Origin: Arthrobacter sp. ISL-5
GTDB taxonomy: Bacteria > Actinomycetota > Actinomycetes > Actinomycetales > Micrococcaceae
DNA length: 64,000 bases
Direction: 5' to 3'
Assembly: GCF_018613835.1 (NCBI RefSeq)
Contig: NZ_JAGGPM010000012.1
Coordinates: forward strand, 62,001-126,000
Positions 1 through 64,000 of this stretch are shown one piece after another. A program made the position numbers and the translations under genes. The first letter of the stretch is position 1. Every line of letters starts with the position of its first letter. Under the pieces are notes generated by a model. That model ran no database searches, had not been told where the DNA came from, and saw only the letters and a program-made list of their open reading frames with translations.

Positions 1-906
1 GATGCGGTCTGCCATGACGAACTGGTCGGCCCAGGCCTCGTAGCATTCGAGGGTGGTGAATTCGGGGCTGTGGGTTGAGTCCACGCCCTCGTTGCGGAAC
101 ACGCGGCCCATGTCGTAGACACGGTCGATCCCGCCCACCACGGCGCGCTTGAGGTAGAGCTCGGTGGCGATGCGGAGGGTCATCTTCTGGTCGAACGCGT
201 TCATGTGCGTTTCGAACGGGCGCGCCAGGGCGCCGCCGTGGACCAGCTGGAGGATGGGGGTCTCCACCTCAACATAATTGTGGCGGTACAGGCTTTCCCG
301 GATAGAACGGGTGATGGCGGCGCGGGTGTAGACCATTTCGCGCGCCTCATCGCGGACCATCAGGTCCACGTAGCGCTGGCGGACGCGGGTTTCCTCGTTC
401 AGCCCCGCGTGCAGCACCGGCAGCGGACGTAGTGCCTTGGACGCCATGGACCAGGAGTCTGCCATGACGGACAGCTCGCCGCGGCGGGAGGAGATGACCT
501 CGCCCTTGATGAAGACGTGGTCGCCCAGGTCCACCAGGGCCTTCCAGTCCGCGAGTGCCTCTTCGCCGACGTTGGCCAGGCTGAGCATGGCCTGCAGCCG
601 GGTGCCCTTGCCGTCGACGCCGCCTTCCTGGAGCGTGGCGAAACAGAGCTTGCCGGTGTTCCGGACAAACACCACGCGCCCGGTGATTCCGACAACGTCG
701 CCCGTGGTGTCGTCGGCTTCCAGGTGCGCGTACTTTTCACGGATCTCGCTGAGTGAATGCGTGCGCTCAACACCCACCGGATATGCCTCTGTGCCGCGTT
801 CAATCAGCTTGGCGCGCTTTTCCATGCGGATGCGCATCTGTTCGCTGGCGTCGACCGGCTCTGGGGCATTCTTGGGGGCAGGGGTGTTTTGGGAAGTCAC
901 AATCAT
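1..906 (-). CDS. lysS: Lysyl-tRNA synthetase, class II (3' end outside window)
   Basis: Charges tRNA-Lys with lysine in the cytoplasm. Reading the minus strand from 906 gives about 302 codons without a stop to the window edge. The N-terminal part is an OB-fold anticodon-binding region (around [11 protein letters not shown]), followed by the class II catalytic start (ETPILQ, then [11 protein letters not shown]) and motif 2 ([18 protein letters not shown]). The bacterial family is about 500 residues, so roughly the last 200 are missing. ATG at 906 and an in-frame GTG at 900 are both possible starts; neither has a strong Shine-Dalgarno site. It normally follows panC in this order of actinobacteria, but here three other genes lie between. 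Confidence 0.95.
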
Positions 907-1004
907 CAAGTTTACCGGGACTTCGCGCACCCGGCTTTCGGGCCGCCGCTGCTCCGGCCTGCCCTCCCCGATTTCCTGTCAGGGGCGGGGCATAGACTCG
1001 GGCT

Positions 1005-1958
1005 GTGGAGACGTGGACGGTTGAGACGGACGACGGCGGCGGCCGGCTGGAGGTGCATTCCTTCCGGCCCGCGGGCCTCACCGCAGCGCACGGTGACCCG
1101 CCCGCACCGGCGCCACCCGGCGTCGTCGTGATCCACGGAACGCTGGTGACCGACGCGCTGTACCGTCCGTTCGCCCGCAAACTCAGCCTCCTGCTGAGCC
1201 GGCCGGTGCACTGCTATAACCGCAGGGGCAGGGCCGGGTCCCCGCCCCAGCCGGACGGCTATTCGGTGGCCACCGAGGTCAGCGACCTCACGGCTGTCAT
1301 GCGGGCGACGGGATCGCAGGACGTGGTGGCGCACAGCTACGGCGGCTTCGTGGCGCTTCAGGCCGCGCGCAGCATCCCGCTCCGGCGGCTCGTGACGTAT
1401 GACGCCGCGGTGTCGCTGTCCGGGAACCTGAACCATCGCTGGCGTCCGGAACTGGAGCAGGCCGTGACGGAAGGGCAGCTCAACCACGCCTGGGCGCATC
1501 TGGTGCAGGGCCTGGCGACGGCCGGGCCGGTCTCCTACCTGCCGCTCGGGGCGCTCCGGATGCTGAGCATCCTGTCCGCGAGGACCAACCTCGGCGCCGA
1601 GATGCGGGAGCTGCTGCCGACTGCCGTGAAGGAAATGCGGGCCGTGCTCGACGCCGACGCCCACCTGGACGATTTTGTGGGGCTGTCCACCCCCACGCTC
1701 ATGCTCAGCGGCGGCTGGAGCCCCGGATATTTCGCCGACACGGGGCGCCAGCTTGCCGCGGCCGTTCCGGCGATCGAGTTCGGCGTGGTCCCGGGCCAGC
1801 TGCACGAGGGCCCCATCCGCCCCGGGAAGCGCCTGGCCATCAGGATGGCGCGCTTCCTGGACGGCACTGACGGCGGCCCGCAGTCAGTGGGCCTGCAGTC
1901 CCTGAGCAGACGGCGGCGCAAGCGGGCCGGGCTGTCAGGAGGGCCCGGCCTCGGCTAG
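1005..1958 (+). CDS. Alpha/beta hydrolase, first of a tandem pair
   Basis: Cytoplasmic alpha/beta-hydrolase fold protein of 317 residues with a GTG start. It shows an oxyanion-region VVIHG strand-turn (41-45), a nucleophile elbow HSYGG with Ser111, a second VSDLTAVM region before the elbow, and a probable catalytic His267 in GQLHEG. There is no signal peptide. The next gene is a clear paralogue nine bases downstream: both share YRPF/YTRF, RPVH, NRRGRG-like and HS(Y/F)GG segments at equivalent spacing. The substrate cannot be read from sequence. The C-terminus is arginine-rich (SRRRRKRAG), unlike the paralogue. Confidence 0.8.
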   Translation: METWTVETDDGGGRLEVHSFRPAGLTAAHGDPPAPAPPGVVVIHGTLVTDALYRPFARKLSLLLSRPVHCYNRRGRAGSPPQPDGYSVATEVSDLTAVMRATGSQDVVAHSYGGFVALQAARSIPLRRLVTYDAAVSLSGNLNHRWRPELEQAVTEGQLNHAWAHLVQGLATAGPVSYLPLGALRMLSILSARTNLGAEMRELLPTAVKEMRAVLDADAHLDDFVGLSTPTLMLSGGWSPGYFADTGRQLAAAVPAIEFGVVPGQLHEGPIRPGKRLAIRMARFLDGTDGGPQSVGLQSLSRRRRKRAGLSGGPGLG

Positions 1959-1967
1959 GCTCGGAGC

Positions 1968-2804
1968 ATGACGCGCGAGATCATCAGCACACCCGACGAC
2001 GGCAGACTTGAGCTGTTCACCACGGGCGCGGAGCTCGCATCGGCGGGTTCCGGCGTCGTCGTCGTAACGGCCTCCATGGTGACGGCTGCCGACTACACGC
2101 GCTTCGCCCAGAAGCTCAGCGCCGAACTGGGCCGCCCGGTCCACACCTTCAACCGCCGCGGCCGCGGCGAATCGTCCGAGCAGCCCGGGGACTACACGCT
2201 GGACGTCGACATCCGCGACCTCGATGCCGTGATGAAGCACACGTCCAGCACCGATGTCTTCGGCCACAGTTTCGGCGGCGCCGTGGCGATTCACGCTGCC
2301 AGGACCCTCCCGGTGGAGCGGCTTGCCGTCTATGACCCGGCCGTTTCCGTGAACCACAGCGTCAAGGCTGACTGGACCACTGAATATGAACGCGCGACGG
2401 CGGCAGGAGACGATGACCGCGCCCTCGCCGTTTTGCAGCGGGGACTTGAGGCCGGCGGCGCGTTCTCGTCGCGCATGCCGCTGTCCATGCTGACCCTGGC
2501 CAACAAGCTCACGGCAGGCACCTCGGTCGGCAAGCAGCAGCGCGAGATGATGCGCACCGGCGTCCGTGAGATCAAGGCCATCATTGCCGCGGACATGCCG
2601 GCGGAGCCGTTCCTGGATCTGCCGCTGGAGACGCTCATCATTGTGGGCGAGAAGAGCCCTGCCTATTTCGGCGTGGCCTGCGGCCAGATCCACGACGTCC
2701 TGTCCGGTTCCAGCTACACCATCCTGCCGGGCTTCGGGCACGACGGCGTCAACCGCGCACCGGACAAGCTCATCACGGAACTCAGCGAGTTCTTCGCCGG
2801 CTGA
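1968..2804 (+). CDS. Alpha/beta hydrolase, second of a tandem pair
   Basis: A 278-residue alpha/beta-hydrolase fold protein. The nucleophile elbow is GHSFGG with Ser101, and the likely catalytic histidine is His258 in GFGHDG near the C-terminus. The segment NRRGRGESS after strand beta-4 matches the upstream gene. It lies nine bases after that gene on the same strand, so the two are probably co-transcribed and arose by duplication. No secretion signal. The convergent MFS exporter follows after a strong inverted repeat. Substrate unknown. Confidence 0.8.
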   Translation: MTREIISTPDDGRLELFTTGAELASAGSGVVVVTASMVTAADYTRFAQKLSAELGRPVHTFNRRGRGESSEQPGDYTLDVDIRDLDAVMKHTSSTDVFGHSFGGAVAIHAARTLPVERLAVYDPAVSVNHSVKADWTTEYERATAAGDDDRALAVLQRGLEAGGAFSSRMPLSMLTLANKLTAGTSVGKQQREMMRTGVREIKAIIAADMPAEPFLDLPLETLIIVGEKSPAYFGVACGQIHDVLSGSSYTILPGFGHDGVNRAPDKLITELSEFFAG

Positions 2805-2813
2805 CCTGCCCTC

Positions 2814-2874
2814 CGCGAACAAGCACGTAATCCCCTCATTCGGGGGAAAACGGGGCATTATGTGCTTGTTCGCG
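2814..2874. terminator. Long inverted repeat between convergent genes
   Basis: The left arm (2814-2835) begins CGCGAACAAGCAC and the right arm (2852-2874) ends GTGCTTGTTCGCG. The arms are about 22 bases and nearly perfect, with a loop that itself contains CCCC/GGGG pairing. It sits exactly between a plus-strand and a minus-strand gene, so a bidirectional terminator is the simplest reading. There is no clear T-tract, so a dispersed intergenic palindrome is the alternative. Confidence 0.6.
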
Positions 2875-2901
2875 CTCAGCGGGAGGGGCTTAAGTGTCCG
2901 T

Positions 2902-4416
2902 TCAGTGGCTGGCGGCGCCTGGCGTCTTTCGCATCATGGCGGACAGGACGACGGCGGCAACGGCGATGATGGTGGCCGTCAGGAAAGCGGCGTTCATCCC
3001 GGCGACGAGCCCGGATCCTGCGGAGACAACGGCGAAGATGGACACGAGCAGCGCCGTGCCGGCGGCACCGGCCACCTGCTGCAGGGTGCTCATGATGGCG
3101 GACCCGTGCGAGTACAGGTGCGGCGGCAGCGGATTCAGCCCGGTGGTGAAGGCCGGGGTGAACAGGAGCGCGAGCCCCAGGCTCAGGCCAACGTGCAGGG
3201 CGATGATCCACCACACCGGGGTCCCGGCGTTCAGCAGGGAGAACTGCCACAGCGCCAGGACCATGAGGGACGATCCCGTCACGGTCAGCGGCAACGGGCC
3301 CACTTTGTCGAACAGGCGGCCGATCGCCGGTCCGAGCAGGCCCATGGCGAGGCCGCCGGGCAGCAGCGCCAGGCCGGTCTCGAGGGACTTCAGGCCGCGG
3401 ATTTCCTGCAGGTACAGCGGAAGCAGGATCACGGCACCAAACAGGGCCACCATGGCCACCACCATTAGCAGCACGGACACCGTGAACATGCGGAAGTTGA
3501 AGGCCCTCAGGTCCAGCAGCGGGGCCTCGGACTTCTGCAGCTGGAGCTGGCGCAGCACGAACGCCACCAGTCCGGTTACGCCGATGACCAGTGCAGCCAG
3601 GGCGAGCGTGCTCGGTCCGCCGTCGCCGCCGTGACCGCCGCCGATCTGGCTGAGGCCGTACACCAGGCCGCCGAACGCGGGGATGGTCAGCACCACGGAC
3701 AGGAAGTCGAGCCTGGACTTTTCTGTTTCGCCGACGTTGGTCAGGAACCTGGCACCGATCGCCAGCGCCGCCAGCGCGATGGGCAGGACGAAAACAAACA
3801 TGAAGCGCCACGAAAAGTGCTCCAGGATCAGGCCTGAAACCGTGGGGCCCATGGCCGGCGCCACGGAAATGGCGATGCTGACGTTGCCCATGACAGCCCC
3901 GCGGCGCGTTAGCGGCACCAAGGTGAGGATGGTGGTCATCAGCAGCGGCAGCATGATGGCGGTGCCGCCGGCCTGGACGATTCGCGCCATCAGGAGGACT
4001 TCGAAGCCGGGCGCGGCGGCCGCCAGTGCGGTTCCCCCCGCGAAAAGGCCCATGGCCAGCAGGAAGACAGCGCGGGTGGTCAGCCGCTGCAGGATGAAGC
4101 CGGTGGTGGGGATCACGACCGCCATGGTCAGCATGAAGCCCGTGGAAAGCCATTGCACCGTGGGGGCGTCCACCCTCAGGTCCACCATGAGCCGCTGCAG
4201 GGCAACGTTCATGATGGTCTCGTTCAGGATCACCACGAAGGTGGCCACGAGCAGCGTGACGATGACGGTCACGGACTCGCGGGACATCTTGTCAACCGGC
4301 AGGGTTCCGGTTGGGGCGGCCTGCTTCGTTTCAGTGGCCGCACCGGCCGGCGGGTTCAACGCAGCGCCTGGCTCCCCGGGTTCACCGGGGGAATTTGACG
4401 AGACTTCGATAGACAT
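2902..4416 (-). CDS. MFS drug exporter, DHA2 (EmrB/QacA) type
   Basis: Proton-coupled inner-membrane efflux permease of 504 residues. A proline/glycine-rich cytoplasmic N-terminus of about 45 residues is followed by many hydrophobic segments, consistent with the 14-helix DHA2 family. The first helix carries the typical NETIMNVALQ stretch and the second loop VQWLSTGFML, both hallmarks of EmrB/QacA exporters. The open frame continues upstream past 4416 into the panC region, but the family start is clearly ATG 4416, preceded by a GAGGG site. It lies between panC and lysS, a place usually without such a gene. The exported compound is unknown. Confidence 0.9.
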   Translation of the reverse strand: MSIEVSSNSPGEPGEPGAALNPPAGAATETKQAAPTGTLPVDKMSRESVTVIVTLLVATFVVILNETIMNVALQRLMVDLRVDAPTVQWLSTGFMLTMAVVIPTTGFILQRLTTRAVFLLAMGLFAGGTALAAAAPGFEVLLMARIVQAGGTAIMLPLLMTTILTLVPLTRRGAVMGNVSIAISVAPAMGPTVSGLILEHFSWRFMFVFVLPIALAALAIGARFLTNVGETEKSRLDFLSVVLTIPAFGGLVYGLSQIGGGHGGDGGPSTLALAALVIGVTGLVAFVLRQLQLQKSEAPLLDLRAFNFRMFTVSVLLMVVAMVALFGAVILLPLYLQEIRGLKSLETGLALLPGGLAMGLLGPAIGRLFDKVGPLPLTVTGSSLMVLALWQFSLLNAGTPVWWIIALHVGLSLGLALLFTPAFTTGLNPLPPHLYSHGSAIMSTLQQVAGAAGTALLVSIFAVVSAGSGLVAGMNAAFLTATIIAVAAVVLSAMMRKTPGAASH

Positions 4417-4522
4417 GGAGAGACCCTCGGGGAGTTGGGAGTGATGGCTTGCGGACGCCGCCGCTGCAGACTCCAACAGTCTAAGGGCCGGACTCATTCC
4501 CGTACACGGGCAAGAGCTGGTG

Positions 4523-5452
4523 CTAGGAGCTGAGCGGCACGTTGTCGATGAGCCGCACGGCGCCCACCTTGGCCGCAACGATCGCCAGTCCTTCACCGCG
4601 GAACGGTGTCTCCCGGCAGTTCTCGGCCAGCGGTTCCAGTGTCCCGGGATCCACCACTTCGAGGTAGTCCAGGTCAACCAGCGGCTGGGATTCGATGAGC
4701 GCCCGGGCAGACTCCACATCGAGGGCCTCGTTCGCGTTGGCCCGGTCCTCGATGAGCCGCAGCGAACGCGACAGGACCAGCGCGGCCTCGCGCTCCTCCC
4801 CCGAGAGGAAGCGGTTGCGGCTGGACAGCGCCAGGCCGTCTTCCGAGCGCACCGTGGGCACCGCAACGATCTCCACGGGAAAGTTCAGGTCAGCCACCAT
4901 CCGCCGGACCAGGGCAAGCTGCTGGGCGTCCTTCTGCCCGAAGTAGGCGCGGTAGCCGGGCAGCCCGCCTCCGGCGCCGGTGACGAACGCGCCGTTCCCC
5001 GGGAGTCCGGTGCCGGGGATCCCCAAATGGAGCAGTTTCGCCACCACTGTCAGGGCGCCGTCGAAGTGCCCCGGACGGGACGCGCCCTCCCATTTTTCCC
5101 CCAGCGGGCCGGCCGTAATCCGGACCAGTGGCCTGCCGCCGGGGTACATTTCGTCCACGGACGGGGCTAACACCAGGTCCACTCCCTGTTCCTCGAGCAG
5201 GGCCATATCCGCCTCGAGCGTCCGCGGATAGCGCTCCAGATCCGCCGCCTCGCCGAACTGCAGCGGGTTCACGAAGATGGACGCCACCACCACGTCGTTC
5301 TGTTCGACGGCGGTGCGTGCCAGCTGCGCGTGTCCCTCGTGCAGGGCGCCCATGGTGGGCACCAGCCCCTGGGAGGAGCCGTGTTTCTGGGTCAGGAGCA
5401 AGCGGCTTTGGGCACGGAGCGACGCTCCGGTGGTCACAAGTCGGATTCCCAT
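4523..5452 (-). CDS. panC: Pantothenate synthetase
   Basis: Joins pantoate and beta-alanine with ATP to make pantothenate (coenzyme A pathway). The 309-residue product has the nucleotide-binding [11 protein letters not shown] (residues 31-41), FVNPLQF (60-66), FGQKDAQQL (171-179) and SRN of the adenylate-forming HIGH/KMSKS-like family. Start ATG 5452 has GAGGA upstream; the stop of the upstream gene lies only one base away, so it is translationally coupled. Odd feature: a glycine-rich insertion of about 20 residues (about 143-166) just before YRAYFGQKD, longer than in the Escherichia or Mycobacterium enzymes as I remember them. Confidence 0.95.
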
Positions 5453-5453
5453 A

Positions 5454-6374
5454 TCAGTGTCCTCCCGGGGCCTGGGGGCCGTCGTCATCTGTGCTGGCAA
5501 GGGCGTTGCGGATGTCCTCCAGCTGGTCCGGTTTCAGCAGCCCGCGCCCTTCAGCCCGCCTTGCCGTGGCCCTGGCCATCGCCAGGTACGCCTCGAGGAT
5601 GTCGGCGCCGGCACCGCCGTCGTGCTCCCGGAGCGCCCGCGCGTGGGCGGCCACGGTTCCCGCGTCACCGCGGGCCACGGGCCCGGTGAGCGCGGACTCG
5701 CCGGAGGCGAGGGCGTTCTCCAGGGTGGCCCGCAGCAGCGGGCCGAGCATGCGTTCCGGGGCGTCCACCCCCACTTCGCGGAGCAGCTGCGATGCCTGCG
5801 CCACGAGCGTGACCAGGTGGTTGGAGCCGTGCGCGAGGGCTGCGTGGTAAATGACGCGGTCGCCCTCCGCAATGACCACGGGTTCCGCGCCCATCTCCAC
5901 CACAAGGGCCTGGGCGATGGGCAGCATGGCGGCATCAGCCGTGACGCCGAACGTGCAGTCCAGGAGCCGGGTCAGGTCGAGGCTCATGCCGGTGAAGGTC
6001 ATGGCCGGATGCAGCGCCAGCGGCACGGCTCCGGCGGCACGCACAGGATGGAGGACGCCGACGCCGAAGCGGCCGGACGTGTGCGCCACGAGCTGCCCCG
6101 GCTGCCAAGCGCCGAGTTTGGCCAGCCCCGCCACGAGCCCTTCCAGGGCGTCATCCGGCACGGCCAGCAGCACCAGTTCCGCGCGCTCCACGATGTCCTG
6201 GACGTCGAGCACGGGGACTCCGGGGAGCAGCGTTTCGGCCCGTTCCCGGCTTGCGTCCGAGACGGCGGAAACCCCGACGACGGCGTGTTCGGCCGCGCGC
6301 AGAGCCGCGCCCAGGACCGCGCCGACCTTGCCGGCCCCGATGATTCCGACGCCGAGGCGGCCGGGCTTAGCCAC
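5454..6374 (-). CDS. Rossmann-fold DUF2520 protein
   Basis: A 306-residue protein with an N-terminal NAD(P)-type Rossmann fold ([11 protein letters not shown] near the start) and a C-terminal all-helical DUF2520 domain containing LHPAMTFTG and [10 protein letters not shown]. The architecture resembles F420-dependent NADP oxidoreductase or ketopantoate-reductase-like enzymes. The exact reaction is not established. Position directly upstream of panC suggests, but does not prove, a role in pantoate supply. GTG 6374 is chosen because it overlaps the stop of the upstream PH-domain gene by eight bases, in a run of coupled genes. Confidence 0.85.
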
Positions 6375-7929
6375 GTTGCGGGCCTTCCTGTTGGGTTGGA
6401 GTGGACGACTGGTGTTCGAGCTGGGGGCCGGGCTCTCCGGTTTCGACGGGCTCAACCGGCGAAACCGGGGGTGCAGGCTCAACCGGCGGGGACACCTGCG
6501 CTAGCCAGTGTTCGCTGGTCTGCCGTTTGCGGGCGGCGCGGGCGCGGGCCGCCTGGGCGTCGAAGAGGGCCAGGGCAGTCCCGGCGTCCGCCTGGATGAC
6601 GCGCGGGGTCACCGGCCCGGCGGTGGTGTGGAGCACGAGGTCGGCCAGCCTGAACCTGCGCGCCAGCGGTCCCTGGTGCAGCGCCATCGACTGGGTTCGC
6701 TGGTGCGGCACCACCACAAGTTGCCGCCACCAGCGTCCCGATCGCATCAGCAGGGCGGTGTCAGTCGCGGCGAATCCGTTGCGCCGCCAGCCGAGGGGCG
6801 CCAGGAGCCGGGCCCGGCGCGGAGTGGTGACAAAACCGCCGTCGGAATCCAAGCCGTCCAGCCCGCACTGGAAAACCCGCTGGGGGTCGGCGGTGCCCGG
6901 ATCCGGCAGGACCAGGGCCAGCATGTTCAGGACGTCACCGAGGTGCCCGACCGGCAGCAGGGTGGTGCGGGATCCCCCCTCGCCGTTGTTGCCGGCGGCC
7001 CCGTACCCGGCGACATTGACCTGCATCCGGTACCAGCCGAATATGCGCCACAGCGGCGGCTGCACCACCCTCAGCGCCTGGATCCTGCCCGGCGGAAGCG
7101 TCTGCGCCTGCGTGTCCAGGAGCCCGTACCGGAGCCGGATGCCGTCCGGGGAAATTGCCACCGTGAAGTTGTAGCCCTTGTGGAAGGAACTCCAGTACGC
7201 GGCGATCAGGCCGAGCGCCGCCGGGATCAGGTACAGGAAGAAGCCCTTGTTCTCCGTCACCGCGGACAGCACCACGGACGCCACAGCGCCCAACAGCACG
7301 AAGACGCTCTGCTCGCTGAGCAGCAGGGAACCGATCAGGCGCGACGGCGGGACCTGCAGGACCTGCTGCTCCGGCGCCTCCGGCGCGGCTGCTTCAGGAC
7401 GCCCGGGATCGAGTTCCACCCCCGATGCGCGGGCCAGGATGGTGGCCCGCAACTGCCGGGCATCCTCCATCCGGAGGTACGCGAGCCTGACCGCCGACTC
7501 GCCCGCGTCCGCCACCTCGAATTTCAGTTCCGCCAGCCCGAAGATCCTCGCCAGCAGGGGCTGGACGATGTCGATCGCCTGGACCCGGTCCAGCCGGGCC
7601 TGCCGCTGCTGCTTGAACAGGAAGCCGGTGTTGACCCGGACGTAGCCTTCGGCCACCTGGTACCGGGTGAAATACCAGGACAGGATGAACCCGAGAACCG
7701 CCAGCGCCAGGACCACGGCCCCGCCGGCCAGAAGGAACGGGGTCCGGCCGGCAATCTGGCCGTCCATGAGCGGCTGGCCCTGGAGCATCCGCTCGAAGGT
7801 GTCCCGCCCGAAGAAGTAACCGATCGCAGCCAGCGCCACCCAGCCCCGCACGAACGGCGAGGCCGGATGCACCCGCAGCCACTCGCCGTCGTACTTTTCT
7901 CCGGGAGCCGCGGGACCGCCGGCGGTCAC
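6367..7929 (-). CDS. Large PH-domain membrane protein (bPH2, YdbT-like)
   Basis: A 520-residue membrane protein with a helical pair near residues 28-75, a first bacterial PH domain (around residues 80-160: YVRVNTGFLFKQQRQARLDRVQAIDIVQPLL), a second helical pair near 210-250, and further PH-type segments (RYGLLDTQAQTLP, and a region with VVVPHQRTQSM near 415-425). The C-terminus is proline-rich. GTG 7929 overlaps the stop of the smaller PH-domain gene by four bases. This two-gene PH set is commonly found next to DUF3180 and folK in actinobacteria; the function is unknown, with membrane or envelope homeostasis the usual guess. Confidence 0.85.
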   Translation of the reverse strand: MTAGGPAAPGEKYDGEWLRVHPASPFVRGWVALAAIGYFFGRDTFERMLQGQPLMDGQIAGRTPFLLAGGAVVLALAVLGFILSWYFTRYQVAEGYVRVNTGFLFKQQRQARLDRVQAIDIVQPLLARIFGLAELKFEVADAGESAVRLAYLRMEDARQLRATILARASGVELDPGRPEAAAPEAPEQQVLQVPPSRLIGSLLLSEQSVFVLLGAVASVVLSAVTENKGFFLYLIPAALGLIAAYWSSFHKGYNFTVAISPDGIRLRYGLLDTQAQTLPPGRIQALRVVQPPLWRIFGWYRMQVNVAGYGAAGNNGEGGSRTTLLPVGHLGDVLNMLALVLPDPGTADPQRVFQCGLDGLDSDGGFVTTPRRARLLAPLGWRRNGFAATDTALLMRSGRWWRQLVVVPHQRTQSMALHQGPLARRFRLADLVLHTTAGPVTPRVIQADAGTALALFDAQAARARAARKRQTSEHWLAQVSPPVEPAPPVSPVEPVETGEPGPQLEHQSSTPTQQEGPQRG

Positions 7930-8438
7930 AGCCCGGCCAGCCTGGCTTCACCGCGCGCTGAGAGCTGTTCTCGCAGCCGTGCGCCTTCCTCGGCGGGAAG
8001 CCCGGGGATGAAAGCGTTTGTTGAGGCGGACGCCGTGTGCAGCTTCAACGTGCACAGCCCCAGCCGCCGCTCCACCGGCCCCACGCTGATGTCCACGTAC
8101 TGCATGCGCCCGTACGGGACCACCATGACGCGCTGAAAGAAGATGCCGCCGCGGATGAGGAGGTCGTCGTCGCGCTCCGCATAGCCGATGGCGCGGACCT
8201 GGCGCGGAATCAGGACAAGGCGCCACAGCGCGAGCACCAGCATGAACGCAGGCACGGCGACGGCCAGCCAGCGGGGCGGCCACGTCCACCAGCCGAACAG
8301 GACGAACAGCAGGGGCAGGCTCAGCAGGGCAATCGCGATCAGGTTGCCGAGGGCCCATTCGACCAGGCGGACCGTGACGTATTTGGGGGAAACGCGAAGC
8401 CACGTGATCCCCGGCGGATCAATCGCCGCGGTATGCAT
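7926..8438 (-). CDS. Small PH-domain membrane protein (bPH2)
   Basis: A 170-residue protein with two adjacent transmembrane helices (about 32-75: NLIAIALLSLPLLFVLF and LAVAVPAFMLVLALW) followed by a PH domain (LLIRGGIFFQRVMVVPYGRMQYVDIS, ending in THTAS-like LKLHTAS). It partners with the larger PH protein that follows with a four-base overlap. ATG 8438 is chosen because upstream codons in this frame lose family character; it lies 20 bases inside the DUF3180 gene. Function unknown. Confidence 0.85.
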   Translation of the reverse strand: MHTAAIDPPGITWLRVSPKYVTVRLVEWALGNLIAIALLSLPLLFVLFGWWTWPPRWLAVAVPAFMLVLALWRLVLIPRQVRAIGYAERDDDLLIRGGIFFQRVMVVPYGRMQYVDISVGPVERRLGLCTLKLHTASASTNAFIPGLPAEEGARLREQLSARGEARLAGL

Positions 8439-8970
8439 ACTCGCCTTCCCCTTTGGCCTTGCCGCGGTGGCCCTGGCCGGGCAGGCCCTGTGCCGAATCG
8501 GTGTCGCCGTCTTCGGGCGGGATCTTGCAGAAGCGTTCGACGACGAGCCCCACCACCACCATGACCAAGCCGCCGCCCGCCATGCCGAAGGCAACCCAGG
8601 TGACGTCCAGGGTGCTGCGCAGGCTCCAGATCCGCAGCTGGTCCACGAAAATTCCGGCGTGCCAGCCCAGCAGGACGGATCCCGCGTACGCGCAGGCCTG
8701 CGCGAGCACAAGGGTCCTCGCGGCGAGGATCGGATTGAGCGGAGTCCTCTTCTTGGTGCCGTTGCTCTTCTTGGTGCTGTTGCGCCAGCGCAGGACCCTG
8801 ATGCCAAGGACCAGGGTGAGCGTGACGATCACGCCCATCGTGACCAGGGCGGTGGCCGGCAGCACCGGGGTGGCCATGCCGTACCTGCTGGTCAGGATGG
8901 CGGCGGCCCAGCCTGCAACGGCCACGGCGAGGCAGACCACGGCAAGCAGCAGCGGGTTCATGGGCTTCAC
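8419..8970 (-). CDS. DUF3180 membrane protein
   Basis: A 183-residue integral membrane protein with four hydrophobic segments (about 5-25, 35-58, 85-105, 125-150) and a basic cytoplasmic loop (WRNSTKKSNGTKKRT). The helix with RTLVLAQACAYAGSVLLGWH is typical of the DUF3180 family, which almost always follows folK in actinobacteria. The GTG start at 8970 lies four bases after the folK stop; an ATG at 8961 is an alternative. The C-terminal tail is hydrophilic. No function is known. Confidence 0.85.
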   Translation of the reverse strand: MKPMNPLLLAVVCLAVAVAGWAAAILTSRYGMATPVLPATALVTMGVIVTLTLVLGIRVLRWRNSTKKSNGTKKRTPLNPILAARTLVLAQACAYAGSVLLGWHAGIFVDQLRIWSLRSTLDVTWVAFGMAGGGLVMVVVGLVVERFCKIPPEDGDTDSAQGLPGQGHRGKAKGEGEYAYRGD

Positions 8971-8974
8971 GGCC

Positions 8975-9511
8975 TTACACCGCCCCCGCTGTGGGCACGC
9001 CGTCGAAGTCCCCGAACCCGTCGAACGGGGTGAGGTCCGGATAGTCGGCGGCCTTGACCGCCAGTTCGCCGACGCGCTCCCCGTTCAGGGTGGCCGAAGG
9101 TTCGATCAGGGACCAGGGATAGAGCACGAACGCCCGTTCCGCCGCGCGGGGATGCGGAACGGTGAGCACGGGATCGGAGCTTTGCAGGTCCCCGTAGACG
9201 ATGATGTCGACGTCGAGCGTCCGCGGCCCCCAGTGCACTTCGCGCACCCTGTGGTGCTTGTTTTCCACCGCCTGGCAGTGCTTGAGGAGTTCCAGCGGCT
9301 CGAGGGTGGTTTCCACGGAAATCACCATGTTGAGGAAGTCCGGCTGGCCGGCAGGGCCGCCCACGGCCTTGGTCTGCACCACCGGGGACACCGCGAGGAG
9401 GCGCACTTCCGGCCGGTCGACGAGATCCGCTACGGCTTCGGACAGCGTGTCGTTCCGTTCGCCGAGGTTGCTGCCCAGGGCGAGCACCGCCCGCGTGTAC
9501 TGGGTGTTCAT
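8975..9511 (-). CDS. folK: HPPK, folate pyrophosphokinase
   Basis: 6-Hydroxymethyl-7,8-dihydropterin pyrophosphokinase: transfers pyrophosphate from ATP to the pterin in folate synthesis. The 178-residue product has LALGSNLGER (10-19), QPDFLNMV and the signature HWGPRTLDVDI ahead of VPHPRAAERAFVL, all placed as in the family. The ATG at 9511 overlaps the folB stop by four bases. The full set folE-folP-folB-folK is contiguous here. Confidence 0.97.
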   Translation of the reverse strand: MNTQYTRAVLALGSNLGERNDTLSEAVADLVDRPEVRLLAVSPVVQTKAVGGPAGQPDFLNMVISVETTLEPLELLKHCQAVENKHHRVREVHWGPRTLDVDIIVYGDLQSSDPVLTVPHPRAAERAFVLYPWSLIEPSATLNGERVGELAVKAADYPDLTPFDGFGDFDGVPTAGAV

Positions 9512-9867
9512 GGGCGCTCCCGGTAGACACTGACGGCGACGTCCCCGAAGGGGACCTCGATTGGGGCCTTTGGCTTGTGCACCGTGATCTCCACGGCTTC
9601 GATCTTGAATTCCTTGAGCAGTCCCTCGGCCATGCGCACGGCCAGGGCCTCAATCAGGTTCAGGGGCTCACCGGTGATCCAGTCCGTGATGCGTCCTGCC
9701 ACCTCGCCGTAGTGGGCAGTGTCCCGGACATCGTCCGACGCCGCAGCCTGGCTGAAGTCCAGGTGCAGCACGGCGTCAACGACAAACGGCTGGCCCTCGC
9801 GGCGTTCAAAGTCGAACACTCCGTGGTAGCCGGTGGCCGTGACACCGCTCAATGAGATCCTGTCCAT
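9508..9867 (-). CDS. folB: Dihydroneopterin aldolase
   Basis: Converts dihydroneopterin to hydroxymethyl-dihydropterin plus glycolaldehyde. The 119-residue length fits the FolB family. Recognisable segments are GYHGVFDFERREGQPFVVD at the N-terminus (Glu/Tyr active site region), DTAHYGEVA, PLNLIEALA and VTVHKPKAPI-like VEITVHKPKAPI at the C-terminus. Start ATG 9867 is 13 bases after the folP stop; the open frame continues upstream inside folP but that part is not FolB-like. Confidence 0.96.
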   Translation of the reverse strand: MDRISLSGVTATGYHGVFDFERREGQPFVVDAVLHLDFSQAAASDDVRDTAHYGEVAGRITDWITGEPLNLIEALAVRMAEGLLKEFKIEAVEITVHKPKAPIEVPFGDVAVSVYRERP

Positions 9868-9880
9868 CGTGCCCGCCTGC

Positions 9881-10798
9881 TCAGTGGCCGGGTCTGGGGG
9901 CCATGCGGGCGGCGACCTTGACAGCGTCCAGGCTGGATCCGACGTCGTGCACGCGGACAGCCCACGCCCCGCGGGCTGCGCTGATGGCCGTGATGGCGGC
10001 GGTGGCGGCGTCGCGCTCGTCCGGGAGCGCGGCCTTTCCGGACACGGTGAGGAGGGTTCCAAGGAAGCGCTTGCGGGAAGCGCCCACGAGGACCTTGTGC
10101 CCCATCGCTTCGAGCTGCCCGAGGTTTCCGAGGAGCTCCCAGTTCTGCTCGTCCGTCTTGGAGAAGCCGATGCCCGGGTCAATGATGATCTGCTCGGGCA
10201 GCACGCCCGCTGCGTACAGCTTGTCCCGGACCCCGCTGAGCTCGGAGACGACGTCGTTCGCGACGTCGTCGTACTCCGTCAGGGACGTCATGGTCTTCGC
10301 GTCGCCGCGGCGGTGCGTCAGGACGTACGGTGCCCTGCGCGCGGCCACGAGCTCGGCCATTCCGGGTTCGATGCTGAGACCGGAGATGTCGTTGATGATC
10401 GCGGCTCCGGCGTCCAGTGCGGCTTCCGCCGTGGACGCGTGGGTGGTGTCGATGCTGACCAGCGCACCGGCCTTGACCAGGGCCTCAATGACCGGCAGGA
10501 CCCGCCGCTGCTCCTCGTCGGGGCTGACTTCCTCCGCGCCCGGGCGCGTGGATTCACCGCCGACGTCGATGATGTCGGCTCCCGCGTAAAACATCCGGAG
10601 GCCGGCGGCGATGGCGGTGTCCGGCGTGGGGTGCTTGCCGCCGTCGCTGAATGAGTCCGGGGTGACGTTCAGGATGCCCATTACCAGCGTGCGGCCGGTG
10701 GGCAGGTCTTCGAATTTTGCTGCCGGCCGCGGTTTGCGCAGGACGGGCAGGGGTGATGTGGCGGGTCCGGTTCCAGGTGCTGCAGCTAGGGAATCCAT
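9881..10798 (-). CDS. folP: Dihydropteroate synthase
   Basis: Condenses hydroxymethyl-dihydropterin pyrophosphate with p-aminobenzoate to give dihydropteroate; the sulfonamide target. The 305-residue protein has MGILNVTPDSFSDGG (40-54), IIDVGGESTRPGA, SIDTTHA, INDIS, DPGIGFSKT and GASRKRFLG in the correct order. An N-terminal extension of about 35 residues precedes the TIM barrel. ATG 10798 sits ten bases after the folE stop. Confidence 0.97.
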   Translation of the reverse strand: MDSLAAAPGTGPATSPLPVLRKPRPAAKFEDLPTGRTLVMGILNVTPDSFSDGGKHPTPDTAIAAGLRMFYAGADIIDVGGESTRPGAEEVSPDEEQRRVLPVIEALVKAGALVSIDTTHASTAEAALDAGAAIINDISGLSIEPGMAELVAARRAPYVLTHRRGDAKTMTSLTEYDDVANDVVSELSGVRDKLYAAGVLPEQIIIDPGIGFSKTDEQNWELLGNLGQLEAMGHKVLVGASRKRFLGTLLTVSGKAALPDERDAATAAITAISAARGAWAVRVHDVGSSLDAVKVAARMAPRPGH

Positions 10799-10808
10799 AG
10801 TCTGTTTA

Positions 10809-11447
10809 TTACCTTCCGAGTATGAGGCTCATGGCTTCGGCACGGGTGGCCGGGTCATGAAGTTGCCCGCGGACCGCGCTTGTGACGGTTTTGGCCCCGG
10901 GCTTGCGGATGCCGCGCATGGACATGCACATGTGTTCGCATTCCACCACCACGATGGCTCCGCGCGGCTTGAGGTGCGTGACCAGTGCCTCGACGATCTG
11001 CGTGGTGAGGCGCTCCTGCACCTGCGGCCGGCGGGCGAAAATGTCCACCAGCCGCGCGAGCTTGCTCAGTCCCGTGACTTTGCCGTCATGGGAGGGGATG
11101 TAGCCCACGTGCGCCACCCCGTGGAATGGAACCAGGTGGTGTTCGCAGGTGGAGTAGAACGGGATGTCCTTCACCAGCACCAGTTCCTCGTGGTCGAGGT
11201 CGAAGGTGGTGGAGAGGACGCTTCCCGGGTCCTGGTGCAGGCCGGCAAAGACCTCGGCATAAGCCTTGGCCACGCGCCGCGGCGTGTCGTGCAGTCCGCC
11301 GCGGTCCGGGTCCTCGCCGATAGCCAGCAGGATTTCCCGCACCGCCGCTTCAATCCGCGGCCTGTCCACCTTGTGGTGCCGGCCGGATCCGCCCCCCGCC
11401 GAGTGGTCGGCGGAGGCGGAATGGTCGTCGTCGTCGAAGTGAGTCAC
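10809..11447 (-). CDS. folE: GTP cyclohydrolase I
   Basis: First step of folate synthesis: GTP to dihydroneopterin triphosphate, a zinc enzyme. The 212-residue product has an acidic/histidine N-terminus, [17 protein letters not shown], the zinc and active-site [10 protein letters not shown], and the C-terminal [15 protein letters not shown] with the third zinc cysteine. Start is GTG 11447; the ftsH stop is only ten bases upstream, so it is expressed with ftsH and the rest of the folate genes. Confidence 0.97.
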
Positions 11448-11457
11448 ACCAAAGAGC

Positions 11458-13524
11458 TTAGCCGTGGTGGCCGTCTGGACCGGCCTCCGTTACTCCGCCC
11501 TGGAAGGAGGCGTCCTCCGAAACGCCTTGCGGATGTGGCGGAAGCGCGTCCAGCGGTTCCTCCAGCCGGGCTTCCTTGGCTTCCGCCTGGGCCTCGCGTT
11601 CCGCCTTCTCCAGCCGGGACTCCACCGGGCCGGCAGTCTGGACCGGCCGGGTTTCCTTGGACAGCCACACTTCGCGGAAGTCGCGCTTGCGGATGGTGCG
11701 GAAGACGTGGGCGATCTCGGCCTGGTTCAGGGTTTCGCGCTCGAGCAGTTCCAGGGCCAGCTGGTCCAGGACGTCGCGGTTTTCCGTGAGGATGGCGTAG
11801 GCCTCGTCATGGGCCTGGTCGATCAGGCGGCGGACTTCCTCATCCACGATGTAGGCGATCTGGTCCGAGTAGTTGCGCTCGTGGCTGGCGTCCCGGCCCA
11901 GGAACGGCTCGCCGCCGCCCTGGCCCAGCCGGACCGCGCCCACACGCTCGCTCATGCCGTACTGCGTGACCATCTGGCGGGCCGTGGCCGTGGCCTTCTC
12001 GATGTCGTTCGAGGCGCCGGTGGACGGATCGTGGAAGACGATCTCCTCCGCAACGCGGCCGCCCATGGCGTAGGCCATCTGGTCGAGCAGCTCGTTGCGG
12101 GTGATGGAGTACTTGTCGGTCTCCGGCACAACCATGGTGTAGCCCAGTGCGCGGCCGCGGGGCAGGATGGTGATCTTGGTGACCGGGGCGGAGTTGCGCA
12201 GGGCCGCGGCAACCAGCGCGTGGCCGCCCTCGTGGTAGGCCGTGATCTTGCGCTCGTGCTCCTTCATGACCCGGCTGCGCTTCTGCGGCCCGGCCATGAC
12301 GCGGTCAATGGCCTCGTCCAGCGCGCGGTCATCGATCAGGTTGGCGTTGGAGCGGGCGGTCAGCAGCGCCGCCTCATTCAGCACGTTGGCCAGGTCCGCA
12401 CCTGTGTAACCGGGTGTTTTCTTGCCCACTGCCTTCATGTCCACGTCCGGCGCCATGGGCTTGCCCTTGGCATGCACCTCGAGGATCTGGACGCGGCCCA
12501 CGAGGTCCGGCGCTTCAACGGAAATCTGCCGGTCGAAGCGGCCGGGGCGGAGCAGCGCCGGGTCCAGGACGTCGGGCCGGTTGGTGGCGGCGATGAGGAT
12601 GACGTTGGTCTTGACGTCGAAGCCGTCCATTTCAACCAGGAGCTGGTTGAGGGTCTGCTCGCGTTCGTCGTTGCCGCCGCCGATGCCGGCACCGCGGTGG
12701 CGGCCGACGGCGTCGATCTCGTCCACGAAGATGATGGCGGGCGCGTTGGACTTGGCCTGCTCGAAGAGGTCGCGGACGCGGGAGGCACCGACGCCGACGA
12801 ACATTTCAACGAAGTCCGAGCCCGAGATGGAGAAGAACGGCACGCCGGCCTCGCCGGCGACGGCGCGGGCCAGGAGGGTCTTGCCGGTGCCCGGAGGACC
12901 GTACAGCAGCACGCCCTTGGGGATCTTGGCGCCCACGGCCTGGAACTTGGCGGGCTCTGCAAGGAATTCCTTGATTTCCTGGAGCTCCTCCACGGCTTCG
13001 TCGGCACCCGCGACGTCCACGAAGGTCACCTGCGGCATGTCCTTGTTGACCATCTTGGCCTTGGACTTGCCGAACTGCATGACCTTCGAGCCGCCGCCCT
13101 GCATGCGGGACAGCAGGAACCAGAACAGGACGCCGAGCAGCAGCACCGGGATCAGCAGCGAGAACAGGCCGGACAGCCAGTTGCTCTCGATCGGCTGGTC
13201 CGTGTAGCCCTTGGAGGGGTTCGAGTCGGTAACGGCTTTGACCACGGCCGGGCCGCGGTCGTTGACGAAGAAGAACTGGACGTTCTTGCCCTTGTCCTGG
13301 CCATCGATGACCAGGTTGTCCTTCAGGACCAGGTCCACGCGGTTCTCGCCGTCGAAGATCTTGGCCTGTTCCACCTTGCCGTTCTGGGCAAGGAGCTCGA
13401 GGCCCGGCTGGGTGTCGATCCGTGTCGCACCGCCCGGAGCCAACGTTGCAAAGGCCAGCAGGAGCATGCCGACCACAACAATGATCCAGATGCCCGGGCC
13501 TTTGAAGAAACTCTTAGCTTTCAT
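11458..13524 (-). CDS. ftsH: ATP-dependent zinc metalloprotease FtsH
   Basis: Membrane-anchored AAA+ protease that degrades damaged membrane proteins and short-lived regulators. The 688-residue product has two transmembrane helices (about 11-30 and 116-138) around an extracytoplasmic domain, Walker A GPPGTGKT (209-216), Walker B FVDEID, second region of homology with [21 protein letters not shown], and a zinc motif HEGGH near residue 430. The C-terminal tail is acidic and proline-rich, as in other actinobacteria. It heads the ftsH-fol-DUF3180-PH-panC run. Transcription probably starts in the region upstream of 13524. Confidence 0.98.
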
Positions 13525-13947
13525 CTGTTCGGGGGCTGGCCCCGTCCCTCCTGGTAGTGCTGCACGGCGCGTGGAGTGCGCGCGTGTGGTGCTGCTTCGC
13601 TTCTAGCTATACACCGTCCGGAGTAAATCACGCACGATGTAGGGCAAAAGTTCCCTCTGGGCGTAGCACGGGCGTGGCTGCGTGCCCGCCGGTGCGGCCG
13701 AGTGGGCCGGTGGCTCCCGAGTGCGCATTTTTGCACCACTTCCAGGCCGGCGGGACCCGGTGCCGCGGAATTGACGGGCCCGGCCCTGCCCTGGGCGGCC
13801 AAAGCGGTGCAGATGTGCGGGACGGACCCGCCGCCATCGCGCTCCGCAGCGCCGATTCTCCCTCCACAGCACTGGCACGGGCCGGGTTGTCCACATAGCC
13901 AGCCCGGCGACTGCCGCAATTCCGGGACCCGGTGCAGGCTGGACACC
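13525..13947. other. Intergenic region upstream of ftsH and the broken DUF559 gene
   Basis: This 423-base stretch has no convincing gene in either direction. It should hold the ftsH promoter; TATAGC read on the minus strand (about 13606-13611) is a possible -10, without a clear -35. It also holds the first copy of a 32-base direct repeat. Open frames here are shadows of high GC content. Confidence 0.5.
13710..13742 (+). repeat. Imperfect direct repeat, left copy
   Basis: Reads GTGGCTCCCGA then GTGCGCATTTTTGCACC. A close relative at 14659-14689 reads GTGTCTCCC then TTGCGCATTTTTGTACC. The two copies are in the same orientation and flank the broken AbiEi/DUF559-like gene, which makes them candidate boundaries of an inserted or mobile segment. 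Confidence 0.55.
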
Positions 13948-14653
13948 ATGCTTCCTGCGGATTTCCTCACCGTCCAGGGCGGAGTGACCAGGCTCGCGCA
14001 CCTGCGAAGGGCAGGCTTCACGCGGGGTCAGATCGATCACGCGGTGGACTCCGGCCTGATGCTCAAGCACCGGCACGGGGTCTACCGCCTGCCCCAGGCT
14101 GATCCGGACTTCGTCCGCGCCTATGAGCTCAACGCCGCGGTCACCCTGCGTCTCGGCCGCGGCCACTACGCGCTGTGGACCGTTCGGGCTCCGGACCGTC
14201 GACATCCGGCAGCCTCGCACCGCCGCCTCCCCGCCGGCCACCTTGCCCACACGATCAGCGGAAACGTCTCGACGCTGCTTCCTCCGGTCCTGCCCCTGAA
14301 GGACGTCCTGGTTCATTGCCTCCAGTGCAGAACGCGGGTCGGATTCGTTGCTCGAGACGGTCGCCCGCGTGCTGTTCCGGAGGCACGGCTTCGACGTCCG
14401 GACGCAGGTCTACCTCGAGGGCATCGGCTACGTGGACTTCATCATCAACGGCTGCCTCATTGTCGAGATCGACGGCGTGGGCTTCCACCTCAACAAGCCG
14501 CAGTTCAAGAAGGACATCCGGCGGAACAACATTGGTGCCGCAACCGGCTACCGCGTCCTGAGATACCTTTACGAGGACGTGCTGCACCGGCCCGATGAGG
14601 TGCTGGAACAGATCCGGCTGGCCCTGGCCACGCCGCCGCGGACGCCGCGCTAA
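13948..14653 (+). pseudogene. Broken AbiEi-like / DUF559 endonuclease-like gene
   Basis: The first part (frame from ATG 13948, starting MLPADFLTVQGGVTRLAHL) has the helix-turn-helix-like N-terminus with RRAGFTRGQIDHAVDSG and HRHGVYRL seen in AbiEi-type antitoxin/DUF559 proteins. The C-terminal part is in another frame (about 14324-14653): SLLETVARVLFRRHG, YVDFIINGCLIVEIDG, and GYRVLRYLYEDVL, the Vsr-like DUF559 fold. The family is usually about 300 residues; here only about 230 are covered and the middle helper region is short, so a deletion and a frameshift near 14315-14335 both seem present. It is the only plus-strand gene inside the conserved minus-strand block. Confidence 0.75.
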
Positions 14654-14658
14654 GCGGA

Positions 14659-14689
14659 GTGTCTCCCTTGCGCATTTTTGTACCCTATT
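14659..14689 (+). repeat. Imperfect direct repeat, right copy
   Basis: Shares the GCGCATTTTTG core and GTGnCTCCC lead with the copy at 13710-13742. It begins six bases after the stop of the DUF559 remnant. Confidence 0.55.
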
Positions 14690-14697
14690 AACCGCCT

Positions 14698-14742
14698 CAC
14701 GCCGCCATCGAGCCTTTGTTTGCAAGGTTCGAAGGCGGCGTG
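14698..14742. terminator. Strong hairpin between convergent genes
   Basis: Arms CACGCCGCCATCGAGCC (14698-14714) and GGTTCGAAGGCGGCGTG (14726-14742) pair at 15 of 17 positions around an 11-base loop. It lies between the DUF559 remnant and the 3' end of hpt, as expected for a bidirectional terminator. No long T-tract follows on either side. Confidence 0.65.
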
Positions 14743-14791
14743 GGAGCCCAAAGCGGAGCAGAATTGCGCGGCCCGCGGGAAGTTTGTCCGC

Positions 14792-15346
14792 TTACTCGTA
14801 TACGTGCGGGGCCAGCGTGCCCACGAAGTCCAGGTTGCGGTACTTTTCGGCGTAGTCCAGGCCGTAGCCCACCACGAATTCATTGGGGATGTCGTAGCCG
14901 ACGTACTTGACGTCGATCTGCACCTTCGCGGCCGTCGGCTTGCGGAAGGCCGTGCAGACCTCGACGGACGCGGTGCCGCGGGATTCGAGGTTGGTCTTCA
15001 GCCAGGACAACGTGAGGCCCGAGTCGATGATGTCCTCGACGATGAGCACGTCTTTGCCCATGAGGTCCGTGTCGAGGTCCTTGAGGATGCGCACCACGCC
15101 GGAGGACTGCGTGCCGGAGCCGTAGGAGGAGACGGCCATCCAGTCCATGGAGATGTGGCTGTGCAGTGCACGTGCGAGGTCCGCCATGACCATGACCGCG
15201 CCCTTGAGCACACCCACGATGAGGATTTCACGGCCTTCATAGTCTTTGTCGATCTGCGCCGCGAGTTCGGTGATGCGCTGCTGGATCTGTTCCTTGGTGT
15301 AGAGAACGTGCTTGAGGTCTGCCTGGACGTCGGATGAATCCACCAA
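14792..15346 (-). CDS. hpt: Hypoxanthine phosphoribosyltransferase
   Basis: Purine salvage enzyme that makes IMP/GMP from hypoxanthine or guanine and PRPP. The 184-residue protein has ILIVGVLKGAV, the PRPP-binding motif VLIVEDIIDSGLTLS, and the purine-contacting YVGYDIPNEFVVGYGLDY near the C-terminus. It is followed in the usual actinobacterial order by ftsH, but here a broken plus-strand gene intervenes. tilS is 43 bases upstream on the same strand. Confidence 0.97.
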   Translation of the reverse strand: MVDSSDVQADLKHVLYTKEQIQQRITELAAQIDKDYEGREILIVGVLKGAVMVMADLARALHSHISMDWMAVSSYGSGTQSSGVVRILKDLDTDLMGKDVLIVEDIIDSGLTLSWLKTNLESRGTASVEVCTAFRKPTAAKVQIDVKYVGYDIPNEFVVGYGLDYAEKYRNLDFVGTLAPHVYE

Positions 15347-15389
15347 TTGCTCCTGTGTAGATGCGGGGATGTGTAGGTGCGGGGTGCGA

Positions 15390-16553
15390 CTATTTACGGA
15401 TCGGTTTTCGAAGCCGGAATACTAGCTTCCCACAGCGTGCGCCCTCGCGGGGAACCCCGGCGGCGCCGCTCTGCTCCCCGTCCCGCTCGCCTGCCAGCAG
15501 CTGGGCGAGCGAAAGACGGTAGACGCTCACTCCGCCGGGCAGCTCCACGGGCCCGGCCGAACCCTGCCGGCGAAGCAGCGCTTCCGCGGCGAGGAGCCGC
15601 TGGTAGCTGGGCTGCTGACCGCCGACCTCGGCGGCGGCCTTGGCGATCACCCGGAACCGGATGGCCGGCGCCAGTTCGTTGAGGGCCGCCTCCGGCAGGC
15701 TGACATCGGGACCGGTGCGCTCGGCGAGCGCGGCATAGGTGTTGTTGGCCACGTCCTCCAAATAGTCCGCGTCCAGCTGGAGGATGGCGGCGGTCCGGGC
15801 AAGGGACTCCGCAACGCCGGGGCCCAGCTTTTCCTCGAGCAGCGGCATGACTTCCACGCGGGTCCGGGAGCGCGCAAAGGCAGGGTCGGCATTGCTGGGA
15901 TCGTGCCAGGGTTCGAGCTCCTCGGCACGGCAGATCTCCTCGGTGTCCCCGCGCCGGAGGCCCAGGAAGGGCCGGAGCAGCCTCCCGCGCACAGGCCGCA
16001 TGCCGGCCAGCGACCTTGTGCCGGAGCCGCGCGCGAGGCCTAGCAGCACTTGCTCGGCCTGGTCATCGAGGGTGTGCCCCAGAAGAATCGCGTCCGCGCC
16101 CCACTCGGTCGCTGCGGCTTCGAGCGCGGCATGCCGTGCGTCCCGGGCCGCCGCCTCGGGGCCAGCGCCGCTGGAAGCAACGTCCACGGTGCGGATATGA
16201 ACCGGGCTGAGGCCAAGCTCGGTGAGGGTTTCTGCCGTACTGGCTGCCACGTCCGCGGAACCGGGTTGCAGCTGGTGGTCCACCACCACTCCCCCCACAG
16301 CTACCGGGTGGCCGTCCACGTGGCCGCGGCGGGCGAAATACGCGGCGACGGCGGCGAGGGCCAGCGAATCGGGGCCTCCGCTGCAGGCCACGAGGATCCG
16401 TTCCGGGTAGCCGGCCTGGGACAGCGCTTCCTGCAGCATCTTCCGCGCCGTGCCGAGCACAGGCGCCAGCCGTCCGGGCGTGCGCCGGCCGCTGCGGGCG
16501 GGGCTGCCGCCGCCGGAAGCGGGCACTGAGGCGGCCGGCGACGCGCCCTGCAC
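15390..16553 (-). CDS. tilS: tRNA(Ile)-lysidine synthase
   Basis: ATP-dependent enzyme that converts the wobble cytidine of tRNA-Ile(CAU) to lysidine. The 387-residue product carries the PP-loop signature SGGPDSLALA (about residues 59-68), then the family segment ILLGHTLDDQAEQVLLGLARGSG and the downstream RPFLGLRR. A basic, alanine-rich N-terminus of about 35 residues precedes the catalytic domain. GTG 16553 is the listed start and lacks a good Shine-Dalgarno site, so a later start is possible. The upstream metallopeptidase gene ends five bases away. Confidence 0.95.
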   Translation of the reverse strand: MQGASPAASVPASGGGSPARSGRRTPGRLAPVLGTARKMLQEALSQAGYPERILVACSGGPDSLALAAVAAYFARRGHVDGHPVAVGGVVVDHQLQPGSADVAASTAETLTELGLSPVHIRTVDVASSGAGPEAAARDARHAALEAAATEWGADAILLGHTLDDQAEQVLLGLARGSGTRSLAGMRPVRGRLLRPFLGLRRGDTEEICRAEELEPWHDPSNADPAFARSRTRVEVMPLLEEKLGPGVAESLARTAAILQLDADYLEDVANNTYAALAERTGPDVSLPEAALNELAPAIRFRVIAKAAAEVGGQQPSYQRLLAAEALLRRQGSAGPVELPGGVSVYRLSLAQLLAGERDGEQSGAAGVPREGARCGKLVFRLRKPIRK

Positions 16554-16558
16554 GGAAA

Positions 16559-17686
16559 CTAGAGCCCCATCCTGTCGATCCAGATCCTGGCGTCGTGGAT
16601 CTCCGGCTCGGTGGGGAGGTTCTGCGCCGCCTCCCAGACCCTGTTGAAGCCTTCCATTCCGGCCACGTCCACCACGGCGCGGACAAACTTGGCGCCGTCG
16701 CTGTACTGGCGCATCTTGGCGTCGAGGCCCAGGAGGCTGCGGATGAACTTCTCGATGGCGCCCCTGTCCTTGCCGCGGGCGTTGAAACGCTGCCGGATGG
16801 TCTTCACGGAGGGCACGATGCTTTCGTCCACAGCGTCCATCACCACGTTGGCGTGGCCCTCAAGCAGGCTCATGACGGCCGTGAGGTGGGACAGCGCGGC
16901 CTTCTCCTCCGGATTCTGCAGGAGATCCAGGATGGCGCCCCTGCCTGGCGTGGTGCCTGCGGCGGTGCGGTCCTTCAGCGACCGGGCGGCCGCCGACGCC
17001 CGCTCCATGAGCGAGTCGACGTTGCCCAGAAGGTGGCCGCTGAGGTTGTCGATCTCGTTCAGCATGTGGTGCCGGAGCCAGGGCGCCGCGGCGAACTGCA
17101 CCCGGTGCGTCTGCTCGTGCAGGCACACCCAGAGCCGGAAATCCTCGGGGGTCACGTTGAGCTCGCGCTCCACGGAGATGATGTTCGGGGCCACGAGCAG
17201 CAAGCGCCCGCCGGACGGCGCGTGCGAACCTTCCGCGAGGGCGGCAAACGGATCGTACTGGCCCAGCACCTTGCTGGACAGGAACGCCAGCACGGCGCCA
17301 AGCTGGCTGCCGGTGATGGCTCCGCTGACGGTCGCCGCACCCGGGCTGATGGTTCCGCGGCGGTTCTCCAGCATCTTTTCGATGGCGGGCTTCAGCATGA
17401 CCGCGAAGCTCTGCGTGTTGGCCTTGGCCCAGGAGGCACGGTCCACAACGAGGACCGTGGAATCGCGGAGATCGCGCGCTGCCTCGAGCCCGGTGATGTG
17501 GTGGACGTGCGGCACCGACGCATCGGCCAGTTCGCGCAGCTGGTGCACGGCCTCGCCGATCTCTGCGGGTTTCAGTGAAGGGCCGGCGGGAGCAAGCCGT
17601 GCTGCTGTGGACGCGGCAAGATCCCAGTTGATCAGGGCCTGGGCCGGGGCTGTTGTCTGGCCTGCAGTTGACTCCATACGGTCCAT
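16559..17686 (-). CDS. Zinc metallopeptidase-like protein, DUF2342
   Basis: A protein of about 375 residues of the family annotated as zinc-dependent metalloprotease or coenzyme F420 biosynthesis-associated protein. It has the HEQTHRVQF motif (HExxH) in the middle, LLLVAPNIISVERELNV before it and LLEGHANVVMDAVD after it, the typical order. It sits between dacB and tilS, the family's standard place in actinobacteria. Two in-frame ATGs (17686 and 17677) are plausible starts; a longer GTG-type extension to 17707 has no support. Physiological substrate unknown. Confidence 0.88.
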   Translation of the reverse strand: MDRMESTAGQTTAPAQALINWDLAASTAARLAPAGPSLKPAEIGEAVHQLRELADASVPHVHHITGLEAARDLRDSTVLVVDRASWAKANTQSFAVMLKPAIEKMLENRRGTISPGAATVSGAITGSQLGAVLAFLSSKVLGQYDPFAALAEGSHAPSGGRLLLVAPNIISVERELNVTPEDFRLWVCLHEQTHRVQFAAAPWLRHHMLNEIDNLSGHLLGNVDSLMERASAAARSLKDRTAAGTTPGRGAILDLLQNPEEKAALSHLTAVMSLLEGHANVVMDAVDESIVPSVKTIRQRFNARGKDRGAIEKFIRSLLGLDAKMRQYSDGAKFVRAVVDVAGMEGFNRVWEAAQNLPTEPEIHDARIWIDRMGL

Positions 17687-17781
17687 CAGAACACACGCGC
17701 CTGCCAACGCGCCTTAAAGTTCGCTGACCGGCGAACAGCCGGCAGCCGGGCCCGGAGCCCGCAGGCACCAGTCCCGGACGC

Positions 17782-19296
17782 CTAGCTGCAGCCGCAGGCG
17801 GCGAGCACCGTGGCCGAGGCGTCCAAGGCCGGCTTGTTGCCCGCCGCACCGGGGGTCAGGCCGTTGCCGATGAAGGAGAACACCAGAAGCCGGCCGTCCG
17901 CGTCCACCACGTAACCGCTCAGCGCAATGACGCTGTTCAGCGTTCCCGTTTTGGCCCTGACCAGCCCGGCGCCCTCGGCCGTGGATTCGTCGATATACCT
18001 GTCCCCGAGCGTCCCCGTGAGTCCGGCCACCGGGAAGCCGGCCAGCGCCGCCCTCAGGCGGGTGTCCCGGCCCGAGGTGATGGCCCGGACCACCTCCGAG
18101 AACTGGCGGGCGGAAACCTGGTTGTCCAGCGCCAGCCCGGATACGTCCGCCACCACCATGCCCTCCGTGGGAACTCCCAGGTCCGCGAGCTGCCTGAGGA
18201 CCGCGGCGGTGGCCGTCTCGTTGCTCGCCTGCTGGCCGGTGGCAACAGCCGACATCCGGCCGAGGGTCTCGGCGAGGTAATTATCGGAGGTCTGGAGCAT
18301 GTGGTCGACCTGCTGGCTGACCGTGGCCGACTGCACTTCCCCGAGGACAGCGGCATTCGCCGCCGTCTTCCCGTCAAGGCGTCCGACGGCGGGCGCCACC
18401 CTCAGTCCCGCGGCCGCGCCAACCGTTCTGAGCCGGGCCGCGAATGCCTCGCCCGCGGCGAGGGCGGAGTCCTGGGGCCGCGGCCCGATGGTCACTGCGG
18501 GATCGAACCGTGCCGAGTTAAGCGCGAGCGGGAACAGCGGAGCCATCTCCCCTGCTGCCACGTCTTCAGGGCTCCAGGCCGGGTTGAGCGAAGGCCCGGT
18601 GAAGAGTGAATCGTCCACCAGGATCTTTACATCGCCGGTGAACCCGTCTTTGCGGAGCGACTCCGCGGTCTGCTTGGCAAGAGTGGCCAGCCCGGCATGG
18701 CCGAGCACCTTGCCCTCGGCGGATTCGGCCTCGCTCAAGAGGACATCCCCGCCGCCCACCAGCACCACCGAGCGTGTCCCGGAGCGCGCAGAACCGGACG
18801 GCGTCGCCGAACCTGCAGGGGGAACGGCGACCGCCTTGGTGCTGAACCGCGCCTCAGGACCGAGCGACCGCAGCGCAGCCACGGCGGTAAGCAGTTTCAT
18901 GTTCGACGCAGGGATCCTGTTGGCGGCACCGTCCCGGTCGAAGAGCACCTTGCCCGTGGCCGCGTCCTGGACCACGCCCGTGAAAGTGCCCCCGCCGTCG
19001 GTCTTGAGGACGGGGTCCAGCCGGGCCGCCACTTCCGCGGGCACGGGAACGGGCGCGGCGTTCCTGAGCGGCCCGATGCCCTGCGGGACGGACAGGCGTT
19101 CCGGCACGAGCTGCCACGCAGGGGTTTCGGCGGCTCCGGCGGCGGACAGGTCCGGGCCGGTCAGGGCCGGGGCAATCAGCATTCCGGCGGGCAGCGCCAG
19201 CACGGCAAGCAGAAGCGTGAGCAAGGCGGTGGGCCAGGACCGGATCAGCGCATGGAGTCTTTCGCGGCTGCGTGCCGTGCCCGTGGTGCCGCTCAT
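17782..19296 (-). CDS. dacB: D-alanyl-D-alanine carboxypeptidase, PBP4 type
   Basis: Low-molecular-mass penicillin-binding protein that trims or opens peptidoglycan cross-links outside the membrane. The 504-residue product has a transmembrane/signal segment (about 22-46), the catalytic SxxK as SNMK (Ser131, Lys134), the SDN triad element and the KTGT box near the C-terminus, with the large insert typical of class C PBP4. It ends in ACGCS. ATG 19296 was chosen because the upstream 45 codons overlap the divergent ppa promoter region. ppa is transcribed the other way. Confidence 0.95.
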   Translation of the reverse strand: MSGTTGTARSRERLHALIRSWPTALLTLLLAVLALPAGMLIAPALTGPDLSAAGAAETPAWQLVPERLSVPQGIGPLRNAAPVPVPAEVAARLDPVLKTDGGGTFTGVVQDAATGKVLFDRDGAANRIPASNMKLLTAVAALRSLGPEARFSTKAVAVPPAGSATPSGSARSGTRSVVLVGGGDVLLSEAESAEGKVLGHAGLATLAKQTAESLRKDGFTGDVKILVDDSLFTGPSLNPAWSPEDVAAGEMAPLFPLALNSARFDPAVTIGPRPQDSALAAGEAFAARLRTVGAAAGLRVAPAVGRLDGKTAANAAVLGEVQSATVSQQVDHMLQTSDNYLAETLGRMSAVATGQQASNETATAAVLRQLADLGVPTEGMVVADVSGLALDNQVSARQFSEVVRAITSGRDTRLRAALAGFPVAGLTGTLGDRYIDESTAEGAGLVRAKTGTLNSVIALSGYVVDADGRLLVFSFIGNGLTPGAAGNKPALDASATVLAACGCS

Positions 19297-19448
19297 GCTG
19301 CTGGTCCTCAAAGTCCTGAAATTACCCCATAAGTTCCTGAAACCTGGGCCTCTCGCTATATCCTCAATAGTAGTCGGCGGCACTGACTGTCCTATTTTTG
19401 GCTGATCGAGTGTGCCGCGAACACCAAGCAATCGTCGAGGAGCATTCC

Positions 19449-19937
19449 ATGAAGCATGACGTGACCATCGAGATCCCCAAGGGATCGCGCGTCAAGTACG
19501 AAGTCGACCATGAGACCGGCCGAGTCCGCCTGGACCGCGTCCTCTTCACCTCAATGCAGTACCCCACCCACTACGGATTCTTCGAGAACACCCTCGGCGA
19601 AGACGGCGACCCGCTGGACGCACTGGTGCTCCTGCAGGACTTCGATCTGCACCCGGGCGTCATCGTTGAAGCCCGCCCGATCGGTGTCTTCAACATGACC
19701 GACGACGGCGGCGGGGACGCCAAGGTCCTGTGCGTTCCGGCCGACCCCAGGTTCGACCACATCCAGGAAGTCAGCGACGTCAGCGAGTTCCTGATCAAGG
19801 AGATCGAGCACTTCTTCACCCGGTACAAGGACCTGGAGCCCGGCAAGTGGGTCAAGGCCGAGGGCTGGGCCGACCGCGCCGCTGCTGAAGCCGAGCTCGA
19901 GGCTTCCATCAAGCGTTACGTGCCCGCGGCACACTGA
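19449..19937 (+). CDS. ppa: Inorganic pyrophosphatase
   Basis: Hydrolyses pyrophosphate to phosphate in the cytoplasm, driving biosynthetic reactions. The 162-residue family I enzyme has the signature [10 protein letters not shown] with the metal-binding aspartates, a YPTHYGFF substrate region and DPRFDHI. ATG 19449 has an excellent GAGGAG site eight bases upstream. A strong Rho-independent terminator follows the stop codon. It is divergent from dacB, with about 150 bases between the two starts. Confidence 0.97.
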
Positions 19938-19963
19938 CCCCACCCACCGCTTTAGACACCGAC

Positions 19964-20013
19964 GGCGGCAGGCGCGGTTCCTTGTGAACCGCACCTGCCG
20001 CCCTCGCGTTTTT
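19964..20013 (+). terminator. Rho-independent terminator of ppa
   Basis: GGCGGCAGGCGCGGTTC (from 19964) pairs with GAACCGCACCTGCCGCC (19986-20002) over a five-base loop, and a TTTTT run follows at 20009-20013. It lies 27 bases after the ppa stop. Confidence 0.9.
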
Positions 20014-20148
20014 CCGGACCCGCCGTGTCAGCGCGGGTGGCACAGCCGGGCAGGATATCGCACGCCGCCGGGGGCTGAAGTGAGCTCCGTGACGTCCCCG
20101 GCCGGAGATCTTGCCTCCCAGCGACCACCGGGTAGTCTGATTTCCACC

Positions 20149-20748
20149 ATGTTCACGCTGACTATCAACCAAACAGACAGCCGGCGCGACGGCGACCGGG
20201 TCCCGCAGCTCCTCAAGGACCTGCGGCATATCCCGGCGCGCCTGGACTTCGACCGCTCCGTGGAAGACGAAGTGCAGGGGATCCTGGATTGTCCCCATCA
20301 GACCGTGGAAGCCGCCATGATCGCGCTGCGGTGCGGCAGCTGGTTTGTGGGGATCGGCGTGGGCCCTGTGAACGAGCCGCTGCCGAACCAGATCAAGGAC
20401 GCCTCCGGGCACGGGCTGGTGTACGCGCGCCGGGCCGTGGACCGGCTCCGCTACGGCAAGGAGCGTATTCCCGTGGCCGTGGAGGGCCCCCTGGCGGACG
20501 TGGCAGCGGAATCCGAGTCGGTGCTCCGGCTCCTGGGCCATATTGTCCGGGACAGGAGCGAGGCCGAATGGCGTGTCCTGGATCTGCTGACCCCCGGTGT
20601 TCGCGGCCAGCAGAAAGCCGTGGCGGCGGAACTGGGCATCACCTCCCAGGCCGTCAGCAAGGCCGTGGCGAGGTCGCAGTGGAACGAGGAGCACGCTGCC
20701 CGGCCAGCCGCGGCAAGACTGCTTTCCCTCATTCTCGAGGTGCGGTAG
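20149..20748 (+). CDS. SatD-like protein with C-terminal helix-turn-helix
   Basis: A 199-residue protein. The N-terminal half follows the SatD pattern as I know it: a DSRRDG start, SVEDEVQGIL (compare GDE-Q), FVGIGVGPV, and a charged AR-AV-RLR run. The C-terminus has a clear helix-turn-helix (GQQKAVAAELGITSQAVSKAV, about 160-180). So it may be a nucleotide-sensing DNA-binding protein; no target is evident. ATG 20149 is used; the frame is open upstream but includes the ppa terminator. It stands alone between ppa and a minus-strand HAD gene. Confidence 0.7.
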   Translation: MFTLTINQTDSRRDGDRVPQLLKDLRHIPARLDFDRSVEDEVQGILDCPHQTVEAAMIALRCGSWFVGIGVGPVNEPLPNQIKDASGHGLVYARRAVDRLRYGKERIPVAVEGPLADVAAESESVLRLLGHIVRDRSEAEWRVLDLLTPGVRGQQKAVAAELGITSQAVSKAVARSQWNEEHAARPAAARLLSLILEVR

Positions 20749-20797
20749 ACAGTTCCGGTCGGGTCGTCAGCGCGGGAACGCCTGAGCAGCCCGTCGC

Positions 20798-21643
20798 TTA
20801 CAGGAGTCCGCGCAGCACGTGCGCAGCGCCGTCGTCGTACACGGACTTGGTGACCTCATCTGCCGCGGCAACCACTTCCTCCGGGGCCTGGCCCATGGCG
20901 ACGCCGCGTCCAGCCCACGTGAGCATTTCGATGTCGTTGCGGCCGTCGCCGATGGCTAGGGTGCTGGCAGCCTCGACGCCGAGCCTGCGGCGCAGGCTTT
21001 CGAGCGCACTGGCCTTGGTGACCCCTGCTGCGGCGATGTCCAGCCAGGCGGTCCAGCCCACCGAGTAGGTGACGCCGGCAAGCCCGATGTGTTCAATGGC
21101 CTCGTTGAACTCCTCCGGGGTGTTCTCGGCGCTGAAGACCACGACGCGGACGGCCGTGGCCTCCAGCATGGTCTGGAAGTCGACGCCGATCGCCTCCACC
21201 CCGAAGCTCGCATCCTGGAAGCGCTCGGTGGAGAGGAAGTTGCCGTCCTCATCCTCGAGCGCGTATTTGGCTGCCGGCAGGCGCTTGCGGAGGGCGCGGA
21301 GCGCGGGGCCGGGATCGAACGTGGCCTTGTGGATGATTTCATAGCCGTCCGCCAACTCCGGATCCAGGCGCAGCGTCACGCCGCCGTTGCAGCAGACGGC
21401 GTAGCCGCGGTCGATCCCGATCTGCTCAATGACGGGAAGGGTCGCGTTAAGGGACCGGCCGGTGGCGATCATGACGTCATGGCCGGCGGCAACCACGGCC
21501 TGCGCGGCGTCGCGGACGGGGGCAGACATGTGGCCGTCGTGGTCCACCAGGGTTCCGTCCACGTCCAGGGCGATCATGAGTTTCTGCCGGATATCTTGCT
21601 GGTCTTCGATGCCAGCGGCTGAGTTTTCAGTCAATATTGTCAT
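20798..21643 (-). CDS. HAD-family phosphatase, Cof type
   Basis: A 281-residue sugar-phosphate-type phosphatase. It has the nucleophile motif ALDVDGTLVD, the C2-type cap, and the C-terminal metal motif IGDGRNDIEML. The large cap between motif 1 and motif 3 places it in the Cof/YbiV group, which dephosphorylates sugar phosphates or flavins. ATG 21643 is preceded by AT-rich sequence; the upstream 10 codons are not family-like. It lies about 100 bases after the serS stop on the same strand, separated by a hairpin. Substrate unknown. Confidence 0.88.
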   Translation of the reverse strand: MTILTENSAAGIEDQQDIRQKLMIALDVDGTLVDHDGHMSAPVRDAAQAVVAAGHDVMIATGRSLNATLPVIEQIGIDRGYAVCCNGGVTLRLDPELADGYEIIHKATFDPGPALRALRKRLPAAKYALEDEDGNFLSTERFQDASFGVEAIGVDFQTMLEATAVRVVVFSAENTPEEFNEAIEHIGLAGVTYSVGWTAWLDIAAAGVTKASALESLRRRLGVEAASTLAIGDGRNDIEMLTWAGRGVAMGQAPEEVVAAADEVTKSVYDDGAAHVLRGLL

Positions 21644-21710
21644 GCCTATTAGTAGAGCAGACGCCCCTGACACCCGCTAGGACGCAGGCCACAGCAGCGT
21701 GTGAACAGCA

Positions 21711-21750
21711 GGTAAATACTCACAGGTTTTCCCCGGTGTGAGTGTTTACC
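21711..21750 (-). terminator. AT-containing hairpin after serS
   Basis: GGTAAATACTCACA (21711-21724) pairs with TGTGAGTGTTTACC (21737-21750) with one mismatch over a 12-base loop. It abuts the serS stop (21751) and precedes the HAD gene. No T-run follows, so it may terminate, stabilise the serS mRNA or act as a protein-binding palindrome. Confidence 0.55.
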
Positions 21751-23031
21751 CTAGAGGACCGGGAGGACCTCGAGGCCGCCGATGTACTTCTGCAGGGCTG
21801 CCGGCACGCTGACGGAGCCGTCCGGGTTCTGGTGGTGCTCCAGGATGGCCACGATCCAGCGCGTGGTGGCCAACGTGCCGTTGAGCGTGGCCACGGGACG
21901 GGTGCCCTTGGGCGTGCCGTCCTCGGTGAACACCCGCTCACGGATGTTCAGGCGGCGGGCCTGGAACGTGGTGCAGTTGGAGGTGGACGTCAGCTCGCGG
22001 TAGGCGCCCTGCGTCGGAACCCATGCCTCGCAGTCATACTTGCGGGCCGCGGACATTCCGAGGTCGCCTGCGGCGGTGTCGATCACACGGTACGGGAGCT
22101 CGCACTTGGCCAGCATCTCCTCTTCCCAGGCGAGCAGGCGTTCATGTTCCGCAGCAGCCTCTTCGACAGTGGTGTAGACGAACATCTCCACTTTGTTGAA
22201 CTGGTGCACACGGATGATGCCGCGGGTGTCCTTGCCGTGCGAACCGGCCTCGCGGCGGTAGCACGAGCTCTGGCCGGCGAACCGGATGGGCCCCGGCGTG
22301 AGGTCCAGGATCTCGTCCGCGTGGTAGCCGGCCAGGGGCACCTCGGAGGTTCCCACAAGGTAAAGGTCGTCTTCAGCGAGACGGTAGATCTCGGCGTCGT
22401 GCTTGACGTCAAAACCGGTGCCCTGCATGGTCTCGGGACGGACCAGCGTGGGGGTGATCATGGGGACGAAGCCGGCCTCGATGGCCTGGTCCATGGCCAT
22501 CTGCAGCAGTGCCATCTCCAGCCGTGCGCCTACGCCGCGGAGGAAGTAGAACCGTGAGCCGGAAACCTTGGCGCCGCGCTCCATGTCGATCGCGCCGATC
22601 AGTTCGCCGATCTCCAGGTGGTCCCGCGGTTCGAAGTCCGGGAATTCACGCGGCGTGCCGACGGTCCTGACCACTATGTAGTCGTCCTCGCCGCCTTCCG
22701 GCACGCCGTCCTCGATGAGGTTCGGAATGGTGCGCAGCAGTTCTTCCTGCTTGGCCTGCGCGGCGTCGGCCTCGGCTGACGCGGCCTTGACCGCTCCGGC
22801 GAGCTCGCGGACCTCGGCGAGGAGCGCCTGCTTTTCCTCGCCCTTGGCCTGGGCCACTTTCTTGCCGAACACATTCTGTTCAGCGCGGAGGTTTTCGAAG
22901 CTGATCAGCGCGGCCCGGCGCGCGGCATCCGCATCGATGATCGCGTCCACCAGGGTTTCGTCCGCACCGCGGGCGTGCTGGCTGGCGCGGAACTTGTCCG
23001 GGTTGTCGCTGAGGTCTTTTACGTCGATCAC
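21751..23031 (-). CDS. serS: Seryl-tRNA synthetase
   Basis: Charges tRNA-Ser. The 426-residue class II enzyme has the N-terminal coiled-coil tRNA arm (about 30-100, rich in Ala/Glu/Lys), [15 protein letters not shown], motif 2 [19 protein letters not shown], and motif 3 [17 protein letters not shown]. The start is the GTG at 23031 ([11 protein letters not shown]), the classic SerRS N-terminus; the longer frame to 23295 has no homology. It is divergent from the lipid-kinase gene. Confidence 0.97.
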
Positions 23032-23166
23032 CAGACAAGAGTATCGAATCCGGAGGGCTGTCCGGGCGGATGCCGTTGGCGGCCGGCTCCGGACCGGGAT
23101 GACGGGACAGGTTGCCGAACATTGCTGAACTGTGGGCGGCACCGGGCGGGATAGTGTTGGAGCACC

Positions 23167-24231
23167 ATGAGCGACCTGCTTCTCTACGTCCTGATCGCTG
23201 GGGCACTGGCGTTCGCCGTCTCCAGCTGGTGGGGTGTGCGCAGGCTCAAGGCCGCACACGCACGCAGCGCCGTCCGGGAGGACACCCACGAGCACGGCCT
23301 AGAACACCAGCGTGTTGCCGTGGTCCTGAACCCCATCGCGGCCAAGTCCGCGGAGGCACGCGCCACGATCCAGCGGGCCTGCCTGACGGCAGGCTGGGAG
23401 GCCCCCCGTTTCTTCGAGACGACGCCCGAGGATCCCGGCCACTCGCAGGTGCGGGCGGCGCTGGAATACGGGGCCGACGTCGTCCTGGTGGGCGGCGGCG
23501 ACGGAACAGTACGCGTCGTGGCCGAGTCCCTTGCGCACACGGGGGTTGCGATGGGCCTGATCCCGCTGGGCACGGGGAACCTCTTGGCGCGCAACGTGGA
23601 CTTGGACGTCTATGACCTTCACGGCAATGTGCAGACCGCTCTTTTTGGCCATCAGCGCTACATCGATACCGCACGGATGCGGATTGAGAATTCGCAGACC
23701 GGCCACTCGTCAAGCCATGCGTTCCTCGTGATTGCGGGCATCGGGATGGACGCCGAGGTGGTGGGCGATACCAACGCCGGGCTGAAGCGGGCCGTGGGCT
23801 GGCTCGCATACACGGAGGCAGGCGTCCGCCACCTGCCCGGGCGGCGGAAGAAAGTGTCAATCTCCCTGAACGACGAGCCCGAGCAGGCCCGCAAGATCCG
23901 GAGCGTCCTCTTTGCCAACTGCGGGCTTGTCCCGGGCGGAATCGACCTCATTCCCCAGGCCATGATCGACGACGGGATGCTGGACGTGGTGGTCATGAGC
24001 CCCCGGAGCGCCGTCGGGTGGCTGGCCATGTACGCCAAAATCCTCTTCAAGCACAAGCGGCACCTGCCCGTCATGAGCGTCTACCGTTCCGGCAAAGTGG
24101 TCATCAAGTGCCCGGAGCCGATGCCCACGCAACTCGACGGCGACACGTCCGGGGACGCGACAAAGGTCACAGTTCAGGTGGAGCCCAGGTCACTGCTGGT
24201 CCGGGTCAGGGAAGACACCGCCCGTCAGTAG
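23167..24231 (+). CDS. Diacylglycerol kinase-like lipid kinase
   Basis: A 354-residue member of the DAGK catalytic family. A single N-terminal transmembrane helix (1-22) is followed by a KLKAAH-type basic stretch, [10 protein letters not shown] (53-61), the nucleotide motif GGGDGT (109-114), [10 protein letters not shown], and a C-terminal [11 protein letters not shown] segment with the second substrate-binding lobe. In actinobacteria such proteins phosphorylate diacylglycerol or related lipids; sphingosine-type activity is an alternative label. Start ATG is next to AGCACC upstream of 23167. It diverges from serS. Confidence 0.88.
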
Positions 24232-24321
24232 CGGGAACAGCAGGATCGGCAGCCAGGGACTTGCAGTGTAAGGACTGGCGGGAAAGTTCTGGAATGGCGC
24301 GCAGGTTCTGAGGCGCGCGCC

Positions 24322-24349
24322 GCGGAATGGTGGGCGCGGAATGCTGGGC
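24322..24349. repeat. Tandem 14-bp duplication
   Basis: GCGGAATGGTGGGC followed directly by GCGGAATGCTGGGC (13 of 14 identical), just after the lipid-kinase gene and before the stop of the small minus-strand gene. Confidence 0.7.
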
Positions 24350-24352
24350 GGT

Positions 24353-24574
24353 CTAGGCCGTCTTGGCGGTGCCGGTACGCTTGGCGGCGTCGGCGGCGGC
24401 CTTGGCGGCTGCGCGGGCCTCGGACTGCTCGCGGATCATGGCCTGTTCCTCTTCGAAGCGCAGGCGGTCCGCCCGGTCTGCATCGTCCCCGTCCCAGTCC
24501 TGGTTGTCGGAGGTCGGCTTGGGATTGACGATCATTCCCTGGCCGTCGTTGTCGGTGCTGGTTCTGTCTGACAT
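24353..24574 (-). CDS. Small charged hypothetical protein
   Basis: A 73-residue hydrophilic protein, MSDRTSTDNDGQGMIV at the N-terminus, then an acidic stretch with DWDGDDADRADRL and a lysine/alanine-rich helix. It has no signal peptide or membrane segment and no recognised domain. ATG 24574 has GGGAG seven bases upstream. Codon usage is ordinary for the window. It is convergent with the lipid kinase and about 90 bases from the pheA stop. Confidence 0.6.
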   Translation of the reverse strand: MSDRTSTDNDGQGMIVNPKPTSDNQDWDGDDADRADRLRFEEEQAMIREQSEARAAAKAAADAAKRTGTAKTA

Positions 24575-24667
24575 GACCCGCTCCCTTCGTTGGGGCCACC
24601 CCCCATGTTGATCAGGCAAGCATACGCACAGTAACAAGGGCAGGGAAGTGCCCCATGGGGCATTTGT

Positions 24668-25648
24668 CTACGCTGTGGGCGAAGCATTCACCGTCATCCC
24701 GGAGCCGAGAGTTTCGGCTGCGAGTATGTCTCGGACCCATGCATGCGCATTGCGGAATGCTTCGTCTGACGTATGCGGCGGGACCACCAGGCTTTGCGCG
24801 TCCGCGCGACCGTAGGAGCCCAGGAACCGTGTTGCGGGGCTGATGCGGTGCAGCCCGGCGAGGGCGTCGGCCACCCGGGCGTCTGCCACGTGGCCGTCGG
24901 CGTCAATGCTGAAGAAGTAGTGGCCCAGGTACTGGCCCGTGGGCCGGGACTCGATCCGGCTCAGGTTGACGCCGCGGGTGGCAAACTGGTCCAGGATCTC
25001 CATCAGGGCCCCCGGCCTGTCCTCGGGCAGCGGGACCACAACCGTTGTCTTGTCCGCGCCGGTCCGGGCGGGCAGCACTCCGGGGCGGCTGACCAGGACG
25101 AAGCGGGTCACGGCTCCGGGGTTGTCGCCGATGTTCTCCGCCAGTACATGCAGCCCGGGCTGTTCCGCGGCGACGATCGGCGCGCAGATGGCGGCGTCGT
25201 AGTGCGGGTTGTCCTCCAGCAGCCCCATGGCCGCGGCCGCGGTGGAGGAACCGGGAATGTATTCAACTCCGGGAATGTTGGCATCCACCCAGAGCCGGCA
25301 CTGCGCCCAGGCGTGGCCGTGCGTGGAGACCCGCCGGATCTGCGAGATTTCCACGCCGGGCCGGGCCACAAGGACAAAGCTGATGGGCACAAGGGCCTCC
25401 CGGATGATCCGGAGCTCCTGGCCGGTGGCGATCGCATCCAGCGTGGCGGTCACGCCGCCCTCCACCGAGTTTTCAATGGGCACCATCGCGGCGTCCGCGG
25501 ATCCGTCGCGGACCTTGTCCAGGGCGGTGTTGACGTTGGACGACGGGATGCGCACCGCCTCCGCCGCATCCGGAACCTGCATGAGCGCCGCCTCCGTGAA
25601 CGTGCCCTCAGGGCCGAGGAAGGTATACGTGGGGCGGGACGCAGGCAT
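24668..25648 (-). CDS. pheA: Prephenate dehydratase
   Basis: Makes phenylpyruvate from prephenate in phenylalanine synthesis. The 326-residue monofunctional enzyme starts TFLGPEGTF, has PIENSVEGGV (57-66), catalytic TRF (181-183), and a C-terminal ACT domain with ESRPTGQYLGHYFF (233-246), the phenylalanine-binding feedback site. A rhodanese gene lies 51 bases upstream on the same strand. ACT presence implies allosteric inhibition by phenylalanine. Confidence 0.95.
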   Translation of the reverse strand: MPASRPTYTFLGPEGTFTEAALMQVPDAAEAVRIPSSNVNTALDKVRDGSADAAMVPIENSVEGGVTATLDAIATGQELRIIREALVPISFVLVARPGVEISQIRRVSTHGHAWAQCRLWVDANIPGVEYIPGSSTAAAAMGLLEDNPHYDAAICAPIVAAEQPGLHVLAENIGDNPGAVTRFVLVSRPGVLPARTGADKTTVVVPLPEDRPGALMEILDQFATRGVNLSRIESRPTGQYLGHYFFSIDADGHVADARVADALAGLHRISPATRFLGSYGRADAQSLVVPPHTSDEAFRNAHAWVRDILAAETLGSGMTVNASPTA

Positions 25649-25699
25649 GAGCGGTATTCCTTTGGTGTTATATACGGGACTGCGCGGACGGCGCCGAGG

Positions 25700-26026
25700 T
25701 CAGAGAACCACTGGCTTGAGGCCGTTGTCCGAGACCAGCGGCTTGCCGGATTCGAGCCACTGATCCATGCCCCCGGCCACATTCATTGCCGAGTAGCCCT
25801 GGCCCACGAGCCACTGCGCAGCCCGGAAGGACCGTCCGCCCGTGCGGCAGATGACGTAGAGGTCATCGTCCGGGTCAAGGTCGTCAAGGCGTCCGGGAAG
25901 CTGGTCCAGGGGGATGTGCACGGCGCCTTCCACGTGTCCGGCCACCCACTCGTAGTCCTCCCGCACGTCCAGGATCGTGGCGTCCGCAGGTACGTCGCTG
26001 ACGGTGACGGTATCGAAGTCGCTCAT
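25700..26026 (-). CDS. Single-domain rhodanese-like protein
   Basis: A 108-residue rhodanese fold protein with the active-site Cys60 in VICRTGGRS (58-66) and the CH2A-type segments DVREDYEWVAGHVEGAVHIPL. It probably carries sulfane sulfur or acts as a small thiol-transfer protein. ATG 26026 has AGGAGAGG upstream. It precedes pheA on the same strand and may share its transcript, though no functional link is known. Confidence 0.9.
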   Translation of the reverse strand: MSDFDTVTVSDVPADATILDVREDYEWVAGHVEGAVHIPLDQLPGRLDDLDPDDDLYVICRTGGRSFRAAQWLVGQGYSAMNVAGGMDQWLESGKPLVSDNGLKPVVL

Positions 26027-26222
26027 GGGAGTCCTCTCCTTTGCTCAAGCTCTCTGCACCAGCGTATCGCCAGCAGCGGGCCGCGCACCCCCCGGGCTGC
26101 GCAGGTTACGCTGGTCAGCAGACCCCGAAGGAGAGCCTCATTGCCTGCCCGCCCCCTCTCAATACGTGCCGCCCCCACTGACAGCGTGGCGGGAATACCC
26201 GAGCGGCCGGAGCCCCGCTTCC

Positions 26223-27695
26223 GTGGCTGATATCCACCACCTTTCCGCCGTCCGGCTCAGGGATGCGATTCGCTCGGGCGAGCTCTCCGCGCGGGAGGCG
26301 GTGACTCATTTCCTCGGCAGGATCGACGAATCCAATCCCCGGCTGGGAGCATTCGTCACCGTCACCGCGGACATGGCCATGGCTGACGCAGCCGCGGCGG
26401 ACCGCCTGTACGCGCGGCGACCTCCGGATCAGGAATTGCCGCCGCTCCATGGCGTGCCGCTGGCTTTCAAGGACCTCACCGATGTGGCCGGCGTGGTCAC
26501 GACTCACGGCAGCGCTGCCCTGGAACGCCGCCCCGCCCCGATGGACGGGGCACTGGCGGCGGCGCTGAAAGGTGCCGGAGCCATTTCCCTGGGCAAGACG
26601 CAGGTGCCCGAGTTCGGACTGACGGCCTACAGCGAAAACCGCATCGCACCGCCGTCGCGAAATCCCTACGCCCTGAGCCGCAGCTCGGGCGGTTCTTCCG
26701 GCGGCAGTGCCGCCGCCGTGGCAGCCGGGCTGCTGCCGTTTGCGCCGGGAACCGACGGCGGCGGGTCGGTCCGGATTCCGGCTGCGGCCTGCGGTCTGCT
26801 GGGCCTCAAGCCCGGGCGGGGCCTGGTCCCCGCCGGGGAAAGCGGCGGGGATCCGGCAAAGCTGGTGGTGGCCGGGCCGCTGGCGCGCTCGGCAGCGGAC
26901 GCCGCGCTGATGCTGGACGCGCTGGTTGGGGAAGGATCCCATAGCGCCGGCCATGGCGCAGATTCAGGCCATGGCACAGCAGCCCTGGAGTCCGAAGGCG
27001 GGTACCTCAAGGCCGTAAACCGCGAACCGGCAAAGCTCCGCATCGGCGTGACCCTGGACAGCCCGTGGTCCGGGATCTTCCCGTTCACGCCGGATGAAGA
27101 GGCCCTGGACGCGCTGGAGACCGGGGTCCGCCTGTTGACCGAGGCCGGGCACGACGTCGTCGAAACTGCCGTCCGCTACGACAACCGCTACCCGGACGCC
27201 TTCACGTCGGCATGGACCGCGGGGGTCGGGGCTGCCCGGATCGCGCCGCAGCGCGAAGCCCTGCTGACCCCCCTGACGCGGACGTTCCGGCGCCGCGCAC
27301 AGCAGCGGAGCGCCTCGAAACTCAGCGAGTCGCTGGCCTTCCTGCGGCAGTTCCAGCGCGACACCGTGGCACAGTACGCCGAGTGGGACCTGATCCTCAC
27401 GCCGTCGCTGGCGCAGACACCGCGGCCCGTGGGCTGGTTTACGGGTTCCGCCCACGGGGACGGGCACTGGCCCGTCTCGGAGTGGGCCGGCGACGCCGAC
27501 GGCGACTACCGCAGGCAGTGCGAGTTCGCGCCGTGGTCCTCCATGGTGAACGTCTGCGGCCTGCCGGCCGTCAGCGTCCCGGTGCACTGGACCGGTGGAG
27601 CTGCCGGCGAAGGGCTTCCGATGGGCATCCAGCTGATCGGCCGCCCGGGCTCCGAGGCACTGCTCCTGCAGACGGCGGCGCAGCTGGGATTCTAG
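26223..27695 (+). CDS. Amidase-signature family amidase
   Basis: A 490-residue amidase of the Ser-cisSer-Lys family. Lys83 (PLAFKDLTD), the glycine/serine-rich SSGGSSGGS (about 154-162, cis-Ser) and the nucleophile Ser in GTDGGGSVRIPA (about 176-187) are all present. Closely related proteins act on short amides, aryl amides or are GatA-like, but no GatBC genes are nearby, so it is not the tRNA amidotransferase. The GTG start at 26223 has no SD; AGGAG at 26129-26133 hints that translation could begin upstream, for example GTG 26166 in frame. Confidence 0.85.
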   Translation: MADIHHLSAVRLRDAIRSGELSAREAVTHFLGRIDESNPRLGAFVTVTADMAMADAAAADRLYARRPPDQELPPLHGVPLAFKDLTDVAGVVTTHGSAALERRPAPMDGALAAALKGAGAISLGKTQVPEFGLTAYSENRIAPPSRNPYALSRSSGGSSGGSAAAVAAGLLPFAPGTDGGGSVRIPAAACGLLGLKPGRGLVPAGESGGDPAKLVVAGPLARSAADAALMLDALVGEGSHSAGHGADSGHGTAALESEGGYLKAVNREPAKLRIGVTLDSPWSGIFPFTPDEEALDALETGVRLLTEAGHDVVETAVRYDNRYPDAFTSAWTAGVGAARIAPQREALLTPLTRTFRRRAQQRSASKLSESLAFLRQFQRDTVAQYAEWDLILTPSLAQTPRPVGWFTGSAHGDGHWPVSEWAGDADGDYRRQCEFAPWSSMVNVCGLPAVSVPVHWTGGAAGEGLPMGIQLIGRPGSEALLLQTAAQLGF

Positions 27696-27711
27696 GCCGC
27701 CGGCCGGCGGC
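27696..27711. terminator. 16-bp perfect palindrome after amidase
   Basis: GCCGCCGGCCGGCGGC is perfectly self-complementary and starts immediately after the amidase stop. It could act as a terminator stem but has no loop or T-run. Confidence 0.4.
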
Positions 27712-27734
27712 AGTTGCTGCAGGCAACCGAAAAT

Positions 27735-27760
27735 GTGACAACCGGGGGCCGGGGTGTCAC
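27735..27760. promoter_or_regulatory. Inverted repeat upstream of the POT transporter
   Basis: GTGACA (27735-27740) and TGTCAC (27755-27760) are separated by 14 bases and end 10 bases before the POT transporter start codon. A regulator-binding site is possible; a chance repeat cannot be excluded. Confidence 0.35.
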
Positions 27761-27767
27761 CCTTAAG

Positions 27768-27788
27768 TAAATGAGCACTACTCATTTA
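27768..27788 (+). promoter_or_regulatory. Hairpin covering the POT transporter start codon
   Basis: TAAATGAG (27768-27775) and CTCATTTA (27781-27788) pair perfectly over a five-base loop. The left arm contains the ATG at 27771, so folding would mask the start. No strong ribosome site precedes it. Confidence 0.5.
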
Positions 27789-29239
27789 TCCGATCGCCCC
27801 GCCACAACGCCGGGCGATACTTCATTTCTTGGCCACCCAAAGATGCTGGCCACCCTCTTCTCCGTGGAAATGTGGGAGCGCTTCTCCTTCTACGGCATGC
27901 AGGGAATCCTGCTCTATTACATGTACTTCACGGCGGCCGAGGGCGGCCTCGGACTTGAGCAGGGCCTGGCCGCCGGCCTCGTCGGCGCCTACGGCGGAGG
28001 GGTCTACCTGTCCACCATCCTCGGTGCCTGGCTTGGGACCGGCTGTTCGGTTCCGAACGGGTGCTCTTCGGCTCCGCCATCCTGATCATGTGCGGGCACA
28101 TCGCCCTGGCACTGGTGCCGGGAATCCCGGGGCTGATCGCCGGGCTGGTGCTGGTGGGGGTCGGCTCTGGCGGCCTAAAGGCCAACGCCACCGCCCTCGT
28201 TGGCACGCTGTACGGCGAGAAGGATGACCGCCGCGACGCGGGCTTCTCCATCTTCTATATGGGCATCAACCTGGGCGGGCTGATCGGCCCGCTGGTCACC
28301 GGCTGGCTGCAGCAAGAAAACGGGTTCCACTGGGGCTTCGGTGCTGCCGCCGTCGGCATGGCCCTGGGCCTGGTGATCTATGCGCTGGGCCGCAAGAAGC
28401 TCCCGGAGGAGGCGCACCGGGTGCCCAGCCCGCTGCCCGCCGGGCAGCGCTCCCGGTGCGGGCTCATTTTCCTCGGCATCGGCGCCGCCCTTGCACTGCT
28501 CCTCGCCACGGGCATGGTGAACGCGGACAACCTCGCCATGACCGTGGCCTACGCCGCGATCGGCGCTTCCATCCTCTACTTCGTCCTGATCTTCGCCAGC
28601 AAGAAGGTCACCGGGACCGAACGCAAGCGCGTGGCCGCCTTCATCCCGCTGTACATTGCCTCCGCGGCTTTCTGGGCCCTGTTCCAGCAGCAGTTCACGT
28701 TCATCGCCGTGTACTCCGAGGAAAAGCTGGACCGCAACCTGTTCGGCTGGGAAATGCCGGCTGCCTGGGTGCAGTCCATCAACCCGGTGTTCATCATCAT
28801 CTTCGCCGGGGTCATGGCCGCTCTCTGGACACGGCTCGGCTCCCGGCAGCCCGGCTCGCCCCTCAAGTTCGCGATCGGCCTGTTCGTGATGGGCTTGGCA
28901 TTCCTGGCGTTCATTCCGCTCGCCGGGGAAGGAAAGACGCCCCTGCTGGCCCTCGTGGGGATCCTGTTCCTGTTCACCCTCGCCGAACTGTTCCTCTCCC
29001 CCATCGGCCTGTCCGTGACCACCAAGCTCGCACCGCAGACCTTCCACACCCAGATGGTGGCCCTGTTCTTCCTGTCGGTCTCGCTCGGCACCACGCTGGC
29101 GGGCATCCTGGCCGGGCTGTACAACCCCGACGAGGAACTTCCGTACTTCGTCGGCATCGGCGGCACCGGCATGCTGCTGGCTGTTGGCCTGGCCGCCGCG
29201 TCGCCGGCTATCAGGAAGTTGATGAGCGGCGTACGCTGA
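27771..29239 (+). pseudogene. POT-family peptide transporter with a one-base frameshift
   Basis: Proton-dependent di-/tripeptide importer family (POT/PTR). The first frame (27771-28085) carries E33-MWERFSFYG and the first helices; the rest (28061-29239) continues in another frame with FKSNI-like GLKANATALVGTLYGEKDDRRD and about ten further helices. At 28032-28040 the bases read CTTGGGACC where CTTGnGGACCGG would restore the expected AWLxDRLFGSERVLFG. One missing base thus splits an otherwise intact 489-residue protein of normal family length. A real inactivating mutation or an assembly error; both fit. Confidence 0.85.
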
Positions 29240-29243
29240 CCGC

Positions 29244-30110
29244 GTGCACCCCGTGACACGCCTCCCTGTTGAGCGGCGCCTCTACGCCCCGGCGCCCGGT
29301 GAGGCATCCGACGTCGAACTCCTGCCGGCGGGCGACGTCACCGACGGCGTGGTGCGGGTGGGCGGCACCGTCCGCCGCCCGCACCAGCCGCAAAGCTACG
29401 CCGTGGCCGACTACCTCGACTGGCTGGAGGACGCCGGGTTCGAGGGCACGCCAAGGTTCCTGGGCCGGGACGAGGCCGGCCGGGATGTCCTCACGTTCGT
29501 CCCGGGCGAGTGCGCCGGGGCCGTGCCGGAACCGTGGGCGCAGTCCGAGGAGCTGCTGCGCTCCGTGGCGCTGCTGGTGCGCCGCCTGCACGAGGCGTCG
29601 GCGGGCTTTGTGCCGTCCCGGCATCCGTTTCCGCCGCATTTGTTTCCGCCTGGGCCGGTCCGCAAGGATCGGGGCGAACTGGTCTGCCATCTCGATGTGA
29701 CCCCGCAGAACGTGGTTGTCCGCGGCGGCCGGGCTGTGGGCCTCATAGACTTCGACCTCGCCGGGCCAAGCACCGGCTTCAAGGATTCCTTCAACACCGC
29801 GATGCACTGGGTGCCGTTGCGGGACCCGACGGACGCCTGGGCCGGCTGGGAAGCCGTGGATCCGTTCCGGCGCCTGCGGATTTTCGCCGACGCCTCCGGG
29901 TGGACGGAAGACGAACGACGGCGGCTTCCGCAGTTCGGCGCGGAGGCCGCCAGGCTCTCGCACGACCGCATGGCGCACAACGCCCGCACTATCGGAGGTG
30001 GCTGGGCGCGGATGTGGGCCGACGGTGTGGGCGGCCTGATCCGCCGCCGCGGCCGCTGGCTGGAAGACAACACGCCGCGGCTGGTCGAAGCGCTGACGGT
30101 GAGGCGCTGA
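29244..30110 (+). CDS. Phosphotransferase (APH-type) family protein
   Basis: A 288-residue kinase-fold protein of the aminoglycoside/choline phosphotransferase superfamily. It has the catalytic loop CHLDVTPQNVV (HxDxxxxN) near residue 150, and the metal-binding GLIDFDLAGP 12-20 residues later. GTG 29244 begins four bases after the transporter stop. The N-terminal lobe lacks a clear glycine-rich loop, as is common in this group. The substrate could be a small metabolite or an antibiotic; nothing in the neighbourhood decides. Confidence 0.82.
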   Translation: MHPVTRLPVERRLYAPAPGEASDVELLPAGDVTDGVVRVGGTVRRPHQPQSYAVADYLDWLEDAGFEGTPRFLGRDEAGRDVLTFVPGECAGAVPEPWAQSEELLRSVALLVRRLHEASAGFVPSRHPFPPHLFPPGPVRKDRGELVCHLDVTPQNVVVRGGRAVGLIDFDLAGPSTGFKDSFNTAMHWVPLRDPTDAWAGWEAVDPFRRLRIFADASGWTEDERRRLPQFGAEAARLSHDRMAHNARTIGGGWARMWADGVGGLIRRRGRWLEDNTPRLVEALTVRR

Positions 30111-30122
30111 CGGGCTAGGCGC

Positions 30123-30176
30123 CAGAAGGTGCCGGTCAGAAGGTGCCGGTCAGAGTTGCCGGTCAGAAGGTGCCGG
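30123..30176. repeat. Tandem copies of a gene's 3' end
   Basis: CAGAAGGTGCCGGT occurs at 30123-30136 and 30137-30150; a 13-base variant follows at 30151-30163 and a fourth partial copy at 30164-30176. The last copy holds the stop codon of the minus-strand DUF4190 gene, so the end of the gene (Gly-Thr-Phe-stop) was copied downstream. Confidence 0.8.
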
Positions 30177-30753
30177 AGGACGTGGTGGAGAGGCCCGCCA
30201 GAAGCAGCGCAAAAACAACGATCACCAGAATGGTCAGGGCGATACCGATGTACCCCATTACGAGGCCCGCAATGGCGAAGCCCCGGCCCGACGGTTCGCG
30301 CCGCAGGGCCATGTGGCCCAGGATGACTGCCGCCACCTGCGGCAGGAGGAAAACACCGAATCCCACGAATACCGCAATCCCGCAGCACAGGCTGGCGATG
30401 CTGAGGTTCTTCGGCGCGGCGGCCATGCCGTAGTAGGAAGGCTGGCCGTAGGGGCTGCCGTATTGTCCAGCGTATTGCCCCGGCTGGCCGTAAGGGCTGG
30501 CAGGTTGGGCGTAGGGGCTGCCGGGCTGCGAGTAGGGACTGCCGTACCCTTCCCCGGCCCGATCATGCTGCCGGCCCGGCTCGCTGTACTGCTGACCGTA
30601 TTGCTGACCGTATTGCTGCCCATACTGCTCGCCCGGCGGCGTGTAGAGCGGCGGCGCCGGGATATCCGATCCCTGCGGCGGAATATACGACGGCGGCTGG
30701 TAGCCGTCAGGTGTTGGGTCGCCGCCCGTCCCGGCGGGGCGCTGCTCAGTCAT
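30163..30753 (-). CDS. DUF4190 membrane protein with Tyr/Gln-rich head
   Basis: A 196-residue protein. The N-terminal 115 residues are Pro/Gly/Tyr/Gln-rich and repetitive (EQYGQQ and YGQP units), typical of an extracytoplasmic or disordered head. The C-terminal part has two membrane helices (about 122-150 and 165-190) around a GHMALRREPSGRG-type loop, the DUF4190 signature. ATG 30753 has GAGGGG upstream. The function of DUF4190 is unknown. Its stop sits inside a tandem duplication. Confidence 0.8.
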   Translation of the reverse strand: MTEQRPAGTGGDPTPDGYQPPSYIPPQGSDIPAPPLYTPPGEQYGQQYGQQYGQQYSEPGRQHDRAGEGYGSPYSQPGSPYAQPASPYGQPGQYAGQYGSPYGQPSYYGMAAAPKNLSIASLCCGIAVFVGFGVFLLPQVAAVILGHMALRREPSGRGFAIAGLVMGYIGIALTILVIVVFALLLAGLSTTSSGTF

Positions 30754-30859
30754 GGAAATCCCCTCATTAAGTCCTGAACAAAACACTACCGCCGCACAGG
30801 GCTTTTTATTCCTCCCGCGTTAGCGGCGGCATGTGTTGCGAAAGGCCCCCAGCCCGGCT

Positions 30860-31912
30860 CTATTTGGGCAGCAACTCCCACAGCAGCCACAGGGGCGGGG
30901 CAAGCAGCACCATAGAGACGAGGCCGGCGATCAGGGCCATCCCGACGGAGCGAAGCACAGGCCTGGACTGATGCTCCCGGCCCAGAGAGTAGCGGTCCAG
31001 AGAGTGTTGGCGCAGGGAGTATTGGCGGAGGGAATATTGGCCACGGGACCCGGGTCGCTGCGGCGGCGGAAAAGCCGGCCGGGCCGTTGACGGGCGGACT
31101 GACGGCAGAACAGTTGACGGCAGGACGGTGGCGTGCCGAAAGGCGGAGTTCCGGAGGGCGACGTGCCGCGGCGCGGAAGATCGGGCAGCTGATGAGCCGG
31201 CAGCCGGCGGCTGGGTGGTTGACGCACGGGGAGCCGCCGAATCTGGGGCATCCGGACGGGCTCCCGCGTTCTTCGCCACGGCAATCCTCCCGGGACGGCC
31301 CCCGAGGCCGGTTGCCTCCGGCACGTGGGGCCGGGTCAGAAGCCGGCCGAGCTGGGCATAGAGCTCCACAACGGCCTGGGGATCCAGCACAGCCGGCATT
31401 CCGGCCACCGCTGCCACCACGTTGTCGATTCCATGGACTTCAATACCCGAGGCGGTGGTTCCGGACAGGCCGGGCTGCCCGGCCATGCAGATCAGGGAAC
31501 GGACGAAGCGCCGCCGGGGCGCCGGAAGCAGGGCGGCCACAGCAGCGGCCTGCCCCAGGGCAACTTCGATGGCCGGGTGCCGTGCATAGCCGTTCTGGCG
31601 CAGCACTCCGTCAGTGACCTCCACCTTGCCGGTCCAGCTCTTGGCTCCGAGCACGATCACGCCACCGGGGCCCACCAGCACGTGATCCAGACGGGCCAGC
31701 GGCCGACCGGGCCAGTGGACGTCATGCAGGAGGAACCAACCCCGCGGAACCAGCTCTCCAAGCCTGGCCGCCATCAGCTGATCGCAGCCCGGACCCGCAC
31801 CGACGCGACCTGACCCCGGGGCGTGTTCCGCCCGGTCAAGGTCGCGCTTCAGCCGCGCAATCCGCTCTGAGGCCAGCCGCGTCCGCTCGAATGCGCCATC
31901 TGCAGCCCCCAT
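30860..31912 (-). CDS. NERD-domain protein with repeat tail and membrane anchor
   Basis: A 350-residue protein. The N-terminal half is a NERD nuclease-related domain (WFLLHDVHWPGRPLARLDHVLV, GPGGVIVLGAKSWTGKV). A low-complexity Ser/Ala/Arg/Pro linker (about 205-300) follows, with repeats VLPS and QYSLR-like units at about 293-318, then one C-terminal transmembrane helix (about 325-347). NERD catalysis is not demonstrated for most members. The start is GTG/ATG at 31912 by ORF length only. Neighbours give no clue. Confidence 0.75.
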   Translation of the reverse strand: MGAADGAFERTRLASERIARLKRDLDRAEHAPGSGRVGAGPGCDQLMAARLGELVPRGWFLLHDVHWPGRPLARLDHVLVGPGGVIVLGAKSWTGKVEVTDGVLRQNGYARHPAIEVALGQAAAVAALLPAPRRRFVRSLICMAGQPGLSGTTASGIEVHGIDNVVAAVAGMPAVLDPQAVVELYAQLGRLLTRPHVPEATGLGGRPGRIAVAKNAGARPDAPDSAAPRASTTQPPAAGSSAARSSAPRHVALRNSAFRHATVLPSTVLPSVRPSTARPAFPPPQRPGSRGQYSLRQYSLRQHSLDRYSLGREHQSRPVLRSVGMALIAGLVSMVLLAPPLWLLWELLPK

Positions 31913-32234
31913 GAGTCCCCCTCAGTTCTTCGCCTTCCGAACGGCGGCCGCGCTTCCGGGCAATCGCCGCCCCGAAAGCCAGATGCGCCCTGCCGCGCTG
32001 CGCGCGCCGGGCGCGGCCGGCGCTCTCCACGCGGCCGCGCGCCCGCCGTCGTCGTTGATGTTGAAGGTAGCAGTCCCCTAATCGGCCGGTATATAGGTAC
32101 TTTTTGGCCCCTGTACTCAGTTTTGGACCAAAAAAGTCCAAGTAGTCAGCCCGATTTGGAGACATCCGGCGTCACAGGGACCGGATTTCGGACATGTCGT
32201 GTTGCGCCCCGCCGCCGTCTGGCATGCTGGTGCC
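31913..32234. other. Divergent intergenic region, NERD gene / pgm
   Basis: About 320 bases without a supported gene. It contains an AT-rich patch (about 32050-32150) with a short inverted repeat TTGGAC/GTCCAA at about 32134-32152, unlike the GC-rich flanks. Promoters for the two divergent genes should lie here, but no pair of hexamers is convincing. Confidence 0.4.
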
Positions 32235-33873
<1,639 letters not shown>

Positions 33874-33884
<11 letters not shown>

Positions 33885-34356
33885 GCTCCCACAGCTCGAG
33901 GATGCGCCGGATGGTGTGGTTGCCATCCGGCGCCATGTCCACGAGCGCTATTTGGTCAAGAACGACGGCGTCGCCCCGGTGCACGCGCCTGTCGCCGTGA
34001 TGCGACACATGGGGGCGGAAGTTCCGCCGCGTGTATTGCGGGCTGGCGACGCGTCCGGAGACTTGCTGCACGGCCTGCACTAGGGAATCATGCAGCATCT
34101 GGAGTGCCGGGTCAGTCTCGACGAGGCTGACCGGAACGGACCCCTGGCGCCCGAAGCGGTCCTCCCCGCCGACGGCCAGGACCGTGCCCAGCGCCTGCTT
34201 GGCCGGCATTTCGGCGAGTGCCGCGAACCGGGCTGCGTCGCCGTCGTTCCCGACGTCGAACCGCACCAGCGTAACGTGCAGCGGCCAGTCGCTTCGCAGG
34301 AATTCCTGGCCCACCGCCACGGGTTCGATGAACGCGACCATGATGAGGTTCCGCAT
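33874..34356 (-). CDS. 2'-5' RNA ligase / cyclic phosphodiesterase-like protein
   Basis: A 160-residue member of the 2H phosphodiesterase fold. Two HxT/S-type motifs are seen: HVTLVRF (about 27-33) and HVSHHG (about 115-120). Such proteins open 2',3'-cyclic phosphates or ligate tRNA halves in vitro. The ATG 34356 fits the family start MRNLIMVAF. The gene ends by overlapping pgm by 11 bases in the convergent direction; few cells tolerate tail overlaps without a role, but no RNA target is evident. Confidence 0.72.
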
Positions 34357-34543
34357 ACCCCAAGTTTGGCACCGGCCACCCGCCCAGCCGGGGCTGAACA
34401 GGACTAATATTGGAATTGGCCCGGATGCTTGCCGTGCAGTTCTGCTGCAGAAATGCTGTCCCGAATGCCTCCGGAATGTCCCCCATATTGCCGGAGGCAT
34501 TCTGCGCCGTGACCATTTTGCGAGCCGGAACCCTTTTTCGGGA

Positions 34544-35149
34544 TCAGACGGTGCGGACGACGTCCTCGTAGGCGAACTTCGGCTTCACATCGCCCCAGGC
34601 GCCGGCTGCGGGCTGGCCTATGTTGACCACGAGGAAACTCTTCTGGTCGCCGGCCGGGAAGAACTCGGCGTCAATGGCGGCAAAGTCCGCGCCCGTCATG
34701 GGACCCGCGGCGAAGCCGAGCGAACGCACAGCGAGGATGAAGTATCCGGCTTGCAAGTGGGCGTTGTTGTTGCCCGTGGAAGTCGCGAGGTCCGGTGAGG
34801 CGTCGTACATGGCCTTCGGTGCGTTGTAGCCGGGCAGGAAGTTGTCCCACTGCTCCTGCCAGGAGGTGTCGTAGCTGAGGACCGCCACGAGGGGCGCGGA
34901 AGCAGTCTTGGCCCGGTTCCCGGATGACAGCGCGTCCACGAGCTTGGCGCGGGCTTCCGACGAGCGCACGTAGGTGACGCGCAGGGGCTGGGAGTTGAAG
35001 GCTGTGGGGCCGAACTTGGTCAGTTCATAGATGGCGCGGGCCTGCTGCTCGGTGACCTCGCCGGTGAAGGCGTTGGCTGTGCGGGCTTCGGCGAAGATCG
35101 CGTCCACGGCGGCGGAATCGATAACGGCTTCTTCATGGGCGATTGTCAT
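34544..35149 (-). CDS. Nitroreductase-family protein, RutE/HadB-like
   Basis: A 201-residue FMN-type nitroreductase fold protein most like malonic semialdehyde reductase RutE. It has the segments FTGEVTEQQARAIYELTKFGPTAFNSQPLR, APLVAVLSYD and KSFLVVNIG, the usual order. ATG 35149 has AAGGGA upstream. A uracil/xanthine permease is transcribed divergently 312 bases away, which fits a pyrimidine-use connection; the rest of the rut pathway is not in the window. Confidence 0.82.
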   Translation of the reverse strand: MTIAHEEAVIDSAAVDAIFAEARTANAFTGEVTEQQARAIYELTKFGPTAFNSQPLRVTYVRSSEARAKLVDALSSGNRAKTASAPLVAVLSYDTSWQEQWDNFLPGYNAPKAMYDASPDLATSTGNNNAHLQAGYFILAVRSLGFAAGPMTGADFAAIDAEFFPAGDQKSFLVVNIGQPAAGAWGDVKPKFAYEDVVRTV

Positions 35150-35461
35150 TCGGGTCCCTTTCACTTGGCCGCCGTCCCTGCCGGGACGGTCGGGCAGTCC
35201 TGCTTTCCATGGTTTCAACTTCGTGCGCGGGCGTCCTCTTCCCGTGACGGACCGTTACGGAGCGTGACCTTTCGCACACGCGCTCTCGCGCCGTGCGGGT
35301 GCACCGTGCGGGTGCACCGGCCCTTCCGCGCTGGCCCTCCTGCAGCCCGCGCATTCGCCCTCTCGCATTGGCCCTCCTGCGCCGGGCCGCAGCGCGGTAT
35401 TGTTGCACCGAAAGATCCCAGCCCCCGACAGTGCGGCTACCCCCTCTGAAAGGCCCCGGCA
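35150..35461. other. Divergent intergenic region with a 13-bp tandem repeat
   Basis: 312 bases between the nitroreductase and the permease. It contains GTGCGGGTGCACC twice in tandem (35293-35305 and 35306-35318) and a further GCCCTCCTGC-type repeat. These could bind a shared regulator. No promoter hexamers are certain. Confidence 0.5.
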
Positions 35462-36823
35462 ATGAGCATGCTCGGAACCAAATGGAAGCTGCACGGCAAC
35501 GGCAAAGCCGTCCGCCCGGGCGAAGTGGTGGCGCCGGGTGAACGGCTCACCTGGCCACTGACCATCGGCGTTGGCATGCAGCACGTGGTGGCCATGTTCG
35601 GTGCCACATTCCTGGTGCCCATCATTACCGGAATGCCGCCAGCCACCACGCTCTTCTTCTCGGGCATCGGCACGCTCCTGTTCCTGGTAATCACCCAGGG
35701 GCGCGTGCCCAGCTACCTCGGATCGAGCTTTGCGTTCATCGCGCCCATCATGGCGTCCCAGCAGCAGTACGGCGTGGCCGGAGCGCTGGGCGGCGTGGTG
35801 CTGGCCGGCGTCGGGCTTGCCGTGATCGGTGCGATCGTGCAGAAATTCGGCGCGGGCTGGATCAACCGGCTAATGCCGCCCATCGTCACCGGTGCCATCG
35901 TGGCCCTGATCGGCCTCAACCTCGCACCGGCCGCCAAGACCAACTTCGACGCCGCGCCCGTGACCGCGCTCATCACGCTGGTGACCATCATCCTGGTGAG
36001 CGTGCTGTTCCGCGGGATCGTGGGCCGCCTGAGCATCCTCGTGGGCGTGGTGGTGGGCTACCTCGCGGCCATGATCCGCGGCGAGGTGAGCTACGCCAAG
36101 ATGGACGCGGCCCCGTGGGTCGGGCTGCCCCACTTCCAGACGCCCGAATTCCACCTCGGCGTGGTGGGCCTCTTCGTTCCCGTGGTGCTGGTGCTCGTGG
36201 CCGAGAACATCGGGCACGTGAAGTCCGTGTCCGCCATGACCGGCCAGAACCTGGACGGCGTCTCCGGCCGCGCCCTGATGGCCGACGGCGCGGCCACCGT
36301 GCTGGCCGGCTTCGGCGGCGGTTCCGGCACCACCACCTACGCGGAAAACATCGGCGTCATGGCTGCCACCAAGGTCTACTCCACCGCCGCGTATTGGGTG
36401 GCCGGCATCTTCGCCATTCTGCTCAGCTTTTCACCGAAATTCGGCGAGCTGATCGCCACCGTGCCCCCGGGGGTGCTGGGCGGCGCCGCCACCATGCTGT
36501 ACGGCATGATCGGCATCCTGGGCGTGAAGATCTGGGTCCAGAACAGGGTCAATTTCTCCAACCCCGTAAACCTGACCACCGCCGCCGTCGCCCTCATCAT
36601 CGGCATCGCGGACTACACCTGGACCATCGGCGACCTGAAGTTCACCGGCATCGCGCTGGGATCCGCCGCCGCCCTGGTGATCTACCACGGCATGAAGGCC
36701 ATCGCGAAGGCCCGCGGAACGGCAGCCGAACCGGAGGCCGAGGGGCCGGTGCAGCACAACCTGCCCCCGGCCGCCAAGGCAGCGATCAACGCGGCCGCCA
36801 AGCGGTCTTCCAAGAAGCGGTAG
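35462..36823 (+). CDS. Uracil/xanthine permease (NCS2 family)
   Basis: Proton-coupled nucleobase importer of 453 residues with about 12-14 hydrophobic segments. The family signature GGGSGTTTYAENIGVMAATKVYS-like stretch (about 285-300) and ENIGHVKSV are seen. The C-terminal tail is lysine/alanine-rich and cytoplasmic. Uracil is the best guess because of the adjacent RutE-like enzyme, but xanthine or uric acid transporters share these motifs. Confidence 0.88.
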   Translation: MSMLGTKWKLHGNGKAVRPGEVVAPGERLTWPLTIGVGMQHVVAMFGATFLVPIITGMPPATTLFFSGIGTLLFLVITQGRVPSYLGSSFAFIAPIMASQQQYGVAGALGGVVLAGVGLAVIGAIVQKFGAGWINRLMPPIVTGAIVALIGLNLAPAAKTNFDAAPVTALITLVTIILVSVLFRGIVGRLSILVGVVVGYLAAMIRGEVSYAKMDAAPWVGLPHFQTPEFHLGVVGLFVPVVLVLVAENIGHVKSVSAMTGQNLDGVSGRALMADGAATVLAGFGGGSGTTTYAENIGVMAATKVYSTAAYWVAGIFAILLSFSPKFGELIATVPPGVLGGAATMLYGMIGILGVKIWVQNRVNFSNPVNLTTAAVALIIGIADYTWTIGDLKFTGIALGSAAALVIYHGMKAIAKARGTAAEPEAEGPVQHNLPPAAKAAINAAAKRSSKKR

Positions 36824-36854
36824 GCCCAGACGGATTAGGGTTCCCGGCCCGCGG

Positions 36855-37403
36855 CTACCCGGCGTCGAACGTTTCGTCCTCGTCGTTGGGGGACTTTTCC
36901 TTCGGCAGGTCGTTGCCGCTGCCGTCCGGCAGCCCGGCGGCCTCCTGCCCCGGTTCCGAGGAGAACTGCCCGGAGCCCGGCTCGTCCGCATTGCCCTCAT
37001 CGATTTCGGCGTCCGCAGACGGCACCGCGGCATCATCTGAGCGGGCCCCGGGAGGAGCACCGGGATCGCGCGGAATGGGCGACCCCCCTGAGTCTTGGTC
37101 GAATCCCGCCCCGCCGCTGTCACCCTCTGCGTGGAGCTGCTCGTCGGTACCTCCGAAGCGGCCTGCCCCGGGCTCGCCGGCGCTGTCCTGGTCCTCTTCG
37201 GCGAAGTGGCTGAGGTTGGGGGTGCCGGTATCGAAGGTTTCGCCGTCCGGGCTGTTCTGGTTCAGGCCCGCGGCATCGAAATCCTCCTCCTCGCGGGGCT
37301 GGGCGAATTGCTGGGCATCTCCGCCGGTTTCCTGCTCCACGGTGGGCGTGCCGTAACCTCCCGCCACCTCTTCAGGGGCTGCGTGCTGGTTGTCCTGGCT
37401 CAT
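36855..37403 (-). CDS. Acidic, disordered hypothetical protein
   Basis: A 182-residue protein rich in Asp, Glu, Gly, Pro and Gln with no hydrophobic segment and no recognised domain. It has repeated short acidic/Gly-Pro units, so it is probably intrinsically disordered. ATG 37403 has a strong CCAGGAGG site eight to ten bases upstream, which supports a real gene despite its composition. It follows the SDR gene region on the same strand. Low-complexity stress-type proteins of this kind are common in Arthrobacter, role unknown. Confidence 0.65.
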   Translation of the reverse strand: MSQDNQHAAPEEVAGGYGTPTVEQETGGDAQQFAQPREEEDFDAAGLNQNSPDGETFDTGTPNLSHFAEEDQDSAGEPGAGRFGGTDEQLHAEGDSGGAGFDQDSGGSPIPRDPGAPPGARSDDAAVPSADAEIDEGNADEPGSGQFSSEPGQEAAGLPDGSGNDLPKEKSPNDEDETFDAG

Positions 37404-37415
37404 GTTTTTCCTCCT

Positions 37416-37443
37416 GGTTGGCTGGAAATGGTTGGCTGGAAAT
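37416..37443. repeat. Perfect 14-bp tandem duplication
   Basis: GGTTGGCTGGAAAT twice in direct succession in the leader of the acidic protein gene; a third degenerate unit follows. Confidence 0.8.
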
Positions 37444-37481
37444 TACTGGAAGTTGCTGATGGTCAAACCCCGGCGCCGCAG

Positions 37482-38381
37482 TCAGAGTCCCTTGCCGCCG
37501 GTGACCGGTACCACTGCCCCGGACATGTACGAACCTGCGTCGGATGCCAGCAGGACGTAGGCGGGGGCCAGCTCGGCGGGCTGACCTGCCCGCTGCAGGG
37601 GCGTGTCCTGGCCAAATTTGGGTAGCTTGTCAGGCCATTCGGTGGCCGGAATGAGCGGGGTCCAGATGGGGCCGGGCGCCACGGCGTTGACGCGGATTCC
37701 CTTGGGTCCGAGCTCCTGGGCGAGGGCCTTGGTGAAGGCGACCTGGGCTGCCTTGGTCATGGCGTAGTCAATGAGCCCCGGGGACGGGTTGAAGGCCTGG
37801 ATGGACGCCGTGGTGATGATGGACGCACCGGCCTTGAGGTGGGGCACAGCCGCGCGGGCAGTCCACAGCAGCGAGTACAGGTTGGTCTTGAAAACGCGGT
37901 CAAACTCTTCGGTGGGGAGCGATTCGAAGCTCTCCCGGTTTTTCTGGTAGGCAGCGTTCAACACCACCACATCCAGCCGGCCGAACTCCGCCACGGCGTC
38001 ATCCACCAACCTCGTGCTGAACTCCTCTGTCCGGCCGTCCCCGGCGAGGAGCAGCGCACGCCGGCCGGTCTTGCGGATCCATGCGGCGGTGTCCTGGGCG
38101 TCGTCCTCTTCCTCGGGAAGATAGGAGATGGCGACGTCGGCCCCCTCCCGGGCGAACGCGATGGCCACGGCCTTGCCGATCCCGGAATCGCCGCCCGTGA
38201 TGAGCGCCGCCTTGCCCTGCAGCGCGCCGCTGCCTTCGTAGCTCAGCTCGCCGTGGTCCGGCTGGGGATCCATCGGGGCAGTGAGGCCCGGCTGTTTCTG
38301 TTCTTGCTTCGGAAACGGCCCCGAGTGGTACGTCCCCCGGGGATCGGCGGGCTGGTCAGGCTGCTTCGCTGAATCACTCAT
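37482..38381 (-). CDS. SDR oxidoreductase, YghA-like
   Basis: A 299-residue classical short-chain dehydrogenase/reductase. An extra N-terminal stretch of about 45 residues (rich in Pro and Gln) precedes the Rossmann motif GGDSGIGKAVAIAF (about 62-75). The catalytic YAMTKAA (Tyr, Lys) and the VNAVAPGPIWTPL motif follow. YghA-like members are stress-induced in related genomes. ATG 38381 has a plausible start context. Cofactor preference is not shown by sequence. Confidence 0.85.
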   Translation of the reverse strand: MSDSAKQPDQPADPRGTYHSGPFPKQEQKQPGLTAPMDPQPDHGELSYEGSGALQGKAALITGGDSGIGKAVAIAFAREGADVAISYLPEEEDDAQDTAAWIRKTGRRALLLAGDGRTEEFSTRLVDDAVAEFGRLDVVVLNAAYQKNRESFESLPTEEFDRVFKTNLYSLLWTARAAVPHLKAGASIITTASIQAFNPSPGLIDYAMTKAAQVAFTKALAQELGPKGIRVNAVAPGPIWTPLIPATEWPDKLPKFGQDTPLQRAGQPAELAPAYVLLASDAGSYMSGAVVPVTGGKGL

Positions 38382-38638
38382 AGTCCACCTACTCAAAAGT
38401 GTCGGGCTACTAACAGTGCAGATCGTTCAGGGCCGGCACTACGGGCGGTAGGTGCAAGGTCCGTCCCCGCTCCGGCACGGCCGGCCGGTCCGGCTCTTCG
38501 AACCTAACGCAGGTTTGACGACCAAGTCCACCATCTGGACGAAAATAGACAGCAAACTTAGCAGTTGTTGAATTCGGCTAGGGTTGAGCCTAGGTTTGGA
38601 GCAAAAGAGGCAGCCGCGACGCCGATGGAGGAGGATGC

Positions 38639-39127
38639 ATGACGGATCCCGAGAGTCCGGCTGGCAGTGGCAGGCATGAGACGCGGGAGGAACAGCTCGA
38701 CCGGAACTGGATGGAACTGATCCAGGAGCTGCGCGTGCTGCAGACGGGCGTGCAGATCCTTGCCGGCTTTCTGCTGACGCTGCCCTTTCAGCAGCGGTTC
38801 GAAACGCTCGACGACTTTCAGACCAACCTTTACCTCGTGAATGTGGCGCTTGCCGCTTTGACCACCGCCTTCATCCTGCTGCCGGTCAGCGTGCACCGGA
38901 GGCTCTTCCGGCATCGGCTCAAGGAAACCCTGGTGACCAGCGCGGACAACATCACCAAGATCGCATTGGGAGGCGTGGCGGCGCTCAGCGTAGGGACCGC
39001 CGCGCTTGTCTTCGACGTCACTGCCGGGCGCAGCGCCGGCCTCATCGCGGGAGGGGTGCTCCTTGCGGTGCTCACCATCCTCCTGGCCTATGTCCCCCTG
39101 CATCTGCATCGGCAGGCGCGGAAATAG
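38639..39127 (+). CDS. DUF6328 membrane protein
   Basis: A 162-residue integral membrane protein with four helices (about 33-55, 65-85, 105-128, 135-155). The N-terminal LIQELRVLQTGVQILAGFLLTLPF is the DUF6328 hallmark as I remember it. ATG 38639 follows GGAGGATGC closely. The gene pairs with the DUF6766 gene 94 bases downstream. The family has no known function; a small membrane-stress role is a guess. Confidence 0.75.
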   Translation: MTDPESPAGSGRHETREEQLDRNWMELIQELRVLQTGVQILAGFLLTLPFQQRFETLDDFQTNLYLVNVALAALTTAFILLPVSVHRRLFRHRLKETLVTSADNITKIALGGVAALSVGTAALVFDVTAGRSAGLIAGGVLLAVLTILLAYVPLHLHRQARK

Positions 39128-39221
39128 GCTGCCAGGCCAGGGCGGCGAAATTGAGGGCAGGGACATCCAGGACGGAGACACTGATCAGGCGTGGACACCA
39201 TTCAACTAGCGCGGAGGACTA

Positions 39222-39884
39222 ATGGGTAAGTGGGTCAAAGAGCACGGTTTGCTATTGGCAAACGTGGCGCTGTTCCTGATCTTTTTCGGCGGCATGATCC
39301 TCAGTGGCGCCAGCAGCTACAGCGACGACCAACTGGCCCACGGCGAGCCTGCCGTCACCATCGCGGAGTATCTGGGAACCGGCGCATTTATGGAGGCCAC
39401 GTTTGAAAACTGGGAATCCGAGTTCCTGCAGATGGGCATGTACGTCATCCTCACCGTCTTCCTCTTCCAGAAGGGGTCCTCGGAATCCAAGCCCATGGGC
39501 CAGGACGCACCGCAGGACCAGGACCCGCGCGACGCCACCATCAAGCCTTCCACGCCTTGGCCCGTCAAGCGCGGCGGCGTGGTGCTCAAGCTCTATGAAC
39601 ACTCTCTGTCGATCATGTTCCTGTTGCTGTTCCTCGCCTCATTCGCACTGCACGCAATCGGCGGCACCCAGGAATACAACAGCGAGCAGCAGAGCCACGG
39701 CCAGCCGACAGTGAGCATCCTGGGCTACCTCGCCACGAGCCGCTTCTGGTTCGAGTCCTTCCAGAACTGGCAAAGCGAGTTCCTCGCCGTGGCGGTGCTG
39801 GTGGGCACGTCCGTCTACCTGCGCGAGAAGGGCTCCCCCGAATCAAAACCGGTGGCCGAGCCGCACTACGAGACCGGAGCCTGA
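39222..39884 (+). CDS. DUF6766 membrane protein with internal duplication
   Basis: A 220-residue membrane protein made of two similar halves. Each half has a helix, an SHGxPxV/SxxxYL segment, an ENWxSEFL/QNWQSEFL segment and a second helix ending in KGSxESKP. The halves (about 8-90 and 120-210) align over most of their length, so the gene arose by fusion of a duplicated half. A cytoplasmic linker with DQDPRDATIKP separates them. GGAGG lies upstream of ATG 39222. Function unknown. Confidence 0.75.
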   Translation: MGKWVKEHGLLLANVALFLIFFGGMILSGASSYSDDQLAHGEPAVTIAEYLGTGAFMEATFENWESEFLQMGMYVILTVFLFQKGSSESKPMGQDAPQDQDPRDATIKPSTPWPVKRGGVVLKLYEHSLSIMFLLLFLASFALHAIGGTQEYNSEQQSHGQPTVSILGYLATSRFWFESFQNWQSEFLAVAVLVGTSVYLREKGSPESKPVAEPHYETGA

Positions 39885-39916
39885 GTCGGGCCCTCAAAGC
39901 GACGGACGGTCAGCGG

Positions 39917-41041
39917 TCAGGCTCCTTCGAGCACCTGCCTCGTGGCCCACGCGAGGTACTTTCCGGCATTGGCGACGGCGTCCTCCGGGCTGTCGGCCAC
40001 GTCCAGCAGCTGCGCCGCGGCGACCACGCCGTGTTCGGCCAGATCCTCCGGAGTGACCAAAATCCGGCCGGCCACGACAATCACCGGGATACCCCGCTCC
40101 CGGGCAGCATCCGCGAGGGCGATGGGCGCCTTGCCCGTTAGGGACTGCGAGTCCATGGAGCCCTCCCCGGTGATCACCAGATCGGCGTCCTTGAGCTGTT
40201 CGGCGAGTCCCGTCAGCCCCGCCACGAGCGCGAAGCCGCCTTCCAGCGTGGCTCGCGTGAAGGCAAGGAACGACGCCGGGAACCCGCCGGCCGCTCCGGC
40301 GCCCGGAACGTTGACGTCCCGGCCCGTAGCCTCCCGGAGGAGGGACGCCCAGTTGCGCAGGCCGGCGTCGAGCTTTTCCACGGCGTCGCCGTCGGCGCCC
40401 TTCTGCGGGCCGAAGACATACGCGGCGCCGGTGCTGCCATACAGCGGGTTCTGGACGTCGACGGCGATCCTGAATGTCACGGCCGACAGGCGCGGGTCCA
40501 GCCCCGAGACATCCACGGACACCGCGTCAGCCAAGAATCCGCCGCCCAGCGGCACCACGTTTCCGGTGGCGTCGAGCGGCTTGAGCCCCAGGGCACGCAG
40601 GGCGCCGCTGCCGCCGTCGCTCATGGCCGAGCCGCCGACGCCCAGCACGATCTCGGTGGCGCCGGCATCGAGGGCAGCCGCGATCAGCTGGCCGCAGCCG
40701 TAGCTGTGCGCCCGAAGGGAGTTCTCCGGCGTGGGCTCCATGTGGGCGAGGCCGGACGCCTGGGCCGTCTCGATCACGGCCGTGGCCCCGCCGGCGCCGT
40801 CCTTCCGCAGTGCCCATGCCGCGCCGATGGGCGCCAGGATTGGGCCCACTACGGCGTTGAGCCGCTCCTCGTAACCGGCAGCGACCGCTGCCTCGAGGGT
40901 GCCTTCGCCGCCGTCGGCCACCGGAAACTGGGTAGCCACGGCGTCGGGATAGACGCGGAGGGCACCTTCGGCGATGGCGGCGGCGGCTTCGGCGGCGGTG
41001 AGGGACCCCTTGAACTTGTCCGGGGCGATGAGGATACGCAT
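39917..41041 (-). CDS. Glycerate kinase, GlxK type
   Basis: Phosphorylates D-glycerate to 2- or 3-phosphoglycerate, linking C2/C3 acid use to glycolysis. The 374-residue product begins MRILIAPDKFKGSLTA and has PVADGGEGTLEA, GVGGSAMSDGGSGAL and GEGSMDSQSLTGKAP in order, the full type-I family pattern. ATG 41041 is 20 bases from a tandem CGTGCGG repeat. No glyoxylate genes are next to it here. Confidence 0.93.
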   Translation of the reverse strand: MRILIAPDKFKGSLTAAEAAAAIAEGALRVYPDAVATQFPVADGGEGTLEAAVAAGYEERLNAVVGPILAPIGAAWALRKDGAGGATAVIETAQASGLAHMEPTPENSLRAHSYGCGQLIAAALDAGATEIVLGVGGSAMSDGGSGALRALGLKPLDATGNVVPLGGGFLADAVSVDVSGLDPRLSAVTFRIAVDVQNPLYGSTGAAYVFGPQKGADGDAVEKLDAGLRNWASLLREATGRDVNVPGAGAAGGFPASFLAFTRATLEGGFALVAGLTGLAEQLKDADLVITGEGSMDSQSLTGKAPIALADAARERGIPVIVVAGRILVTPEDLAEHGVVAAAQLLDVADSPEDAVANAGKYLAWATRQVLEGA

Positions 41042-41148
41042 GGCACCATCCTGCCAGCAATGCAGGGGAATACGCTTGCCCTTTCCGTCATTCGGGCAGC
41101 GCGTGACGCCTGGCGGCCGGCGTGCGGCGTGCGGCGTGCGGCGCGGGA

Positions 41149-41382
41149 CTACTCCTCGTGCCCCTGGTCCCCGCTCATCTGGTCTTCGGCGGGCGGCGTC
41201 TCCCCGGGCGGCACTCCGCCGCCGGGCTCAAGGCCGGTGATGTTGCCGTTCAGCGGATCCGGATTCGGAGAGCTGGCCGAGTCCTCGCGTTCTGCCTCGG
41301 CCTGGGGCCGTTCGTCCGCGGCGTCCCGCGGGGCGGGCCGGTCCGGGTTGGCGGGGTCGTTTTCGGGATGGTAGGTGCTCAT
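41149..41382 (-). CDS. Small DUF6480-like protein
   Basis: A 77-residue hydrophilic protein, MSTYHPENDPANPDRP at the N-terminus, with the ITGLEPGGGVPPGETPPAE motif near the C-terminus that I associate with DUF6480. No membrane segment. ATG 41382 has GCAGGA upstream. It occurs widely in Micrococcaceae and Streptomyces; function unknown. Confidence 0.7.
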   Translation of the reverse strand: MSTYHPENDPANPDRPAPRDAADERPQAEAEREDSASSPNPDPLNGNITGLEPGGGVPPGETPPAEDQMSGDQGHEE

Positions 41383-41702
41383 GTTCCTGCGGTCCTCCGT
41401 GGCTAGGGTCATCTGCTGATGACACCGGGGGTCGGTGACGGTGGAGCTTGGCGCCTCCGGGCCCGGCGACACTGGACTAATTGTAAGCATGCTGATAATT
41501 CTGGACCAGTCAGATGCCGCGCGCGGCAAAGGAGCCTCGGCCGCGCCGGCGCCGCGGGCCGCACAGAAGAAGCAAGCTGATGGGTCTTTGCTTCATTTTC
41601 ATACGCTTTTCGCGTGTATGCGGCCGCTGCCCTCGATGATGGTGATCCCCTGGGGTATCGCCGGGCCTGGGCGGGTTGCTGGGCCACAAGTGCACGTGCC
41701 GC
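41383..41702. other. Intergenic stretch before the fructan locus
   Basis: 320 bases with no gene I can support. It has lower GC around 41580-41620 and one short inverted pair ATACGC/GCGTGTAT (about 41606-41622). It marks the boundary between core-like genes and the DFA locus. Confidence 0.4.
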
Positions 41703-43043
41703 CTAGAAACCGACCGTGGGTGTGGCCCTAAAGGCGTTAACAGCCCTATCTGCGATAACTTGGGCGTCACTTCCGGAATCAAGGATCGTATTCCGAGCTG
41801 ATTCGGAATCGACCATGACGGCCGTAACGGCGAGGCTGTCCGAAGCCTCGGTCGTCAACAGAGCGTCCACCTGAGCCGAGAAGCAGGAGTCACTTGACTT
41901 GGAGTGAACGTCCATCGCCACCACGTGGTTGTTGGAGACGAAGTTGCCAACCCCCGCCATCAGCCGGATGATGACAGGCGTCGCACCTGTCGGCCGGATG
42001 CTCTGTGAGTCGATGATCTGGGAGAAGTGGTTGCCGACGACAGAGTTGTTGCTGCCGCTGACACAGAGAAGTCCGTCGAGGTCGTTCAGTCCGTTGTCGA
42101 CTCCCAGGAAGGGCGTCCAGGGCTCATGGTCACGCAAGAAGTGATTCGTGGCCACGAGGTTTTCCGAACTATTCGCTGCGAGAATCAGCATCCCAGGGTA
42201 GAACGAATGCAAACGGTTGTTGGTGACGCTTGAACGCGTGACGCCTTCGAGATGGATGCTGCTCGCACCACGGGGGAAGACGTTGTTCGCGGTTATCAGG
42301 AGCCCGCCATGGTGCTCGGCGTAGATCGAATGACCCTTGAAGCCTGCTCCGACCATGTTGTCGGTGATCTTTGATGCCTGTCCCCACCCGCGCAGCTCGA
42401 TGCAGCTTCCGCATTCAGCGATGAAGTTGTCGTGAACGGAAAGCGCGTCCGCGTTGTAGATAGTGAGGGCGTTCTCAAGGTAGACGAACCCCATGCCGGT
42501 TACGCGGAATGAGTCATTGGCGTTCGCGACATAGATACCGGTCTTGCCGTTGATGTACGTGTTCTCCGGATGCATCCCCGAGCCATCCGAGTTGAAGTGC
42601 AACCCGTCGATGCAGAAGTTGGAGAACTCGACCGAGCTGATCCGCGGGCTCCCGCTTCGCTCAACGTAGAAGGCGGCTCCCTTGGATTCCTCGCCGTCTC
42701 CGCCGAGGGGAATGTCGACGAGAATGCGACTCCCTCCGGGCCACAGCTCATGCAAGTCGGGCCATTCGTCTTCGGGAACGTTGAACCGGATGCTCGACGA
42801 CGTAAAGCCGTGTCCCGAGCCATGGATCCTGAGGAAGCTGACGTCGATCACCACCTGCGTACGAAGGTGGTAGTCCCCGGGCGGAATGTAGATCACCGCG
42901 CCTGGCTTTCCTCCATTGTTCGCATCGGTGACGGTCTGCCGGTCCTTGATGTCAGCGATGATGCTGTTGATTACTTCACCGACGTCCTCGGACGGATTGC
43001 CGACGGGCCACGTAGTCACGTCGTAGTAGTTGTTGCTTGACAT
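41703..43043 (-). CDS. GH91 enzyme, probable cytoplasmic difructose anhydride hydrolase
   Basis: A 446-residue right-handed beta-helix protein of family GH91, which holds inulin fructotransferases and the related difructose anhydride (DFA III) hydrolases of Arthrobacter. The family core is clear: YYDVTTW at the start, IPPGDYHLRTQVVIDVS, NGKTGIYVANANDSF, GMGFVYLENAL and PRGASSIHLEG. Asp205 and Glu216, 11 residues apart in HDNFIAECGSCIEL, match the catalytic pair I remember for the family. It has no signal peptide, whereas extracellular inulin fructotransferases do. Cytoplasmic location beside an importer and a GH32 enzyme favours DFA hydrolysis over inulin cleavage. Last gene of the operon, 23 bases after GH32. 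Confidence 0.85.
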   Translation of the reverse strand: MSSNNYYDVTTWPVGNPSEDVGEVINSIIADIKDRQTVTDANNGGKPGAVIYIPPGDYHLRTQVVIDVSFLRIHGSGHGFTSSSIRFNVPEDEWPDLHELWPGGSRILVDIPLGGDGEESKGAAFYVERSGSPRISSVEFSNFCIDGLHFNSDGSGMHPENTYINGKTGIYVANANDSFRVTGMGFVYLENALTIYNADALSVHDNFIAECGSCIELRGWGQASKITDNMVGAGFKGHSIYAEHHGGLLITANNVFPRGASSIHLEGVTRSSVTNNRLHSFYPGMLILAANSSENLVATNHFLRDHEPWTPFLGVDNGLNDLDGLLCVSGSNNSVVGNHFSQIIDSQSIRPTGATPVIIRLMAGVGNFVSNNHVVAMDVHSKSSDSCFSAQVDALLTTEASDSLAVTAVMVDSESARNTILDSGSDAQVIADRAVNAFRATPTVGF

Positions 43044-43066
43044 AGCTTCTTTCCTTTGTGTCGCGG

Positions 43067-44650
43067 TTAACTGAGTGTTGAGACCGCGAGCTTCAGTATT
43101 GTTGCTGAGCCTCCCTCAGCCGATAGCCAGTTCTCCGGGTTTTCGGTTTCGGGGAAGATGAGATCAGTCAGGACGACCTTGCCTCCCTGGACGAATACTT
43201 CGACCGAGCAGTGGTCCACGACGATGAGTAATTTGAGCACGCCGTTTTCAAGGTCAACTGGTGCTGACTCGACCGAAGCGAATTTCCCGTGGAAGCAGGT
43301 GTTTCCTGATTGTCTGCGGTCAAGGATGAGTTGGGCGCTGGTTGTGTTGTAGCTAAGAATGGTGCCCTTGCTCCCGTCACTGCTTCCGAAGAGTCGGAAA
43401 TCAAAACGTTCGGCGCTTCCGGGCAGTATCTCCGCCTCGATGATTTGGGCGCTACCGGGTACCGCATCCGGCAATCGGAGGGCTGAATTTCGCAGCTCAA
43501 AGGTGTCTGCGTTTATTTGGTCCTTGGCAGTAGGCAGCTCTTCTCCTGCGCAAAGGTCGGCCAGGACCGGTTGCTGGATCAGACGGGCGGAGCCGTTGAC
43601 TGCTGTGAGGCGCACTTCGCGGGCGAGGGTCATCGAGGACCGCCAGGGGGCCGTGGGCAGCTCGTTGGCGTAGTCCCAGTTGTTCATCCAGCCGATGAGG
43701 ATGCGCCGGTCATCCGGGGCGTTGCTAAAGGAAACGGAGGCGTAGCAGTCGCGTCCCCAGTCCAGCCACAGGCAGTGCTGCAAGGCTGCAGAGCCCGCCT
43801 TGGGGTCAGGGAGGGAGGCCAGTCCCGCTGGCGCCGCGAGTGAACCGGCGTCCGGGAGGAACCGGGCGCCGTCGAAGTGCCCGATGAAGTACTGGCCGCC
43901 GGAACCTCCTGCCACTGCGCCGGGGTTAATGTTTACGATCAGTACCCATTTGATGTTGTCCGGGTCCCCGTCCACCGCCAGGGGAAAGAGATCGGGGCAC
44001 TCCCATTCGCCGGCGTCGGCGTTGGCCGGGCCGAAGTCGCTCAAAAAGTCCCAGGATTTGAGGTCTTCCGAACGATAGAAGACCACCTTTTGGTGCTGCG
44101 CTTCGACGGCGACCATGACCCAGCAGGCACCTTGGTCCCCTTGATAGCGGAAGACTTTGGGATCGCGGAAGTTCGCGGAGTTTCTGGTGAGGACAGGGTT
44201 TCCTTCGTATTTTTGCCACGTCATTCCTGCGTCTGTGCTGTAGGCCAGAGACTGGGCCTGCGTGCCGCTGTGTTCGGACGCGGCTTTATAGGCACTGGTG
44301 TAAATGGCTACGAGGGCAGGTGCGTCCGCCGTGCTGAAACCGGACGTGTTGCCGTGGTCGACTACGACACTCCCTGAGAAGATGTCCTCTGTCTCGTCGC
44401 AGGCAATGGCAACAGGGTGTTCCGTCCAGTGCACCAAATCACGGGAGGTGGCGTGGCCCCAGGACATGTTGCCCCAGACGCTGCCGTACGGGTTGTTCTG
44501 GAAGAAGAGGTGGTACAGGCCGTCGTAGAAGACCAGGCCATTGGGATCGTTCAGCCAGGTATCCCTTGCCGTGAAGTGGATGGCAGGCCGGAACCTGGAG
44601 GTTCCGGCCGGGGCTGTTTCCGGGCGTGCGGCATCTAGGCAACTGGACAT
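43067..44650 (-). CDS. GH32 beta-fructofuranosidase, cytoplasmic
   Basis: A 527-residue GH32 hydrolase. The three signature residues are in place: nucleophile Asp35 in WLNDPNG (32-38), transition-state stabiliser Asp163 in FRDP (161-164), and acid/base Glu217 in ECPD (217-220). A C-terminal beta-sandwich (about 370-527) completes the family fold. No signal peptide, so it should act inside the cell on a short imported fructan, such as the inulobiose that a DFA hydrolase would release. Start ATG has AGAGGA nearby. It is upstream of GH91 on the same transcript. Confidence 0.9.
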   Translation of the reverse strand: MSSCLDAARPETAPAGTSRFRPAIHFTARDTWLNDPNGLVFYDGLYHLFFQNNPYGSVWGNMSWGHATSRDLVHWTEHPVAIACDETEDIFSGSVVVDHGNTSGFSTADAPALVAIYTSAYKAASEHSGTQAQSLAYSTDAGMTWQKYEGNPVLTRNSANFRDPKVFRYQGDQGACWVMVAVEAQHQKVVFYRSEDLKSWDFLSDFGPANADAGEWECPDLFPLAVDGDPDNIKWVLIVNINPGAVAGGSGGQYFIGHFDGARFLPDAGSLAAPAGLASLPDPKAGSAALQHCLWLDWGRDCYASVSFSNAPDDRRILIGWMNNWDYANELPTAPWRSSMTLAREVRLTAVNGSARLIQQPVLADLCAGEELPTAKDQINADTFELRNSALRLPDAVPGSAQIIEAEILPGSAERFDFRLFGSSDGSKGTILSYNTTSAQLILDRRQSGNTCFHGKFASVESAPVDLENGVLKLLIVVDHCSVEVFVQGGKVVLTDLIFPETENPENWLSAEGGSATILKLAVSTLS

Positions 44651-44690
44651 GTCTGGCGTTCCTCTTGGGAAGTGGAAGGGGGCTGGCTGC

Positions 44691-45734
44691 CTATTGCCGG
44701 GGAGCCGTGATGGAATCGCGGCGCACGAGGGGGCAGCTCAGAATGGTCGGGTGAAGTGCCATGAGGGTAAGGTCGGTCTTCCCCTCGACGGCGTCAATCA
44801 GGTGCTCGGTGGCCCAAGCACCCATCTCGTAGTGAGGCAGGGCCACGGTGGTGAGGCCCGGGTGAAGGTTGGCGGCGATCAGTTCCTGGTCATCGAAGCC
44901 GACCACTGAAAGGTCAGCGGGGATGGTGAGTCCCAACTCCGCAGCGGCGCGGTAGGCTCCCATCGCCATCCGGTCGTTGTAGCAGAACAAGCCGGTGGGC
45001 GGGTCCTCGCGTGCGAGGATCCGCCGGGCCGCTTCATAGCCGCCTTGCACCTCGGAGACCTCGGACTCAACAGGTGCCGCGTCGCCGTCGAGCCCCGCTT
45101 CAGTTAGCGTGGCCCGGAAGGCCTGGAGCCGCTGACGGGTTGCGGGGACATCATCGGTGTTGTTGATGAAGCCCACCCGGGTGTGGCCCGCTTCGAGGAG
45201 CGCGCCCACGGCGGCGCGTGCACCACCTTCTTCGTCCGGGATCACGGCTGTGATGTCTCCGCCGGTGGCCACCGAGTCGACCAGGACGGAGGGCAGGCTG
45301 CCGAGGTTGGCCGGCAGCTCCACGTTGCGGTGATACATGGTGGCGTAGAGGATTCCGTCCACCCGGCGTTCCAGGAGGGCCTCGACGTCGGCCTGCCGGG
45401 ATTCGAGGCTGGCTGAGCCGGAGGTGTTGATGATCATGAGGTTGTACCCTCGGGCTTTGGCAGCCTCCTCAGCGCCGAGGATGATCCGGCCGGCGTGGGG
45501 CGTGGTGGCGATATCCTCGCTGACCAGACCCAGCATGCCGGTCCTCTGGGTGCGAAGGGCCTGGGCAAGGCGGTTGGGGCCATAGCCTAGTTGCTCCGCA
45601 ATGGTCCTGACCTTGTCCCTGGTTTCGGGGCTGATTCGGGCGTAGGAAACCTCGTTGAGGACGTGCGAGACAGTTGTCACGGAAACGCCGGCGGCGACGG
45701 CCACGTCCTTGATACCGATGTTCCTGTTGCTCAT
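44691..45734 (-). CDS. LacI-family regulator of the fructan locus
   Basis: A 347-residue LacI/GalR regulator. An N-terminal helix-turn-helix (IKDVAVAAGVSVTTVSHVLN, about 8-27) precedes a periplasmic-binding-protein-like sugar sensor. It is co-directional with the locus and lies between the transporter and the hydrolases. The palindrome upstream of the binding-protein gene is the obvious candidate site, with an imported fructose oligomer or its anhydride as inducer. The inducer is inference. Confidence 0.9.
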   Translation of the reverse strand: MSNRNIGIKDVAVAAGVSVTTVSHVLNEVSYARISPETRDKVRTIAEQLGYGPNRLAQALRTQRTGMLGLVSEDIATTPHAGRIILGAEEAAKARGYNLMIINTSGSASLESRQADVEALLERRVDGILYATMYHRNVELPANLGSLPSVLVDSVATGGDITAVIPDEEGGARAAVGALLEAGHTRVGFINNTDDVPATRQRLQAFRATLTEAGLDGDAAPVESEVSEVQGGYEAARRILAREDPPTGLFCYNDRMAMGAYRAAAELGLTIPADLSVVGFDDQELIAANLHPGLTTVALPHYEMGAWATEHLIDAVEGKTDLTLMALHPTILSCPLVRRDSITAPRQ

Positions 45735-45781
45735 CTGTCTCCCACGTCCTTATGGTTGGTGATGCTCTTGAGGGGCCGGGT

Positions 45782-45931
45782 TCACTCGTCCCAGAGGCCG
45801 TGTTCGGGCCAGCGGCGAGGAAGCCGTTCCTCGACCGGAGGCAGCTCGTGGTGCGTGTGCTTGCCGGTCTTGCACCAGTAGGCTACCGAGGAATAGTCGT
45901 TGCCCTTGCGCCAAACCGTTGAGCGGGCCAT
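45782..45931 (-). pseudogene. C-terminal remnant of a GH172 (DUF2961) gene
   Basis: The minus-strand frame from ATG 45931 gives about 49 residues in which NDYSSVAYW, a short CKTGKHTHH insert and ELPPVEERLPR match the C-terminus of GH172 enzymes. The rest of the enzyme (about 300 or more residues) is absent: the upstream DNA is the end of a permease gene. GH172 includes difructose anhydride I hydrolase/synthase in bifidobacteria, so a lost partner enzyme of the locus is likely. Whether any protein is made is doubtful. Confidence 0.7.
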
Positions 45932-46011
45932 TTGGCTGCCAAAATTCCATGTTCGCTTGCGTACCTTTCGATTTTCCCGTGCGGGTTGTTGTTCGTTTCG
46001 TTGTTGGTGGT

Positions 46012-46965
46012 CTAGCCCTTGACGGCGCCGAGCGTCATGCCTGCGACGATCTTGCGCTGCAAGAGAAGCGTGAGGAGGATGACCGGGATGGAATACACGG
46101 CGGCCAGCGCCGTCATGGACCCCCAGTCCAGGCCGAACTGGGTCTGGAAGTTCGCGATCACCACGGGCGTTGTCTGGGAGCGGATCGCTGTCATCAGGAG
46201 GGCGAAGAGGAACTCGTTCCAGGAGGCGAGGAAGGCGAAGATCGCGGTGACGGCGATGCTGCCGGAGACCACCGGGATCACCACCCGCCAGAGAGCGCCG
46301 AGCCTGCTGCAGCCGTCTACCGTGGCCGCTTCCTCCAGGTCATTGGGTACGGCTTCGAAGAAGCTGGACATCAGCCAGATCGAGAGCGGCAGTGAGATGG
46401 TGGTGTGGGCGATGGACAGTGCGATCGGTGTATCTGACAGGCCCATGGATGCCATCATCGAGGCCAGCGGGATGCCGATTGCCACCGGCGGCACCATGCG
46501 GGTGACCAGTGCGGCCATGATAAAGATCCGGCCGCTGAGAGTTTTGTACCTGGTGATGCCGTAGGCGGCCGGTACTGCCAGTACAAGCGACAGCACGGTG
46601 CTGATGATGGCCGTCTGGATGCTGTTGATGAAGGAGGCCAGGACTCCGCTGCGGCCCAGTGCGTTGGTGTAGTTCTCCAGCGTCCATTCCCTGGGGAGGA
46701 TGGTCGGCGGCACCGCGATGGTATCGATCGGGGTTTTGAAGGATGTGAAGAGCAGGTACAGGAACGGGAAACCGTAAAGCACCATGGCTGCCGCGAGGAG
46801 GACCCAAAGCAGGGTTCTGGTGCTCCGCCGGCCCGCTTCCAGGCCTTCACGGTTGACGCCCCGGCGCTTGCGGCCGCTGCTCCTTGTGGTGGTTGGCACG
46901 GAAGGTCCGGCAACGACCGGTGCTGCCTTCCCGCCGTCGGGCCTGGTTCGTTCAGCGACGCGCAT
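46012..46965 (-). CDS. ABC sugar transporter permease (MalG-like)
   Basis: A 317-residue inner-membrane subunit of a carbohydrate ABC importer (CUT1). A basic N-terminus of about 45 residues precedes six transmembrane helices; the EAA loop EEAATVDGCSRLGALWRVVIP contacts the ATPase. ATG overlaps the stop of the other permease by one base. No ATPase gene is in the window; a shared MsiK-type subunit elsewhere is expected. It serves the fructan locus. Confidence 0.92.
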   Translation of the reverse strand: MRVAERTRPDGGKAAPVVAGPSVPTTTRSSGRKRRGVNREGLEAGRRSTRTLLWVLLAAAMVLYGFPFLYLLFTSFKTPIDTIAVPPTILPREWTLENYTNALGRSGVLASFINSIQTAIISTVLSLVLAVPAAYGITRYKTLSGRIFIMAALVTRMVPPVAIGIPLASMMASMGLSDTPIALSIAHTTISLPLSIWLMSSFFEAVPNDLEEAATVDGCSRLGALWRVVIPVVSGSIAVTAIFAFLASWNEFLFALLMTAIRSQTTPVVIANFQTQFGLDWGSMTALAAVYSIPVILLTLLLQRKIVAGMTLGAVKG

Positions 46966-47852
46966 CAGTTGTCCTTTCCTGGCCGCCAGATGGTGGACAA
47001 CGCGACGAACGCGACGGCGAGCATGGCCAGCAGGTAGAGGGTTCCCATGGCGCTGGCCAGTCCGGGGTCACCGAAGCGGATCATGGTCCGGTAGATCAGC
47101 AGGCTCATGGTTTCCGAGGCGGATTGCGGGCCGCCGTTGGTTTGGATAAGGATGGTGTCGAACGCCCGGGCTGCATCGATGCCGCGGACCACCAGTGCCA
47201 CGGCGATGACCGGCCGCAGGAGGGGCAGGATGATGCGGAACAGCATCGCTGGTGCGCGTGCGCCGTCCAGGCGTGCTGCTTCGATCAGGTCCCCTGGGAT
47301 GTTCTGCAGCCCGGCGAAGAGCACCAGACACATGAACGATGTGGTCAGCCAGATGTCAGGAATGGCGACGGAGTAGAGCACTATATTCGGGTCGGAGAGC
47401 CAGCCGATCTGGTTGGGGTTGGACAGCATGCCGGCCTGGTGCAGGAGGGTTCCGATGAGGCCGAAGTTGTCGATCATCAGGAACTTCCAGAGGAGGCCTG
47501 CCACGATCGGGGCGATCATGAGTGGGTACATGAACACTGTCCGCCAAATTTGGGAGCTTCTCCCAAGGGTGGTGAACAGCAGCGCCATGCCAAGGCCGAG
47601 GGCGAATTCGAGGGTGACCACGACCAGGGTGTAGGCCAGGGTCCGCCATCCGGCACCCATGAAGGCTTCGGAGGCGAAGGCCCGGAAGTAGTTATCCAGA
47701 CCCACGAAGTCGCGGGGGCCGCCGGCGATCGGCGAGATCTTGAAGAAGCTGTCCGCCACGAGGCGGAACAGCGGGAAGGCGACAAACACTGCCAGGAACA
47801 GCGCCGCTGGTGTCATCAGGAACAATGCGAAGCGGCGATCGGAGATACGCAC
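46965..47852 (-). CDS. ABC sugar transporter permease (MalF-like)
   Basis: A 295-residue partner permease of the CUT1 family with six helices and an EAA loop (EAARLDGARAPAMLFRIILP). GTG 47852 is chosen because GGAAGAG lies six bases upstream; a longer TTG reading to 47897 is possible but has no ribosome site. It follows the binding lipoprotein by 66 bases and overlaps the next permease by one base. Confidence 0.9.
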   Translation of the reverse strand: MRISDRRFALFLMTPAALFLAVFVAFPLFRLVADSFFKISPIAGGPRDFVGLDNYFRAFASEAFMGAGWRTLAYTLVVVTLEFALGLGMALLFTTLGRSSQIWRTVFMYPLMIAPIVAGLLWKFLMIDNFGLIGTLLHQAGMLSNPNQIGWLSDPNIVLYSVAIPDIWLTTSFMCLVLFAGLQNIPGDLIEAARLDGARAPAMLFRIILPLLRPVIAVALVVRGIDAARAFDTILIQTNGGPQSASETMSLLIYRTMIRFGDPGLASAMGTLYLLAMLAVAFVALSTIWRPGKDN

Positions 47853-47918
47853 GGTTTTCTCTTCCGCTGGTTGGGGACCGCGGCCGGCACCGGTCAATCA
47901 GGTGCCGGCCACGGGGTC

Positions 47919-49202
47919 TTACTTGAGGAGGTCCTCGATCTGCTTTTTAGCGTCGGCGAGGAGGGTTGCGGAGTCACCGCCGGCCACGGCCTTCTGCAGC
48001 ATGGGAACCAGTACCGTGTCTACGATCTGCTGCCACTTCTCGGTAGCCGGCCGGGTGGCCGTGGCTTTCCCGTTGAGGGTTTCGATCAGCGGACCGAAGC
48101 TTTCGTAGCCTTCCTTGTCCTGGTACTTCTCAAAAGCTGAGATGCGCGAGGCCAGACCGAGGCTGGATTCAATGCCCATGCTGTTGTTGTCATAGGCGCA
48201 CTTGATGAACTTCTTGGCTGCATCAGTGTTCTTGGTTGCCTTCGGGACTGTGAGGTACCAGGGTCCCGGGACGCCCCCGATGCCGGCAGATCCGGCGATC
48301 ATGGGAGCTGCTCCCACTTTGCCGGCCACCGGTGAGTCCTTGGGGATCTGCCGGTAAGCGTGGGCCCAGAAGCGGGTCATTGCGGTCTTGCCCTGGTTGA
48401 ACAGGTTTTGGGCGGCAGCCCAGTCGACCTGCGCGGCACCGGACGGAGCGGACTTGGTGAGGCTGACGTAGAAGTCCAGGGCCTCCTTGTGCGCGGCGTT
48501 GTCGATGACCACTTTGTTGTTTTCGTCCAGGATCATGGGCGAGCCGGCCTGCAGAACGTGGGCCAGCCATTCGGTTTCTACACCGCCCTTGACGTCGGTG
48601 CCGTACATGCCGTCCCTGGTGAAGAACTCGGAGATGTCCTGGTACTGCTTCCAGGTGCTGGGTGCGGCGAGTTCGTAGCCGTACTTGGCCTGGAAGTCGG
48701 CCTTGTTCTTGGCATCCTCGAAGAGGTCTTTGCGGTAGAGGATGATTTCGGCGTTGGTCCAGGCGGGCAGGCCGATGAAGTGCCCGTCCACGTTCGCTTC
48801 CTTCACGAGGGCGGGGAAGATGTCCTTCTTGGCCTCGTCGGTGAAGATTTCATCGATGGGCTGGACAGCATCCTTGAAGCTGGGCAGCCAGACGGAGTCC
48901 AGGGCTGCTACGTCAAAGGAAACGGTGCCGGAGGAGAACTCGCTGGAGAGCCGGTTGAACATGCCGTCGTAGGGCAATTCGACAAAGTTCACGTCGACAC
49001 CGGCGTCCTTCTTGCACTGCTCGGCGACGCCCGTCAGCTCGGCGTGGCCGCCGGCCTCGACCAGGACGTTGACGGTGCTGGTGCCGGCGCTACCCGACGT
49101 TGCCGCCGGGCCCCCTGCGCCGCACCCGGCGGCCGCCAGGGCGACGACGGTGCAGATGCCGCCGATGGTGGCGAACCTGTTGATGGTCTTTCGAGTGGAC
49201 AT
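47919..49202 (-). CDS. ABC sugar-binding lipoprotein
   Basis: A 427-residue extracellular solute-binding protein. An N-terminal signal with the lipobox AAAGC (about Cys27) anchors it outside the membrane. It has the usual two-lobe fold with ALDSVWLPSFKD, GLPAWTNAEIILYRKDLF and PGPWYLTVPKATKN. As the first gene of the operon it defines the imported sugar; the context argues for a difructose anhydride or short fructan. The 17-bp palindrome and TTGACA promoter lie just upstream. Confidence 0.9.
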   Translation of the reverse strand: MSTRKTINRFATIGGICTVVALAAAGCGAGGPAATSGSAGTSTVNVLVEAGGHAELTGVAEQCKKDAGVDVNFVELPYDGMFNRLSSEFSSGTVSFDVAALDSVWLPSFKDAVQPIDEIFTDEAKKDIFPALVKEANVDGHFIGLPAWTNAEIILYRKDLFEDAKNKADFQAKYGYELAAPSTWKQYQDISEFFTRDGMYGTDVKGGVETEWLAHVLQAGSPMILDENNKVVIDNAAHKEALDFYVSLTKSAPSGAAQVDWAAAQNLFNQGKTAMTRFWAHAYRQIPKDSPVAGKVGAAPMIAGSAGIGGVPGPWYLTVPKATKNTDAAKKFIKCAYDNNSMGIESSLGLASRISAFEKYQDKEGYESFGPLIETLNGKATATRPATEKWQQIVDTVLVPMLQKAVAGGDSATLLADAKKQIEDLLK

Positions 49203-49256
49203 CGCTGTCGACTCACTTTCTCTCGAACGGAAATGGCGAGAATCTGGGGTGAAAAA

Positions 49257-49273
49257 TCGTTTTGCTAAAACGA
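49257..49273. promoter_or_regulatory. Candidate LacI operator
   Basis: TCGTTTTGCTAAAACGA is a perfect palindrome of 7-base arms and a 3-base centre. It lies just downstream of the predicted -10 and about 55 bases before the binding-protein start, a repression position for the LacI regulator of the locus. Confidence 0.75.
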
Positions 49274-49283
49274 CTTGGCATTC

Positions 49284-49313
49284 ACACTAAGACCACTTCT
49301 TGGAAAGTGTCAA
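49284..49313 (-). promoter_or_regulatory. Promoter of the fructan operon
   Basis: Read on the minus strand: -35 TTGACA (49313-49308), an 18-base spacer, then TAGTGT (49289-49284) as -10. The palindromic operator overlaps the expected start of transcription. Confidence 0.6.
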
Positions 49314-49614
49314 GCGTCACATCAGCCGACATTCCACCTATTGACGGCCGGGGGCAGTAAGCCCTAACGTGATCCCGGACCGGCGAAAAACCGTTTTGGC
49401 AACTTTGGCAGATCGCGCACCTGCGCAAGCAACATCAGTGTTCCGCCGGGTCAGGCCTTCCCACAGAGCTCAATGAAGGAGTTTAACGCGCAAGCCCACC
49501 CCCAGCATCCCGCCCGCAGAGCAGTGCTTCGAGCAGTGCTTCGAGCCGTGCGCACTACCGGAGCGGACCACCAACACAGCCACCGCCGAGGGCGACCAAC
49601 ACCCCGCAAACAGG

Positions 49615-50457
49615 TCAGTTCCACTCGCCGCGGCTTTGCAGCACTTCCTTGAGCAGGTCGGCGCGGTCCGTAACGAGGCCGTCCACGCCGAGGTCCAGCA
49701 GCCGGCGCATCTCGGCAGGATCGTTGACGGTCCACACGTGCACGTACAGCCCGAGTTCATGGGCGCGGCGGACATATCCCGGCGTCACCACGGGAACGGA
49801 CTTGTAGCTGACCGGCACCTGCAGGGCGTCCACGCCGCCCAGCACACGGCGCAGCGCGGCCCGCACCAACGAGCCCAGCGCCGGAACGGCCAGCAGGGGC
49901 CCCAGCACGAAAACCAGGGCGTTGGCGACGATCCCTGCCGAGGACGCCGTGCGGCGGCTGAGCAGCTTCAGCACCGCCCGCCGTCGGAGGTCCGAGAAGC
50001 TTGCGATCAGCACCCGGTCATGGACGCCGTGGCGTTCGATCGCGGCGGCGAGGCTGCGCACGGAGCGCCAGTCCTTGACGTCAAGGTTGAACCGGGTGTC
50101 CGGGAGGGCCGCCACGAGATCATCGAAGGTCGGTACCGGATCCGTCCCGCGGATCCGGGCCCGTGATACCTCTTCCGCGCTGAGGCCGGAGATCCGCCCG
50201 ATGCTGTCCGTGAGCCGGTCCAGCGAGGGGTCATGGAAGAGGAGCAGCACGCCGTCGGCCGTGGTGTGGACGTCCGTTTCGACGTACCGGCAGCCGAGTT
50301 CGACGGCGGCGCGGAACGCAGCCATCGAGTTCTCCAGGCCTTCGCGGGAAAATCCGCGGTGGGCCATGGCGATTGGCCGGCCCGCACCGGGAACATCCCC
50401 GGCATCAGGACCGGCCAAGGTCCCTGCAGCGGAGAAGAAAGGCAGCGGTTCGGTCAC
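49615..50457 (-). CDS. Glycerophosphodiester phosphodiesterase
   Basis: A 280-residue GDPD that hydrolyses deacylated phospholipids to glycerol 3-phosphate and an alcohol. The family motifs AHRGFSREGLENSMAAF, ETDVHTTADG and LFHDPSLDR supply the metal and catalytic histidines. A hydrophobic stretch (about 180-205) lies in the middle. No signal peptide, so a cytoplasmic or membrane-associated enzyme. GTG 50457 is used. It is downstream of nothing obvious and faces the operon boundary. Confidence 0.9.
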   Translation of the reverse strand: MTEPLPFFSAAGTLAGPDAGDVPGAGRPIAMAHRGFSREGLENSMAAFRAAVELGCRYVETDVHTTADGVLLLFHDPSLDRLTDSIGRISGLSAEEVSRARIRGTDPVPTFDDLVAALPDTRFNLDVKDWRSVRSLAAAIERHGVHDRVLIASFSDLRRRAVLKLLSRRTASSAGIVANALVFVLGPLLAVPALGSLVRAALRRVLGGVDALQVPVSYKSVPVVTPGYVRRAHELGLYVHVWTVNDPAEMRRLLDLGVDGLVTDRADLLKEVLQSRGEWN

Positions 50458-50490
50458 CTTCGAAGCGTAGCGGAGGGCCCGGGTTCCCGG

Positions 50491-50733
50491 TCAGCCCGGG
50501 AGGATCTCCACGCCGTCGCCGCAGTGCAGCAGCGTGCGGCCGCGGCCGCCGTCGAGGTCCACCCACACCACCGTGTGATCCGCCGTGACCGCAGTAATGA
50601 GCCCGCCGGTTTCGAATCCCGGACTGAGCCGCACGGTGACGCGGTCGCCCGCACGCAAGGCGGACCAGTGCGCATCCGGCTCCGCGCGGCGCAACGGAAT
50701 ATCGGCCGCGCTGACTGTCTTGTTCCTGGCCAC
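50491..50733 (-). CDS. Small conserved hypothetical protein
   Basis: An 80-residue soluble protein, probably a small SH3-like beta-barrel: VTVRLSPGFETGGLITAV, TVVWVDLDG and GRTLLHCGDGVEILPG look like regular strands. It may be co-transcribed with the GDPD gene 33 bases downstream. The start has no decisive ribosome site. No domain name comes to mind. Confidence 0.55.
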   Translation of the reverse strand: MARNKTVSAADIPLRRAEPDAHWSALRAGDRVTVRLSPGFETGGLITAVTADHTVVWVDLDGGRGRTLLHCGDGVEILPG

Positions 50734-50849
50734 GACGTCCCCTATCGCTCACACACATCAATCATCAGACGCGCCCACTCTAGGGTGCGAACGTGAACGT
50801 GAGTTGACCGCCAGCTGGGAGAACGGTGGCAAGCCGGCAACGGCAGTGT

Positions 50850-51668
50850 TTACGGCAGCCTGACGCCGAGCGCCGCGAGCTTTTCCTCGAGAATCTGGGC
50901 CACGCCGTCGTCGTCAAAGTGCGGCGCCTGCTGCCCGGCGGCGCGGATCGCCTCCGGGTGGCCGCTGGCCATGGCGTAACCGTGGCCCGCCCAGCGGAGC
51001 ATCTCGATGTCGTTCGGCATGTCACCGAACGCCACGACGTCGGCGGCTTCGATCCCCAGCGAGGCGGCATACTCCGCCAGCGTGACGGCCTTGTTGATGC
51101 CCGGGACGGACAGCTCCAGCATGGCGATGGTGGGCGCCGAATGCGTGACGGTGGCGAGGTCCCCGACGGCGGGTGACACCTCGGCCAGGAAGTCGTCCGC
51201 GGTGCCTTCACGGACAATCGCCAGGAATTTGACGACGGCGTCATCCGCCGTGAGTGTGTCAGCCAGCGGCGCCGGCGTGAACTCGGAAAGAAGCTCGCTG
51301 GAGCCGTTTTCGATGAAGCCGGGCTCGAGGTGGAAGCCGGTCAGGGTTTCCGCGGCGAAGAGGGCCGTGGGCCGCAGTTTCTTGATGATCCGGCGGACTT
51401 CAAAGACGTCATTGAGGGCCATGGTCCGGGCGGAAACCATCTTGTCCGCCTCGAGGTCCCACACCACGGCACCGTTGGAACAGATCACCGTCCCAGTATG
51501 GCCCAGCTGCTCTTCGAGCGGATGCAGCCAGCGCGGCGGGCGTCCGGTGACGAAGACGAGTTCGACGCCGGCCCCCCGGCAGGCGTGGAAGGCCCGGATG
51601 GTGCGGTCACTGATTTTCCCATCGTGCCCAAGGATCGTTCCGTCTATGTCACTTGCTACCAACCGCAT
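50850..51668 (-). CDS. HAD-family phosphatase, Cof type
   Basis: A 272-residue phosphatase with nucleophile motif ASDIDGTILG, the C2 cap, and C-terminal FGDMPNDIEML. Same group as the product of the HAD gene at 20798-21643 but only distantly similar, not a recent duplicate. Substrate unknown; sugar phosphates are typical. It ends about 115 bases before the small conserved gene on the same strand. Confidence 0.88.
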   Translation of the reverse strand: MRLVASDIDGTILGHDGKISDRTIRAFHACRGAGVELVFVTGRPPRWLHPLEEQLGHTGTVICSNGAVVWDLEADKMVSARTMALNDVFEVRRIIKKLRPTALFAAETLTGFHLEPGFIENGSSELLSEFTPAPLADTLTADDAVVKFLAIVREGTADDFLAEVSPAVGDLATVTHSAPTIAMLELSVPGINKAVTLAEYAASLGIEAADVVAFGDMPNDIEMLRWAGHGYAMASGHPEAIRAAGQQAPHFDDDGVAQILEEKLAALGVRLP

Positions 51669-51719
51669 GCTGCCAGTCTACGTGGGCACGGAGGGGCGCC
51701 CGGCCGCCGTCGTCCAGGG

Positions 51720-51765
51720 TCACGGGGTGCGCCTCGCTTCACGGGGTGCGCCTCGCTTCACGGGG
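51720..51765. repeat. 19-bp tandem repeat at the end of a LacI gene
   Basis: TCACGGGGTGCGCCTCGCT occurs at 51720-51738 and 51739-51757, followed by a third partial copy TCACGGGG at 51758-51765. The last copy contains the stop codon of the LacI gene, so part of the gene's end was duplicated. Confidence 0.85.
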
Positions 51766-52792
51766 CAGAGGGCGGGTGGCTGGTGGATCCCCGTATCTGC
51801 AGTTCGCTGGACACAAGATGCAGTCGGCGCGGCAAGTCAGGGCTTCCGATGCGTTCGAGAATGAACCTGCCTGCCTGGACTCCGACGGCGAGGTTGCCGT
51901 TGTCCACCGATGTCAGGGAGAGGTGGCGGATCCGCGCGAGGTACGTGTTGTCATACCCCACCAGCGAGACGTCCCCCGGCACGGCAAGGCCGTGGTCGGC
52001 CGCAGCCGAAAGGGCGCCGATGCAGGCGACGTCGTTGAAGGCGAAGATTGCCGTTGGCCGGTCGGGGCCGGCCAGAAGGCGGTCGGCGGCCGCGAAGCCG
52101 CTTTCCTCGCTCATGCCGCCCGACACGACCCGGGGTTCCAGTCCCGCAGCCTTCATCGCATGCTCGTAGCCCGCCCGCCGGCGCCTGCCGATCTCGTCGG
52201 GGCCCTGCAGATGCGCGATGAGCTTGTGGCCGAGGGCCAGCAGGTGCTCGGTTGCCTTCCGCGCGCCGGCTTCGTCGTCGTTGACCACGATGTCCACGCC
52301 CGGCAGGGCAGGGTCAAGTGTTCCTGCCAGAACGACCGGCACAGCTGCGGCAGCTGTTTCGATGGCGGATGATTCCGTGGTGGTTCCTACCACCACGAGC
52401 CCGTCAATACGCTGTTCGAGCAGGGCTTCCACGGAACGCCGGCCCACCCTGCGGTCCGTGTAGGAGTCCGCCAGGATGGGTGAAACTCCGGCTGCGTGCA
52501 GTGAGGCGGTCAGCCCCTCCAGGAGTTCGACGAACCAGGGGTTACGGAGGTCGTTCAGCAGGACTCCGACCGTGCCGGTGCGGGGCATCGAGAGCCCGCG
52601 GGCCAGCTTGTTGGGGCGGTACCCCAGTTCCTCCATCGCCTGCAGCACCGCCCGGCGCCGGCTTTCGCTGACGTTCCCGGAACCCTGCAGGACGAGGGAG
52701 ACCAGCGACTTCGATACCCCGGCGCGGGTGGCGACGTCACGGATGGTGGGCCTGCTGGCGGGCGTGCCGCTCGCGGCGGACGGGTGGGTCAC
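51758..52792 (-). CDS. LacI-family regulator beside two Gfo/Idh genes
   Basis: A 344-residue regulator with helix-turn-helix IRDVATRAGVSKSLVSLVLQG. GTG 52792 is preferred over ATG 52813 because GAGAGGAG lies six bases upstream of it. Its stop sits in a 19-bp tandem repeat. Divergent from the Gfo/Idh genes, with a palindrome between, so it probably represses them. Its ligand is unknown; a sugar or polyol is likely. Confidence 0.9.
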   Translation of the reverse strand: MTHPSAASGTPASRPTIRDVATRAGVSKSLVSLVLQGSGNVSESRRRAVLQAMEELGYRPNKLARGLSMPRTGTVGVLLNDLRNPWFVELLEGLTASLHAAGVSPILADSYTDRRVGRRSVEALLEQRIDGLVVVGTTTESSAIETAAAAVPVVLAGTLDPALPGVDIVVNDDEAGARKATEHLLALGHKLIAHLQGPDEIGRRRRAGYEHAMKAAGLEPRVVSGGMSEESGFAAADRLLAGPDRPTAIFAFNDVACIGALSAAADHGLAVPGDVSLVGYDNTYLARIRHLSLTSVDNGNLAVGVQAGRFILERIGSPDLPRRLHLVSSELQIRGSTSHPPSAP

Positions 52793-52827
52793 GGTAACTC
52801 CTCTCGGTGCCATCTCAGCCTAAGGGG

Positions 52828-52868
52828 TTGACGGCTTCGTCCCGTTTCACTCATTATGGACCGGTCCA
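52828..52868 (+). promoter_or_regulatory. Promoter and operator of the Gfo/Idh operon
   Basis: TTGACG (52828-52833), 18 bases, then CATTAT (52852-52857) form a good promoter for the plus-strand genes. The perfect 12-bp palindrome TGGACCGGTCCA (52857-52868) overlaps the transcription start region, as in LacI repression. Confidence 0.75.
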
Positions 52869-52896
52869 AGGAAATTCCAAGGAGGGAAGAATCTTC

Positions 52897-54081
52897 ATGA
52901 GCGCACCGCACACACGACAGTTGCTGGCCGGCATGGTGGGAGGCGGGTCCGGGGCGGACATCGGCAAGACCCACCGCTCCGCCATGCGGCTGGACGGCCA
53001 GTTCGACCTGCGGGCCGGCGTCTTCGGCCGCGAACAGCGCCAGGCTGCGGTGCTGGCCGGCCAGCTGGGCGTGCCGGAGGACCGCGTCTACCGGGACTAC
53101 CGGCACATGGCCGAAGCCGAAGCTGACCGCGAGGACGCCGTGGACGTCGTTGTTGTCGCCACGCCCAACGACAGCCATTTCGAGATCGCCCGGACGTTTC
53201 TCGAAGCGGGCATTTCGGTGGTGTGCGAGAAGCCGTTGACGCGCGATTCGGCCACCGCCGCGGAGCTGGTCCAAGTGGCCGCCGCCAACGGCGTGGTGCT
53301 GGCGGTCCCGCACTGCTACTCCGCCTATGCCATGGTGCGCCAGGCGGCCCGGATGGTCCGCGACGGCCGGCTGGGCAACATCACGTTCGTGGACGTGGAG
53401 CACGCTTCCGGCTGGGCCGCCACTCCGCTGGAGCAGCTCGGACACAAGCAGGCCGCCTGGCGCACTGACCCGGACATTGCCGGATTCCCCAGCGTTGTTG
53501 GCGATCTGGGCACGCATGCCTTCCACCTGCTGCGCTACATCACCGGGCTTGAGGCCGAGCGGCTTTCCGGGCGGCTGCACACGCTGGTGCCCGGAAGGCG
53601 CGTGTTCGACCACGCCACAGTCGAACTGCAGCTGACCGGCGAGGTTCCCGCCCGGCTCTGGGCCAGCATGGCCGCGACCGGCCACAACCACGGCCTGCGC
53701 ATCCGCGTCTTTGGCGACCAGGGAAGCCTGGAGTGGGATCACGAAGACCCCCACCACCTCAGGGTGCAGGACCTCGACGGGACCACGACCATCCTCACGG
53801 AGGGTCTCCGCACACTGTCCGAGGACGCGGCGCGCCTCACCCGCGTTGGCCTGGGGCATGCCGAAGGATTCCTCGAGGCCTTCGCCAACTTCTACCGCGA
53901 CCTGGCAGAGGAGCTGCGCGCCAGGCGGGATGGCACCCTGCCCGCAACGCGCGAGCTGAGCTTTCCCACCGGCGAGGACGGCCTCGCCGGCGTCAGGTTT
54001 GTCGAAGCCGTCGCGGCCTCCCACCACAACGATGCCGCCTGGGCCGTCCCGGCGGGCGCCGCAGAGAAAGCACGGGTCTAG
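52897..54081 (+). CDS. Gfo/Idh/MocA oxidoreductase
   Basis: A 394-residue NAD(P)-dependent dehydrogenase of the Gfo/Idh/MocA family. The N-terminal Rossmann fold starts LLAGMVGGGSGADIGKTH; the catalytic-lysine motif CEKPL and the GDLGTHAFHLLRYITG segment (Asp/His) follow. The start ATG is preceded by AAGGAGG at twelve bases. The stop is followed two bases later by the next Gfo/Idh gene, so both form one operon. Likely oxidises a sugar or inositol hydroxyl; exact substrate unknown. Confidence 0.88.
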   Translation: MSAPHTRQLLAGMVGGGSGADIGKTHRSAMRLDGQFDLRAGVFGREQRQAAVLAGQLGVPEDRVYRDYRHMAEAEADREDAVDVVVVATPNDSHFEIARTFLEAGISVVCEKPLTRDSATAAELVQVAAANGVVLAVPHCYSAYAMVRQAARMVRDGRLGNITFVDVEHASGWAATPLEQLGHKQAAWRTDPDIAGFPSVVGDLGTHAFHLLRYITGLEAERLSGRLHTLVPGRRVFDHATVELQLTGEVPARLWASMAATGHNHGLRIRVFGDQGSLEWDHEDPHHLRVQDLDGTTTILTEGLRTLSEDAARLTRVGLGHAEGFLEAFANFYRDLAEELRARRDGTLPATRELSFPTGEDGLAGVRFVEAVAASHHNDAAWAVPAGAAEKARV

Positions 54082-54083
54082 CC

Positions 54084-55148
54084 ATGCAACGCTTCGCACT
54101 CATCGGGGCAGGATTCATCGGATCCGTCCACGCCGCAAACCTTGCGGCCAACCTTCACGTCGACTTCCGTCTGGTTTACGACGTCGATCAAGACCGGGCC
54201 CAAACCCTGGCCGCAGCCCACGGCGCGCGGGCAGCCACCTCGCTGGATGAGGTGTTTGACCCCTCGGCCATCGACGCGGTCTTCATCGCATCCTCCACCG
54301 ATACGCATGCGCAGCACCTGCGCCGCGCGGCCGAGGCCGGCCTGGCGGTGCTTTGCGAGAAACCGATCGATCTGGACCTGGAGCATGCCCGGGAGACTGC
54401 CGCCTACGCCTCTGAGCGCGCGATTCCGGTGATGATGGACTTCAACCGCCGGTTCGACAGCGACTATGCCGAGCTCAAGCGGATTGTTGACGCCGGTGAG
54501 ATCGGCAAGGTTGAACTCATTCAGCTGTCCAGCCGCGGCCCCGCGATGCCGCCGCTGTCCTACATCGCCACGTCCGGCGGCCAGATGCGCGATCAGGCCG
54601 TTCACTTCTTCGACCTGGCCCGCTGGCTCACCGGCCTCGACCCGGTGGAGGTCTTCGCCACCGGATCCGCACTGGCCGAACCCCGCTTGGAGGAATACGG
54701 CGACGTTGACACCTCCGCCGTGACGCTCCGGCTCCCCGGCGGCGCCCTGGTGCAGATCGACTGTGCACGCCGCACCGGCTACGGCTACGACGAACGCATC
54801 GAGATCATGGGGTCCACAGGCATGGCCGAGGCGCGCCGCCACCGGACGGGCGCAGTATCCCGCTACCAGGCCGGGCGCGTCATCGACGACGGCCTGCACC
54901 CGGGCTGGTTCGAACGGGTCCAGCCCACCTACGCGGCCGCGCTCGCCCACTTCGTCGCGGCGTTGGACAAGTGCGCCCTGGGCGACGGCGCACTGATCGA
55001 GGGCGCACTGATCACCCCGTCGCTCGAGGACGGGCTGAAGGCCCAGGCCATCGCGGAGGCGGCCATGGCTTCGCTCCGCAGCGGACGAACCGAAACAATC
55101 AACTACGAACCCGTCCTGGTCCCTTCAGCGCTCCATGGATCGGCCTGA
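54084..55148 (+). CDS. Inositol 2-dehydrogenase-like Gfo/Idh oxidoreductase
   Basis: A 354-residue Gfo/Idh protein with IGAGFIGSVHAANLAA, CEKPIDLDLE, and the GGQMRDQAVHFFDLARWL segment typical of myo-inositol 2-dehydrogenases (IolG). It begins two bases after the previous Gfo/Idh stop and must be translated from the same mRNA. No other iol genes (iolE, iolB, iolC) are near, so inositol itself is not proven; scyllo-inositol or a sugar is equally possible. Confidence 0.82.
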   Translation: MQRFALIGAGFIGSVHAANLAANLHVDFRLVYDVDQDRAQTLAAAHGARAATSLDEVFDPSAIDAVFIASSTDTHAQHLRRAAEAGLAVLCEKPIDLDLEHARETAAYASERAIPVMMDFNRRFDSDYAELKRIVDAGEIGKVELIQLSSRGPAMPPLSYIATSGGQMRDQAVHFFDLARWLTGLDPVEVFATGSALAEPRLEEYGDVDTSAVTLRLPGGALVQIDCARRTGYGYDERIEIMGSTGMAEARRHRTGAVSRYQAGRVIDDGLHPGWFERVQPTYAAALAHFVAALDKCALGDGALIEGALITPSLEDGLKAQAIAEAAMASLRSGRTETINYEPVLVPSALHGSA

Positions 55149-55200
55149 TCACCGGCACGTTTTGTTCCGGCCCTCATGTCGTGGCGAATCGGGTGGGCCA

Positions 55201-55865
55201 CTACCTGCGGAGTATGTTCCGGAGGCTCTCCACGGTGACGGCTTCAAGCGACGTCACAAAGTGGCGGCCGGCGGCGGAGGAGGGCCGGACAACTCCCGGG
55301 ACCACCACGACTTCCATCCCGGCGGCCTGGGCACTTGTTGTGCCGCTGACGGAATCCTTCACAGCCACACAATTAGAGGGCTCAACGCCGAGGAGTTCGG
55401 CGGCCGCCAGATAGGGGGCCGGGTGGGGCTTTCCCTGCGGGACCATGTCACCGGCGACGACGGCGTGAAAGGTTCCGATGGGTGCTGCGGATGCCACGCG
55501 GGTGGCGACCGGGCTGAAGGCCATGGTGACCAGGGCCGAGGGTATCCGGGCCGCCGCTAGTTCAGCGAGGATCCTTTCGGCGCCGGGGAGCCACGGGATG
55601 CCCTCTTGGAGTTTCGCCACGACACGCCTGAGGAGCTCGCTGATGATCTCCTCGGCGGACAGGGGTACGCCGTGTTGCTGAAGTATGGCAGCGGAGACCT
55701 GCATGGCCTGCCCGACAGTGGAGCGGGCGTTGTCGGCGGTCCACTGTCGCCGTGCGTCTCCGCAAGATCCCGCTGGACAGCCATCCAGAACGGCTCTGTG
55801 TCAACCAGGGTGCCGTCCATATCCCAGAGAACGGCTTTGAGCTCATGCGGGTCCATTGAAGTCAT
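55201..55865 (-). pseudogene. HAD phosphatase (beta-phosphoglucomutase-like) with a frameshift
   Basis: The first part (from ATG 55865) has the nucleophile motif LLWDMDGTLVDTEP-like AVLWDMDGTLVDT and VQRDLAETHG. The rest continues in another frame from about 55748 with STVGQAMQVSAAILQQHGVPL, PWLPGAERILAEL and KPHPAPYLAAAELLG. A single base missing near 55748-55749 (HG-GQ-WTADNAR expected) explains the break. Last gene of the transporter/kinase/aldolase operon. Like the frameshift at 28035 it may be a true mutation or an assembly slip. Confidence 0.85.
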
Positions 55866-55909
55866 GGCCCCGACCGTCCTTTCGGAATTCCGGAGACCTG
55901 CTGCTGCGC

Positions 55910-56566
55910 TCATCCACCCACCGCGTTCCCGGCGACGGATGCGAGCAGATCCCGAACCGCGTCCGCCCCCTCGTCGGAGGAGAAGTCTGAGCTCAAGCCT
56001 ACGACGCTGACTTCGGCTGCGAGGTAGGTCAGCGCGGTGGCCGCCTTCATGCCGCCGGTGGCGACGAACTGCACGTCGGGGAAAGGTCCTTTCATGGCCT
56101 TGACCCAGTCGGGGCCGAGAACCGAGGCGGGGAAGGCCTTGAGCCAGGTGAGGCCGAAGGCCTTGGCGCGGAGGATTTCGCCCGCCGTGGCCACGCCCGG
56201 GAGGTGCGGCATGCCGCGGCGGATGCTCTCTTGGATGATTCCTTCATCCAGTCCTGGGGAGACTGTGAAAGATGCGTTGGCGGATGCCGCGGCGTCCAGT
56301 TGGTCGATTCTGATGATGGTGCCTGCGGCCACGGCCACGCCGCGTTCGGCGGCGGCGCTGGCCACTGCTGCCAGCGTGCGGACGGCTTCGGGGGTTTCGA
56401 TGGTGACTTCGACGTGCTGGACGCCTGCGTCCCAGGCCCGGGTGGCGGACCTGACTGCCTCGCCGGGTGTGAGGCCGCGGAGTACGGCGATGACCGGGAC
56501 CCGGAAGAAGTCGTCGTCAAACCAGTCGTGGAGCAATGTGTGGGCTGCCAAGGTGTTCTCTTTCAT
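55910..56566 (-). CDS. KDPG-type 2-keto-3-deoxy-phospho-sugar aldolase
   Basis: A 218-residue class I aldolase of the KDPG/KHG family. Glu53 in VEVTIET, Gly/Thr at 82-83, SPGL (103-106), PGVAT (123-127) and Schiff-base Lys143 in LKAFPAS are in the expected places, followed by ATGGM. It cleaves 2-keto-3-deoxy-6-phosphogluconate or -galactonate to pyruvate and glyceraldehyde 3-phosphate. Overlaps its HAD-phosphatase neighbour by four bases if the latter starts at 55913. Gene order with a PfkB kinase indicates a 2-keto-3-deoxy sugar acid. Confidence 0.9.
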   Translation of the reverse strand: MKENTLAAHTLLHDWFDDDFFRVPVIAVLRGLTPGEAVRSATRAWDAGVQHVEVTIETPEAVRTLAAVASAAAERGVAVAAGTIIRIDQLDAAASANASFTVSPGLDEGIIQESIRRGMPHLPGVATAGEILRAKAFGLTWLKAFPASVLGPDWVKAMKGPFPDVQFVATGGMKAATALTYLAAEVSVVGLSSDFSSDEGADAVRDLLASVAGNAVGG

Positions 56567-56607
56567 GTCGTGGTGCGGGGCGGTGTTTCCCCGGATCGCC
56601 GGTGCCG

Positions 56608-57567
56608 TCAGCTCACGGTTGCATGATGCTGCCCGGCGTCGTAGCTGCGGGGTTTGGTTCCGTGGCCCGGGCGGAAGTCGGCGCGGGTGCCCAGTGTCCA
56701 GGCGGCGAAGGAATGTCCCAGGGCGAGCCTGTCGTCGGGTTGGTCTCCGCGGAGAAGGCCGGCCAGGTATCCGGCCGCGAACGCGTCGCCCGCGCCCACG
56801 GGTTCGACCACCTGGACCCGGTGTGCCGGCACCCTAAAGGCGCGTTCTTCCTTGGCGTGTTCCCTGACGAATTCCACTGCCTCGGCGGCCGAATCCTTGA
56901 TGACCAGATGGCGGGGACCGGGCAGGAGTGCCGATACCTGTTCCGCCGCGGTGCATCCCCACAGGGTTTCTGCTTCATCGAGCCCCACGAGGACGACAGT
57001 GGCGCTGGCGGCCAGTTCCAGCAGACGCGGTCCGGCGGCGTCGACGCCCCACAGAGCGGGGCGGTAGTTGACGTCGAAGGAGACCTTGTATCCCTTCTCG
57101 CGAGCGTGGGTGAGGAGGTGCTCCGTCAGTGCCGAGCAGCTGGCCGACAGGGCGGCATTGATGCCGCTGGTGTGGATCCAGCCGGTCTGCTCCAGCGGCC
57201 AGGCGCCGGAATCCTCCGGCGCCATCGCTGAGGCAGCTGACCCGGCCCGGTAATAGAGCGTCCTGGCGCCGTGGCCCAGGTCGGGGTCCTTGAAGTACAC
57301 GCCCGTGGGGGCGGTGCTGTCGCGGGTGACCAGGCTGACGTCCACGCCCCGGGCGGCCAGGCCCTCCATGATGCGGTCACCGAACGGGTCCTGGCCGAGG
57401 CGGCTTGCCCACCCGGCCCGGTACCCGAATTCGGCCAGGTGCGCGGCGACGTTGGACTCCGCTCCCCCGTATCCCAGCAAACATTCTTCAGCCTCGCTCA
57501 GTGGCTGGGCCTTTGCCGGAGTGACGACGGCCATGGTTTCGCCGACGCAGAGCACGTCCATGCTCAT
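56608..57567 (-). CDS. PfkB-family sugar kinase, probable KDG kinase
   Basis: A 319-residue ribokinase-fold kinase with an N-terminal lid (GYGGAESNVAAHLAEFGY) and the C-terminal signature GAGDAFAAGY (258-267; Asp261 catalytic). GAESN and YYRAGSAAS resemble 2-keto-3-deoxygluconate kinases. Stands between an ABC permease and a KDPG-like aldolase, so 2-keto-3-deoxygluconate or -galactonate is the likely substrate. It overlaps the upstream permease stop by four bases. Confidence 0.88.
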   Translation of the reverse strand: MSMDVLCVGETMAVVTPAKAQPLSEAEECLLGYGGAESNVAAHLAEFGYRAGWASRLGQDPFGDRIMEGLAARGVDVSLVTRDSTAPTGVYFKDPDLGHGARTLYYRAGSAASAMAPEDSGAWPLEQTGWIHTSGINAALSASCSALTEHLLTHAREKGYKVSFDVNYRPALWGVDAAGPRLLELAASATVVLVGLDEAETLWGCTAAEQVSALLPGPRHLVIKDSAAEAVEFVREHAKEERAFRVPAHRVQVVEPVGAGDAFAAGYLAGLLRGDQPDDRLALGHSFAAWTLGTRADFRPGHGTKPRSYDAGQHHATVS

Positions 57568-58472
57568 TTCACGGCTCCTGCGGTGAGGCCGCTGACGAAG
57601 AACCGGCCGAGGACGAGGTAGAGCAGGACGGTGGGTGCGGCGACCAGCACGGCGCCGGCCATCAGCTCGGAGTAGTCAACGGTGGTTGTTCCGATGAGGT
57701 TGTTCAGGGTCACGGTGGCAGGCCACGCGGCCGGGGAGGCCAGGATGAAGCCGAAGAGGAAGTCATTCCAGATGTTGGTGCACTGGAAGATTCCGGCGAC
57801 TACAAAGCCGGGAACGGAGAGCGGCAGCATCACTCGGAAGTAGGTTTTCCAGATCCCTGCACCGTCGATGGACGCAGCTTCGATGATGGCGCTGGGAATG
57901 CCCTCGTAGTAGTTCCGGAAAATCAGTGTGGTGATCGGGATGCCGTAGATGATGTGGACCAGGATCAGACCGATGATGCTTCCCTGCAGGTGCAGCATGT
58001 TCAGGAACTGGAAGACGGGGATGATGACGGCCTGGAACGGGATGAACATACCCACGAGCAGAACCGTGAAGAGCGCGTTGGACCCCCGGAAGGGGAACTT
58101 GGACAGGATATAGCCGTTGATCGATCCGAGGAGGCAGGAAATCAGGGCAGCCGGGACGGTGATCTGCAGTGAATTGGCCAGGGAGCCGTGGAGTTTTGTC
58201 CAGGCGCCCTTGAAGGCATCCAGGCTGGGCGCATCGGGGAAGGCGAGGAAGAAGTTCGGCGCCCCGGTGCTTCCGGAGAGTGCCGTGGTGATTATGACGT
58301 AGACAGGCACCAGCATGCCAAGCGTGGCAATGGTGCAGACAGCCAGGACGATCCAGCCGCCAAGAGACTTGGGCAGGCTCCAGGACCGGGGTTTGGGGGC
58401 CGGCTTTCCGGGGCGTCGGCGGGCCTCTCGGACAGGCTGGGACGGGGTCGCTTCGAGTGTTTCGACGGCCAT
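57564..58472 (-). CDS. ABC sugar transporter permease (MalG-like)
   Basis: A 302-residue CUT1 permease with six transmembrane helices and EAASIDGAGIWKTYFRVMLPL as EAA loop. It begins two bases after the other permease and overlaps the kinase by four bases. No ATP-binding gene is here; a shared ATPase must complete the transporter. It imports the sugar feeding the KDG kinase and aldolase. Confidence 0.92.
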   Translation of the reverse strand: MAVETLEATPSQPVREARRRPGKPAPKPRSWSLPKSLGGWIVLAVCTIATLGMLVPVYVIITTALSGSTGAPNFFLAFPDAPSLDAFKGAWTKLHGSLANSLQITVPAALISCLLGSINGYILSKFPFRGSNALFTVLLVGMFIPFQAVIIPVFQFLNMLHLQGSIIGLILVHIIYGIPITTLIFRNYYEGIPSAIIEAASIDGAGIWKTYFRVMLPLSVPGFVVAGIFQCTNIWNDFLFGFILASPAAWPATVTLNNLIGTTTVDYSELMAGAVLVAAPTVLLYLVLGRFFVSGLTAGAVK

Positions 58473-58474
58473 TT

Positions 58475-59482
58475 CTATGCCTTTCGCTCTTTCCGGTATC
58501 CGCGGATGAGGTACGGGACGATTACCGCGAGGGTTAGCAGGAGCAGGATGATCGCCATTGCGGAGGCTTTGTCGTATCGGCTGGTGAGGTAGTTGTAGAT
58601 GTAGATGCCGGGGACGTCCGTGACGAAGCCGGGGCCGGAGCCTGACATGGCGACGACGAGGTCGAAGATTTTCAGGGCCACGTGAAGCAGGAGCACGAAG
58701 CAGGTGATGGTGGAGGGCCACAGCTGAGGCAGGACGATGTGCCGCAGGCGCTGCCAGACATTGGCCCCGTCAACGCTAGCCGCCTCGAGATGCTCTTCAG
58801 GGATGGAGGCAAGGCCGGCCAGGTACATGGCCATCGCGAAGCCCACGAGCTGCCAGGCCGCAGCGAAGATGATCGGCAGCAGCGCCACCGGGATGCCGAA
58901 CTGAACCTTCAGGAAGTCCGTACCTGAGGGGTTGTTCAGCGCCCCCAGGATGGTCGGGTCCGTGGTCCAGCCGGGCGGGTTCTCGATGCCCATGCTTCGG
59001 AGGATTTCGTTGACGCCGGTGGAGGGAGAGAAAATCCAGCGCCAGGCAACACCGGTGACGATGAAGGACAGGGCGTAAGGCAGGAGGAAGACGGTCCGGA
59101 ACAGGCCCTTGCCCACGGAGACATGGTGGATGAAGAGGGCCGCGATGAGTCCGCCGAGGATGGCCAGGACCAGGAAGATGACGGTAAAGATCACCACGTT
59201 GCGGATGTCTGCCTGGAAGCGCTGTTCCTGGACGATCTCGGCGTAGGTGCCTCCGAGGGGCTGGCGCAGCGACAGATTCGGGCTAGTGCCGATCTTCCAG
59301 TTCGACAGGGAGATGTAGACCGTGATGCCAATGAAGACATAGACGAAGAGGAAGCTGACCAGAAGGCTGGGGGCGAAGATCCAGGCCGCCCGGCGGGAGG
59401 TCTTGACGTTGTGGGGGACTTGTTTCGTGGGCCGTGGGCCGGGGCTGGCCGGCGCGGGCGGCAGTGCTGTTGAAGTTGTCAT
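58475..59482 (-). CDS. ABC sugar transporter permease (MalF-like)
   Basis: A 335-residue permease with about seven helices (first about 32-55) and an EAA-type loop EEHLEAASVDGANVWQRLRHIVLP. ATG 59482 starts the family-typical proline-rich head; the longer frame to 59530 has no homology. It follows the binding protein by 79 bases. Confidence 0.9.
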   Translation of the reverse strand: MTTSTALPPAPASPGPRPTKQVPHNVKTSRRAAWIFAPSLLVSFLFVYVFIGITVYISLSNWKIGTSPNLSLRQPLGGTYAEIVQEQRFQADIRNVVIFTVIFLVLAILGGLIAALFIHHVSVGKGLFRTVFLLPYALSFIVTGVAWRWIFSPSTGVNEILRSMGIENPPGWTTDPTILGALNNPSGTDFLKVQFGIPVALLPIIFAAAWQLVGFAMAMYLAGLASIPEEHLEAASVDGANVWQRLRHIVLPQLWPSTITCFVLLLHVALKIFDLVVAMSGSGPGFVTDVPGIYIYNYLTSRYDKASAMAIILLLLTLAVIVPYLIRGYRKERKA

Positions 59483-59561
59483 GTGAGAACTGATCCTGTC
59501 CGGGGTGTGGCTGCAGTGGCCTGCAGCCACACCCTTTGCGACTTGGTTGGTTGACCGGCTG

Positions 59562-60851
59562 CTAGAGCTGGGTCTTCTGGGCCTGCGTCATGCTGGCGAT
59601 GAAGGCATCGGCGTTGCCGCTGCCGTTGAAGGTGGAAACAGCGTCGGCGTAGGTCTGGGCGAATTCCGCCCCGGCGGCCTGGGCGTGTGCCAGGGAGGAA
59701 ACCACCTTGGCCGAAGCGAAGCTCTTGGCCGCTTCCTGCTGGTATTGGGACAGGCCGGAGATGTCGGCGGACTTCACGGCGGGGATGGAGCCCTTCTTCG
59801 CTGCGAAGTCAGTCTGGACCTTGGGGTCCATCAGCGTCTTAAGCCAGGCGTTGGCCGCCTCCGCGTGCGGAATGTTGTTCGCGGGGATGGAGAAGCCGTC
59901 ACCGACGTAGTCGAAGATGTCCTCCTTGCCGGGGAACGTCACCCAGGCGAAGTCGGTGCCGGGCTTCTTCTTGGCGTTGACCAGTTCGCCGTAAGCCCAG
60001 TCCCCCATGAGGTTGACGGCGCAGGCACCGTTGGCCATCTTCTTCGACGCCTCATCCCAGGTGATGGCGGAGTGGTCCTTGTTGGCAAGGGACAGGATGG
60101 TCTTGTAGTCCTCCAGGGCCTGCTTCACCTCGGGTGCGTCGAACGAGTACTCGTTGGTGAAGATTTTCTTCCAGTTATCGGCGCCCGCCCGCGACATGAT
60201 GATGGACTCGAGCAGCTGGGAGGACGCGAAAATGTCCTTGTCCCCGAGGCACACCGGTGTGGCCCCGGCCGCCTGAACCTGCTTGAGGCTGCTGATCAGT
60301 CCGTCCACGCCGCCTGCCGGATCAATCTTGACGTTGGCCTTGGAGAGCACGGCGGGGTTGGTCCACAGCACGTTGCCGCGGTGGACGCCGATCGGAACTG
60401 TGTAGTACTTGCCGTTGACCTGCTGTGCCTCGGCCACGTCCTTGGGCATCTGTGATGCCCAGTCGTTCTGCGTCCACAGCTCGGTCAGGTCCGCGACCTG
60501 GCCGCCGTCGACGTAGCTCTTGAGCTGCCCGGCCGGGTGTACCTGCCAGGAATCTGGCGGGCTGCCGGCCTGAAGCCGTGCCGCCAGTGCCTGCCTGGCG
60601 TTGGAGCCGCCGCCGCCGGAGACTGCGGCGTTGTCCACGGCCAGTCCGGCCTTGGACGCCTTCACGCCGTCAATCAGAACGTTCAGGGCGTCGGCCTCCG
60701 AACCGGAGGTCCACCAGGAGGTGATTTCCAGCTTGTCGGAGCCACCGGCGGAGCTGCCGGCCGGCTGGTTGGCGGAACATCCGGTTGCTGCAATGAGGCT
60801 TGCGGCGGCCGTAACGGCCAGCGAGATCTTGAGCTTGTTTGGTGCACGCAT
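59562..60851 (-). CDS. ABC sugar-binding lipoprotein
   Basis: A 429-residue extracellular binding protein with a lipobox signal (IAATGC at about Cys25) and the CUT1 fold (WWTSGSEADALNVL, PIGVHRGNVLWTNPAV, CAVNLMGDWAYGEL). ATG 60851 has AAGGAGAG a few bases upstream. First gene of the transporter/kinase/aldolase operon, divergent from a LacI regulator; two copies of a CGATCTAC-containing motif lie between. Confidence 0.9.
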   Translation of the reverse strand: MRAPNKLKISLAVTAAASLIAATGCSANQPAGSSAGGSDKLEITSWWTSGSEADALNVLIDGVKASKAGLAVDNAAVSGGGGSNARQALAARLQAGSPPDSWQVHPAGQLKSYVDGGQVADLTELWTQNDWASQMPKDVAEAQQVNGKYYTVPIGVHRGNVLWTNPAVLSKANVKIDPAGGVDGLISSLKQVQAAGATPVCLGDKDIFASSQLLESIIMSRAGADNWKKIFTNEYSFDAPEVKQALEDYKTILSLANKDHSAITWDEASKKMANGACAVNLMGDWAYGELVNAKKKPGTDFAWVTFPGKEDIFDYVGDGFSIPANNIPHAEAANAWLKTLMDPKVQTDFAAKKGSIPAVKSADISGLSQYQQEAAKSFASAKVVSSLAHAQAAGAEFAQTYADAVSTFNGSGNADAFIASMTQAQKTQL

Positions 60852-60929
60852 GACTACTCTCCTTTGGGTTGTCAGACGCCGGATAAGGCCCGGCTAGAGC
60901 CTGCGTTGTGGTTCAGGTTACATAGTTAA

Positions 60930-60941
60930 GTAGATCGATGC
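60930..60941. promoter_or_regulatory. Half-operator GTAGATCGATGC
   Basis: GTAGATCGATGC contains the CGATCTAC half-site (reverse strand) also found in the perfect palindrome at 61048-61063. It lies about 80 bases before the binding-protein start. Confidence 0.45.
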
Positions 60942-61047
60942 AATAGATGCCTGATGAAGGCCGTTCTTTTCTACCGCCTCACGCCCCGTAAGCCAGACCC
61001 ACCCTTGGATTTCGGCTTATTCACGGGAATTGTTCAGCTAAATTATT

Positions 61048-61063
61048 GGTAGATCGGTCTACC
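61048..61063. promoter_or_regulatory. Candidate operator of the LacI/ABC divergon
   Basis: GGTAGATCGGTCTACC is a perfect 6+4+6 palindrome, 60 bases before the LacI start. A matching half site CGATCTACC recurs inside the LacI gene at 61171-61179, where it encodes the HTH region. Confidence 0.65.
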
Positions 61064-61122
61064 GCAACGTTCAAGAACATGGTAGAAATGGTGGACAGGT
61101 TTCCGGAGGAGGTGGAGAAGAA

Positions 61123-62142
61123 GTGAAGAAAGTGACATTGAATGACGTCAGCCGGGCCGCCGGAGTATCTCGATCTACCGCATCGCTGGTCCTGCGCGGG
61201 AATTCCCGCATCCCGGAGGCGACGGCGGACCGGGTCCGGCTCGCCATGGCCGAGCTCGGCTATGTCTACAACCGCCACGCCGCCAACATGCGCCGCAGCG
61301 AATCCATGACCCTCGGCCTCATCGTGACGGACATCCGCAACCCGTACTTCGCCGGGCTGACCATGACCATTGAGGAAGCCGTCCACGAGGCCGGCTACAC
61401 GCTGTTCGTCGGCTACAGCCGGGACGACGTCGAGCGGCAGGCCCTGCAGCTCGAGACCATGGTCCAGCAGCAGGTCGACGGCATTTTCCTGCTGCCCGCC
61501 GAGGGAACCGAGCTGCCCCCGGTCTGCCAGATCATTGACCGTTCCTCGGTGCCGGTCCTGCAGCTGGCCCGGTACTTCTCCGAAGAAATGGACTACGTGG
61601 GCCCGGACAACATTGCCGCCGGGCAGCAGCTGGCCAGGCACGTTGCCTCGCTGGGCGCATCCTCCGCCGTCCTGATCGGCGGTCCGGAGCATTCGTCGGC
61701 CCGCACGGAACGGATCAAGGGCCTGGAAACCGGGTTCGCGGGGAGCGGCGTGGCCTTCGATCCGTCCCTCTCCGCGCCGACCACCAACAATGCGGCCGGC
61801 GGCGGGCACGGTGTGTCGAGGGTCCTTGACCAGGGAATCTGGCCGGACTGCATCATCGCCTACAGCGACGCGGTGGCGCTGGGGATCTACGCGGAGCTTC
61901 GCCGGCGGAATCTTGAACCGGGCCGTGACGTGTCGGTGGCGAGCTTCGACGACATCACGATGGCCGAGCTGCTGCTGCCGCCCCTGACCTCGGTGTCCAC
62001 GTACCCGGACCGCATCGGCCGCAAGGCAGCGGACATGCTGCTCCACCGGATCCGCGACTCGTCGCTGGAACCTCAACGATCCCTCATCGAACCGGCTCTG
62101 AAGATCAGAGCCTCCACCGCCCAATGGCGACCCCGAACGTAG
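61123..62142 (+). CDS. LacI-family regulator of the KDG-type locus
   Basis: A 339-residue regulator with helix-turn-helix LNDVSRAAGVSRSTASLVLRG and the sugar-sensor domain containing LLPAEGTELPPV and DITMAELLLPPLTSV. The GTG start is just downstream of GGAGGAGGTGG. It diverges from the ABC operon and heads a plus-strand unit with Gfo/Idh and CoA-transferase genes, only 10 bases before the next gene. Ligand unknown. Confidence 0.9.
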   Translation: MKKVTLNDVSRAAGVSRSTASLVLRGNSRIPEATADRVRLAMAELGYVYNRHAANMRRSESMTLGLIVTDIRNPYFAGLTMTIEEAVHEAGYTLFVGYSRDDVERQALQLETMVQQQVDGIFLLPAEGTELPPVCQIIDRSSVPVLQLARYFSEEMDYVGPDNIAAGQQLARHVASLGASSAVLIGGPEHSSARTERIKGLETGFAGSGVAFDPSLSAPTTNNAAGGGHGVSRVLDQGIWPDCIIAYSDAVALGIYAELRRRNLEPGRDVSVASFDDITMAELLLPPLTSVSTYPDRIGRKAADMLLHRIRDSSLEPQRSLIEPALKIRASTAQWRPRT

Positions 62143-62152
62143 GAGAAACACC

Positions 62153-63163
62153 ATGCCAGCACTGAATTGGGGCCTGATCGGAGCCAGCGACATCGCTGCC
62201 ACGCGAGTGATCGGTGCCATCCGCGCAAGTGGAGGCACCGCCGTCGGGGTCTTCAGCGGATCCGCCGGCCGGGCGCGCGACTTCGCGGCCATCCACGGGC
62301 TGGCCAGAGCCACCGCCGACCTGGACGAGTTGCTGCGCTGGGACATCGACGCCGTCTACATCTCCTCGACCAACGACAAGCACTTCGAGCAGGCAACCAG
62401 GGCGCTCAAGGCCGGAAAGCACGTGCTGTGCGAGAAACCACTCGCCCTTGACGCCGGCCAGGCCGAATCCATGGTCAGGCTCGCAGAGGAAACCGGCCTC
62501 ACGCTTGCAGCCAACCACCACCTCCCCGGCAGCCCCCTGCATGCCAAAGTCCGCGACCTCGTCACTGCCGGGACCATCGGCACCGTCCTTTCGGCAAAGG
62601 TTGCCCACGCCGTTCTCCTGCCGCAACGGCTGCGCGGCTGGCGGCTGGGGCAGGGGACGCCCGGAAGCGGCGTCATCCTGGACATCACCTGCCACGACGC
62701 GTCGGTCCTGAACCCCCTGCTGGGCACACCCGTCGCCGTCACCGCATTGGCCGTCCAGCAGGCCGATTGGAATACCGGCGGCCAGGAAGATGCCGCGATG
62801 ACCGTCATCCGCTACGAGAACGGCGGCCAGGCACCGGTACTGGCCCAGACCCATGATTCCTTCACGGTGGGATACGCGAGGACCTCCCTGGAAGTCCACG
62901 GCACCGAAGGCACCATCCAGGTCCTCGACGCCATGACCCAGGACACCGAGGGACAGGTGATCCTGACAACCGGATCAGGCGTCCAGACGGTCGACGTCGA
63001 CTGCTCAGAGGATCTCTATGTCACCGGCCTTCGGGCCTTCACCACCGCCGTCGAAGGCACCGGGGTCCCCACGGCGACCGGCCGGGACGGCCTGATGGCC
63101 CTCAAGGTCGCCCTGGCAGCCCAGGAATCCGCGATCTCCGGACGCACCGTCCACATCAACTAA
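62153..63163 (+). CDS. Gfo/Idh/MocA oxidoreductase
   Basis: A 336-residue Gfo/Idh protein with WGLIGASDIAATRVIGAI, CEKPLALD and a later ILDITCHDASVLNPL segment. It lacks the QAVHFFD histidine pattern of IolG; its active site reads CHDAS. Third dehydrogenase of the window and the partner of a LacI gene and a CoA-transferase. Substrate could be an imported sugar of the adjacent ABC operon. Confidence 0.85.
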   Translation: MPALNWGLIGASDIAATRVIGAIRASGGTAVGVFSGSAGRARDFAAIHGLARATADLDELLRWDIDAVYISSTNDKHFEQATRALKAGKHVLCEKPLALDAGQAESMVRLAEETGLTLAANHHLPGSPLHAKVRDLVTAGTIGTVLSAKVAHAVLLPQRLRGWRLGQGTPGSGVILDITCHDASVLNPLLGTPVAVTALAVQQADWNTGGQEDAAMTVIRYENGGQAPVLAQTHDSFTVGYARTSLEVHGTEGTIQVLDAMTQDTEGQVILTTGSGVQTVDVDCSEDLYVTGLRAFTTAVEGTGVPTATGRDGLMALKVALAAQESAISGRTVHIN

Positions 63164-63180
63164 CAGCCAGAAAGAACATC

Positions 63181-64000
63181 ATGCAGAAGGTACAGATCCT
63201 CTCAGCCCGCGAGGCAGCGGACCTCATTAACGACGACGACGTCATCACCGTCAGCTCCTCCAGCGCCCTCGGCTGCCCGGACAGCGTCCTGGCCGGCATC
63301 GGCCAGCGGTTCGAGGAAACCTCCCACCCGACCAACCTGACGTCCGTGCACCCGATCGCCGCCGGCGACATGTACGGCGTCAAGGGCATCGACCACATCG
63401 CCCGCCCGGGCCTGCTCCGCAAGGTTATCGCCGGTTCCTACCCTTCGGGCCCCTCCAGCGCCGAGCCGCCCCTGATCTGGCAGATGATCGAGCGCAATGA
63501 AGTGGAGGCCTACAACTTCCCCTCCGGCGTCATCTACCAGATGCACCGCACCGCCGCATCGAAGCAGCCCGGCGTCTTCACCCAGGTCGGACTCGACACC
63601 TTCATCGACCCCCGACTGCAGGGCGGACGCATGAACGGCGCCACCCCCGCCGCATATGTCGAAACCGCCACCGTGGCCGGGCAGGAATGGCTCTTCTTCC
63701 CCTCTGTCATTCCCAACGTGGCCATCATCCGCGCCACCACCGCCGACGAGTACGGCAACCTGACCTTCGAAGACGAAGGCTCCCCCCTGGGCGCCCTGGA
63801 CCTGGCCTACGCCGCGCACAACAACGGAGGCGTCGTCATCGCCCAGGTCAAGCGCGTTGCCGAAGCCGGGAGCCTCCACCCCCAGCACGTGAAGGTCCCC
63901 GGCATCCTCGTGGACGCCATCGTGATCGCCGAAGACCAGCTGCAGACCACCCTGACCCCCAACGACCCTGCCATCTCCGGTCAGCTGCGCCGGCCCCTGA
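63181..64000 (+). CDS. Family I CoA-transferase (3' end outside window)
   Basis: About 273 codons from ATG 63181 run to the window edge with no stop. The protein begins MQKVQILSAREAADLINDDD and continues with a typical single-chain acyl-CoA transferase N-terminal domain (VIAGSYPSGPSSAEPPL, FIDPRLQGGRMNGA, EYGNLTFEDEG). The catalytic glutamate of the second domain is not covered. Members transfer CoA between acetate, propionate or other short acids. It follows a Gfo/Idh gene by 17 bases, which is unusual for a sugar-catabolic operon. Confidence 0.85.
   Translation, partial: MQKVQILSAREAADLINDDDVITVSSSSALGCPDSVLAGIGQRFEETSHPTNLTSVHPIAAGDMYGVKGIDHIARPGLLRKVIAGSYPSGPSSAEPPLIWQMIERNEVEAYNFPSGVIYQMHRTAASKQPGVFTQVGLDTFIDPRLQGGRMNGATPAAYVETATVAGQEWLFFPSVIPNVAIIRATTADEYGNLTFEDEGSPLGALDLAYAAHNNGGVVIAQVKRVAEAGSLHPQHVKVPGILVDAIVIAEDQLQTTLTPNDPAISGQLRRPL

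Follow-up and report, generated by a model that had tools for sequence, protein, structure and literature searches.

Strains of Blautia that carry a cluster of GH91, GH32 and ABC transporter genes use the cyclic difructose DFA III, and an import route had been proposed for them already in 2024 (PMC11538131), so that this route, also put forward in the original prediction for the locus described here, is not new. For the Arthrobacter DFA III hydrolase AaDFA-IIIase, D207 and E218 are reported as essential (PMC4640833). A 2011 review stated as an oddity that there is an extracellular inulin fructotransferase (IFTase) whose gene lacks a signal peptide (PMC5448860).

The window considered here, a stretch of 64,000 nucleotides from the draft genome of Arthrobacter sp. 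ISL-5, contains the three elements by which the Blautia-type cluster is defined (a GH91 DFA-IIIase, a GH32 and an ABC transporter; PMC11538131). Precisely, six minus-strand genes at 41703-49202 encode a binding lipoprotein (SBP), two permeases, a LacI regulator, a GH32 and a GH91 protein, and a series of putative regulatory and relic elements lies upstream of them:

47919-49202, minus strand: SBP (SBP_bac_1), the lipoprotein component of a CUT1-type ABC importer, with DFA III as predicted ligand (PF01547, 5e-30; lipobox-like AAAGC)
46965-47897, minus strand: ABC permease, MalF/UgpA-like (PF00528, 4e-10; UgpA-like NCBIfam model, 5e-31, under that model's cut-off)
46012-46965, minus strand: ABC permease, MalG-like (PF00528, 1e-15)
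44691-45734, minus strand: LacI-family regulator, likely a local repressor (PF00356, 2e-16; PF13377, 5e-35)
43067-44650, minus strand: GH32 beta-fructosidase, predicted to convert inulobiose to fructose (PF00251, 7e-97; nearest solved relative the exo-inulinase 8i12, 6e-171)
41703-43043, minus strand: GH91, predicted DFA III hydrolase (DFA-IIIase)
49250-49267 and 49263-49280, no strand assigned: overlapping pair of LacI-type operator-like sites that follow directly downstream of the likely SBP promoter (matrix scores 20.9 and 25.1)
49284-49313, minus strand: likely promoter of the SBP gene and operon, with TTGACA at 49308-49313, read from the sequence (a similar TTGAC element is in the relatives' printed upstream sequences)
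49341-49370, plus strand: orphan divergent promoter-like element, TTGACG ... TAACGT, read from the sequence; in relatives it faces an IFTase operon
49384-49401, no strand assigned: third LacI-type operator-like site, at the orphan divergent promoter (matrix score 14.9)
49402-49534, plus strand: putative remnant of a lost producer operon, comprising a leader, the motif GAAGGAG at 49475-49481 and some 15 codons from a small Tat-signal ORF (the likeness to the relative G330 ends at 49534)

The Pfam matches of the six genes are over the curated cut-offs, and Pfam and coordinates together bear out the gene calls made earlier, all on one strand. The catalytic residues that had been called intact were all found by a script check: NDPNG at 34, RDP at 162 and ECPD at 217 in GH32, and in GH91 Asp205 and Glu216, taken as the equivalents of the pair D207/E218 given in PMC4640833, besides Cys387. 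Signal peptides and the lipobox were judged by eye from the translations; as had been claimed, no signal peptide was seen at the N-terminus of either GH91 (MSSNNYYDVTTW) or GH32. The MalG-like permease gene shares one base with the permease gene upstream. A binding lipoprotein and two permeases are thus the parts of the CUT1-type importer present, and the six-gene locus has no ATPase gene. Genome-wide there is one PF17912 (OB_MalK) protein, at C69:24255, and the importer likely borrows this single MalK/MsiK-type ATPase encoded elsewhere. The absent local ATPase, the operators and the absence of an IFTase from the genome are points that go beyond the original prediction.

We consider it very probable that the six genes serve the scavenging of DFA III. 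The ABC importer would take up this cyclic difructose with the help of the shared ATPase, GH91 would open it inside the cell to inulobiose, GH32 would likely cut inulobiose to fructose and LacI would repress the operon, the producer half of the pathway having probably been lost, with DFA III now coming from other organisms. Seen directly were the genes and their homology, the catalytic residues, the co-occurrence, the operator-like sites, the lack of a detectable IFTase and the relic; all the substrates, the regulation in the cell, the loss and the product of the lost enzyme are inferred.

GH91 is predicted to be a DFA III hydrolase that converts DFA III to inulobiose. It matches the solved DFA III hydrolase 5zks end to end, with 361/445 residues identical, and its lid (377-407) aligns to 5zks, while the match to the IFTase chain 9j4i ends at 376 and restarts at 408; a lid segment with Cys387 serves as the mark that sets DFA-IIIases apart from IFTases. 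In the tree GH91 belongs to a 14-row DFA-IIIase clade that includes 5zks (SH-aLRT 100), and the IFTases, 2inu and 9j4i among them, fall outside, a split that drew a long-branch warning. The tree took in 8 of the 58 hydrolases of the family set (395 genomes, a sample of a larger family), 4 from Bacillota and 16 of the 17 leaderless IFTases (G297, with a shorter hit, was omitted). Grouping with IFTases, named in the original prediction as refuting its reading, did not occur: the protein joins the DFA III hydrolases and has their lid. It passes PF18835, the inulin fructotransferase beta-helix model, narrowly (31.7 vs 30 bits). An assignment as NosD copper protein (NCBIfam TIGR04247) was rejected at 22.7 bits vs a cut-off of 300 and judged a beta-helix cross-match; the NosD matches on contig C66 of the same genome were not found with the GH91 query.

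Co-occurrence ties the transporter to the DFA III hydrolase, with DFA III as the predicted cargo. An SBP at E<=1e-60 was found in 59/395 family genomes, namely every one of the 58 genomes that carry a full DFA III hydrolase and, in addition, G220, in which the importer is kept and a GH172/DUF2961 gene stands in the DFA-IIIase's place. For this count the SBP was scored in most genomes on the four best first-look candidates, and G317, with a C-terminal GH91 piece only, was counted as neither. The gene grouping is far from chance, because SBP, LacI, a GH32-type gene and GH91 lie together on one strand, spanning at most 9180 bases, in all 58 full-DFA-IIIase genomes; the count took in these four and not the two permeases (a match to one of them is missing from the rows of G177 and G271, and in G390 the second permease match is split in two pieces). 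Three of the 58 hydrolases (G062, G149 and G328) have one stop within the matched frame, and a PfkB kinase match is absent from 21/58 loci, the window locus among them.

As for genomes chosen from 80 named loci, which overlap the family set in species, the best genome-wide SBP match was within the GH91 locus in 20/20 (14 Bacillota and 6 Actinomycetota; L037 doubles as G006 in the family set), at E 1.7e-85 or better against 1.2e-20 for the next best anywhere, positions being compared by hand. A Rhizobium plasmid carries a locus of similar layout with an SBP 49% identical, and on a Rahnella plasmid GH91 is flanked by MFS transporters with no ABC set. The nearest solved relatives of the SBP are maltose-type and other sugar-binding proteins of low similarity, uninformative on the ligand. 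Since an exo-inulinase is the nearest solved relative of GH32, inulobiose or short inulin oligosaccharides may be further cargo of the importer. The reading proposed earlier, import of a cyclic difructose anhydride followed by GH91 to inulobiose and GH32 to fructose, thus largely holds as a prediction, since the SBP co-occurs with the DFA III hydrolase.

LacI is likely the local repressor. It would act from the two overlapping operators at the SBP promoter, until an internal inducer releases it. In 58/59 family loci the overlapping pair is found at a distance of 57-138 bases upstream from the SBP gene, G330 having the first site alone at the threshold used, by a matrix built from the very loci later scored. 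With at most 3 mismatches, the likely operator consensus has a single match genome-wide, upstream of the SBP gene, and the reversed control has zero. A generic promoter scan listed neither the SBP promoter nor the orphan divergent one.

No IFTase is detectable in the draft genome, in which an E<=1 search returned the hydrolase alone; the same query found IFTases larger than a stub in 28/395 family genomes (G297 was counted as IFTase-bearing with a hit of about two thirds of the protein). This supports the claim that the sugar is made by other microbes, and the window genome falls outside a self-sufficient three-stage inulin-to-DFA III pathway, for which an IFTase of its own is needed. Because no IFTase is detectable while a divergent operator, a promoter and a gene start remain, the lineage has probably shed the producer half of such a pathway and would now rely on the DFA III of others.

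The relic is visible by DNA comparison with G330 only. Window positions 49203-49534 and the upstream region of G330 align over 342 columns at 74.6%, up to a point 47 bases into the small ORF of G330, and around the start of this ORF (49452-49534) the match is 81% over 84 columns (E 6e-17). In this relative the small ORF precedes the IFTase, and its start persists in the window. At the protein level, two IFTases compared with 44001-56000 by sensitive tblastn produced chance-level matches only (best E 0.049). IFTase stubs lie upstream of the SBP gene in three relatives (G181, G369 and G374), one being 53 codons at 92% identity. A third operator and a -35 motif at fixed spacing were found in 22/28 IFTase-bearing, 3/3 stub and 10/28 IFTase-less family loci, the window being in the last group, by a rule framed after viewing examples and hence descriptive, not blind.

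The original prediction had taken IFTases to be secreted; not all of them carry a signal peptide, since 17 of the 28 in the family set have no leader. Upstream of 17/17 leaderless IFTases, vs 0/11 leadered ones, lies a small ORF carrying a Tat-like signal, again by a descriptive rule framed after viewing examples; in the 80 named loci, 30 second GH91 copies were seen and 25 tested for the small ORF. Its product is a possible export escort for the leaderless IFTase. Several sources annotate database relatives of leaderless IFTases, the type lost here, as DFA-I-forming, so that the product of the lost enzyme may have been DFA I rather than DFA III. With confidence evenly divided for and against, we propose that the ancestor exported a leaderless IFTase through a separately coded small Tat-signal escort and that both were deleted in this lineage, as in several relatives, while importer, hydrolase and the promoter and operator of the producer stayed; producers of cyclic difructose and its scavengers would then coexist in one genus. 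If true, the escort would account for the exit of the extracellular IFTase whose gene was described without a signal peptide (PMC5448860).

Other explanations concern the enzyme, the cargo and the history of the locus. An assignment of GH91 as an IFTase was ruled out by its clade, its identity to 5zks and its lid, which also contradict an IFTase acting intracellularly on imported fructans, a reading we find hardly credible although the family is the same and the 17 leaderless IFTases likewise lack a leader. As for the cargo, the importer might mainly serve inulobiose and short inulin oligosaccharides made outside by a secreted GH32, GH91 serving only to drain DFA III taken up incidentally or formed in the reverse reaction. 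The exo-inulinase 8i12 as nearest solved relative of GH32, a GH32 gene on contig C36 whose N-terminus is signal-like and the reversible reaction of the Blautia DFA-IIIase (PMC11538131) all agree with such a role. We judge it improbable, however, as the SBP occurs in the family sample only with a DFA-IIIase or, once, a GH172 gene. Moreover, GH32-type matches lie on five contigs of the genome besides the window locus, and the permease matches adjoining those on C44, C10 and C5 have just 27-32% identity to the window permeases, with no second SBP match genome-wide at E<=1e-60.

The history could also be the reverse one, in which the locus never held an IFTase, relatives added theirs beside a pre-existing importer and the upstream likeness is ordinary promoter conservation. 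The SBP tree, with 13 changes in IFTase presence, does not distinguish gain from loss; the divergent operator/-35 module is missing, by the rule used, in 18 of the 28 loci with neither IFTase nor stub, and a large share of the 342-column G330 alignment is common SBP promoter region. But the likeness to G330 spans leader, ribosome-binding site and about 15 small-ORF codons and then ends, and the stubs of the three relatives, including the one of 53 codons, sit upstream of the SBP gene, which makes this history unlikely. Loss, inferred here as the direction of change, is the preferred reading, with the locus likely deriving from a pathway whose producer half has gone.

What is new is the producer relic, consisting of a divergent operator with its promoter and some 15 codons, in a genome without a detectable IFTase; in our searches of the open-licence literature we found no earlier account of IFTase loss, of a Black Queen-type dependence or of the other new points. 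It would provide a naturally occurring producer-scavenger system within a single genus, in which the loss has left molecular relics.

Compared with known systems, the locus shares with the Blautia cluster the GH91 DFA-IIIase, GH32 and ABC transporter genes lying together and the proposed sequence from import to inulobiose and fructose, but it belongs to another phylum, and the Blautia text consulted rests the transporter assignment on adjacency and describes no producer relic (PMC11538131). With the DFA III metabolism of Arthrobacter ureafaciens and H65-7 it has in common a leaderless DFA-IIIase, a GH32 and the two-step breakdown (PMC4640833, PMC8605356), and the D207/E218 equivalents of AaDFA-IIIase are conserved (PMC4640833); those strains, however, make DFA III with their own IFTase, and transporter and regulator are not described in the consulted portions of the two sources. 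The DFA I locus of Bifidobacterium dentium likewise has LacI, GH32, an ABC transporter and a DFA hydrolase in a genome without IFTase, but its hydrolase is the GH172 alphaFFase1, not a GH91, and acts on DFA I, not DFA III (PMC8605356); G220 joins the window-type importer with a GH172 gene. As in the three-stage 'monopolising' pathways for cyclodextrin and cycloalternan (PMC8605356), a cyclic product would be made outside, imported and opened inside, whereas in the window lineage stage one was apparently lost. Finally, co-occurrence in Actinomycetota, in Bacillota and on a Rhizobium plasmid links a transporter family here to a cyclic disaccharide, as against adjacency in the Blautia text consulted (PMC11538131).

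The genome comprises 5.35 Mb in 70 contigs, the window being part of contig C4, and the nearest named relatives of the window's GH91 were found in Arthrobacter species (98% identity). The locus has six genes, given here in their order:

49202 to 41703, minus strand: solute-binding lipoprotein (SBP) of an ABC importer, two permeases, LacI, GH32, GH91

The gaps between them are short, the successive distances being 21 bases, an overlap of 1, and 277, 40 and 23 bases. Over 41703-49202 the GH91 and SBP genes have a mosaic history: the GH91 is 98% identical to that of G374 (G numbers denote genomes of a 395-genome family set), which has another gene order, and the SBP is nearest to that of G362 (96%), yet the GH91 of G362 is only 86% identical to the window's.

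Among solved structures, the GH91 matched the difructose anhydride III (DFA III) hydrolase 5zks from end to end (E 9e-250; 361/445 identical residues) and matched far more weakly the inulin fructotransferases (IFTases), which make such cyclic sugars from inulin. Asp205, Glu216 and Cys387 are all kept, and so is the lid segment 377-407, which the match to the IFTase 9j4i skips, stopping at 376 and restarting at 408. We considered a tree of 43 rows (the window, 5zks, eight family hydrolases, four Bacillota hydrolases and IFTases), in which the hydrolases formed one group (SH-aLRT 100), the 11 leader-bearing IFTases a separate one together with the solved IFTases 2inu and 9j4i (support 100), and 16 leaderless IFTases a third (support 24), the program having flagged long branches that meet where the large groups split. 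Identity, residues, lid and clade support the original prediction of a DFA III hydrolase with Asp205 and Glu216. As regards the GH32, said to have intact catalytic residues and no signal peptide, all three catalytic motifs were found and no signal peptide was seen at the N-terminus, as had been claimed; its closest solved relative is the exo-inulinase 8i12 (6e-171), and it is predicted to cleave inulobiose.

GH91 proteins near the DFA III hydrolase (66-87% in the 15 matches listed) also occur in 84 plasmid records, of which Rhizobium accounts for 70 (examples overall are CP007069.1, CP042359.1 and NZ_AP024648.1), and among the matches listed they are often annotated as NosD domain-containing protein. 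A C-terminal GH91 piece (residues 335-446, 88%) at G317:C25:34470-34805 (locus L161), in a genome without the SBP at E<=1e-60, is likely a decayed hydrolase.

The strongest new evidence on the transporter is its co-occurrence with the hydrolase. A full DFA III hydrolase (71-100% identity) was found in 58 of the 395 family genomes, the hydrolases of three of these 58 (G062, G149, G328) having one stop within the matched frame, and the SBP was found at E<=1e-60 in 59, namely the same 58 and G220. In all 58, SBP and GH91 share a strand and span at most 9180 bases; a LacI gene accompanies them, as does a GH32-type gene (matched in 54 by the window's GH32 and in four by a shorter GH32-like protein). 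The count covers these four genes; as for the permeases, one match is missing in the rows of G177 and G271, and the match to the second permease of G390 falls into two parts. From the 80 named loci, 20 genomes were picked (14 Bacillota and 6 Actinomycetota; one of the latter, L037, also belongs to the family set as G006), and positions compared by hand placed the genome-wide best SBP match beside GH91 in every case, with E values of 1.7e-85 or better and a next best match anywhere of 1.2e-20. A Rhizobium leguminosarum plasmid carries in a row LacI (on the opposite strand), an SBP 49% identical to the window's, two permeases, an ATPase of its own, GH91 and a beta-fructosidase. A Rahnella plasmid GH91, flanked by MFS transporters, is a counter-example.

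G220 lacks the DFA III hydrolase and retains the importer, LacI, the GH32-like protein, a kinase-like frame (recognised by eye) and an IFTase; downstream of the importer, in the hydrolase's place, stands a GH172/DUF2961 gene (L197:3378-4499, PF11175 E 8.5e-85), a natural swap of one hydrolase for another. GH172/DUF2961, present in 22/395 family genomes (its gene neighbours being examined in G220 and in the window's own genome), is the family to which DFA I hydrolase belongs (PMC8605356). The 58 genomes and G220 together therefore show an importer that follows DFA hydrolases of either family.

The six-gene locus has no ATPase gene. Orphan importers of this kind in Actinomycetota typically work with an ATPase coded elsewhere, and we infer that the only PF17912 protein of the genome, on contig C69, would power this importer.

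Two overlapping palindromic sites, which in the upstream sequences inspected come after a TTGAC promoter element, precede the SBP gene by 57-138 bases in 58 of 59 family loci, as scored with a matrix built from these same loci; in G330 only the first site passes the threshold. Matrix scores of 9 or more occur in the window at just three sites, all upstream of the SBP gene. The 18-base consensus, allowing up to 3 mismatches, has a single match in the whole genome, again upstream of the SBP gene (the reversed consensus had 0), which suggests a LacI protein whose target is local.

A search with the GH91 query detected no second GH91 in the genome even at E<=1. The same query found IFTases beyond a stub in 28/395 family genomes, 27 of them with the DFA III hydrolase at the same locus, so a full IFTase is absent from 31 of the 58 hydrolase genomes. 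Three of these 31 keep IFTase stubs upstream of the SBP gene:

G181: residues 11-56
G374: residues 1-53, 92% identical
G369: residues 272-401, further upstream

A third operator with a divergent -35 motif, spaced by 35-41 bases, occurs in 22/28 IFTase-bearing loci and is kept in 3/3 stub loci and in 10/28 loci with neither IFTase nor stub, the window included. Similarity between the window and the IFTase-bearing G330 (74.6% over 342 columns, the first part being the shared SBP promoter) continues beyond the promoter into the leader, GAAGGAG and the first 15 or so codons of the gene before the IFTase, ending at 49534; the gene-start region alone gave 81% over 84 columns (E 6e-17), the window having no start codon at the position of that in G330. 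Parts of this small-ORF region also persist in G341, G347 and G378, which have no IFTase. On a tree of the 59 SBPs, IFTase presence takes at least 13 changes, 8 of them forced by starred branches (2/500 shuffles were as low), a count that by itself indicates neither gain nor loss. The stubs in relatives and the relic in the window argue for loss of the IFTase. The enzyme probably lost from the window's lineage was of the leaderless type, and its product may have been either DFA I or DFA III. For one leaderless IFTase, the specifically named relatives among the 120 listed of 2835 in the database are DFA-I-forming according to their source annotation, although a DFA III hydrolase adjoins 16/17 leaderless IFTases of the family set.

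The ORF of which the window keeps the beginning is small: the 13 copies picked up by a first rule have 57-70 residues. It codes for a twin-arginine and a hydrophobic stretch, and its end is conserved (GHRHLIGVL, for example). A wider rule, which picked 12/2400 random stretches of the same loci, places it upstream of 17/17 leaderless IFTases of the family loci and of 0/11 IFTases with their own twin-arginine leader. In the named loci, whose species partly coincide with those of the family set, the counts were 11/13 leaderless vs 0/12 leadered; one of the two misses belongs to a tandem pair of IFTases, of which it is the second (L046), and the other is a near-match ending in ATLLGVL (L087).

Loci with the small ORF upstream of a leaderless IFTase: L196, L028, L029, L037, L039, L042, L054, L056, L067, L070, L071 and others

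Three of these ORFs gave only sub-threshold NCBIfam matches, to Tat-signal and other models. Changes in the 13 copies number 1759, 1463 and 2618 at codon positions 1, 2 and 3, which fits a coding sequence; just 1164 of 3451 differing codons are synonymous, hence a sequence evolving fast outside its ends. By analogy with MelC1 and the tyrosinase MelC2 (PMC2758597), the small protein would likely carry the folded IFTase through the Tat pathway. According to a review (PMC5448860), Arthrobacter globiformis S14-3 has an extracellular, DFA I-producing IFTase although the gene lacks a signal peptide; such an escort, if true, would be a possible answer to this puzzle.

The genome holds a second fructan locus:

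C44:174431-185615 (L164): GH32 gene (open frame without N-terminal part), two LacI-like genes, ABC binding lipoprotein, permeases, GH172, GH32, PfkB kinase
182253-183035 of C44: the GH172 (DUF2961) of this locus

This locus probably serves DFA I, and the strain may therefore use that sugar as well as DFA III. A PfkB-type kinase, likely a fructokinase, lies within the DFA locus in 37/58 family loci (e.g. L014:12595-13530); the window's locus is without one, the nearest in the genome being on C44 (57%).

Overall, GH91 clade, residues and importer co-occurrence support the reading of DFA import followed by intracellular use. The route is less novel than originally thought, as it was proposed for Blautia (PMC11538131), where GH91, GH32 and ABC transporter genes lie together, the GH91 enzyme is active and DFA III is used; the relic and the putative escort add to the interest of the locus and raise it above a plain sugar locus. 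Compared with the Blautia cluster, the window's is of the same kind, its transporter assignment now backed by co-occurrence, and a variant in that remnants of a producer operon persist beside it. Among the three-stage pathways for cyclic sugars named in PMC8605356, it is one from which stage one appears to have gone.
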